A stretch of DNA of 37,239 bases from a virus (IMGVR_UViG_3300029319_006514:1-37239); one strand, 5' to 3'. Numbered from the stretch's first letter, positions 1 through 37,239 are shown. Notes: generated by a model from the sequence alone, not told the origin. Translations and numbers: made by a program.

Positions 1-12
1 CTCTCTTTTATA

Positions 13-145
13 GTTGGATGTGGTCCATTGGTAACAGTGGACCTTCACCGGATGCCTAGAACGAGCAAACCCAGTTACCTCATCCAACACTTCTAGGTGT
101 AATTGGCTGTATATACGGGGTAGGGGGTCAAAACTGCCTGACCTT
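13..145 (+). ncRNA. Candidate structured, possibly pseudoknotted leader RNA
   Basis: The first 181 bases hold no convincing gene but several exact inverted repeats. GTTGGATG (13-20) pairs with CATCCAAC (81-88). GGTCCA (22-27) pairs with TGGACC (38-43), and the 10-base loop between them contains GGTAAC (30-35), which can pair with GTTACC (74-79) directly before the closing strand: a pseudoknot topology. CCTAGAA (55-61) can also pair with TTCTAGG (91-97), which would compete with or cross the closing stem. A weak hairpin, GGTCA/TGACC (126-130/139-143), is followed by TTTT. It does not fit a tRNA because no anticodon or T arm forms. A phage riboswitch-like or other structured RNA is possible but the class is not recognised. 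Reading frame 1 is open from 1 to 96, so the end of an upstream gene is the main alternative. Confidence 0.35.
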
Positions 146-153
146 TTACAATC

Positions 154-161
154 TATAAATG
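154..161 (+). promoter_or_regulatory. Possible late-type promoter (TATAAATG)
   Basis: TATAAATG differs by one base from the T4 late element TATAAATA and lies 20 bases before the start of the DUF4385-type gene. An AAGGTG Shine-Dalgarno-like sequence follows at 166-171. It is weaker than the perfect late elements elsewhere in the window. Confidence 0.35.
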
Positions 162-181
162 CAATAAGGTGTCTTTGAAAT

Positions 182-676
182 ATGTTAGAGTTTGATTATT
201 CGATAGACTACAAGAACACGCTGTTCGTTCCCAATGATTCCCGCTATCGTATTGGTAGAGGAGAGCAGGGTGTGTTACTGATTCGTCCCTATACAAATGA
301 TATCTGTCAGTATTGGCGTTTCAAGACAATAGATGAAGCGCGTGTGTCTTCTCAGCGTATCTATGACATGTACACAGAGTATCGTTCAGAGAAAGACTTT
401 GTTGGTATGGACATGTGTCGCAAGTTTCTTGAGATGGGTTTCACAAGGGCTCGCAGATACGCAAACCATGCAGATGGTAAGAAGTATGATGCAGAAGGAA
501 ATGTGAAACCACAAGAACCAGATGCTCTAACGAGTGATAAGGCAATCTCTGCGCGTATCTTTAAGCAGATGCGAGATGAAGTCGCGTATGATCCTGTGTA
601 TCAGTCTATGCGTAAAGAGTGGCGTGAGTTTGAGAACACCCACCCCCCAAAAACTGAGCAAAGTGTCTTGACTTAA
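182..676 (+). CDS. DUF4385-type conserved protein
   Basis: This 164-residue soluble protein has no signal peptide or membrane segment. Its opening FDYSIDYKNT, the segment YRIGRGEQGVLLIRPY (about residues 22-37), WRFKTIDEA (46-54) and the basic run FTRARRYANH (about 88-97) match my memory of DUF4385, a family of unknown function in bacteria and T4-like marine phages. The function is not known. The C-terminal tail is polar and its last codons carry the promoter of the recombinase gene. The ATG at 182 has AAGGTG ten bases upstream, which supports this start. Its position next to uvsX would allow a role in DNA metabolism, but nothing in the sequence shows this. Confidence 0.8.
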   Translation: MLEFDYSIDYKNTLFVPNDSRYRIGRGEQGVLLIRPYTNDICQYWRFKTIDEARVSSQRIYDMYTEYRSEKDFVGMDMCRKFLEMGFTRARRYANHADGKKYDAEGNVKPQEPDALTSDKAISARIFKQMRDEVAYDPVYQSMRKEWREFENTHPPKTEQSVLT

Positions 677-696
677 CTGGATATATAAGTTATACT
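668..696 (+). promoter_or_regulatory. Near-consensus sigma70 promoter of uvsX
   Basis: TTGACT (668-673), a 17-base spacer and TATACT (691-696) form an almost ideal bacterial housekeeping promoter. The -35 box overlaps the last codons of the preceding gene. A second TATACT lies at 703-708. This fits early expression of the recombinase by unmodified host RNA polymerase, in contrast to the TATAAATA elements of the structural genes. Confidence 0.75.
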
Positions 697-722
697 GATT
701 GTTATACTATGGAGAAGTTTAT

Positions 723-1748
723 ATGAATGATTTTCTGAAACGTGTTTCTAAGATGAATGAGTACGCATCTATTGTAGACGACGGTGTAGAGACAGGGGAT
801 GTTGCATCCTTTATTGATACTGGCTCTCATATCTTCAACGGATTACTATCTGGCAGTATTTACGGTGGTCTACCGAGCAATAAAATTACCGCATTAGCTG
901 GTGAGAGTGCAACTGGTAAGACGTTCTTCCTTATGGGTATCGTAAAAAGTTTTCTTGACAATGATCCGAATGCAGGGGTCATTTATTTCGAGAGTGAAAG
1001 TGCGATTACTCGTCAAATGGTGATTGATCGTGGAATTGATCCGAAACGTATGGTGATTATGCCGGTCACCACTGTACAGGAGTTTCGCACACAGGCAATT
1101 CGAGTTCTTGACGATTATCTGTCTGTGGATGAAGCGGATAGACCACCGATGTTTCTCTGTCTAGACTCTTTGGGTATGCTGAGTACCACGAAAGAAGTAG
1201 AGGATACAGCGGAAGGTAAAGAGACTCGTGATATGACACGAGCGCAAGTACTCAAAGCGGCGTTTCGAGTTCTGACACTAAAGCTTGGGCGGGCGAAAAT
1301 CCCGATGGTGGTTACGAACCATACCTATGATGTGGTTGGGAGTATGTTTCCAACGAAAGAGATGGGTGGGGGAACTGGTCTGAAGTATGCAGCTTCTAGT
1401 ATTGTCTACTTGAGTAAGAAGAAAGAGAAAGACGGCACGGAAGTTATCGGTAATATCATTCATTGTAAGAATCACAAGAGTCGTTTGACGAAAGAGAACA
1501 AGATGGTTGATGTTCGTCTGACTTACGACAGAGGATTGGACAAGTATTACGGCTTGCTTGATCTCGCATTGAAGTATGGTATCTTCAAGAGCGTTTCCAC
1601 TCGTATTGAATTACCAGACGGCAGTAAAACTTTTGGTAAGACGATTAATAACAATCCTGAGAAGTATTTCACTGAAGATGTTATGGCACAGTTGGATGAA
1701 GCAGCGCGAAAAGAGTTCTCGTATGGGATGAGCGACGATGAAGAATGA
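723..1748 (+). CDS. uvsX: UvsX, RecA-like recombinase
   Basis: This is the phage RecA homologue that forms filaments on single-stranded DNA and drives strand exchange in recombination-dependent replication and repair. The 341-residue protein has a Walker A motif GESATGKT at about residues 60-67, a glutamate-bearing segment YFESE near 88-92, and a Walker B segment MFLCLDS at about 143-149. VVTNHTYD and [11 protein letters not shown] resemble the RecA L1 and L2 region. It is somewhat shorter than T4 UvsX (about 390). An in-frame TTG at 699 would add eight residues, but the ATG at 723 is preferred because GGAGAAG (711-717) is well placed. The acidic tail SDDEE is typical of RecA-type proteins. 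The gene overlaps the next by 11 bases. Confidence 0.93.
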
Positions 1749-2328
1749 GGAATGGTGGGTTCCTGGCTACGGAACAGAAAAGGTTGGTCCGTTTCTGGAG
1801 AGTTTGGTAGGTCTTGCAAGACCACAGCGTATTCTTGAACTTGGTATGGGTTACACCACACCGTTTCTTTTGAATGGGCTCAAGGAAAACACCGAAGGGT
1901 TACTGTGGGATAGTAACTGCGACAAGGACTATCTGGATAAACCGTACAGCCCTAAGTTTGTTGTGGTCGATAACTTGAGTATGGAAGATGATCAAGCGGA
2001 AAAACGCATGAGCATTCTAGAAAGTGAGCCTCTGGTAGAATTCATACAGGGTGATATGAAAGATGGTGAGGTAATTAGTCAAGTGGATATTCATGGGCCC
2101 TATGATCTTGTGTGGGTTGACTGTGGTGGTTGGGAAGAATACAAATTCTTTGCAGAAAACTATTGGGATATGATAACGGAGTACGTTCTGTTTCATTTCA
2201 CTTACTTTAAGGGCGAGCCAAACAAGAATCTAGAAGTTGTTAGTCAGTTACCCGCAGCATTTCGCATGGATATTATTGAACCTCACAAATTTAGGCAGGG
2301 TAGTATCACGATGCTACGGAAAGTGTGA
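1738..2328 (+). CDS. Class I SAM-dependent methyltransferase-like protein
   Basis: This 196-residue protein carries the hallmarks of a Rossmann-fold methyltransferase: motif [11 protein letters not shown] (residues 32-41) for the SAM glycine-rich loop, a second-strand segment FVVVDNL (74-80), GDM (105-107) and a motif IV-like segment YDLVWVDCG (122-130). The substrate is not evident. There is no DPPY-type motif as in DNA amino-methyltransferases, so a small molecule, sugar or protein substrate is as likely as DNA. It overlaps uvsX by 11 bases and the following oxygenase starts two bases after its stop, so it is probably translated from the uvsX transcript. Confidence 0.7.
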
Positions 2329-2330
2329 CG

Positions 2331-2897
2331 ATGAGTAATTTTATAAGGCAATATGCAAATGCGATGCCTGATGATCTGTGTGAAACACTGATTGCATGGT
2401 TTGATTCTGTGGAAGATGTTAAGACTGTCAAGGCGGATCGTATCACCCGAAAGGATAAACAGAAATGGCTGACCTTTGAGAAGCATAGTGATCTTTATAC
2501 GCGAGTTCAGAAGTGCAAGTATGACATGATGCACAGATACAAAGAAGAGTTTCCGTTCTGCTATCGTGGAACTAAGAATTTGTTATCGCCTGATATTAAA
2601 ATTCAATGCACGCCACCCTTTGGTGGCGGGTTTCACAACTGGCATGCTGAAGTAAGCCATCATGAAAATATGGATCGTTGCTTGGTGTGGTCGTTCTACT
2701 TGAATGATGTGGAGATGGACGAAGGAGAGACAGAGTTCCTTTATGAAAAGTTAAGAGTTCGACCAAGAAAAGGTTTGGGAGTAATGTTCCCGGCCGGATG
2801 GACGTTTCAGCATCGTGGAAACCCTGTACACACTGCTGATAAGTATATGACTACAGGGTGGTGGCACTATCCAGACGAGAAAGGATACTACAGATGA
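2331..2897 (+). CDS. 2-oxoglutarate/Fe(II)-dependent oxygenase, prolyl-hydroxylase-like
   Basis: This 188-residue protein fits a compact double-stranded beta-helix dioxygenase. The probable iron ligands are H105-x-E107 (in FHNWHAE) and a distal H161 (in TFQHRGNP), with K171 (in KYMTTGWW) in the place where 2-oxoglutarate is normally bound by Arg or Lys. Use of Glu instead of Asp in the HxD motif is unusual. VWSFYLND and GLGVMFPAGW are typical core strands. Such enzymes hydroxylate proteins, amino acids or nucleobases; the substrate here is unknown. The ATG at 2331 is chosen over a GTG two codons earlier because it follows the previous stop and has GGAAAG upstream. Confidence 0.78.
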   Translation: MSNFIRQYANAMPDDLCETLIAWFDSVEDVKTVKADRITRKDKQKWLTFEKHSDLYTRVQKCKYDMMHRYKEEFPFCYRGTKNLLSPDIKIQCTPPFGGGFHNWHAEVSHHENMDRCLVWSFYLNDVEMDEGETEFLYEKLRVRPRKGLGVMFPAGWTFQHRGNPVHTADKYMTTGWWHYPDEKGYYR

Positions 2898-3151
2898 TTG
2901 GTGAAATGGTTAGCTATCTGAATGAGTACGATGAGAAAGTTACTGGCGAGGTGACTGATATCAGTTCAGATAGATTTGATGATGTGAAATGGTTGATGCT
3001 GGGAGATGGCGAGATGGCCAGACCTCATTATTGGTCTAAGAAGAAAAAGACCTACGAACCTGTAAAAGACAAGGACATGAGTTCTATTTACCTTGAAGTG
3101 AAAGGTAAGAAGTCTTTTGATTTTATTTACTTAGAGGAAGTGATACGATGA
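2894..3151 (+). CDS. Small hypothetical phage protein
   Basis: This is an 85-residue charged, soluble protein that I do not recognise. It starts at an ATGA overlap with the previous stop, which is preferred to an upstream start at 2858 lying inside the oxygenase gene; AAGGATAC just upstream can serve as ribosome site. The sequence has a lysine-rich stretch SKKKKTYEP and an FDFIYLEE segment near the C-terminus. No cysteine pattern, signal or membrane helix is seen. It ends in another ATGA overlap, so it belongs to the same translational chain from uvsX onwards. Confidence 0.7.
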   Translation: MIGEMVSYLNEYDEKVTGEVTDISSDRFDDVKWLMLGDGEMARPHYWSKKKKTYEPVKDKDMSSIYLEVKGKKSFDFIYLEEVIR

Positions 3152-3498
3152 GAGTCAAAACTTTAGATGATGAGGGACAGAGAGCTGTTGCTGAAATGAT
3201 TGAGAACGGCTATGTTCTCACGGATAAACCGCAAAAGAAGCCTTCTCAAGATGAGATTGTTCCTTTTAATACACCCGCGAAAGAAATTAAGTTGTACAAA
3301 CAACCTCTGCAAAAACTAGTGGACGAAAGAGAGCGATTGCGTTTGAAGTTTACGCCCCGTAATGGTGGAATGGGCGGTATTCCATTGAGTGTTCGTAATC
3401 GTATTGAGAGACTTGAGAAGGTTATTGAGAATAAAGTTAATCTTATTAATGAAGCGATAAAGAAAAATGAGTCTGGCAGCACTAGCGAAGAGTCTTAA
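3148..3498 (+). CDS. Small hypothetical phage protein with C-terminal helix
   Basis: This 116-residue protein is not recognised. The N-terminal half has segment GYVLTDKPQKKPSQDE, followed by a basic stretch ending KFTPRNGG. The C-terminal half, from about residue 80, reads as a long charged helix (NRIERLEKVIENKVNLINEAIKK region) with heptad-like spacing of I/L/V, suggesting a coiled coil. It begins at an ATGA overlap with the preceding gene and overlaps the next oxygenase gene by 32 bases, the longest overlap in this operon. Confidence 0.7.
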   Translation: MRVKTLDDEGQRAVAEMIENGYVLTDKPQKKPSQDEIVPFNTPAKEIKLYKQPLQKLVDERERLRLKFTPRNGGMGGIPLSVRNRIERLEKVIENKVNLINEAIKKNESGSTSEES

Positions 3499-4162
3499 AC
3501 CTTCAATGCAGTTTGATAGGCATCCCCTATCAAAACAATTTTCTGAAAAGTTTCCAATTATCACTCTTGATCTATCATTGGTGGCGGACAAAACTATTCA
3601 TGAGGATCAAGAGTTTTCTCTGAACGAAAATCTTGAACGTCAGATACGAGAGTTGGGAGATGCACAACAGAAGAGGACTAATGTAAAGGCCTCTATGACA
3701 GATTGGTTTATGCAAGATACCAGTAAGGGGTTTCAGTGGGTGTGTAATCGTGCAATAGAGTTGGCTACGGAAAACAACCCTCAAAATGTAGACATGATAC
3801 CGTATGATTGTTGGGGAGCAATCTACCGTGAAGGTGATTATACGGTGATGCACAACCACTGGCCTCACCTCTGGAGTTTTGTTTACTATGTCAACTGTCC
3901 AGAGGGATCAGCACCTCTGCTATTTGACAGGTGTATTAATCCAGGCAAAGGTATTGAACGTGTGGTTCCAAAAAAAGGACTTATGGTTTTATTTCCTGGC
4001 TGGGTGCATCATTCTGTGCCAAAACATATAGGTGAAGATCGAATTGTGGTTGCTGGTAACCTCTCTATGAACCCATTCTCGCATTTAAAGACGTTAGAGG
4101 ACCGTGGATTAGGTCAATGGCGGTCTGTTTATGGGAGTAGGGGTAACACTCAAAGACTATAA
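3467..4162 (+). CDS. 2OG-Fe(II) oxygenase (PF13759-like)
   Basis: This 231-residue protein resembles the putative 2OG-Fe(II) oxygenases common in marine T4-like phages. The pattern YTVMHNHWPHLWSFVYYVN (about residues 125-143) corresponds to the HxH...YY core strand of that family. G171-LMVLFPGWVHHSV carries the distal iron ligand (H181 or H182), and R192 in EDRIVVAGNLS is placed to bind 2-oxoglutarate. Family members often sit beside structural or DNA genes in phages, with unknown substrates. The start at 3467 overlaps the previous gene; ribosome-site signal is weak (ATAAAGAAAA), and M14 is an alternative start. It differs in motif type from the oxygenase at 2331, so they are not a recent duplication. 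Confidence 0.8.
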   Translation: MSLAALAKSLKPSMQFDRHPLSKQFSEKFPIITLDLSLVADKTIHEDQEFSLNENLERQIRELGDAQQKRTNVKASMTDWFMQDTSKGFQWVCNRAIELATENNPQNVDMIPYDCWGAIYREGDYTVMHNHWPHLWSFVYYVNCPEGSAPLLFDRCINPGKGIERVVPKKGLMVLFPGWVHHSVPKHIGEDRIVVAGNLSMNPFSHLKTLEDRGLGQWRSVYGSRGNTQRL

Positions 4163-4165
4163 TCA

Positions 4166-4174
4166 CTAAATATC
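4166..4174 (+). promoter_or_regulatory. Late promoter-like element (CTAAATATC)
   Basis: CTAAATA is the form of the late -10 element reported for T4-like cyanophages. It lies just 7 bases before the next ATG, so a transcript starting at the usual distance would be nearly leaderless for that gene. Confidence 0.45.
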
Positions 4175-4181
4175 ATCTACC

Positions 4182-4364
4182 ATGACAGTAAAGTACAAAA
4201 TTATCCGAAAGGATATAGTATGTCACACTATGCATGAGTATGAAGCGCATGAGATGCTAATGCAACTGCGCGATTCTAACCCTGACATTGAGTATGAAGT
4301 TGTTAAGTATGACTTCATACCGCCTGAAGCTAAACGAATGGGGCGCGATCCAGACTTACATTGA
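4182..4364 (+). CDS. Small hypothetical phage protein
   Basis: This is a 60-residue, charged, soluble protein (MTVKYKIIRK...). I recall similar short proteins in marine T4-like phages but no function. It contains an amphipathic segment HEYEAHEMLMQLRDSNPD followed by a beta-type segment IEYEVVKYDF. No Shine-Dalgarno sequence precedes the ATG. The gene stands alone between two late promoter-like elements, directly ahead of the spike module. An in-frame ATG at 4230 (residue 17) is a less likely start. Confidence 0.6.
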   Translation: MTVKYKIIRKDIVCHTMHEYEAHEMLMQLRDSNPDIEYEVVKYDFIPPEAKRMGRDPDLH

Positions 4365-4368
4365 CCGT

Positions 4369-4376
4369 TATAAATA
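4369..4376 (+). promoter_or_regulatory. T4-type late promoter (TATAAATA) before gp5
   Basis: A perfect TATAAATA lies 18 bases before the gp5 start and forms part of a 12-base word CGTTATAAATAA that recurs exactly at 6947 and 14762. GAGAGGATTA, a strong ribosome site, follows. Confidence 0.85.
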
Positions 4377-4394
4377 ATTCGAGAGGATTATTTT

Positions 4395-6203
4395 ATGGTA
4401 GAGACAGTCAATTATATGGGCCTGGATGGGTTCGCTTGGTTTGTTGGTGTAGTGGAAGATAGAAATGACCCCGAGCAACTTGGTCGTGTTCGGGTTCGTT
4501 GTCTTGGGTGGCATACTGAAGATTTAACAACAATGCCCACAGGGGATTTGCCGTGGGCACATGTAATGCATCCCGTCACTGACCCATCCATGCATGGTAT
4601 GGGAACAACTCCCTCTTTTCTTCTGGAAGGTGGATGGGTGGTAGGATTTTTCCGCGATACCGAGTATCAGCAACCAGTCATTATTGGAACTCTGCCCGGC
4701 GTTCCCATTGATCCTGCTGACTTTACAAAAGGCTTTAATGATCCAAGACATAAAAAATCTACTCAAGTAAACTTTGCTGGCAAAAAACAATACGCAAAAG
4801 AAGACAAAGATGGAGAGGTATATAATCCTGGCGAGGGTGGTGGAACAATTGAGGATTATAACCCCGCATACTCTCAACAATCATACGGTCCATATCCACT
4901 AGGTGGATTTGTTAACGGTGAGGATGATTCAGAGGGTTTATTTGGTAGATCATCTGGTCACACTGTAAAAGAATCAGATACAAATAGGTTAGCAAGAAAT
5001 GCAGGGCATGGTGTTCTAAATGCCAAGGACAGTGCAGCACTTTTGGGTGTTATGATTGCTCATGGTGACCAAACTCTACGAGATGAGTTTGAAGAATTAC
5101 CCAAGGGATATGCTGATGATGAGCCAAGAGATGTTGGTCTTGACATATACGGAAACAGAGAAAAGAAAGACGATGTATTTCTTGACAATGCTGGAAAATA
5201 TCCCACGCAATCAGGAAAGTCAACTGGTCCAAATGCCACTCCTCGACCAAGTTTTATTGAAGAGAATAATGATATAAATGATAAAGAGGTTCATCCTATT
5301 CCCGCGGCCGGAGCACCGCAATCTGTTGATGCTAGTTACAGCGCTGACAAGATTAATCCATTAAAATATGAAAAAGACCCAGAGTTAACTGCTGAAAAGT
5401 GGAATGAACCCAAGACCAGTGATCAAAATAAGAGTGGCTCAATAAGGTACGCTGCAAAATATCCATACAATCATGTCTTTGAGTCAGAGAGCGGACATAT
5501 TAAAGAGTATGATGACACGCCAGGATCAGAACGTATTCATGAGTATCACACAGCAGGGACATTCTATGAAATTGATGCTGATGGAACAAAACATACTAGA
5601 GTCGTTGGCAACAACTATGAGATTATCGCTGGAACTAACTTTGTTAATATCAAAGGAGATGTGAACCTTACCATCGAGTCTAACTGCAAAACCTATATCA
5701 AGGGTGATTGGAATATACAGGTTGATGGAAACAAGTATGAAACAATTGGTGGAAGTTCTCATGAGACAATCGGTGGCAATCACATATCACTGATTAAAGG
5801 AGAAAGAGAACAGACAGTAGAAACAAATGTAATCGAAACTTACGGGACTGATATTGACAAGCACTTCCATACTCGACTTGTCACAGGTAGCACCAACGAT
5901 ACGGTATTGCGAAACGTAACAGAAACTTATGGAACTAAAATAGATGAACATTCTCATTCTAATACAGTGGTTGGTAAGTTTACTCATACAGTGCAGCGTA
6001 ATGTTACGGAGACATATGGCACAGATAAGGCTAAAGACTTTAGGAAAACAGAAGTTGTTGGAACTGAATCTCTTACGGTTCAAGCAGCCACTTCTTATGA
6101 TCTCAAGACCACATGGTCTGGCACAACAGGATCAACATGGACGCATACATCTGGTGGTGACATTACAATTACTGGTGGTCCGAATATTAACTTGAACCCA
6201 TAG
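4395..6203 (+). CDS. 5: Baseplate hub/spike protein gp5-like
   Basis: This 602-residue protein is the membrane-piercing spike. Residues about 13-100 form the OB-fold domain seen in gp5/VgrG proteins (WFVGVVEDRNDPEQLGRVRV, then GGWVVGFFRD and PVIIGTLPG). A polar linker of about 230 residues follows, and from about residue 350 a trimeric beta-helix needle (KTYIKGDWNIQVDGN, YETIGGSSHETIGGNH). Residues 478-564 are three tandem 29-residue units beginning NVxETYGT. T4 gp5 has a lysozyme domain between OB fold and needle; no lysozyme catalytic pattern is evident, as is usual in marine relatives. The next genes encode the spike accessory proteins, including the PAAR tip that would cap this needle. 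Confidence 0.88.
   Translation: MVETVNYMGLDGFAWFVGVVEDRNDPEQLGRVRVRCLGWHTEDLTTMPTGDLPWAHVMHPVTDPSMHGMGTTPSFLLEGGWVVGFFRDTEYQQPVIIGTLPGVPIDPADFTKGFNDPRHKKSTQVNFAGKKQYAKEDKDGEVYNPGEGGGTIEDYNPAYSQQSYGPYPLGGFVNGEDDSEGLFGRSSGHTVKESDTNRLARNAGHGVLNAKDSAALLGVMIAHGDQTLRDEFEELPKGYADDEPRDVGLDIYGNREKKDDVFLDNAGKYPTQSGKSTGPNATPRPSFIEENNDINDKEVHPIPAAGAPQSVDASYSADKINPLKYEKDPELTAEKWNEPKTSDQNKSGSIRYAAKYPYNHVFESESGHIKEYDDTPGSERIHEYHTAGTFYEIDADGTKHTRVVGNNYEIIAGTNFVNIKGDVNLTIESNCKTYIKGDWNIQVDGNKYETIGGSSHETIGGNHISLIKGEREQTVETNVIETYGTDIDKHFHTRLVTGSTNDTVLRNVTETYGTKIDEHSHSNTVVGKFTHTVQRNVTETYGTDKAKDFRKTEVVGTESLTVQAATSYDLKTTWSGTTGSTWTHTSGGDITITGGPNINLNP
5826..6086 (+). repeat. Three tandem 87-bp units in the gp5 needle
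   Basis: Units at 5826-5912, 5913-5999 and 6000-6086 each encode 29 residues starting NVIETYGT, NVTETYGT and NVTETYGT, with a conserved VVG or VTG near the middle and TV near the end. The DNA copies have diverged, so this is an old protein repeat, equivalent to turns of the beta-helix. Confidence 0.85.
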
Positions 6204-6210
6204 GTGAGAC

Positions 6211-6429
6211 ATGGCAGAATTTGTATTTAAATTAGAGAACAATGAACTTATTACATTTGACAGTTGGGAAGATATACCAGAGGATTTTGAATTTGTACAT
6301 CTGATTAAGTTTTTACCTGATCCGCCACCAGAGCCTCATAGTGATCATGACCACGCAGAGGCGGATATGTGGAATGACAGGTTACAGGAGTTAATGAAAA
6401 AGGAGAGAGCTTATGCCAGCAATTTGTAG
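6211..6429 (+). CDS. Small hypothetical protein in spike module
   Basis: This 72-residue acidic protein is not recognised. It has an N-terminal strand (FVFKLENNELITFDSW), a proline-rich and histidine/aspartate-rich middle (PDPPPEPHSDHDHAEAD) that could bind metal, and a C-terminal helix (WNDRLQELMKKERAYA). It follows gp5 by seven bases with AGGTGAG as ribosome site and overlaps the PAAR gene by 17 bases. The tight coupling suggests a role in spike assembly, but that is inference. Confidence 0.7.
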   Translation: MAEFVFKLENNELITFDSWEDIPEDFEFVHLIKFLPDPPPEPHSDHDHAEADMWNDRLQELMKKERAYASNL

Positions 6430-6709
6430 AGGGAACAGCGTCGATCAAGATGTGGTGCATTGTTCTGTACCCAATCGGCTAGAGTTAAGTCCAAATGTGA
6501 TTGTGAACGGCACGGGAATTAGTAGACAAGGTGACAACAATGACTCACACTTGTTACCACCTGCTCCGTGTCCTTCTCATCAGGCACCTATAACAACTGG
6601 TTCTACCACTGTGTTTATAAATGGTAAAGGGTGCGGCAGGATAGGTGATGCAGTAACAGGTTGTACGAGCGTTGCAACTGGAAGCGAAAACACCTTTGCG
6701 GGCCCATGA
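6413..6709 (+). CDS. PAAR-motif spike tip protein (gp5.4-like)
   Basis: This 98-residue protein fits the PAAR family, which forms a sharp metal-binding cone on the tip of gp5/VgrG spikes. The pattern VIVNGTGISRQGD (about residues 29-41), a spaced set of potential zinc ligands (H16, H46, C53, H56, C84) and the second-half repeat TTVFINGKGCGRIGDAVTGC (65-84) are characteristic; the ending TGSENTFAGP is also usual for the family. The length matches T4 gp5.4. Its place right behind gp5 supports the role. The stop overlaps the next start (ATGA at 6706). Confidence 0.9.
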   Translation: MPAICRGNSVDQDVVHCSVPNRLELSPNVIVNGTGISRQGDNNDSHLLPPAPCPSHQAPITTGSTTVFINGKGCGRIGDAVTGCTSVATGSENTFAGP

Positions 6710-6945
6710 TTATTCGTAGGAAGAGTCTTGTTACGGTTGACATATTGTACTGGATGCCGGACTATGATAATATACTGCAAGAGTTTGTATGGCAAACTAA
6801 AGATGTGGTTCCAGAGATACCAAGGGTACATAAGTTTTTAGATTATTGGCATAAAAATATTGATGCAGTTATCTCTGAAATTAAAGTCGCAGATACCGTG
6901 GACAATAGTTATCTTCCTGTGAAAGAAATATACACTTTGCGGTAA
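6706..6945 (+). CDS. Usg-like family protein
   Basis: This 79-residue protein matches the Usg family (Pfam PF06233 from memory), small proteins of unknown function encoded mostly in alphaproteobacteria, named after a gene by the trp cluster. The diagnostic stretch is LVTVDILYWMPDYDNILQEF followed by VWQTKDVVPEIPRVHKFLDY and W-HKNID, matching the family pattern LTTAEILYxMPDHP-x-LLQ-x-F-x-WQ-x-D-x-x-P-x-x-P-x-L-x-x-FL-x-FW. The ATG at 6706 overlaps the PAAR stop and is preferred to an upstream start at 6661 inside that gene. Presence in the spike operon is odd for a cellular-type protein; a role in virion assembly or host takeover is open. Confidence 0.72.
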   Translation: MIIRRKSLVTVDILYWMPDYDNILQEFVWQTKDVVPEIPRVHKFLDYWHKNIDAVISEIKVADTVDNSYLPVKEIYTLR

Positions 6946-6949
6946 TCGT

Positions 6950-6957
6950 TATAAATA
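6950..6957 (+). promoter_or_regulatory. T4-type late promoter (TATAAATA) before gp25
   Basis: A perfect TATAAATA in the shared 12-base word CGTTATAAATAA (6947-6958) lies 23 bases before gp25. TTTGGAG at 6969-6975 is the ribosome site. Confidence 0.85.
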
Positions 6958-6980
6958 AATAAAACCCCTTTGGAGTAATA

Positions 6981-7448
6981 ATGGCTGTCGTAGAAAAAAC
7001 ATCAAGCTTTAAAGATTTAACCGCACTGTCTGATGCTGAGAGGAGAAATAATTCATCACTCAACGGAAGACAGTATAGAGATTTAGATTTGTTTTTTACG
7101 AAGCGTTCTACGGACAGGGATGTAAACACATTATCAAATGTCCAAGCCGTTAAACGCTCGGTCAGAAATCTTGTATTAACTAATTTTTATGAAAAACCTT
7201 TTCATCCAGAAATAGGTTCGGGTGTGAGAGAGTTGTTGTTTGAAAATGCAACACCTCTTACATCACTCGCAATAAATCAGGCGATAACTGACGTTATCAA
7301 AAACTATGAACCTAGAGCACAACTTAATTTTGTTGATGTAAATGCTCAACTTGACAATAACGCATATGATATAACCGTGAACTTCTCCGTTATTAATGGG
7401 CCTCCAGAGTCGGTTGATTTAGCACTAACTATGGAGATAGTACGGTAA
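6981..7448 (+). CDS. 25: Baseplate wedge protein gp25
   Basis: This 155-residue protein belongs to the GPW/gp25 family, the conserved sheath-initiator of contractile tails, related to TssE of type VI secretion. Features include RDLDLFFTKR near residue 33, an AVKRSVRNLVLTNFYEKPFHPEIGSG segment at about 55-80 that carries the family's strongly conserved motif (RNLVLT...E..F.P..G), and ELLFENATP. It is a little longer than T4 gp25 (132). It binds gp6 and starts sheath polymerisation. The stop codon overlaps the next start by one base (TAATG), coupling it to gp6. Confidence 0.92.
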   Translation: MAVVEKTSSFKDLTALSDAERRNNSSLNGRQYRDLDLFFTKRSTDRDVNTLSNVQAVKRSVRNLVLTNFYEKPFHPEIGSGVRELLFENATPLTSLAINQAITDVIKNYEPRAQLNFVDVNAQLDNNAYDITVNFSVINGPPESVDLALTMEIVR

Positions 7449-9469
7449 TGGCAAACAATCAAAAATTAGAAATTACAGGTCTTGATTTTGATGTAGTAAA
7501 AGATAATCTCAAGACCTACATGAAAAATCAAACTCAATTTCTCGACTATGATTTTGAAGGGTCAGGAATGAATGCGTTGTTGGATGTTCTTGCATACAAC
7601 ACCCACTATCTTGGGTTTCATGCCAACATGTTGGCCAACGAAATGTTCATCGACTCCGCGCAACTTAGGTCTAGTGTTGTTGGACACGCAAAGACATTAG
7701 GTTATGAACCCAGATCAGTTAGAGCACCAAGAGCAGAAGTGAACATCACACTTAACGACACTGCACTTGGAACCGCAACCATGAACGCGGGAACAGCATT
7801 TACATCAACAATCAATAACGTGGAATACAGGTTTGTCACAACTGCTGCACACACGGCAACGCAAACAGGGACAGGATTGTTCTTTACATCCATTCCAATT
7901 TTTGAAGGTACATATGTGACCACAAGATACACGGTTGATTCCTCAAATCTAAATCAAAGATTTTTGCTCACAGATAACAAATCAGATACCACTACACTTA
8001 CAGTTAAAGTACAAAACTCCTCGTCGGATTCAACCACAGTCACTTACACTAAGGCAACAGACATTACACAGTTGACAGGGACAAGCGCTGTTTATTATTT
8101 ACAAGAGGTTGAGGATGGATTGTTTGAGGTTTACTTTGGAGATGGGGTGGTAAGTAAGGCGGTATTGGATGGCAACATTGTGATTTTGCAATACGTTGTG
8201 TCAAATGTCGCGGAAGCAAATGGTGCATTTCTGTTTTCTAATACTGGTGCTATTAATACGGTTACAGACGTAACAGTAACAACTGTGGCCGCTGCAAGTG
8301 GTGGTGCAGAAGCAGAGAGTATTCAATCTATCAAACTGTCAGCGCCTCTTGATTATGCGTCACAAGGAAGATGTGTCACCGCAAATGATTATAAAGTTTA
8401 CGTTCAAAAATTTTACCCGCAAGCAACTGCGATCCAAGTGTTCGGTGGAGAGAACGGGTCTTTTGATTCAAGTCTAGGTGTTGTTGACACACCAGAATAT
8501 GGAAAAGTTTTTATATCCGTAAGAAACAATCTTGGGACTAATCTTACAACTGAAGAGAAAACAAGTTTGGTTTCTTCATTAGCACCGTACACCGTAGCAT
8601 CTATAACACCTGTCGTTGTTGATCCAGATTTTATATACTTATTTTTAACAGCCAGTTTCAAATTTAACTCTTTGATAACGACAAAGACAAAAGATACTTT
8701 AGTTACAGAGGTCACAGATGCGCTCACTAATTTTAATTCAACAGAATTAGTGAAGTTCGATGCTGTGTTTAGACACTCTCAACTATTAAGAAAATTAGGT
8801 GACGTTGATGAGTCTATCACCAGTGTTACAGTCTTACCAAGATTAGTAAAGTATTTTACACCCACATTAAACTCTGCGAAATCATATAATCTGTATTTCA
8901 ATAATGCATTATATAATCCACACAGTGGCCATAACTCTGATGCTGGTGGAATTTTATCTTCTACAGGATTTAAAATTAGTGGGGAAACTAATGAGCAATT
9001 TTTTGATGATGATGGTCAAGGAAATCTGAGGACCTATTATCTTACAGGTGGGACCAGAAATTATACAAATTCTACAGCGGGAACTGTTAATTATAAGACA
9101 GGAGCTGTCACCATCAGCTCTGTTAACCTCACATCTATATCAGATGTTGGTGGTTCAGCAGTAACTAAAATTAGAATAAATGTTCTCCCAAATGCAAATG
9201 ATATCGTCGCATTAAGAAATCAAATTTTAGAGATTGACGTTTCAAACTCTACTGTTACAGGTGCTCTTGATACTGTAAACGTTGGGGATGCTGGTGGTGC
9301 AGCAGTTTACAGTGCTGCGAGTTCAACAATTGACACTGCCGGAACTTCTACAGCAGTTGCCACAGAAACTACTACAACTACTACAACAACCACCACAAGT
9401 TCTACTACGAGTTCTAGTAGCAGCACATCAACCAGTACCTCTAGTGGTTCATCTAGTTCGAGTTATTAA
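7448..9469 (+). CDS. 6: Baseplate wedge protein gp6
   Basis: This 673-residue protein is the gp6 subunit that joins the wedges into the inner baseplate ring, a relative of the Mu gp47/P2 gpJ family. The N-terminus (LDFDVVKDNLKTYMKNQ, then FLDYDFEGSGMNALLDVLAY and HYLGFHANMLANEMF) is the characteristic gp6 start, and SAPLDYASQGRCVTANDYKVYVQKF near residues 298-322 marks the conserved core. The length is close to T4 gp6 (660). The final 35 residues are an almost pure Thr/Ser tail, absent from T4 gp6 as I know it, encoded by an ACA/ACT-rich microsatellite. Confidence 0.92.
   Translation: MANNQKLEITGLDFDVVKDNLKTYMKNQTQFLDYDFEGSGMNALLDVLAYNTHYLGFHANMLANEMFIDSAQLRSSVVGHAKTLGYEPRSVRAPRAEVNITLNDTALGTATMNAGTAFTSTINNVEYRFVTTAAHTATQTGTGLFFTSIPIFEGTYVTTRYTVDSSNLNQRFLLTDNKSDTTTLTVKVQNSSSDSTTVTYTKATDITQLTGTSAVYYLQEVEDGLFEVYFGDGVVSKAVLDGNIVILQYVVSNVAEANGAFLFSNTGAINTVTDVTVTTVAAASGGAEAESIQSIKLSAPLDYASQGRCVTANDYKVYVQKFYPQATAIQVFGGENGSFDSSLGVVDTPEYGKVFISVRNNLGTNLTTEEKTSLVSSLAPYTVASITPVVVDPDFIYLFLTASFKFNSLITTKTKDTLVTEVTDALTNFNSTELVKFDAVFRHSQLLRKLGDVDESITSVTVLPRLVKYFTPTLNSAKSYNLYFNNALYNPHSGHNSDAGGILSSTGFKISGETNEQFFDDDGQGNLRTYYLTGGTRNYTNSTAGTVNYKTGAVTISSVNLTSISDVGGSAVTKIRINVLPNANDIVALRNQILEIDVSNSTVTGALDTVNVGDAGGAAVYSAASSTIDTAGTSTAVATETTTTTTTTTTSSTTSSSSSTSTSTSSGSSSSSY
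9362..9466 (+). repeat. Thr/Ser-coding microsatellite at the 3' end of gp6
   Basis: About 105 bases made of ACT, ACA, ACC, AGT, TCT and TCA codons encode a run of ten Thr and then mixed Ser/Thr with a final Tyr. Trinucleotide structure makes it prone to slippage. The peptide would be a flexible, mucin-like tail. Confidence 0.85.
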
Positions 9470-9471
9470 AA

Positions 9472-12400
9472 ATGGCACCCTTTGATTCTGCGCTATCAAC
9501 AAAAATATCTCCGCTGATAGATGGTCAAGTTCCAGATTTTATTCAGGCCGATCATCCTGTTTTCGTTGAGTTCTTAAAACAGTATTATCAATTTCTAGAG
9601 TCTGCTGAAATTACAATAAGTGGAACAGTAGATGAGATTTTGTTAGAAACTGCGACTACCAATTATCTTGTTTTAGACGGGACTAACTTTTCGGGTCTTG
9701 ATGCAGCGGATAGAGTTGTTCTAGAAACTGGTTCTGGAACCACAGGTAAGTTTGAAGTTGGTGAGACAATAACTGGTTCGACCAGTGGTGCGACTGCAAC
9801 TATTCTTGTTGATGCTGAAGGGGCCCGAGCAGGGAAACAAGCAAGGTTATTTATTAGTGCAAATCAAAAGTTCATAGAGGGAGAAACCATAACGGGTGGA
9901 ACCTCTAGTGCCACGACTACTTTGGTAAAGTATAGAGCAAACCCTGTACAAAATATTCAACAACTTTTAGAATATCAAAATCCAGACAACACTGTAGATC
10001 ATTTTCTCAATGCGTTTAGAGATTCATTCTTGGATTCAATACCTTTATCTCTCGCAGATGGTGTATCGAAAAGAAATTTAATTAAATCTATTCGAGACTT
10101 ATATGCTGCAAAGGGAACATCAGAGGGGCACAAACTTTTCTTTAGAATTCTTTTAGGTCAAGAAGCCGAGATAGATTATCCATCAAAATACATGATGAGA
10201 ATTAGTGATGGTAACTGGGCTACCCCTACAATTATCAGATGCACATCAGACTCCACTGGTGCGATCCCAGCAGACATGGCTGGTCAAACTATAACTGGCG
10301 CGTCATCTGGAACAACCGCGCAAATTATAGGAGTTCTCTCTTTCAACCAAGGCACAGATACGGTGGTCCAGTTTGCTTTAAGAGAGGATAGTATTGAAGG
10401 TTCTGGATTCTCTATATCAGAGACTTTTACAGGTCGTACTCTAAGCACTGAAACCACCATGCAATTTACTGTTCAAGGAATAGTAACAAGTGTCACCATA
10501 AATGATGGCGGTATTTTGTATAACGTGGGTGACGCGGTTAATATAGACTCTAATATTGGAAATGGACAAGCATCTGCTAAAGTTAGTTCCATCACTACAG
10601 GTTCAATTTCAGAAGTCGTAATAGAGGAACGTGGTGAAAATTATGCTATTGGAGATGCTCTAAAATTTACTGCTGACACAAATGAAACTGCTGTAGATGA
10701 TGCGCGAGGATTTGTTTCTGTTGTTGGTGGACGAGTGTCGTCAGAAGATTCAACCGCAACAACTCCAACTTTTTTAACATTAGAAAATAATACAAATTCT
10801 CAATTTGTTAAAACAAAATTATTATTAGATGGAACATCCGTTGCTGATGCAGCAGTTGAGCCTTATGCAGTTTTCGGCACAGATAGAAGATATAGTGACA
10901 GCCGAACTTATTACTATCCATTGTATATCACGAGGGCAAGAGCAGAGGCAGCAAATACAACGACTGGTTTGGCACATGCTCATACTTTTGATCAATATCC
11001 TAACATAGTTTTTTATATGCCCAGTAATGATCAGAACCACGCAAAATCAACTTTTGACTCATCAAAGTATGACTTATTTGTAACGAGACAAAAAACAGTG
11101 GACTCTGGAAGTGAAATAGTTTTAGAGGATGGTTTCAAACTTCTTCAAGAAGAGGAGTTGCTTGCGTTAGACTCTTATGGCACAGACACAGATGGTATCA
11201 TCTTAGAGTCAGGAACTTTTACAGTTGCCGAATCTACTGAAATCAATAGACTCTTTCTTGTTAGTGGTGGCGGCGGTTATACGAAATTACCAGCAGTCAC
11301 AGTAACATCCACATCTGGTTCTGGTGGTGAAATCATTGCAAAAACTACAACTATAGGTGCGATTGAAGAAATCGAAGTTGTAGACAATGGGTTTAAATAT
11401 AATGCTGGTGCGCCGACAGCATCTTTAAATACTAACTTAATTTTGCGAGATGTAGGAACATCATCATTTGGTGTGGGTAATACTTTACAGACACACACAG
11501 GTTCAGTTGTATCATATGAGAATGACACTCATAGACTAACAGTTGACACAACACCGACAAACAGACTTACTCTTGAACAAACAGGAACATTTAATGATGC
11601 TCTTAGACAAGAGAATATTGGATTTGCTGGGGTTGGTGAAGAGCAGCATGGCCCTGTCAATCAAAAATACAGTGTTCTTGATGAAGTTGATGATGGTATT
11701 CTTATCGACAATCATATAGAAAATGACATACAAATAAAATTAGAAAATGAAACAGGTCATTTACGGGCTGATGATTTTGAGGTAAGAGAGTATGAGCAAA
11801 TTTCTCTAGAGCAAGATTTAGACTCTCCTGTTGATATCGGCATTGAACTTGAGGATAACTTATTTGTTAAAGAAGATGTTGATGGTAGAATATTATTGGA
11901 CAGTCATAGAATACAACCTTTTAGACGAAGTGAAATAATAGAGTTTAATATAACGTTAGAAGATGCAACTGTCGGGACAAATGTTTTTGGTGAACAACAA
12001 ACAGGTGATCTTTTGTTTGATAGAAGCATGGATGACGTTGGTGATGATATTCGGTTAGAAGATAATACGCCGGGTGTCGAACCATTCGGAACAAGACGTA
12101 ACAATATTGAGCTTGAGGTTGCCACCGAAAGTGTAACTGGAATGGGTCGCCCTGCGCGATTGATTATGGACGGCAGTGGATTTAGTGAAGACGATAAGGT
12201 ACAAGTAGAACGACATACTAATATTGAATTTGGTTTAAATCATAATGCAATTTTATTAGAGGACTCAGAGGACTCTCGTTTCAATTCTGGGAGTTACCTT
12301 ATTCAAGAAAAAACAGGTAACGCAATTGTATTGAATACCAGTGGTGGAGTTGATAATGAATTAGACATTGGTGACAAATTGTTACAGCCTGTCATAGATC

Positions 12401-14760
12401 ATTCTGAACCATCAAACTTCGGTCAATCAATCAAACATGGAAATACACCTGACTCAAGATTAGTTGGTGAGGGTTTAGATACATTCGTAACGGAGAGATC
12501 AAATCTTGATAGCCCGCCTGAACGCACAGAAGTTGACCGTATTGTATATGACGGTGCGATATTCAGTGGCGATGAAACTGATGGTTATGGATTTATCACG
12601 TTAGATGCGACTAATGCTCTTGGTGAAAATGCCGGAGACAGAGTGTTAAGCGAACAAGCAGGGTTCTTCATATTGATGGATGGTAATCCCACTGATCCAA
12701 CTTTTGAGTCTGGTGATAAGATACTCGCAGAAGATGAAACACTGGGTGAACAAGTCGTTCTTGACGGGACAGATAATAGGTCTGCAAACGTCAACAGTGA
12801 AATTGTTATGGAAGATGCGTTCAATATCGTAGGGGATTCTATATTAGACTCTGCTGGTGCAAACGGAACAGTAATTAGTCAAGGTACAGCTTTGATAACA
12901 GTCAATGTTGGAACCACAACTAAACAAACTGGTAATTATATAAACACAGATAGTCTTATTAGTGAAGATATCATAAGAATTCAAGATTCATATTTTTATC
13001 AACAATTTTCTTATGAGGTAAAGGTTGGTTCAATCCTTTCTGATTATATCAATGAATTAAAAGCATCAGTTCACCCGACTGGTTTTATCCCTTTTGGTAA
13101 ACTTGCTCTATCATCTCAAATATCTATGAAAGTTGGAACCACTGGAGAGAGCACCATTGATTACACTGGTGGCACCACATTTACTCCAGAGTTTGCATCT
13201 CTCTTTGGTCTTGTGTTTGATGAGACTTTGCGTATGCATCATGGTGAGGTGAGAGAAGGTGTTCTTTCTCCAGACGGTGGTAGTAGCATATTTGATTCGC
13301 TCTTACAAGAGAATGGGACTGCGATAGGAGATAAACTTTTAGAGGAGACTGATGGTGATGCGTTGCTGTTTGAGAGTGGATTTGAGATTGCAGTAGAAAA
13401 TTCTCCACAACATAGTGACGGTGCGATTCTTTTAGATGCTGGTGTTGGTGGTTCAGTATTACTAGAAACTGCCCTTGGTGAAAATCCAAGGCAAAATAGA
13501 TCAATCAGTCACATAACAAAACTATCAGTGAGGCCTGCGATAAAAGAAGTTCGCACTGCATACGGTGCGCCTTTGGCATCAGGTATTCCTAGTGGCTCTA
13601 TATTCTTTGATAAACCAGCAATTCAATTAGAAAATGGTACAAGAGAAAAATTACCAGTAATTTCAAAAGATGTTCTTCTCCTTGATGGGACAGATGAGTT
13701 TTTCTCATTGAATGCCGGAGACAGAATAATTTATGAGGATACTCAAGATTTAAATATTGGCTCTGGAATTAAAATATCTGATCTTGCTAATCAATCAATA
13801 TCTGATCTTGTTGAACTTGATACGGTTGGATTTATTGAAGGTCGTAGTGATGATGGAAATTATTCCCCTGTGCCAGAGGGGGGAATTGTATTTGAACAAA
13901 GTGCGGCATCTGATGAACTGGTGCTTGAAGATTTCTTGATGCTTATAACAGAAGATGGTGATAATATTAAATTAGAAGATTCTGTTGATACCATTGGCCA
14001 CCTAATAGGTGAGGGTATTGGCGTTGGAGATAATAGCATCAACTTAGTTGTGGAAACAGGATTGCGTAAGGGTGATAAATTTATCACCGAAGGTAGTAAG
14101 ATTGAGTTTGAAGATGATACCAATACTGGAAGTATACCAGATGGTAATTTTGGTAATAAAAATATTGCACAGTTTACGAGAGAAGCAAGAATAGAAAATG
14201 ATAATCCAACAAATAGACTTGCGTTGCAGGATGATTTTAATTTAAATCTTTTCATAGGTCTTGAGGATGGAACAGGAAATATCGTACTTGATGGAACTTC
14301 TGCTCCATTGGATATCGAAGATAATATTTTGTTAGATGGAACTGATGCGGGTAAGAGTGATGAAGGGTCTGCACTTTTATTAGATAGAACTGATAGTGGT
14401 GGATCGGATGCTGGAGACAATGTTCTTTTAGACAGCTCAGGTGGTAGAGACTTAGGAGATAGAATACAATTAATGTCAACTAACGGAGAGTTTGTCCCAG
14501 GCAATGAGGGTGGGTTCTTTTTACTAAGTGGGACTGATGGAACATCAACTAACGCGGGTGATGAAATTATTCTTGAAAACGGGACACTTGAACACATAGA
14601 TCAACAAAGTATAAATTTAAGTATTGGTCTTGCTGCAGAAACAGGTGGAACTCAATTACCAGTAGACGAAACGTCAGATGAGGAAGGTGTTGTAATTACA
14701 ACCTTTGATTCTACCCTTGGAACGTTTGACTCTACACTAACAACTTTTGATGCGGCATAA
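9472..14760 (+). CDS. 7: Giant gp7-like baseplate wedge protein with repeat modules
   Basis: This 1762-residue protein occupies the gp7 slot between gp6 and gp8. The N-terminal part (IDGQVPDFIQADHPVFVEFL at about 16-35; then DHFLNAFRDSFLDSIP and LIKSIRDLYAAKGTSEGHKL) resembles proteins annotated as wedge initiator gp7 in marine T4-like phages. T4 gp7 has 1032 residues. Most of the remainder is modular: GE-T-ITG-TSGAT units (about 94-150 and 270), GGGY-type beta units, and from about residue 1040 many LDGTD-x-NAGD-x-I-x-LE units, densest at about 1600-1705. The end has three TFDS/TFDA units. Assignment as gp7 is from gene order and N-terminal resemblance; a fused wedge/fibre protein is the alternative. 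Confidence 0.72.
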   Translation: MAPFDSALSTKISPLIDGQVPDFIQADHPVFVEFLKQYYQFLESAEITISGTVDEILLETATTNYLVLDGTNFSGLDAADRVVLETGSGTTGKFEVGETITGSTSGATATILVDAEGARAGKQARLFISANQKFIEGETITGGTSSATTTLVKYRANPVQNIQQLLEYQNPDNTVDHFLNAFRDSFLDSIPLSLADGVSKRNLIKSIRDLYAAKGTSEGHKLFFRILLGQEAEIDYPSKYMMRISDGNWATPTIIRCTSDSTGAIPADMAGQTITGASSGTTAQIIGVLSFNQGTDTVVQFALREDSIEGSGFSISETFTGRTLSTETTMQFTVQGIVTSVTINDGGILYNVGDAVNIDSNIGNGQASAKVSSITTGSISEVVIEERGENYAIGDALKFTADTNETAVDDARGFVSVVGGRVSSEDSTATTPTFLTLENNTNSQFVKTKLLLDGTSVADAAVEPYAVFGTDRRYSDSRTYYYPLYITRARAEAANTTTGLAHAHTFDQYPNIVFYMPSNDQNHAKSTFDSSKYDLFVTRQKTVDSGSEIVLEDGFKLLQEEELLALDSYGTDTDGIILESGTFTVAESTEINRLFLVSGGGGYTKLPAVTVTSTSGSGGEIIAKTTTIGAIEEIEVVDNGFKYNAGAPTASLNTNLILRDVGTSSFGVGNTLQTHTGSVVSYENDTHRLTVDTTPTNRLTLEQTGTFNDALRQENIGFAGVGEEQHGPVNQKYSVLDEVDDGILIDNHIENDIQIKLENETGHLRADDFEVREYEQISLEQDLDSPVDIGIELEDNLFVKEDVDGRILLDSHRIQPFRRSEIIEFNITLEDATVGTNVFGEQQTGDLLFDRSMDDVGDDIRLEDNTPGVEPFGTRRNNIELEVATESVTGMGRPARLIMDGSGFSEDDKVQVERHTNIEFGLNHNAILLEDSEDSRFNSGSYLIQEKTGNAIVLNTSGGVDNELDIGDKLLQPVIDHSEPSNFGQSIKHGNTPDSRLVGEGLDTFVTERSNLDSPPERTEVDRIVYDGAIFSGDETDGYGFITLDATNALGENAGDRVLSEQAGFFILMDGNPTDPTFESGDKILAEDETLGEQVVLDGTDNRSANVNSEIVMEDAFNIVGDSILDSAGANGTVISQGTALITVNVGTTTKQTGNYINTDSLISEDIIRIQDSYFYQQFSYEVKVGSILSDYINELKASVHPTGFIPFGKLALSSQISMKVGTTGESTIDYTGGTTFTPEFASLFGLVFDETLRMHHGEVREGVLSPDGGSSIFDSLLQENGTAIGDKLLEETDGDALLFESGFEIAVENSPQHSDGAILLDAGVGGSVLLETALGENPRQNRSISHITKLSVRPAIKEVRTAYGAPLASGIPSGSIFFDKPAIQLENGTREKLPVISKDVLLLDGTDEFFSLNAGDRIIYEDTQDLNIGSGIKISDLANQSISDLVELDTVGFIEGRSDDGNYSPVPEGGIVFEQSAASDELVLEDFLMLITEDGDNIKLEDSVDTIGHLIGEGIGVGDNSINLVVETGLRKGDKFITEGSKIEFEDDTNTGSIPDGNFGNKNIAQFTREARIENDNPTNRLALQDDFNLNLFIGLEDGTGNIVLDGTSAPLDIEDNILLDGTDAGKSDEGSALLLDRTDSGGSDAGDNVLLDSSGGRDLGDRIQLMSTNGEFVPGNEGGFFLLSGTDGTSTNAGDEIILENGTLEHIDQQSINLSIGLAAETGGTQLPVDETSDEEGVVITTFDSTLGTFDSTLTTFDAA
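12592..12860 (+). repeat. LDGTD-type peptide modules in gp7-like gene, block 1
   Basis: Four consecutive imperfect units are encoded here: ITLDATNALGENAGDRVLSE, FFILMDGNPTDPTFESGDKI, VVLDGTDNRSANVNSEIVME and a degenerate fourth. Each runs hydrophobic strand, D-G-T-D turn, polar turn ending in GD, then hydrophobic strand and acid. Confidence 0.75.
14264..14583 (+). repeat. LDGTD-type peptide modules in gp7-like gene, block 2
   Basis: This is the densest block, with about six units such as ILLDGTDAGKSDEGSALLLD, DRTDSGGSDAGDNVLLD, LDSSGGRDLGDRIQL and LLSGTDGTSTNAGDEIILEN. The unit is about 16-20 residues. DNA copies are diverged (GATGGAACTGATGC, GATGGGACTGATGG). A single unit lies at 13672-13740 between the blocks. 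Confidence 0.82.
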
Positions 14761-14764
14761 CCGT

Positions 14765-14772
14765 TATAAATA
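14765..14772 (+). promoter_or_regulatory. T4-type late promoter (TATAAATA) before fibre-like gene
   Basis: A perfect TATAAATA within the shared 12-base word CGTTATAAATAA (14762-14773) lies 21 bases before the ATG at 14794, just after the gp7-like stop. GAAGGA at 14781-14786 is the ribosome site. Confidence 0.85.
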
Positions 14773-14793
14773 AGTTAAAAGAAGGATTTAAAC

Positions 14794-15429
14794 ATGGCAT
14801 TTCAATCATTAGGAGTGGGAACAAACGCCAACGATGGTAGTGGTGATACTCTAAAGGCCGGTGGTGCAAAAATCAATGATAACTTCACCGAGATTTATAC
14901 CAAGTTCGGTGATGCAAGTTCCCTGTCCAGTGGCATAAGTGCGACAGCAACTGTCGTTACATTAACCGCTCCGACAATAAATGGTGTGGTTGGTGGAACA
15001 CAAACCTCTGCAACTATAACGACACTAGCAACAACCACTGTCAATGGTACAACGTTGAATGCTGGAACTTGTGCAGTTGCTGGGGGTTCAATAACAGATA
15101 GTTCTGGCGCGATTGACTTTGGTGATGAAAATCTATCCACCACAGGAACTTTTAGTTCTGGTAATTTAACATGTGGTTCAATAACCTCTACTGGTTCATC
15201 TATTGTATTTGAAGGCGCGACAGCAGATGCGTTTGAAACAACAGTTACAGTCGTAGACCCGACGGCCGATAGAACAATTACAATACCAAATGAAACAGGA
15301 ACAATGTTAACCACTGGTGCGACAGGTGTGGTGACAGGTAATATGATGAAAAGTTCTTCAACGTTACTTATCGTTAATTCATCTGGTTCAACTTTAAAAA
15401 CTATTATCGGTGCTGGTTCAGCGTCATAA
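14794..15429 (+). CDS. Fibre-like virion protein with NDGSGDTL head motif
   Basis: This 211-residue protein starts with SLGVGTNANDGSGDTLKAGG and INDNFTEIYTKFGD, a motif often found at the start of phage fibre or fibre-adaptor proteins. The centre is low-complexity Thr/Ser/Gly/Ala sequence that looks like beta-helix. Residues about 137-170 hold the unit IVFEGATADAFETTVTVVDP followed by TADRTITIPNETGT, which recurs in the protein at 23779. I infer a trimeric short fibre or adaptor on the baseplate rim. It is placed between gp7-like and gp8-like genes, unlike T4. Confidence 0.7.
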   Translation: MAFQSLGVGTNANDGSGDTLKAGGAKINDNFTEIYTKFGDASSLSSGISATATVVTLTAPTINGVVGGTQTSATITTLATTTVNGTTLNAGTCAVAGGSITDSSGAIDFGDENLSTTGTFSSGNLTCGSITSTGSSIVFEGATADAFETTVTVVDPTADRTITIPNETGTMLTTGATGVVTGNMMKSSSTLLIVNSSGSTLKTIIGAGSAS

Positions 15430-15432
15430 ATA
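15425..15432 (+). promoter_or_regulatory. Late promoter-like element (CATAAATA) before gp8-like gene
   Basis: CATAAATA differs in the first base from TATAAATA, overlaps the stop of the preceding gene and ends 15 bases before the ATG at 15448. GTAGGAAGA follows as ribosome site. Confidence 0.55.
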
Positions 15433-15447
15433 AAGTAGGAAGAAAAC

Positions 15448-16944
15448 ATGGCTGCAATTATTACAGAAAAATTTAGACTTCATAACGCTGACCAGTTTGA
15501 AGAATCGTTCACTGAGTCTGCTAATAACACTTATTATTTCTTCATTGGAAAGGCGATGCCCTTCACCTCTGGAACAAGTGGTGGGTCTGACGCATCTCCC
15601 CCCACACCAACGGATGGTCCAACTGAAGAATTTTATGCCTGGGACTCCATGACCGCGGCTAAGAAAATTGCATCCACTAATGTTCAACGTGTTATACCAA
15701 GACGCAACTGGGCTAACGGTTCAACGTTTGATATGTATAAACCAGATTATAGTTCATCAAACACTGCGACCTCTGGTGCAGCTAACTTATTTGACTCAAC
15801 GTTTTACTTCATGACTGCTGACTATAGAGTTTATAAAGTTTTAGATAATAATGGTGGCGCTGCATTTAGTGGAGCAGAACCAACTAGCACAACGACAGCT
15901 CCTTTTGCATCTGGTGGATATGTATTGCAGTATATGTATACACTTTCCAGTAGTCAAATTAATAACTTTTTAACATCAGACTTTATACCTGTCTCAACAG
16001 ATTCAACAGTCAGCGCTGCAGCAACTGATGGTGCGATTGACTCTTTAGTTGTCACCGCCGGTTCGGGGTATACAAATGGAACATACTATGCAGCAGTCTA
16101 TGGTGATGGGGCATCTCAAGGGACTTCCTCTGGTGCAGTTGTGAGAATTACAGTTGCCTCTAACGCTATTCAATCTTTTGGTTTAACTGCTGGTTCAGAC
16201 ACAACTATTCATTCTGCGGGCTCGGGGTATACTTTTGGAAAAGTTAACCTTTCATCAGGGTTTACATTTTCTGATTCAAGTCTTTCTACAGCATCCGCGA
16301 TGGGTGGCTCTGGTGGTTCAATTGAGGTTGTAATAGGACCAAAAGGTGGTCATGGTTCTAACGCAGTAAAAGAACTTGGTGGACATTTTATTATGTTGGG
16401 TACGACTCTTAATGCTGCTGAAGGCGATGATGTTTCAACTGCAAATGATTTTCGTAACTTGGGTATTGTCAAAGACCCAAATTCTTTTGGAACAACATCA
16501 GTTGCTACGGATGCGACTGCCAGACTGACATACGCATTAAAACTCACTAGTGTGTCAGGAACCTTTGATGGCGACGAAAAAATCAGTCAAGCAAGCACTG
16601 GCGCGATTGGTAGGGTTGTTGAGTGGGATAGTTCTAATTCAATCTTGTATTACTCACAAGAAAGATTTGGAGACTATGGTGCAAACGGAACAAACGGTGG
16701 ATACGTTGCATTCAGTGGTGCTAACGAAGTGACTGGTGCAACCTCTGGAGCAACAGGAACACCAGATGCAGCTGCAGATAGCGCGGTGACACTTGCTGGG
16801 GGGAATACGTTAACATTTTCGGACGGATACGCAAATCCAGAGTTAGCAGCAGACAGTGGTGATATCATATACATAGAAAATAGAAAACCTATCAGTAGAT
16901 CATCAGACCAGATAGAAGATATCAAGGTAATCGTGGAGTTTTAA
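15448..16944 (+). CDS. 8: Baseplate wedge protein gp8-like
   Basis: This 498-residue protein resembles gp8 of marine T4-like phages: an N-terminus AAIITEKFRLHNADQFEESF, then TYYFFIGKAMPF, YVLQYMYTLSSSQINNFLTS and DFIPVST. T4 gp8 is 334 residues; the extra length lies in inserted beta modules after about residue 195, including two GSGYT units (about 207 and 260), a GDEKISQASTGAIGR unit near 375 and a GATSGATG unit near 428. The end NRKPISRSSDQIEDIKVIVE is typical of the family. gp8 forms a dimer in each wedge and contacts gp7 and gp10. Gene order supports the call. Confidence 0.78.
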   Translation: MAAIITEKFRLHNADQFEESFTESANNTYYFFIGKAMPFTSGTSGGSDASPPTPTDGPTEEFYAWDSMTAAKKIASTNVQRVIPRRNWANGSTFDMYKPDYSSSNTATSGAANLFDSTFYFMTADYRVYKVLDNNGGAAFSGAEPTSTTTAPFASGGYVLQYMYTLSSSQINNFLTSDFIPVSTDSTVSAAATDGAIDSLVVTAGSGYTNGTYYAAVYGDGASQGTSSGAVVRITVASNAIQSFGLTAGSDTTIHSAGSGYTFGKVNLSSGFTFSDSSLSTASAMGGSGGSIEVVIGPKGGHGSNAVKELGGHFIMLGTTLNAAEGDDVSTANDFRNLGIVKDPNSFGTTSVATDATARLTYALKLTSVSGTFDGDEKISQASTGAIGRVVEWDSSNSILYYSQERFGDYGANGTNGGYVAFSGANEVTGATSGATGTPDAAADSAVTLAGGNTLTFSDGYANPELAADSGDIIYIENRKPISRSSDQIEDIKVIVEF

Positions 16945-16947
16945 TAA

Positions 16948-19900
16948 ATGCCGCAAAAAACAAATTTAAATGTCGCACCATACTATGACGATTTTAATGA
17001 AGCTGACAATTTTGTACGAACATTATTTCGGCCAGGATTTGCGATACAAGCGAGAGAGTTAACGCAACTCCAGTCAGTTCTGCAAAATCAAATGGAGCAA
17101 GGATTTAGCCACTTGTTCACAGACGGGACTATGATTATTCCGGGCACGGTAACATATTCTGGTGGCAAAGATGCGTTAAGGTTTGTTAAACTACAACCAA
17201 CAATTAGTGGGGAAACCGTTGAATTAGATCAGTTTGTTGACGCTGATAACCCTGTTATTATCACGGGTAAAACTTCTGGCATCAAATTCATGGTGATAAA
17301 GGTTGAAGCTGCAACATCCAGTGATCCGCCAACTTTATTTGGTCATTACGTTACAGGTAATCTTCAAGGTACGAAAGATTTTGATCCAGCCACCGACACA
17401 AGAAGTTTTCTTGCCAGAATAGGAGAAGTTCAGCCTCTTGACGCTGCAGGATATGATAAGTTTGTTGTCAATGAAGAATTGACAGCAAGCGTAGCAATTC
17501 AACATGGAAGCACTGCTTTTGCAATCGGTGATGTGTGTCTTAAAACAGCAGAGACAGAGGACCTGACCCGAAGCTCGGGTCAAGTTAGTGGACTCTCAGC
17601 TCTTGCAACCATTCGTGAAGGTATATATTTCACTAGAGGACATTTTGTACAAGTTCCTGACCAAACTATTATTGTTAAAAAATATGACAGTAACGGTATT
17701 AGTGTTAGAATTGGTTTAAGAGTTAAAGAAGAAATCGTAACCCCAGAAACAGATTCTACTTTACTAGACAACGCACAAGGGTCATCTAACTTTGCGGCGA
17801 AAGGTGCTCATAGATTAAAAATAACTTTAACTCTCACATCAATACCCCTTGGTTCTACAGATGACTCTGACTTTTATGAAATTATTAGAATTAAAGATGG
17901 TAAAACGGAAAAGTTTGCTAGAGAGACGGATTATTCAATCATTGAAGAGACACTTGCTCGTAGAACCTTTGATGAATCTGGTAACTACACAGTAAGACCA
18001 TTCACTTTTCAAATAAAGGAATCAGTAGATGTTAGCGTAGGAGCAGAAAATTTCAGTGGTGCGTACAGAGTTGGTGTGACGACAGACAGAGGAAATGTTG
18101 CGTCAGACAATTTATTAGCGCTTCAAATATCCACGGGTAAAGCATACGTTAAAGGTTTTGAAATTGAAAAGATTGCTCCAACTGTTATTGATATTAATAA
18201 AGCAAGAAGCTTTGAGACTGTAAATGCTGGTGTCACTGCATTTGAAATCGGTAACTATGTAACAATCACAAATTTATTCAACACACCAGATGTTACTTTT
18301 ATTAATGGTGAGACAACCGCATTTAAAGAAATACAATTATATGATACAGCAATCGTAACTAGAGGAGATGCATCAGGCACACAGATAGGTGTTGCTCGAG
18401 CAAGAACATATCAACATCAATCTGGTACGGCAGGTGATGAAGATGCTGTTTACCGTTTATATCTTTTCGATATTAGGCCATTTACCAGAATTACTTTATC
18501 CGATACTCCTAGCCCAACGATCACTTCTGTTTCTACTAATGGTGGTCAGAGGGTAACTGGCAATACGAGCGGTGCGACAGGATTTGTATTTGGTTCTGGA
18601 ACTACAGGAACAAACCTTATTCTAACTAACGTTGCCGGTACTTTTCAGGCAGGAGAAAAACTTAAACTTTCAGATTCAGCTGAAACAGATCAGTTAATAG
18701 AAAACTCAAGTAATGCAGATTTAACTGTTGATAGAGTAGTAACATTTACGTTTGATCAAGTTCGGTCTGTTTATATGCAAGACCCAGACTCAGGTCAGGA
18801 CTTTACTGCTGACATAGCACTTTCTTCAGTTCAGACTACAGCATCATTTATCGTTCTTGACGGAACAGACGCTAATGCTTCAGACTCAGAAGATAATATC
18901 ATAACAGAACAAGAGGGTATCCCAGTTTCTTTGAACCCTGCTGCATCTGGGGGAACGGGTTCAACTGTAAAACAAGCAAAACTAGAAGAGGCAGAGAAAA
19001 ACTTATCTTTGTTTAAGTTAGCAAAACGTCCAGTTAAGACCCTGTTGACTGCAACTAATAACGGAGTTAGTGATACTCAATTTACTATTCGTAAACAGTT
19101 TGTTGCAACCACAAACTCTTCTGGAGCCTTTACTATCTCTGCTGGTGCGAATGAAACTTTTGTGTCACATTCTGAAACTGACTATACCATATCTATTCTT
19201 ACTGGCGGTACGGGCTCGGGAAAACAAGGTGATATAGTAAGTGCTTCGACAGGATTTTCTGGAGCAGGTTCGACAGCTTTGACAGTCACCAACAATGCTG
19301 TTTTTGGAACTGGTGCTAAACTAAAAATAATGGCAACCCTATTAAAAACATCAGTTATACAAAAAACAAAAACCACAAAACTGATGAAACAGTTGAAGGT
19401 TGTTTCGGGTGCAACAGACGCATTTGGAACAAGACCTTCAGATAAAGTTATATCGTTGGGTAGAGCGGATGCGTTCCGACTCATGGCAGTTTTTGAAGCG
19501 ATTGATTCAAGCACTGATGCCGTTGCACCAACTATAAGCCTAACTGATGTTAATGGCACTTTTATTCGTGGGGAAAAGATCACGGGTGGAAGTTCTTCAG
19601 CAACCGCAAGAATCATCAATACTAACACACCACTAAGTTTAGTTTATACAACTGGAAACAAAACTTTTGTTGTGGGAGAAAAGATTACTGCCGAAAGTTC
19701 TGGAGCAACTGGTACAGTTGCCACCATCACTTTAGGGGATAAAAATATTACTGAAAACTTTCTATTTGACTCTGGTCAAAGAGATAACTTTTATGACATT
19801 TCTAGAATACATAGACGGCCTGGTGTTCCCGCTCCTGTCGGGAGACTTTTGGTTGTTTATGATTATCTTGAGCATAGTTCGGGTGATGTTCTCACAGTTG

Positions 19901-22900
19901 ATTCTTACACTGACGTTGCCAATCAAATGGACTACGTTGATATTCCAACATACACTGCTACTAAGGTTGATCCAGATGCACCAGCACCAACTGGTGAGTT
20001 TCCTTTATATAATGTGTTTGACTTTAGACCAGCTGTCGAAGACGCAGCTGGAACCACCACTGATGTTTCTTTGGTTGATGAGGTCACAGGATACTCCTTA
20101 GATTTTTTCCATCGTCAGTATGATGGGACGGGTTCTTCACCAAATAATTTTTTAAAACCAGGCTCTCTTGTTCAGGCAGACTATGAATACTATTTACCGA
20201 AAAGAGCAGTTCTTGATCTTGACAAAGAGGGAGTTTTCAATTTAAATGAGGGTGAACCATCTGAAGCACCTGCTCTTCCACAGATGACAGATGGTGCGAT
20301 GAAACTTGCTGAGTTATTCATACCGGCATATACTTTCAAGCCAACTGATGTTGTTCTTCGCAGAGAGAAGAACCAAAGATTTACCATGAAAGATATTGGT
20401 AAACTTCAAGACCGTATTGGTAACTTAGAATATTATACACACCTTTCTCTTCTCGAAAGAGATGCAGAAAGTTTTGAGATCACCGATGCAAACGGATTGA
20501 ACAGATTTAAGTCTGGATTTATTGTTGATGCTTTCCAAGGTCATCGTCTTGGTGATGTGCAACACCCAGATTATAATTGTGCGATTGACCAAGAAAATAA
20601 TGAGTTACGTCCTAAAACTAAAAATAAAAATGTTACTCTCATTGAAAAGTTCTCTACAGATTCAGAAAGAGCAAATTCTGGATATCAAAAGACAGGAGAC
20701 TTGGTGACTCTACCCTACGATGAAATTGTTGCAAATGAACAAGTGTTCGCAACAAGACTTGAAAGAGTCACCCCTGTGCTTCTTTCACACTGGTCAGGTA
20801 ATATTGAATTAAGCCCCTCTGGTGATAACTGGTTTGAAGTAGAGGTAGCACCTGACCTCATTATAAATCAAGAGGGTAACTTTGATACTGTTCTAGCAGC
20901 AAATAGAGATGCGATAGGAACAATTTGGAACGCATGGCAAACACAATGGTCAGGTGTTGTTCAGTCTTCATCAAATGCGTGGTGGAGTGGAAACACATTA
21001 ATTCAAAGAACTACACAAACAGTCAGATCAGAACAACAAAGAACTGGTGTACAAACAGACGTTGTGGAAAAGATTGATTTAGAATCTTTAGGAACTAGAG
21101 TTATATCCAGAGCGATGCTTCCTTTCTGTCGTGCAAATTCTATTTCCTTTACCGGCACAGACTTTTTACCTAATACACAACTTTATCCATTTTTTGACCG
21201 TCAAGATGTTTCACAGTTTACAAAACCAGCCGAGGGATTTTCTACAAGTGATGCGAGTTTGATTTTTGGTGATGCTTTAATTTCTAGTCCTTCGGGTAAA
21301 ATTCAAGGAACGTTTGATATTCCTGATCCTAAAGTTGCGGGAAATCCTCAGTTTAGAACTGGAGAGGTAAACTTCCGTCTCACATCGAGTCCGACTAACA
21401 TTACATCAAAGGACCCTTTAACGGCGGGAGAAGCAACTTACTTTGCGGCAGGTGTTCTTGAAACTGAACAAGAAACTATTCTTGCAACAAGAAATGCTGA
21501 GGTCGTTAGAAGAGATGTTACAGATAACACGGTTATTTTTTCTAATATCATTGATCAACGAGCAATTGAAACAAGAAGTCCGCCCCAACCGCCCCCGGCC
21601 GAAAATTTCGATGGAGATGCCGGCGATGATGGTGACGATGGTGGTGATGGTGATCCACTTGCACAGACTTTTATGGTTGATGAACCCGGCGGAATATTCC
21701 TTACCAGTTGTGATGTTTTCTTTCAAGCAAGAGATGAGATTTTACCAGTGACTTTAGAGATTAGAAATGTCATCAATGGATATCCTGGCCCAAAGATCAT
21801 GCCTTTTGCAAGAGTGGTTAAGGAACCATCAGAGATAAATTTATCAGAGGACGCACAAACAGCGACCAATTTTAGATTTAGATCGCCGGTATATCTTCAA
21901 CAAGGATTTGAATACTGTATTTGTCTTTTATCGAACTCTCCAGTGTACAAGGTCTGGATTGCTCGGATGGGAGAGACAGAACTTCAATCCACTTTAACAG
22001 AGACACAAGTTGGTGGAACGGCAACGGCTGCAAGTAATCAGTTATTTGCTGAAAGAACTGTATCTGAACAACCTGCTATGGGTGTTCTATTTAAATCACA
22101 CAATAACAGAACTTGGGCACCATCTTTGTTAGAGGACTTGAAATACACTTTAAACAGAGCATCTTTCAATGCTTTCAGTGGAACCTTCCCTGTGGTGAAC
22201 CAAGAAAACCCTGTTAAACTACTTGAGAAAAATCCTCTTATTTTCCAAGACGGGAGTAACGTTGTTCAAGTTAAACACAGAGATCACCAGATGTATTCAA
22301 CATCTAACAATGTCACAATTGATAACGTTAAATCTGGTGCATCAACAACTCTCGCGTCTGCGATTACAAATGACGCGACTTCTATCACATTATCTGATGG
22401 AACAGACTTCGATGACACAACTGGAAAGTTCTCTAGAGATGGGTCAAACACATATTTCATAAAAATTGATGACGAGATTATTACCTATCAAACAATTTCA
22501 GGCGCAGCAATTACCAGTGCAACGAGAGGGACGAATGGAACTGCTGCAGCTGCACACGCAGCAGGCGCAACAGTTGAGTTATACATGTTGCATAAAATTC
22601 CGTTCACAGAAATTAATAAAACACATACAGCTCTCGGTAATATTGGAATTGATGATTACACTATTACTATTACAACATCTGCTGTGATTGATGGGACGGG
22701 TGTTACAAGAGCACAAAACGGTGAAACAGAAGTTACGGCAACGGAAAATATTTTGTTTGATCTCGCACAGTACGCAATTTCAAATATGACAGTCAGTGGG
22801 ACAAAAATTGTTGCTACCAAACAAAATACCACCGCAACAAGTCCTAGTGGTTCTCAAACTTCATTTGTTAAAACAGCTGCGTCACAGGCTCAGGTGATCC

Positions 22901-23550
22901 CATTAAATGAAAACGTATATTATGAGTTCCCACAACTTGCGGCATCAGCGATCAATGAAACAAATGAGATGGCTGGTGAAAAGTCAATGGAGATTAATTT
23001 GAGTTTGCAAACAGACTTTGAGAACGTATCACCTGTGGTTGATACGGAGAGAATGACTGTATATGCAATCGCAAACAGAGTCAATAAGGTTGATTCTTCA
23101 TCTGATGTGTTCCCGTCTTCGGAGTATGTTCCATCAACAGAACCAGATGGTGACAATAATGAAGCAGTTTATTGCACTAAGAAAGCAACTCTTGCACAAG
23201 CAGCAACTTCACTGAAGGTATTCTTTGCTGCGAACAGAGATAACGAAGCACAGATTAAGGTATTATATAAAATACTACGGTCTGACGATGCAGCTGATTT
23301 TGATGAATTAGGGTGGCGATTCTTTAATGATGGTGAAGCGATACCTGGCTTACCAGATACCGTTACTAACCCATCACTTGGTAGAGATGACTTCCAAGAG
23401 TATTTGTACACTGCTGGTGTAACTGATGATGGTATCGGTGATCCTCTTGATCCATTCATTGCATTTGCGATTAAGATAGTTATGCAAACATCTAACTCTG
23501 CTGAACCACCAAGAATTAAAGACTTTAGAGCAATGGCATTGGCGACATAA
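16948..23550 (+). CDS. Giant DUF4815-type baseplate/tail structural protein
   Basis: This 2200-residue protein begins LNVAPYYDDFNEADNFVRTL and RPGFAIQARELTQLQSVLQN, which I recognise as the DUF4815-type start of large structural proteins in marine T4-like phages, sometimes annotated gp10. GETITG-type modules lie near residues 532, 875 and 908, and one LDGTDANASDSEDN unit near 637. A proline stretch and Asp/Gly run (about 1545-1570) separate the first part from the domain opening DPLAQTFMVDEPGGIFLTS, followed by PVTLEIRNVINGYPG. Near 1850-1880 is a generic phage module, DEIITYQT then ATRGTNGTAAAAHAAGAT. I infer a wedge or pin protein reaching to the fibres; the precise T4 equivalent is uncertain. 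Confidence 0.8.
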   Translation: MPQKTNLNVAPYYDDFNEADNFVRTLFRPGFAIQARELTQLQSVLQNQMEQGFSHLFTDGTMIIPGTVTYSGGKDALRFVKLQPTISGETVELDQFVDADNPVIITGKTSGIKFMVIKVEAATSSDPPTLFGHYVTGNLQGTKDFDPATDTRSFLARIGEVQPLDAAGYDKFVVNEELTASVAIQHGSTAFAIGDVCLKTAETEDLTRSSGQVSGLSALATIREGIYFTRGHFVQVPDQTIIVKKYDSNGISVRIGLRVKEEIVTPETDSTLLDNAQGSSNFAAKGAHRLKITLTLTSIPLGSTDDSDFYEIIRIKDGKTEKFARETDYSIIEETLARRTFDESGNYTVRPFTFQIKESVDVSVGAENFSGAYRVGVTTDRGNVASDNLLALQISTGKAYVKGFEIEKIAPTVIDINKARSFETVNAGVTAFEIGNYVTITNLFNTPDVTFINGETTAFKEIQLYDTAIVTRGDASGTQIGVARARTYQHQSGTAGDEDAVYRLYLFDIRPFTRITLSDTPSPTITSVSTNGGQRVTGNTSGATGFVFGSGTTGTNLILTNVAGTFQAGEKLKLSDSAETDQLIENSSNADLTVDRVVTFTFDQVRSVYMQDPDSGQDFTADIALSSVQTTASFIVLDGTDANASDSEDNIITEQEGIPVSLNPAASGGTGSTVKQAKLEEAEKNLSLFKLAKRPVKTLLTATNNGVSDTQFTIRKQFVATTNSSGAFTISAGANETFVSHSETDYTISILTGGTGSGKQGDIVSASTGFSGAGSTALTVTNNAVFGTGAKLKIMATLLKTSVIQKTKTTKLMKQLKVVSGATDAFGTRPSDKVISLGRADAFRLMAVFEAIDSSTDAVAPTISLTDVNGTFIRGEKITGGSSSATARIINTNTPLSLVYTTGNKTFVVGEKITAESSGATGTVATITLGDKNITENFLFDSGQRDNFYDISRIHRRPGVPAPVGRLLVVYDYLEHSSGDVLTVDSYTDVANQMDYVDIPTYTATKVDPDAPAPTGEFPLYNVFDFRPAVEDAAGTTTDVSLVDEVTGYSLDFFHRQYDGTGSSPNNFLKPGSLVQADYEYYLPKRAVLDLDKEGVFNLNEGEPSEAPALPQMTDGAMKLAELFIPAYTFKPTDVVLRREKNQRFTMKDIGKLQDRIGNLEYYTHLSLLERDAESFEITDANGLNRFKSGFIVDAFQGHRLGDVQHPDYNCAIDQENNELRPKTKNKNVTLIEKFSTDSERANSGYQKTGDLVTLPYDEIVANEQVFATRLERVTPVLLSHWSGNIELSPSGDNWFEVEVAPDLIINQEGNFDTVLAANRDAIGTIWNAWQTQWSGVVQSSSNAWWSGNTLIQRTTQTVRSEQQRTGVQTDVVEKIDLESLGTRVISRAMLPFCRANSISFTGTDFLPNTQLYPFFDRQDVSQFTKPAEGFSTSDASLIFGDALISSPSGKIQGTFDIPDPKVAGNPQFRTGEVNFRLTSSPTNITSKDPLTAGEATYFAAGVLETEQETILATRNAEVVRRDVTDNTVIFSNIIDQRAIETRSPPQPPPAENFDGDAGDDGDDGGDGDPLAQTFMVDEPGGIFLTSCDVFFQARDEILPVTLEIRNVINGYPGPKIMPFARVVKEPSEINLSEDAQTATNFRFRSPVYLQQGFEYCICLLSNSPVYKVWIARMGETELQSTLTETQVGGTATAASNQLFAERTVSEQPAMGVLFKSHNNRTWAPSLLEDLKYTLNRASFNAFSGTFPVVNQENPVKLLEKNPLIFQDGSNVVQVKHRDHQMYSTSNNVTIDNVKSGASTTLASAITNDATSITLSDGTDFDDTTGKFSRDGSNTYFIKIDDEIITYQTISGAAITSATRGTNGTAAAAHAAGATVELYMLHKIPFTEINKTHTALGNIGIDDYTITITTSAVIDGTGVTRAQNGETEVTATENILFDLAQYAISNMTVSGTKIVATKQNTTATSPSGSQTSFVKTAASQAQVIPLNENVYYEFPQLAASAINETNEMAGEKSMEINLSLQTDFENVSPVVDTERMTVYAIANRVNKVDSSSDVFPSSEYVPSTEPDGDNNEAVYCTKKATLAQAATSLKVFFAANRDNEAQIKVLYKILRSDDAADFDELGWRFFNDGEAIPGLPDTVTNPSLGRDDFQEYLYTAGVTDDGIGDPLDPFIAFAIKIVMQTSNSAEPPRIKDFRAMALAT
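17564..17582 (+). other. Perfect 8-bp hairpin inside coding sequence
   Basis: TGACCCGA, the loop AGC and TCGGGTCA form a GC-rich perfect inverted repeat inside the giant DUF4815-type gene. No T-run follows, so it is not a normal terminator. It encodes LTRSSGQ. Confidence 0.6.
18846..18915 (+). repeat. LDGTD-type peptide module in DUF4815-type gene
   Basis: One unit, IVLDGTDANASDSEDNIITE, with the same plan as the units in the gp7-like protein. Confidence 0.75.
21580..21657 (+). repeat. Proline and Asp/Gly-rich low-complexity insert
   Basis: A GC-rich patch encodes PPQPPPAENF and then a run DGDAGDDGDDGGDGD directly before the conserved DPLAQTF domain. GAT-GGT-type triplets repeat. The peptide is highly acidic and could bind calcium or act as a flexible hinge. 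Confidence 0.75.
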
Positions 23551-23551
23551 A

Positions 23552-23779
23552 ATGGATGATTTTATAAGGGTTAAAGACTCACCTCATTTATCTAGAGATC
23601 AACACTCTCAAGCAATTGTTAACACAGACACAACTGCGTATGAAAGAGCAATAAGAAAAGCAAAAGCTGCTCAAGCACAGAGAGATGAATTAAGGGAAGC
23701 GTCAAGAGAGATAAATACTCTAAAGTGTGAGATGCACGAAATAAAAAGTTTGTTACAACAACTAGTGAGTAAACAATAA
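23552..23779 (+). CDS. Small coiled-coil phage protein
   Basis: This 75-residue protein starts DDFIRVKDSPHLSRDQHSQA, then a long predicted helix from about residue 28 to the end (RAIRKAKAAQAQRDELREAS, INTLKCEMHEIKSLLQQL) with heptad spacing. It starts one base after the stop of the giant gene and shares one base with the next start. A structural linker or an assembly helper for the neighbouring fibre proteins is possible; no function is known to me. Confidence 0.75.
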   Translation: MDDFIRVKDSPHLSRDQHSQAIVNTDTTAYERAIRKAKAAQAQRDELREASREINTLKCEMHEIKSLLQQLVSKQ

Positions 23780-25233
23780 TGGCAACAGTTACAGCATCAT
23801 CAGTAGGAACGGGTGACTCACTCGAAACATTTCGTCAACAATTCAATAGTTTGCGCTCGGATGTTAGTGGATTGTCTTTTGACAGCACCATTATATTTGA
23901 GGGTGCGACTGCAAATGATTTTGAGACAACCTTTTCTGTTACTGATCCAACTGCTGATCGTACTATCACGTTTCCTGATAAAACAGATACCGTGGCTCTT
24001 CTCAGTGACCTTGGAGATAAAGTTTTATTAAACGCGACAGATTCATCTGGTACAGATGCCGGAGATTCTAACGCAAATGACAAAGTTCTTTTCGAGGATG
24101 CGACTGGTGATCATTTAGAGAATCCTGCTGTTCGTGTCGAGGTTGATGTTCTTTTAGAAACCTCAACCTTCGCAAAAGCTGACTTTCTTTTAGATGAGCG
24201 TGATGGTGATAGGATAGAATATGAAAGTGCAACGAATGATGTTCTATTAGGTGCGTTATTTCTTCCACCAGCTGGTGGTGGTCCACAGTTTATCATGCCC
24301 ACTAGTGACGGCGTTGCAAATCAGATTTTAGGAACAGATGGTTCTGGTAACCTCTCTTTCATTAACCAATCTGCGGGATTGTCACTAAACAATGACGGGA
24401 ACAATAGGGTAATCACCGCAACGGGGGCTAACTCTGGTAACGGTGAGGCTAACCTTTTATTTGATGGGTCAACTCTTACGGTCACAGGAAATATCACCGT
24501 TCCTGATGATGGTGACATTGGTTCAGTCAGCGCGACAGATGCGATACAAATTTCTTCTGGTGGTATTGTAACTTTCAAAGATGATATAAAAATTAAAGAC
24601 GGCGGGACGATAGGAACTGCTTCCGATGCAGACGCTATAACGATTGCAGCAGCTGGCGCGGTAACTTTCAGTCAAAGAGATGTTCATAGTAGTGGTATCA
24701 CTATCGCAGACGGTGGTCAAATTGGTTCTGCAAGTGACCTTAACGCTATAACAATATCCTCTGGTGGTGTTGTTGCAATCACAGCAACAACTGCAAACAC
24801 AAGTGCATCAGATGGAGCATTGACTGTTGCCGGTGGTGCGGGTATCGCAGCAGACTTATCAGTCGGCGATGATTTAAGACTTATTTCTGATGACGCGGTT
24901 TTATCCTTCGGTGCTGATAGTGAGATTGCTTTAACACACAATCATAATGTCGGTTTGAAAATTACATCTACTGCTAACGCACCTCTCTCTCGCAGAAGTG
25001 AAGATGTATTCATTGTGCTAAATGGAACGGATGCATCATCCTCTAACGCTGGTGATAATATTATTATAGAAGATGGTGGCACAGACGGAAGCGGTACAAA
25101 TGCTGGCGATGATATTCTTGGTGAGGACGAAGTGTTCCTCATGGCAAACATGCAAAGAAACGTTATTGAAATTCGTGATTCTGGTGGAGCGTTATTGAAC
25201 TCTGTTGCTGGATTTGCGCCAGGAGCAGCGTAA
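23779..25233 (+). CDS. Fibre-like virion protein with DPTADRTIT and LDGTD modules
   Basis: This 484-residue protein opens with GTGDSLETFRQQFNSLRSDV, a helical adaptor-like start, then IIFEGATANDFETTFSVTDP and TADRTITFPDKTD (about 38-70), the same unit as in the protein at 14794. LDGTD-type units lie at about 80-112 and 410-455 (NGTDASSSNAGDNIIIEDGG). The middle is a regular series of units around DGGTIGTASDADAITIAAAG and DGGQIGSASDLNAITISSGG (about 275-335), typical of beta-helical fibres. The extreme C-terminus, NVIEIRDSGGALLNSVAG, is also a common marine phage fibre ending. I infer a tail fibre or fibre segment. Confidence 0.75.
   Translation: MATVTASSVGTGDSLETFRQQFNSLRSDVSGLSFDSTIIFEGATANDFETTFSVTDPTADRTITFPDKTDTVALLSDLGDKVLLNATDSSGTDAGDSNANDKVLFEDATGDHLENPAVRVEVDVLLETSTFAKADFLLDERDGDRIEYESATNDVLLGALFLPPAGGGPQFIMPTSDGVANQILGTDGSGNLSFINQSAGLSLNNDGNNRVITATGANSGNGEANLLFDGSTLTVTGNITVPDDGDIGSVSATDAIQISSGGIVTFKDDIKIKDGGTIGTASDADAITIAAAGAVTFSQRDVHSSGITIADGGQIGSASDLNAITISSGGVVAITATTANTSASDGALTVAGGAGIAADLSVGDDLRLISDDAVLSFGADSEIALTHNHNVGLKITSTANAPLSRRSEDVFIVLNGTDASSSNAGDNIIIEDGGTDGSGTNAGDDILGEDEVFLMANMQRNVIEIRDSGGALLNSVAGFAPGAA
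24016..24115 (+). repeat. LDGTD-type peptide module, fibre-like gene, copy 1
   Basis: VLLNATDSSGTDAGDSNAND followed by KVLFEDATGD: the LDGTD-x-AGD plan with a duplicated polar turn. Confidence 0.72.
25005..25145 (+). repeat. LDGTD-type peptide modules, fibre-like gene, copies 2-3
   Basis: Two adjacent units: VLNGTDASSSNAGDNIIIED and GGTDGSGTNAGDDILGEDE. These are the closest matches in the window to the consensus LDGTD-x-SxNAGD-x-I-x-E. Confidence 0.8.
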
Positions 25234-26192
25234 TGGCAGTTAGAAATCCTTTATACACCGTTAATGGTGATCTGTTTCAAATGAGCACGGGTGAGATTAA
25301 TGAGTGGAGAGAGATGACTCAATTTCAATACTCACAAAATCCAACGGCAGTTCTAACTGTGGTTTCAGATAGTGGTGCAAATATTGATGGTATGGCAGAT
25401 ACCAGATTACAAGCTGGTGCAACCTCTCAAGATAGTACCTCTTTTGTTGCAGAAACATCAACAGCAGAGCCCAGCACTGTTACGGTTAACTTTGATAAGA
25501 TTAACTTTGCGTACACGGCCACAGGTAGTATTAGTCAAACCACAGATACTGGCACAAGTTATCCTGTGTATTATGATGACAGCACGGGTTCTATTCGGTC
25601 AATGACTTTAACTGATCTATTGGATACTTTTATTCATCCTCAAGTTGACAATATGATTTCTGGAACTGAATCTAACTCAACAGCAGGGACGTATACAATA
25701 CACACTGCAACCACGTTGTCTGGTTATACAGAGGTATCTGGGGCAAACACAGCAGTTTTTATTGATACTAGAGCAGACACTTCAGCATATACGGCATCTG
25801 GTATTCCAGAAACACTGGACCAACCAACAACAGTTCAAAATTATTATTTGATGAGAAGAGATGGTGTTGATCCTGGCGCACCTTCTCGCACACCACTGTT
25901 TATTAATAGTAGTAATAATTTACAAGAGTTCACTGCTAGCACCATCAATACTTTACTAGGTGAGTGGTTAAGATTTACAGCCGCACATTCCACAGATGGG
26001 TTTAAGGTGACATTCTCTGTTGGAACATCTGGCAGCGGCAACACCCGTGGGTCAACAATGACAGATACTAAGTTGGATGGTTCGGGTAATTATCAAACTT
26101 TCCAATCTGGTGATGATTATAGATCACAGGAATTTCCGAATGGCTCTGCTGCAACTATCAACTCATATAATCTAAGAATAAATAAGACCTAA
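25233..26192 (+). CDS. Virion structural protein, probably fibre-associated
   Basis: This 319-residue protein opens AVRNPLYTVNGDLFQMSTGE and INEWREMTQFQYSQNPTAVL, which I recall from structural proteins of marine T4-like phages at this position. It contains LTDLLDTFIHPQVDNMI (about 127-143) and YYLMRRDGVDPGAPSRTPLF (about 204-223), and ends in NSYNLRINKT. It is rich in Thr and Ser. There is no signal peptide. It shares one base with the preceding fibre gene and is the last virion gene before the enzyme cassette. The precise part it forms is unknown. Confidence 0.7.
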   Translation: MAVRNPLYTVNGDLFQMSTGEINEWREMTQFQYSQNPTAVLTVVSDSGANIDGMADTRLQAGATSQDSTSFVAETSTAEPSTVTVNFDKINFAYTATGSISQTTDTGTSYPVYYDDSTGSIRSMTLTDLLDTFIHPQVDNMISGTESNSTAGTYTIHTATTLSGYTEVSGANTAVFIDTRADTSAYTASGIPETLDQPTTVQNYYLMRRDGVDPGAPSRTPLFINSSNNLQEFTASTINTLLGEWLRFTAAHSTDGFKVTFSVGTSGSGNTRGSTMTDTKLDGSGNYQTFQSGDDYRSQEFPNGSAATINSYNLRINKT

Positions 26193-26196
26193 ATAA
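26189..26196 (+). promoter_or_regulatory. Late promoter-like element (CTAAATAA)
   Basis: CTAAATAA overlaps the stop of the structural gene and ends 17 bases before the ATG at 26214. GTAGGAGAA follows as ribosome site. It would drive the unknown gene and the first cassette genes. Confidence 0.6.
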
Positions 26197-26213
26197 GTGT
26201 AGGAGAATGCATT

Positions 26214-26810
26214 ATGGCATATGAAGGTAAAGAGACTGACGCATACTTTGCAGATGGAACACCAAAGTTTCCGTTTGTTGGCCAGGTGGTGGAAGCATAC
26301 TACACTGATCCAGACTTAAAACATATTTGTATTGTTTATAATTACAAAGTTCCAGAGGATGGTGTTCATACAGACGCACAAGGAAATCCTAATGGTGGAA
26401 AAACTGCGACCACAGTTTATAACATTGAGATTGAAAGTAGCACAGAACCTCGTTTACTTGCTTTACTAGAAGAGTTTAGTTGGGAGTCTATTGATGAATG
26501 CACTCGCTCTAGACATGAAAAACACAGACAAGAATTTAGAGATGCATTTCACCGTTATGCCACACAGAATAATATGTATGGTCATGGTATGGATACAAAC
26601 TTTGATCAGGATGAAGTGCAAGGAAGTTTAAATCTTATATTTGAGTTTGATCCAGAGGACACGGAGCAAAAAGAAGAGTTATTTAAATTGAAATTAAAAA
26701 TGTTTGAGAATGAAGTGGTGAAGAGTAGTAGAAAAAGAAAAGCAAAAACTGAAATTCGTAAAGCGGAGACTCCTATTCAAGCACTTAAAGCGTATGCCTC
26801 ATTCTTCTAA
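26214..26810 (+). CDS. Hypothetical phage protein
   Basis: This 198-residue soluble acidic protein is not recognised. The N-terminal 90 residues look beta-rich (FVGQVVEAYYTDPDLKHICI, ATTVYNIEIES), followed by a helical part with many charges (ECTRSRHEKHRQEFRDAFHR) and a basic segment KSSRKRKAKTEIRKAE near the C-terminus. No catalytic motif is visible. It stands behind its own late promoter between the fibre genes and the carbamoyltransferase, so it could belong to either group. Confidence 0.7.
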   Translation: MAYEGKETDAYFADGTPKFPFVGQVVEAYYTDPDLKHICIVYNYKVPEDGVHTDAQGNPNGGKTATTVYNIEIESSTEPRLLALLEEFSWESIDECTRSRHEKHRQEFRDAFHRYATQNNMYGHGMDTNFDQDEVQGSLNLIFEFDPEDTEQKEELFKLKLKMFENEVVKSSRKRKAKTEIRKAETPIQALKAYASFF

Positions 26811-26824
26811 TCTAGGAGTTTGTT

Positions 26825-28189
26825 ATGATTGTTTTGGGTATGTCCGAGGGATATCATGATGCTGGGCTATGCATTATAGAAGATAATAAAATACTACATG
26901 CCTCTCAATCGGAGAGATACAGTGGTATTAAAAACGACTCTAAATTACACCATTTACAATTTCCTAAATCAGAAAGATATCAACCAGACGTAACAGCATT
27001 TTACGAAAAACCTTTTCGTAAAAATCTTAGACGTTTGTATGCCGGTCAGTCATGGCAAAAATCATCTCGCAAATGTGATCACTATTTTGGTCACCATGAG
27101 TCACACGCTGCAGCTGGATATTACACATCCTCTTTTGATGACTGTAACATTCTGGTTATTGATGCAATCGGTGAGTGGGATACCATTTCAATATGGGAAG
27201 CAACCACAGAGAAAAAACATTTAGGTCATGTAACTCACAAACTGAAGAAAATAAAGTCTTGGAAATATCCCTATTCTCTTGGACTTCTATATTCTGCGAT
27301 TACGCAATACATTGGTTTTAAACCTAGTGAAGAAGAATATATCACTATGGGTATGGCAGCTTTTGGTGAACCAATTCACGATTTAGAGTTTTTACTTTTT
27401 GAAAATAACCATACTGGAGTGAATTTAAATTTCAAAGCTCGTAGAGAAGACCTTGCTGCATCCGTTCAGGCTTTATATGAGAAAGAACTTCTTAAATTGG
27501 TAGAGATGTGTCCACATGAAAACTTAGTGTTGATGGGCGGATGTGCGTTAAATTGTGTTGCAAATTCAAAGATAAAAGGAAAAAACATTTGGATTATGCC
27601 TGCTGCAAATGACGCGGGAAGTTCATTAGGGGCGGCCGCCTTGGTTAGAAAAAGAAAACTAAAGTGGGATGGTCCGTATCTTGGTCATCAAATTTTAGGG
27701 CGTCCTGATGTAAGTGATATAGTATCTAAATTAATTGATGGTGAGATTGTTGGTGTTGCACATGGGAAAGCAGAATTTGGTCCAAGGGCTCTAGGTAACC
27801 GTTCACTTCTTGCTGATCCTAGAGATGACTCTATGAAAGACAAGGTGAACGAAATTAAGAGAAGACAAAAGTTTCGTCCGTTTGCCCCTGCGATATTAGA
27901 GGAGTATGCAGATGAATACTTTGAGGGGCCGATGAACGAGCATATGCAGTTTGTCGCAAAAGCAAAACATGATTATAGTTCAGTTACACATATTGATGGC
28001 ACGGCCAGAGTACAAGTGGTCAGAAAAAATTGTGGGTCAATCATCAGAGATATTTTAGAGGAGTGGTACGAATGCACTGGTTGCCCAATGCTTCTTAATA
28101 CATCTTTAAATATTAGAGGTAAACCAATGGTCAACACTGTTGATGATGCAAAAGAATTTGAGAAAAAATATAATGTTCAAGTCTTCTAA
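26825..28189 (+). CDS. NodU/CmcH/TobZ-family carbamoyltransferase
   Basis: This 454-residue enzyme should transfer a carbamoyl group from carbamoyl phosphate via a carbamoyl-adenylate to a hydroxyl of a sugar or other small molecule. The Kae1-like half has the metal-site pattern HHESHA (residues 90-95), GGCALNC (238-244) and PAANDAGSSLGAA (259-271). The YrdC-like half has FGPRALGNRSLLADPR (318-333), RPFAPAIL (351-358) and NTSLNIRGKP (425-434). The family is usually longer (about 550-600), so this is a short phage form, but the C-terminal motif is complete. TAGGAG at 26813-26818 is the ribosome site. Related genes occur in marine phages. It overlaps the next gene by 17 bases. Confidence 0.9.
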   Translation: MIVLGMSEGYHDAGLCIIEDNKILHASQSERYSGIKNDSKLHHLQFPKSERYQPDVTAFYEKPFRKNLRRLYAGQSWQKSSRKCDHYFGHHESHAAAGYYTSSFDDCNILVIDAIGEWDTISIWEATTEKKHLGHVTHKLKKIKSWKYPYSLGLLYSAITQYIGFKPSEEEYITMGMAAFGEPIHDLEFLLFENNHTGVNLNFKARREDLAASVQALYEKELLKLVEMCPHENLVLMGGCALNCVANSKIKGKNIWIMPAANDAGSSLGAAALVRKRKLKWDGPYLGHQILGRPDVSDIVSKLIDGEIVGVAHGKAEFGPRALGNRSLLADPRDDSMKDKVNEIKRRQKFRPFAPAILEEYADEYFEGPMNEHMQFVAKAKHDYSSVTHIDGTARVQVVRKNCGSIIRDILEEWYECTGCPMLLNTSLNIRGKPMVNTVDDAKEFEKKYNVQVF

Positions 28190-28973
28190 GAAAAAGTTAA
28201 TTGCTTCTGGTTGTAGTTTTACTGATAGTGTGTATACTTTTAGTCATGGATTTCCTGTGTGGCCAGATATTCTTGGTGAGATGCTTGACATGGAAGTTAT
28301 TAACTTAGGTACATCTGCTCAAGGCAATGAATGTATTTACAGCATGATACTTGATTGTTTGACTAAAGAAGATAATGTGGGCCTAGTCATTCCTATGTGG
28401 TCAGAGAATAGTCGCATGGATTTTGAGGTTCCTCATAGAAAGGACAAAAGAAGAACAAGACCACATATTAAAGAGTGGGATAATATTCAAACTATAAGAG
28501 AGATTCAAGCCTTTTGGAAAAATGTAGTTTCAGATTGTCTAAACGAACATAATTTTGTTGATATGTATGCAAGAACTAAAAGAAGTATGAGATTTATGTA
28601 CTCTTTTCAAGAAGTAATGAAAAGTAAAAATATAAATTATTTACAGATTGTGGGGTGTGGTCTTGAACCAGCGATGTATGAAAATAAATTAGGTAAACTT
28701 GTTTTAGACAATATATATTTTGATTTGATAGATGAAAAATATTTTGTGGGTTGGCCAATGGTTAGCTCAATAGGTGGTAATAATGTTAATGATTTTTTAA
28801 CAAAACTTGATAAAACAAGAATGAAAAATATAATTGACGGCCGTCGTGTGTATAAGGAAGAGGGCGATAAACTGGTGGAAACTCTTAAAGATTCCCACCC
28901 CAACAAGTTAGGTCACGAACAAATAGCAGAGATATTGTACAATGCGTATAAAGAAATTTATGAGGTATCTTAA
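28173..28973 (+). CDS. SGNH/GDSL-type hydrolase
   Basis: This 266-residue protein has the blocks of an SGNH hydrolase: block I LIASGCSFTDS (residues 9-19, nucleophile Ser15 in GCS), block II NLGTSAQGNE (44-53, oxyanion Gly and Asn) and block V DSHPNKLGH (240-248) with the Asp/His pair. Such enzymes remove or transfer acyl groups on sugars, lipids or proteins. The ATG at 28173 is chosen because an earlier start at 28140 would add residues without resemblance to the family and lies within the carbamoyltransferase gene. A deacetylase or acyl-transferase step on the same glycan as the carbamoyltransferase is inference. Confidence 0.82.
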   Translation: MFKSSKKKLIASGCSFTDSVYTFSHGFPVWPDILGEMLDMEVINLGTSAQGNECIYSMILDCLTKEDNVGLVIPMWSENSRMDFEVPHRKDKRRTRPHIKEWDNIQTIREIQAFWKNVVSDCLNEHNFVDMYARTKRSMRFMYSFQEVMKSKNINYLQIVGCGLEPAMYENKLGKLVLDNIYFDLIDEKYFVGWPMVSSIGGNNVNDFLTKLDKTRMKNIIDGRRVYKEEGDKLVETLKDSHPNKLGHEQIAEILYNAYKEIYEVS

Positions 28974-28980
28974 ATTATAT

Positions 28981-28989
28981 CTAAATATT
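28981..28989 (+). promoter_or_regulatory. Late promoter-like element (CTAAATATT)
   Basis: CTAAATATT stands in the only intergenic gap of the cassette (28974-29044) and would serve the five genes from the first glycosyltransferase to 33790. Confidence 0.55.
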
Positions 28990-29044
28990 TTTACTAGTAA
29001 ATTTAGAACATGTGAAAGAACAAACTTTATATATGAGAGGGAAG

Positions 29045-29833
29045 ATGAATAATACAATATTATGCGTTAAGTGGGGTGACAAGTATGGCCGGGAGTACGT
29101 TGAAAAATTAAAAGAACAATGTGAAACATTTTGTTCAGTTCCTTTCAATTTTTACTGCCTGACAGACAATCCAACAGAGGATTATGATATTCAGCTTCCA
29201 ACAGATTGGGATCAATATGAGGGTAAGCATAGTCGTTATAGAAATAAACTAGCACCATCAAACATGTGGGCATATAGAAAACTTTATATGTTTAAGATAA
29301 CTCAAAGAACACAAGGACGCGGTGGATACAATCAGTCAGACATTGATTTCAAAAAGATTGAGGGTGACAAGTTTTTATACCTTGACCTAGACGTTATAAT
29401 ACATAAAGATTTAAAATATTTCTTTGACCTAGATATGGAGCGACCTTGGATTGTTCGTGGTTGGTGGAATGACATAAACGAGTGTCGCAAAAATTATGCG
29501 GCAATGAAATCAACACCAATCAACTCGTCCGTTATTAGATGGGACAGAGGGCAGCTTATAAAGATATACTCTCACATTGTTAATAATTTAGACGTACTAT
29601 TTTTCACATATCCAACTATTGATAATTATCTAAATCATTTTTGGTACAACATGTGGCACGATGACAAGTCTCTTTTTTCAGTTTTTCCAGAGGGAGACAT
29701 TTATTCCTATTATAGAGGGAATATCTGGCCAGATGATTTAGATGAGAAAAAAATAAGAACATCTAATAAAATTTGTTTGTTTAATAATAGTGCAGACACT
29801 AATGATGTTGAGGAGTTAAAATCGTTATGGTAA
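29045..29833 (+). CDS. GT-A-like glycosyltransferase (GT8-like)
   Basis: This 262-residue protein has a typical GT-A layout: N-terminal strand NTILCVKWGDKYGREYVEKL, FNFYCLTDNP (about 35-44), an acceptor-side segment APSNMWAYRKLYMF and the metal/nucleotide-sugar motif LYLDLDVIIH (111-120, DLD 114-116). INSSVIRWDRG (about 160-170) matches the N-S-x-x-[MV] region of GT8-like proteins. The ATG at 29045 has GAGAGGGAAG upstream and places the start as in the related gene at 34616; GTG at 29012 and ATG at 29033 are alternatives. It shares its N-terminal GDKYG-x-EY pattern with that gene, so the two may be distant paralogues. The acceptor is unknown. Confidence 0.75.
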   Translation: MNNTILCVKWGDKYGREYVEKLKEQCETFCSVPFNFYCLTDNPTEDYDIQLPTDWDQYEGKHSRYRNKLAPSNMWAYRKLYMFKITQRTQGRGGYNQSDIDFKKIEGDKFLYLDLDVIIHKDLKYFFDLDMERPWIVRGWWNDINECRKNYAAMKSTPINSSVIRWDRGQLIKIYSHIVNNLDVLFFTYPTIDNYLNHFWYNMWHDDKSLFSVFPEGDIYSYYRGNIWPDDLDEKKIRTSNKICLFNNSADTNDVEELKSLW

Positions 29834-30546
29834 TTTTTGGAGAGGATGGTTATAACTTGCATTTACAATTTACACCAGATTTAGCAAATGATTGGAAGAA
29901 CGCGATGTTCGCTGGTATGTTGTCTTCCGATGAACTTACCACAGGGAACCATCAATACTTACTACAAAGAGTTTTAGATTCTATGAACGCATCCCAGTTA
30001 GAGAGTAAGATGTGGTTAGTGCAAACACTTGTGGAGTTAAAAATAAAACCTAAAAGAGTTGCTTTACTTGCTGGATGGTTTGGACAATATATTGTGCCTT
30101 TGATGTTTGATACGTTCAAAACGTGTGAATGGATCGAAAACTTTGAGATAGATTATGATGTTGCACCTATAAGTTATAAGTTCAACAAGAGGTACAAAGA
30201 TAAAGACATGTACAAAATAAACATGAGAAACATCATGACAAAACCAATGAGAATGAAACCTAATCCCAATCTACCTGTAGAGCCAGAGGATATTTTTGAT
30301 TTGGTAATTAATTGTGCATGTGAACATATGTTCCCTATGTGGAAGTTTAGAGACATGAACGAAAAATATCATGGCCGTCCGTTGTATGTTTTACAATCTT
30401 CAAATGCGACTCAACATGACGATCATATAAATTGTGTCGAGTCTGAGGATGAATTAATTGAACAGGCAAGGATGGTAAACGTATTGTACTCTGGTTCAAA
30501 GATACTTCCAAATAAGAGCACAAGATTTATGGTAATAGGTCAATGA
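29827..30546 (+). CDS. Methyltransferase-like Rossmann protein
   Basis: This 239-residue protein resembles class I methyltransferases in outline: a helical N-terminus, motif I-like PKRVALLAGWFGQYIVPL (about 75-92), an acidic second strand IENFEIDYD (103-111) and DLVINCACEHM (158-168) at the motif IV position. The substrate is not evident. A DNA target is unlikely because no DPPY/NPPY motif is present. GAGGAG lies upstream within the preceding gene, which it overlaps by seven bases; the stop overlaps the next start (ATGA). Loss of activity with retention of fold cannot be excluded because motif I is atypical. Confidence 0.6.
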   Translation: MVIFGEDGYNLHLQFTPDLANDWKNAMFAGMLSSDELTTGNHQYLLQRVLDSMNASQLESKMWLVQTLVELKIKPKRVALLAGWFGQYIVPLMFDTFKTCEWIENFEIDYDVAPISYKFNKRYKDKDMYKINMRNIMTKPMRMKPNPNLPVEPEDIFDLVINCACEHMFPMWKFRDMNEKYHGRPLYVLQSSNATQHDDHINCVESEDELIEQARMVNVLYSGSKILPNKSTRFMVIGQ

Positions 30547-31238
30547 CCCCTGTAGAGTGGGCAAGAAAAAATGATGTATGGTATCTAAAGATTGATTTAG
30601 AAATACCAGAGATTATCATAAAAGAGGCACAAGCGGTATATGATGAGGGTTTCTTTGTTCCACACCGTCTACAAGATGGAGATGAGTGGTGGTCTGCTGC
30701 GATACATGGGTTTGTACATGAGGATGAAATTGATACATCTTTAGGTTGGAGAAACACTATGAATCCAGATGGTCATGGATATAGTGAGGATACTGTAAAA
30801 TGGGGGTGGACTGAAGTTGCTGAGGTTGCTCCAGAGATGAAGAGGTGGTTAGAGGACTTTCCACATAAACACTACAGACGTTGTAGGTTCATGTTGATAA
30901 AACCAGGCGGTAGTATAACTGCACATCATGACGCGGGAGAGAATAGAATAAATTCTGGTAGGCAAAGAAGTTTAGCAGCAGCTATTAACTTAGCAATATA
31001 TCAACCAGAAAATTGTTATTTGAGAAGAGTTGACACAAAAGAGGAATTACCATTTGAAAACTGCACTGGTTTCTGGTTTGACAATGGGGTCACCCATGAG
31101 GCACTGAATAGCTCAGATGAAAATCGTTTCCATTTCATTGTTCATGGTGGATCAAACAAAGAAAGAGTTGAGTTGATGAAAAGGTCAATGGTAAAACAGT
31201 TTGGTATTGGTGTGCTTAAAGAGCTATCCCATGACTAA
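30543..31238 (+). CDS. Aspartyl/asparaginyl beta-hydroxylase-like 2OG oxygenase
   Basis: This 231-residue protein fits the aspartyl/asparaginyl beta-hydroxylase-like family (Pfam PF05118 from memory). RRCRFMLIKPGGSITAHHDA (about 112-131) supplies H128-x-D130; NLAIYQPENCYLR is a core strand; GFWFDNGVTHEALNSSDENR (about 176-195) carries distal H185 and R195 for 2-oxoglutarate, followed by FHFIVHGG. Cellular relatives hydroxylate Asp or Asn side chains in proteins. Here the target is unknown; Asp/Asn-rich turns of the virion modules are one candidate. The gene starts at an ATGA overlap and overlaps the radical SAM gene by eight bases. Confidence 0.82.
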   Translation: MTPVEWARKNDVWYLKIDLEIPEIIIKEAQAVYDEGFFVPHRLQDGDEWWSAAIHGFVHEDEIDTSLGWRNTMNPDGHGYSEDTVKWGWTEVAEVAPEMKRWLEDFPHKHYRRCRFMLIKPGGSITAHHDAGENRINSGRQRSLAAAINLAIYQPENCYLRRVDTKEELPFENCTGFWFDNGVTHEALNSSDENRFHFIVHGGSNKERVELMKRSMVKQFGIGVLKELSHD

Positions 31239-32532
31239 ATTAAAAGATTTAAAATGGTTCTGTCCTCAACCATTTACTAATTATGTTTTGTATAGAGATT
31301 TAGCACCGTCATCTTGTTGTGTATTGAAAGAGTGGCCACGAAATAAAATAAAACGAAAATACAAAACAAATGATCCCAGAAAACTACACAATGAAGCTGA
31401 ATACGCAGATTTTAGAAAAGAGTTTTTGAACGGTGGTGGTCCACTAATAAAGAAACATTGTCAAGTATGCATCGAGCAAGAAAAACATTCGGGCGAAAGT
31501 CATCGAAAAGTTTATCTTGAAAAGTTCATAGGGGAGTATGGTGAGTATAATCAGTATCTAGAAGATTTAGAGAACTACATTGATACAGATATGACAAAAC
31601 CTCATATCTTAACTATGGAGTATGTTGCACCAAATAATTTTTGTAATCTAAGATGTAACATGTGTGGGCCTGGAAACTCCTCATCCTTGGCAAAGGAAAA
31701 TATAGATATTGGATTAACTAATATATTTCAGATGGAAAAATATAAAAATAATCCTTTGCAAAAAATAAAAGACAACGTAGAAAAATATGATGATATTCTT
31801 ATTAATCTGGCTGAATTAAAATTAGTAGGTGGAGAAACGTTAGCAATAAAAAATAATTACGACATGATGCAACGAACCATAGACTTGGGCGTAAGTAAAA
31901 ATATAGTGCTGAAGATTACCACAAACGGCACCCTGACTCCCAAGTTCGATGGTAAAGATATATTTCATTACATCCCATATTTTAGAAGATGCTCTATGAC
32001 GGTATCCATAGAATTTTGGGGTGAGAGAAATAATTATCTAAGGTTCCCATCAAAATGGGATGTGATAATAAACAATGCTAAAAGATTTGTTGAGTGTCCA
32101 AATACAAATGTAACGTTTGCAGCTACAGTAAACGCATTGAACATAGGATACATGCCTGAAATTTCATGTGGTGTTAAGGAGTTAATGAGTGAGTGTGATG
32201 AGCCGTCAGTAAATTTAAAAGAAACTTTTTCATTTCCTAAATGGTCATGGGCTTCTGGAAGTTTAGTGTGGGGTGAGGGAAACGAGTATGCAGTGACAGC
32301 TTTACCATTGGACATTCGTGAGCAATACATGGAAAAATATTTTGACTTTGGGTCGAAGATAATAGAGGATCATAATCATTTTCAAAAGTTGTATGCGTAT
32401 ATGGAAGAGATGCCCTTCGATGAAAAATTACACAAAGAGATGATGACAAATATTCAATTGAGAGATAAACACAGAGGAACTTGTTTGGTTGATATGTTTC
32501 CAGAGTGGGAGCCATACTATGAAAAACTTTGA
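31231..32532 (+). CDS. Radical SAM protein of twitch type
   Basis: This 433-residue enzyme carries the radical SAM 4Fe-4S motif C138-x3-C142-x2-C145 in NNFCNLRCNMCGP, followed by LKLVGGETLAIKN (GGE loop for SAM) and ITTNGTL. An N-terminal extension has WFCPQPF (C11), SSCC (C29, C30) and KKHCQVC (C77, C80), the arrangement of twitch-domain radical SAM proteins that may hold a further cluster or metal. Relatives act in sugar, lipid or peptide modification, but no substrate can be read here. The ATG at 31231 is chosen because an in-frame start at 31201 lies deeper in the previous gene. It lies between a hydroxylase and an unknown protein, all in overlapping frames. Confidence 0.83.
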   Translation: MTKLKDLKWFCPQPFTNYVLYRDLAPSSCCVLKEWPRNKIKRKYKTNDPRKLHNEAEYADFRKEFLNGGGPLIKKHCQVCIEQEKHSGESHRKVYLEKFIGEYGEYNQYLEDLENYIDTDMTKPHILTMEYVAPNNFCNLRCNMCGPGNSSSLAKENIDIGLTNIFQMEKYKNNPLQKIKDNVEKYDDILINLAELKLVGGETLAIKNNYDMMQRTIDLGVSKNIVLKITTNGTLTPKFDGKDIFHYIPYFRRCSMTVSIEFWGERNNYLRFPSKWDVIINNAKRFVECPNTNVTFAATVNALNIGYMPEISCGVKELMSECDEPSVNLKETFSFPKWSWASGSLVWGEGNEYAVTALPLDIREQYMEKYFDFGSKIIEDHNHFQKLYAYMEEMPFDEKLHKEMMTNIQLRDKHRGTCLVDMFPEWEPYYEKL

Positions 32533-33790
32533 TGAATTCAAACATTTGTGGACTAACAATCAAACTAGAAATAGAATTAAATACCCGCACTTAATTTTTA
32601 TAGTAGTATATCCTGATAAGCTTGAGTGGGATTTTGGTGTGGAGAAACAAACACAAACCACCTGTCTACAAATTTCTGGTGGAATGACTGGCGCGGGTAC
32701 AGGCCATGATGTTAAACTGATGTATCAAAGTGAGTTGCATGATTTTTTAAAAACATGCACACAAACTCATGCGATGATTACAACTGTTGGTATGGTGTTT
32801 GAATTGACTGCAACCAAAACATCTATAATGGAGTTTCATGATTTTTCCAAAAGTGATAAGTTTTGCAAAGCACACATCATGGCAAAACCTAATGAGCCTG
32901 CGTGGTTGCACCATCAGCATATTGAATTAAATATAAACATGTGGAAAGAGTTGGGTTGTCCTAATTTATTTACGAAAAAAATATGGAAAGATTATACAAG
33001 GTCAAAACAAAACTACCATGATGACTACACACCATTTTGGTTAGACCCCAAGGGATTGCCTCGTATTCATAATTTTACTGTTGATGAAAGAAGAAATAAA
33101 GCGTTTAGTTATGGACATATGAAAGAACGCAGAGAACTTCATAATCAAACATGGTCAAAAATTAAACTAGGAAAACTTGATGAGGTAGATCGTGAGGATA
33201 ATTATTTTAGTAGATTTATGACTCGTATGAGAGAGACATACTATATCACAAACAATGAGGGTTCAAGTGCGTTCCCTGATTGTAAATTTGATTTAATTAT
33301 AACACCGACTGCTGGTTATACAGGAGAGTTACTGTCAGACGGTTTAGACTTTGATGGAGAAATTATATTTTATGATTATACAAAACAAAACATAGATATC
33401 AAACGAACCATAGTTGAGATGAACATGTCTTCAACGGATTTGAAATATTATGTGAAACAGTCCAAAGCTAATTTTGATACAGGACTGTCATGGGATAAAA
33501 TAGATTCTCTTGTAGAAACACAATCAAAAATGTTGGAAAAATATGACATAGATTATTGGGTGATGAATCTTATAAAACCTGATTATGACAAACTTCTAGA
33601 AAAAGTTAAGGGTAAAAAGGTGTATTTCAACGCAAGTAATATATTTAGCTATCACATGTCTCATGCAGTATACACTTGGGATGAATTGATAGCATCTTAT
33701 AATAAATTGCACCATATTTTGTCCCATGCCAAATCATATTATTTTAGAGGTTCCAATCCCAATAAAAGATGGGAATATATCAATAAATAA
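32519..33790 (+). CDS. Hypothetical protein of modification cassette
   Basis: This 423-residue protein is not confidently recognised. It has an N-terminal region with FIVVYPDKLEWDFG and ISGGMTGAGTGHDVKLMY, a histidine-rich stretch AWLHHQHIELNINMW, and a C-terminal half that looks Rossmann-like: FDLIITPTAGYTGELLSDGL then DGEIIFYDYTKQNIDIKRTI, and later KVYFNASNIFSYHMSHAVYT. The alternation of a glycine-containing turn, strand and acidic residue (FYDY) is compatible with a nucleotide- or SAM-binding fold. The start at 32519 overlaps the radical SAM gene by 14 bases, so the two are likely co-translated and may act together. Confidence 0.65.
   Translation: MKNFDEFKHLWTNNQTRNRIKYPHLIFIVVYPDKLEWDFGVEKQTQTTCLQISGGMTGAGTGHDVKLMYQSELHDFLKTCTQTHAMITTVGMVFELTATKTSIMEFHDFSKSDKFCKAHIMAKPNEPAWLHHQHIELNINMWKELGCPNLFTKKIWKDYTRSKQNYHDDYTPFWLDPKGLPRIHNFTVDERRNKAFSYGHMKERRELHNQTWSKIKLGKLDEVDREDNYFSRFMTRMRETYYITNNEGSSAFPDCKFDLIITPTAGYTGELLSDGLDFDGEIIFYDYTKQNIDIKRTIVEMNMSSTDLKYYVKQSKANFDTGLSWDKIDSLVETQSKMLEKYDIDYWVMNLIKPDYDKLLEKVKGKKVYFNASNIFSYHMSHAVYTWDELIASYNKLHHILSHAKSYYFRGSNPNKRWEYINK
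33782..33789 (+). promoter_or_regulatory. Weak late promoter-like element (AATAAATA)
   Basis: AATAAATA overlaps the stop of the preceding gene and ends 6 bases before the ATG at 33795, too close for a normal leader. It is only a possible promoter. Confidence 0.25.
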
Positions 33791-33794
33791 TATC

Positions 33795-34619
33795 ATGTTA
33801 AAGTTAGGTAATAAGTATGAAGAGCTAAACGAAAAGTATGATTGTAACGGTCATTACGAGAAAAAACTTGACGAAAATTTTCTTGAGTTTACTTTGGAAG
33901 AGTTGGGTATGCCTTCAGCAGAAAAGTTGTATGAGCAAACACTAAAAATAGTTGACGAGATTGGTGGTATAAAAGGGTGGCAGAGAGACAACAAAGAGTC
34001 TGAAAAATACAAGGGGTTTAGTATTTGTATAAATCCAAACGGGGATGATCATCTACAAAGTCCATACGCAAGTCTTGGTCATCCAAAACTAAACTGGGCG
34101 TATGGTAGATTATCTAACCCTAATCCACCTTGGCAACATGATAGAGATACCTATTATGACACTTATGGATTTTCTACAGTTCATCCAGTGGTAGAAAAAC
34201 ACTATGGTGAGTTTCTAAATTGTGTGGATTTATTACCAACTAGATCAAGAGTGATGTGGGCATATCCTGGCCATGAACAGAAATGGCATGTGGATGAAAT
34301 TTCTCACACCGCGTTTAGGTTTAATATACCACTCGTCACAGAACCCTCATATGTGTTAGAAATTGATGGGGCAGACGATTGGGGTAATACACTGCAAATG
34401 ACAAAACATTTAGAGGTTGGCAAAGCATATTTCTGGAACACAAAAATACAACACAGGGTCAGGGAAACTGGCGGTGCGAAAGAACCAAGAGTTCATATCG
34501 TTGTTGGTTTCATACCTTGGTTTGAGAAAGATGGAGATGATTGGAAACCTAATAAATATTTTGGTATACAACCCATAGATATGATAAGATCAAAAATGAT
34601 CTTTCCTTATGCGCCATGA
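33795..34619 (+). CDS. 2OG-Fe(II) oxygenase, aspartyl hydroxylase-like
   Basis: This 274-residue protein has a clear dioxygenase core: RVMWAYPGHEQKWHVDEISH (about 152-171) with H165-x-D167, FRFNIPLVTEPSYVLEIDG, GKAYFWNTKIQHRV with distal H220, and EPRVHIVVGF with R232 for 2-oxoglutarate. The N-terminal 150 residues are a family-specific extension with FSICINPNGDDHLQSP and PPWQHDRDTYYDTYG. The best comparison is to aspartyl/asparaginyl hydroxylase-like enzymes, but it is not a close copy of the gene at 30543. No ribosome site is visible before 33795; an in-frame ATG at 33726 would add 23 residues overlapping the previous gene. Its stop overlaps the next start (ATGA). Confidence 0.8.
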   Translation: MLKLGNKYEELNEKYDCNGHYEKKLDENFLEFTLEELGMPSAEKLYEQTLKIVDEIGGIKGWQRDNKESEKYKGFSICINPNGDDHLQSPYASLGHPKLNWAYGRLSNPNPPWQHDRDTYYDTYGFSTVHPVVEKHYGEFLNCVDLLPTRSRVMWAYPGHEQKWHVDEISHTAFRFNIPLVTEPSYVLEIDGADDWGNTLQMTKHLEVGKAYFWNTKIQHRVRETGGAKEPRVHIVVGFIPWFEKDGDDWKPNKYFGIQPIDMIRSKMIFPYAP

Positions 34620-35317
34620 AAATATTTGCAGTTAGAATAGGTGATAAGTACGGACCAGAGTATGAAACGTATCTAGAGAAAAAACTTTCAGATTACGAGA
34701 TGGTTTGGATACGAGAGCCATATGTATCTACAGTTGCTTTACAATGGAACAAGATGTGGGCAATGCAATTAGATATTGATGAACCGATTTGCATAATGGA
34801 TATTGATGTTCTTTTAGTCAACGACTACAAAAAAGTTTTTGAGTATCCTGTCGAGCGTGGTCAGTTTGTTGCTATGCCTGGTTGGTGGAGAGATACAAAA
34901 AAAGAAGGATATTCTATAAACGGTGGATTTTTCAAATATCATCCAAAGGACTGTAAATATATCTACGATAAATTTATGTCGGATGTTAATGGGTGGCAAC
35001 AATATTATATTAATAACGGAGTGACAAATGGGCCGGTAAATGGAGAACAGTATTTTGTGGAAGACTCTGTTAAAGAGAGACTTGAACTTATCACGTTACC
35101 TAATGAGTGGTTTACACGTTGGGTCACTGGGACAGATATAAATTATGGAAAGAGCATGTTTAAATGGAACGTGCAATTGACAAGAAAGTACAGAGAGCTT
35201 ACAGGGAATGAATATGTTTGTTTGGGGGATGAGTTTCATCCAGATATAAAATTTGTTCATTTTACACACCGAATGAATAAACCGCACGAATGGGAACACT
35301 ATGCAGACAACATTTGA
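34616..35317 (+). CDS. GT-A-like glycosyltransferase (GT8-like), second copy
   Basis: This 233-residue protein starts KIFAVRIGDKYGPEYETYLE, much like the start of the transferase at 29045. ALQWNKMWAMQLDIDEPICI and MDIDVLLVND (61-70; DID 62-64) give the metal/nucleotide-sugar motif; YSINGGFFKYHP (about 99-110) matches the acceptor-side loop with N-G; FVHFTHRMNKPHEW near the C-terminus has the His region of GT8-like enzymes. Sugar donor and acceptor are unknown. It starts at an ATGA overlap with the 2OG oxygenase and overlaps the acetyltransferase by 17 bases, so the three genes form a tight unit. Confidence 0.75.
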   Translation: MKIFAVRIGDKYGPEYETYLEKKLSDYEMVWIREPYVSTVALQWNKMWAMQLDIDEPICIMDIDVLLVNDYKKVFEYPVERGQFVAMPGWWRDTKKEGYSINGGFFKYHPKDCKYIYDKFMSDVNGWQQYYINNGVTNGPVNGEQYFVEDSVKERLELITLPNEWFTRWVTGTDINYGKSMFKWNVQLTRKYRELTGNEYVCLGDEFHPDIKFVHFTHRMNKPHEWEHYADNI

Positions 35318-35792
35318 TTTTGTAGAAGAGATTAGTTTCGAGGAAATCAAAGAGGTGTGGGAGAAAGAGTTGTGGCCAAATAAGAAGAATGGGGTTGCAA
35401 AAGCAAATGAGTGGACATGGTATTGGTTACAAAAAGAACTTGGTAAAGATAAACAAATGTCAAAGGATGCGGAGCCCACGTTTGTTGGTATTAGGTCTAA
35501 TGATGAATTAGTTGCTGTAAATAGTTGTTACTATAGTAACTCAAAAGGTATATTTAATTATTGGAGATCAAGAGGATTGTGGGTTCACCCAAATTTTAGA
35601 GGACAGAAATATTCTTCAGTCATACTCACTTGGTGCTTAGAACACGCAAAACTAAAAGGCGGTCACTGGATGTGGACAGTCCCTAGACAAAGTGCAATGC
35701 CTGCTTATAAAAGTGTGGGGTTCACTCAAGAGTCAGATTGGTTTGATGATGGTCAGTTTGGTCCTAACTGTATCGCATCCAAATACTTATAA
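35301..35792 (+). CDS. GNAT-family N-acetyltransferase
   Basis: This 163-residue protein fits the GNAT fold that transfers an acetyl group from acetyl-CoA to an amine. FVGIRSNDELVAVNSCYY (61-78) is the beta2-beta3 hairpin, SRGLWVHPNFRGQKYSS (90-106) is motif A with the pyrophosphate-binding R-G-Q-K loop, and AMPAYKSVGFTQESDW (motif B) is present near the C-terminus. The substrate is unknown; an amino sugar made or attached by the neighbouring transferases is a reasonable candidate. It is the last cassette gene, and its stop is adjacent to the late promoter of the neck genes. Confidence 0.85.
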   Translation: MQTTFDFVEEISFEEIKEVWEKELWPNKKNGVAKANEWTWYWLQKELGKDKQMSKDAEPTFVGIRSNDELVAVNSCYYSNSKGIFNYWRSRGLWVHPNFRGQKYSSVILTWCLEHAKLKGGHWMWTVPRQSAMPAYKSVGFTQESDWFDDGQFGPNCIASKYL

Positions 35793-35795
35793 ATA
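35788..35795 (+). promoter_or_regulatory. T4-type late promoter (TATAAATA) before gp13
   Basis: A perfect TATAAATA overlaps the end of the acetyltransferase gene and ends 20 bases before the gp13 start. AAGGAG at 35803-35808 is a strong ribosome site. Confidence 0.85.
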
Positions 35796-35815
35796 GAGTA
35801 TAAAGGAGTTATGAC

Positions 35816-36631
35816 ATGGCAGTTCCCTCAACAAAGGCAACTCTGAAGTCATATTGTCTTAGAGCATTGGGTAGTGGGGTTATTGACATAAACGTGTCTG
35901 ATGACCAAATTGACGATAGACTTGACGAGGCTCTTCAATACTTTGCAGAATATCATTATGATGGTGTGGAAAGAATGTATCTTAAACACAAGATCACATC
36001 TGATGATATCAGTAGAGCAACAACTGATGCATCAGAGGTTGCCACAGATACCGCTGATAATTCTGTCACTGCGACATGGTTAGAGGGTAAAGGTTTTATC
36101 CCTGTGCCTGAAGCTGTAATATCTGTGGTGAGTGTGTTTCCTTTTACAGACAGCACAACCGCAAACATGTTTGACCTTAGATATCAATTACGTCTAAATG
36201 ACCTTTATGATTTTTCCTCAACGTCAATCATGGAATATGAGATGACACTGAAACACCTAGATTTCTTGGAGCATGTTTTGGTTGGAGAAGTTCCTATCAG
36301 ATTTAGTCAACACCAACAGAGACTTTATTTAGATATGGATTGGAACAATGATATTAAAGTGGACGAGTTTATAATTATTGAGTGTTACAGAAAACTTGAC
36401 CCAACAACATACACAGATGTTTTCAACGACATGTATCTAAAGAGATATGCAACCGCGTTGATAAAAAGACAGTGGGGTGCTAACCTTTCCAAATTCAACG
36501 GTGTGTCTATGTTAGGTGGTGTTACTATGAATGGGGGAGACATTTACTCACAGGCTCAAGAGGAACTAGAAAAATTAGAAGAACAAATTCAACTCGCATT
36601 TGAGTTACCAGTAAACTACATGATAGGATAA
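35816..36631 (+). CDS. 13: Neck protein gp13
   Basis: This 271-residue protein is the neck/head-completion protein gp13 of T4-like phages, which joins the filled head to the tail with gp14 and gp15. AVPSTKATLKSYCLRALGSG and DDQIDDRLDEALQYFAEYHY near the N-terminus are the family's marked start; LYDFSSTSIMEYEMTLKHLD, YLDMDWNNDIKVDEFIIIEC and KRYATALIKRQWGANLSKFN form the core, and the C-terminal helix ends AFELPVNYMIG. The length is slightly below T4 gp13 (309). gp14 follows by four bases. Confidence 0.92.
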   Translation: MAVPSTKATLKSYCLRALGSGVIDINVSDDQIDDRLDEALQYFAEYHYDGVERMYLKHKITSDDISRATTDASEVATDTADNSVTATWLEGKGFIPVPEAVISVVSVFPFTDSTTANMFDLRYQLRLNDLYDFSSTSIMEYEMTLKHLDFLEHVLVGEVPIRFSQHQQRLYLDMDWNNDIKVDEFIIIECYRKLDPTTYTDVFNDMYLKRYATALIKRQWGANLSKFNGVSMLGGVTMNGGDIYSQAQEELEKLEEQIQLAFELPVNYMIG

Positions 36632-36635
36632 CTTT

Positions 36636-37239
36636 ATGGCCGTTAACTCAATATTTCACACCAATAATAGAACTGCGATTGCAACAGAACAAAACTTGTA
36701 TCGTGACTTAGTTGCAGAAGCTATTCAAATATATGGTCATGACGTTCACTATGTTGATAGAACCTTAACTGCTGAGGATACTGTTTTTGGTGAAGACGCG
36801 CTATCTAAGTTTAGAAACTCTGCAAAAATAGAGATGTATGTGGAAAACGCAGAGGGTGGATATCAAGGTGAAAAAGAATTAATGAATAAGTTTGGGTTGC
36901 AAGACCTAAGTGAACTGACATTTGTCGTTGCAAAACACAGGTTTCAAGAATTAACGAAACAGTTTACTATTGAAGATGGGACAGATACAACTGGCGGTTC
37001 AATATTATTAGAAGACGACACGGTAGATCAAACAGGTAATGCGATTGTTTTTGAAGGGACTGATTTTTATCTTCTCAATGAAACTGATGCGACAGATTCA
37101 GATAGGCCTTTAGAAGGGGATTTAATTTTTCACCCTGTTCTTAAAAAATTATTTGAGGTGAACTTTGTAGATCATGATGAACCATTTCATCAACTTGATA
37201 ATAATCCAGTGTTTAAATTACAATGTCGCACATTTGATT
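36636..37239 (+). CDS. 14: Neck protein gp14, 5' part, with repeat insertion
   Basis: This open frame runs off the window after 201 codons. AVNSIFHTNNRTAIATEQNL, LVAEAIQIYGHDVHYVDRTL and FRNSAKIEMYVENAEGG are typical of gp14, and RPLEGDLIFHPVLKKLFEVN followed by VDHDEPFHQLDNNPVFKLQC is the conserved downstream part. Between them, residues about 111-155 hold an insert made of the LDGTD-type module (IEDGTDTTGGSILLEDD, IVFEGTDFYLLNETDATD). I do not recall this insert in T4 or cyanophage gp14. gp14 is the head-completion partner of gp13. The start has no clear ribosome site other than coupling to gp13. Confidence 0.88.
   Translation, partial: MAVNSIFHTNNRTAIATEQNLYRDLVAEAIQIYGHDVHYVDRTLTAEDTVFGEDALSKFRNSAKIEMYVENAEGGYQGEKELMNKFGLQDLSELTFVVAKHRFQELTKQFTIEDGTDTTGGSILLEDDTVDQTGNAIVFEGTDFYLLNETDATDSDRPLEGDLIFHPVLKKLFEVNFVDHDEPFHQLDNNPVFKLQCRTFD
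36966..37100 (+). repeat. LDGTD-type module inserted in gp14
   Basis: About 45 codons encode two units of the same plan as in the baseplate and fibre proteins (EDGTDTTGGSILLEDD and FEGTDFYLLNETDATDSD). It is flanked by sequence conserved in gp14. Confidence 0.75.

Follow-up and report, generated by a model that had tools for sequence, protein, structure and literature searches.

The host recognition cluster (HRC) of pelagimyophages has been described as nonsyntenic, with its glycosyltransferases assigned to the LPS O-chain, and the same study counts an Asp/Asn hydroxylase among the core genes of these viruses (Zaragoza-Solas et al. 2020, PMC7029224). As in the locus analyzed here, the HRC lies between VrlC and the neck genes and contains glycosyltransferases, including GT8, as well as radical SAM cassettes (PMC7029224). 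In mycobacteriophages, glycans are found on the capsid and the tail tube (Freeman 2023, as cited in PMC12619734). Although the region itself is already known as a host recognition cluster, we found no description of the fixed gene core, of the protein designated G, or of the link to the protein designated s1 in the main texts of open-licence papers.

A ten-gene cassette between VrlC and gp13

The window, meaning the whole stretch of DNA analyzed, is a 37,239-base IMG/VR virus record (IMGVR_UViG_3300029319_006514:1-37239) from an uncultured ocean phage. Structural and other markers within it include uvsX, a gp5-type lysozyme, baseplate genes, gp8, a VrlC-like protein of 2200 aa (16948-23550) and gp13. 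Because the closest matches of gp13 come from Pelagibacter phage HTVC008M (65% identity), methylotroph phage Melnitz (63.5%) and Mosig (62%), the window represents a pelagimyophage-like T4 relative. Ten ORFs (A-J) on one strand of the tail-gene region fill positions 26825-35792, the ten-gene cassette that a sequence-only reading of this DNA had placed in the structural region; the island is bounded by the VrlC-like gene and by the neck gene gp13 (from 35816), which is the place of the HRC. The nearly continuous overlaps claimed by that reading are borne out from s2 to gp13, where 7 of 11 junctions overlap by 4-17 nt and the gaps measure 4, 14, 23 and 71 nt. Likely starts were adopted for B (28173), C (29045) and H (33795). 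The features are as follows, with fractions giving presence among 28 dereplicated intervals treated below.

25233..26192, + strand: s1, 319 aa, in the tail-fibre slot; candidate acceptor of modification; AlphaFold2 model with pLDDT 90 and no fold match
26178..26195, + strand: late-promoter-like motifs ATAAATA (26178) and CTAAATA (26189), upstream of s2
26214..26810, + strand: s2, 198 aa, always adjoining s1 in cassette-bearing contigs
26825..28189, + strand: A, O-carbamoyltransferase (NodU/TobZ/GdmN family); swappable extra, 13/28
28173..28973, + strand: B, SGNH/GDSL-like hydrolase or acyltransferase; swappable extra, 15/28
28981..28987, + strand: CTAAATA late-promoter-like motif, upstream of C
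29045..29833, + strand: C, GT8-like glycosyltransferase, DxD D114/D116; core, 26/28
29827..30546, + strand: D, methyltransferase-like; core, 28/28, present in the Mosig-type cassette too
30543..31238, + strand: E, Asp/Asn beta-hydroxylase family PF05118, H128-x-D130...H185, R195; core, 26/28
31231..32532, + strand: F, twitch-domain radical SAM protein, C138-x3-C142-x2-C145; swappable extra, 14/28
32519..33790, + strand: G, orphan with a predicted GT-A-like N-domain (no DxD) and a SAM-methyltransferase-like C-domain; core, 28/28
33795..34619, + strand: H, probable Fe(II)/2-oxoglutarate oxygenase by motif, H165-x-D167...H220...R232; swappable extra, 9/28
34616..35317, + strand: I, GT-A-like glycosyltransferase, DxD D62/D64; core, 28/28, Mosig counterpart 26% identical
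35301..35792, + strand: J, GNAT acetyltransferase; frequent extra, 21/28
35788..35795, + strand: TATAAATA late-promoter-like motif, upstream of gp13
35816..36631, + strand: gp13 neck protein, right boundary of the cassette

Late motifs of the T4 type stand before s2, C and gp13. All four TATAAATA sites are located 10-80 nt upstream of a start, against 0.2 expected if uniform, and 13 of the 19 late-type motifs in the window fall just upstream of gene starts, against 1.2 expected. The late-type promoters of the sequence-only reading are thereby upheld as motifs, and these suggest that the cassette is expressed late. Counts of sigma-70 promoters in the window are near chance, and those of terminators are below it. 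By 19-residue hydropathy, no transmembrane-like segment occurs in the ten cassette proteins, nor is there a flippase or polymerase among them; the membrane flippase and membrane-anchored glycosyltransferases typical of Gtr-type LPS serotype conversion are absent from the ten. The packed window cassette contains no precursor-like ORF.

Enzyme assignments

The carbamoyl transfer, acetyl transfer and radical SAM chemistry originally proposed for the cassette all correspond to profile matches above cut-off. Protein A, a relative of NovN, GdmN and TobZ, matches both carbamoyltransferase domains (PF02543, 2.7e-35, N-terminal; PF16861, 1.1e-51, C-terminal), so that on sequence its identity as an O-carbamoyltransferase is certain. 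Assignments of J as a GNAT acetyltransferase (7.6e-10) and of F as a twitch-type radical SAM protein are likewise secure by profile; F matches NF033640 (3.8e-69, 233.7 bits against a cut-off of 170), with cysteines C138, C142 and C145 of the CxxxCxxC motif conserved in 68 sequences, and its family shows weak similarity to a RiPP maturase model. Of the two hydroxylases proposed, E is securely placed in PF05118 (3.9e-9, 37 bits against a cut-off of 22.6), its iron and 2-oxoglutarate residues H128, D130, H185 and R195 being at least 95% conserved in 65 sequences. This family also includes LpxO-type lipid A hydroxylases, which would suit an envelope target. The other, H, has no Pfam match but an H165-x-D167...H220...R232 pattern invariant in 24 sequences, making it a probable Fe(II)/2-oxoglutarate oxygenase by motif.

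The remaining activities were retained at lower confidence. Glycosyl transfer by C and I agrees with their DxD motifs, which are at least 95% conserved (D114/D116 among 60 sequences of C, D62/D64 among 96 of I), but the GT8 profile falls below cut-off for C (E 0.003, 17.6 bits against 24.3) and I has no Pfam match. The two profiles are weakly similar to each other in profile comparison, and C and I are glycosyltransferase-like only weakly at the profile level; they may function like GT8 enzymes, though outside the GT8 profile cut-off. For B, conserved G-x-S and His-Pro blocks (Ser15, His242) are in keeping with the suggested deacylation, whereas its GDSL match is below cut-off (E 8e-4, 20.2 bits against 27), making it a tentative SGNH/GDSL-like hydrolase or acyltransferase. 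Methyl transfer by D, which lacks a Pfam match, is indicated by methyltransferase motifs and by a Mosig homolog (E 0.039) annotated as a methyltransferase, so D is methyltransferase-like with weak profile-level support. When profiles of G, I, E, D and s1 were run against PDB sequences, no usable match emerged, and F and a P-loop-like family, f18, likewise had no match there.

Protein G matches no profile and shows no similarity to C in profile comparison. An AlphaFold2 model built from 43 sequences (pLDDT 92) gave Z scores of 9-11.5 to SAM methyltransferases for the C-terminal half, residues ~216-423, which is mainly the region that the VIA-align comparison covered. Foldseek matched the N-terminal part to the GT-A glycosyltransferases LARGE1, LH3, GlyE and mimivirus R699 (E ~1e-4, low TM); LARGE1, LH3 and R699 are enzymes that glycosylate proteins, which speaks for a protein acceptor. 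Although G itself has no DxD, a distant member of the family (L009) carries VVFDADTE at the aligned place, and it is this motif together with the Foldseek matches on which the GT-A reading of residues 1-215 is based. Over its full length, G is matched by uncharacterized phage proteins in BFVD (E 5e-24, TM 0.73). From these models, G is probably a two-domain GT-A/SAM-methyltransferase-like protein. Its two-domain nature had been overlooked in the sequence-only reading.

A fixed core with exchangeable extras

IMG/VR was scanned with G, F, A, I and E; with a few phage records added, this yielded 280 sequences, which formed 116 clusters once merged wherever exact 400-base stretches were common; core counts refer to the 28 dereplicated clusters spanning s2 to gp13. 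D, G and I are present in all 28, and C and E each in 26; among the remaining genes J is the most frequent (21), followed by B (15), F (14), A (13) and H (nine). The order C-D-E-G-I is constant in every interval (22 complete, two without C, two without E, and two with one gene doubled). Content in the core is thus not nonsyntenic as described for the HRC, although the extras do vary. Unit-like behavior is confined to C, D, E, G and I; the presence of A, B, F, H and J changes from contig to contig, with B directly downstream of A wherever A is present. In relatives, the inserted genes also include those for one more Asp hydroxylase (f28) and a further 2OG oxygenase (f41), a radical SAM protein split into the pair f15-f23, proteins resembling APH and APS kinases (f25, f36), and the methyltransferase-like f60. 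That the ten genes form a complete pathway is not demonstrated by this pattern, whereas the co-occurrence check proposed with it, in which singly scattered homologs would have spoken against a joint system, revealed strong and ordered co-occurrence.

Median similarity to the window in the same clusters is 73% for E, 75% for I and 72-73% for gp13. E and I, with dN/dS of 0.05-0.06, are conserved like gp13, and G, D and B less so. Since content and order are conserved in 28 dereplicated intervals and the cassette genes are under purifying selection, the cassette is more than a chance assemblage. Conservation of this modification core at the level of a neck gene suggests that it has a part in the production of infectious particles and is not an optional metabolic extra. 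Such phages are widespread in marine virus contigs; nevertheless, searching 50,697 deposited phage records with E, G and I gave no match. Seven long contigs each carry a single copy of I. The one match of I in ~85,000 prokaryotic genomes is a phage contig in a MAG (L280), and a bacterial origin of the cassette was rejected on this ground.

Linkage to s1

Because loci fetched by cassette genes are biased towards those genes, a scan was performed with s1 alone. All scans together gave 73 dereplicated copies of s1, 61 of them testable, i.e. with at least 6 kb downstream. Both D and I lie downstream of s1 in 53 of these 61 loci, on the same strand in 41 and on the opposite strand in 12. Among the eight exceptions, the sequence ends before I in four and the locus is rearranged beside gp8 in two; the last two (L288 and L291) read s1-s2-J-gp13 with no core at that place, so s1 is not always dependent on the core. 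The opposite-strand type is that of Mosig, a cultured phage of host HTCC1062 carrying a sister form of the cassette, with Mosig_00097 as its s1 homolog: s1, epimerase and s2 are followed on the other strand by B, a DegT aminotransferase, A, D, a GT8-like gene and I. As Mosig-type cassettes lack E and G, D plus I is the widest common denominator. The cultured phages HTVC008M and Melnitz are without s1; the corresponding position is occupied by different structural genes, and this kind of cassette is missing there. Gene-gene distance correlations are positive for nearly all pairs and single out no target. Since neither PDB nor BFVD offers a credible fold match for the s1 model, a virion role for s1 is argued from its position.

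Proposed function and alternatives

We give a probability of roughly 0.5 to the cassette being a late cytosolic glycan-modification module of marine T4-like phages, acting most likely on a virion protein in the tail-fibre slot, for which s1 is the prime candidate. Under this proposal, C, I and the GT-A/methyltransferase-like G would assemble a short glycan from host nucleotide sugars, D would methylate it, and the Asp/Asn hydroxylase E would hydroxylate a side chain of the acceptor. The exchangeable extras may then tune the glycan through carbamoylation (A), acyl editing (B), acetylation (J), further hydroxylation (H) and a radical SAM step (F), such that part of the host-contact or shielding surface would be enzyme-made. 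We infer each reaction, the order of steps and the target. Glycan chemistry is favored because the glycosyltransferase-like proteins are invariant, the tailoring enzymes are variable and the sister type brings in nucleotide-sugar enzymes, namely the epimerase and the DegT aminotransferase; a virion protein is favored as acceptor because of the position, the late motifs and the linkage to s1; and E fits a protein acceptor because its family includes protein hydroxylases. Were this correct, what has been classed as a hypervariable LPS island would turn into a virion-modification pathway open to testing. A bolder version, which we consider unlikely, is that s1 is a small carrier protein with an enzymatically hydroxylated and glycosylated surface that replaces long tail-fibre genes in a large clade of uncultured T4-like phages of the ocean, with exchangeable tailoring enzymes (carbamoyl, acetyl, methyl, radical SAM) setting host contact or shielding; host recognition would then be encoded by the chemistry of glycans and not by the sequence of fibres.

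The preference of the sequence-only reading for a virion or surface target over DNA, drawn from the late position, holds as regards DNA; as between virion and surface, the virion is the likelier, and the host envelope is the main rival. The enzymes could tentatively be supposed to modify the envelope of the infected host (LPS core, O-chain or lipid A), for example preventing released phages from sticking to debris or excluding competitors. Surface glycans commonly bear carbamoyl, acetyl and methyl groups, the LpxO-type members of the family of E would be at home there, and related cassettes add APH- and APS-kinase-like proteins. This is also how the glycosyltransferases of the region have been read in print, GT8 being mostly LPS enzymes (PMC7029224), and C is GT8-like. 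The ten proteins, however, include no flippase, polymerase or transmembrane-like segment and follow late-type promoter motifs, and an envelope target leaves unexplained both the tight linkage to s1 and the absence of the cassette where s1 is absent.

A RiPP-like peptide or small-molecule pathway, in which the substrate of F, the hydroxylases and the tailoring enzymes is a metabolite or a short peptide, appears quite improbable. The similarity of the F family to the RiPP maturase model and the presence of hydroxylases with a carbamoyltransferase of the antibiotic-tailoring type are compatible with it, as are tandem proteins of ~100 aa (f26) near the cassette in some relatives; yet f26 is absent from the window, where no precursor-like ORF accompanies the cassette, and F is missing from half of the complete cassettes. 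Still less probable is a hypervariable island whose accessory genes are independent of one another, without joint function. The turnover of A, B, F, H and J and the earlier description of a nonsyntenic island (PMC7029224) fit this reading, and it may hold for single extras, but for the core it is largely refuted by synteny: C, D, E, G and I are near-universal and invariant in order, and E and I are as conserved as gp13. DNA base hypermodification against restriction, of which phage glycosyltransferases and radical SAM enzymes are capable (Pyle 2024, as cited in PMC12619734), is least credible and was rejected, given the late structural position and motifs and the lack of a supporting synthase (no match to the thymidylate-synthase family, PF00303) in seven long, possibly incomplete relatives, besides which a restriction-modification system is found in only one of >100 SAR11 genomes (PMC7029224).

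Comparison with known systems

The proposed modification of a virion protein has its nearest functional counterpart in mycobacteriophages, where phage-encoded glycosyltransferases act on virion proteins (PMC12619734); the function is shown by experiment there and proposed here, and the text consulted names no hydroxylase, carbamoyl or radical SAM tailoring. The pairing of a hydroxylase with a glycosyltransferase is common to the cassette and to the collagen-type hydroxylation plus glycosylation of LH3 and mimivirus R699, which are among the best PDB matches of the GT-A-like part of G. The resemblance is one of fold only, at low TM; unlike these proteins, G has a methyltransferase-like domain and no DxD, and the hydroxylase is separate and of another family. 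Protein A is homologous to NovN, GdmN, TobZ and NodU over both domains but is phage-encoded, shorter (454 aa) and paired with an SGNH-like gene. The cassette of Mosig EXVC030M (MT647606) adjoins gp8, VrlC, s1 and s2 as in the window and contains homologs of A, B, D and I, although at identities of 22-32% and on the opposite strand, with an epimerase, a DegT aminotransferase and a GT8 protein in place of E and G. Finally, whereas the HRC was described as nonsyntenic, the locus described here has a strictly ordered C-D-E-G-I core that is linked to s1 and includes the new two-domain protein G.

Accessory genes in related phages

Genes A and B of the cassette, which encode the O-carbamoyltransferase and an SGNH-like protein, look like a mobile pair, because a carbamoyltransferase gene with one or two SGNH-like genes directly 3' of it also occurs outside the cassette, in marine phages without the remaining genes (L037-L057). 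In near relatives, J (GNAT) and then the neck gene gp13 directly follow s1 (the candidate acceptor) and its neighbour s2 (L286:7031-7987, L288:1775-2731 and L291:1489-2445, each onward). They represent naturally occurring cassette-minus forms and would allow s1 to be compared between loci that have the enzymes and loci that lack them.

Three to five tandem twitch-type radical SAM genes, with a carbamoyltransferase downstream, occur at L065:480-7586, L082:1324-8409, L085:1390-8493 and L095:3891-9040, all on large phage contigs (50-340 kb). Their products are distant from the window family (20-25% identity).

Three families from related cassettes may constitute a sulfation add-on; f18 has no match in Pfam or PDB.

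L008:9344-11260 and L240:16059-16523, opposite strand: f18, two copies, sulfotransferase-like P-loop motif; APH-type kinase f25; APS-kinase-like f36

Tandem copies of f26, a possible substrate of about 100 aa, close some cassettes (L008:12109-13027) and occur in the sister Mosig-type loci. The modification region of related phages contains a DctP-type TRAP solute-binding protein (L008:13315-14259; PF03480, 3e-44), which is unexpected in a phage.

In the window, the interval from uvsX to the lysozyme gene holds two further genes with matches to 2OG-Fe(II) oxygenase PHROGs.

2325-2897 and 3467-4162: matches to phrog_61 and phrog_81 (2OG-Fe(II) oxygenase)

In HTVC008M, four 2OG-Fe(II)/phytanoyl-type dioxygenase genes on the opposite strand (L355:21443-23682) directly precede gp13, the place that the cassette occupies in the window.
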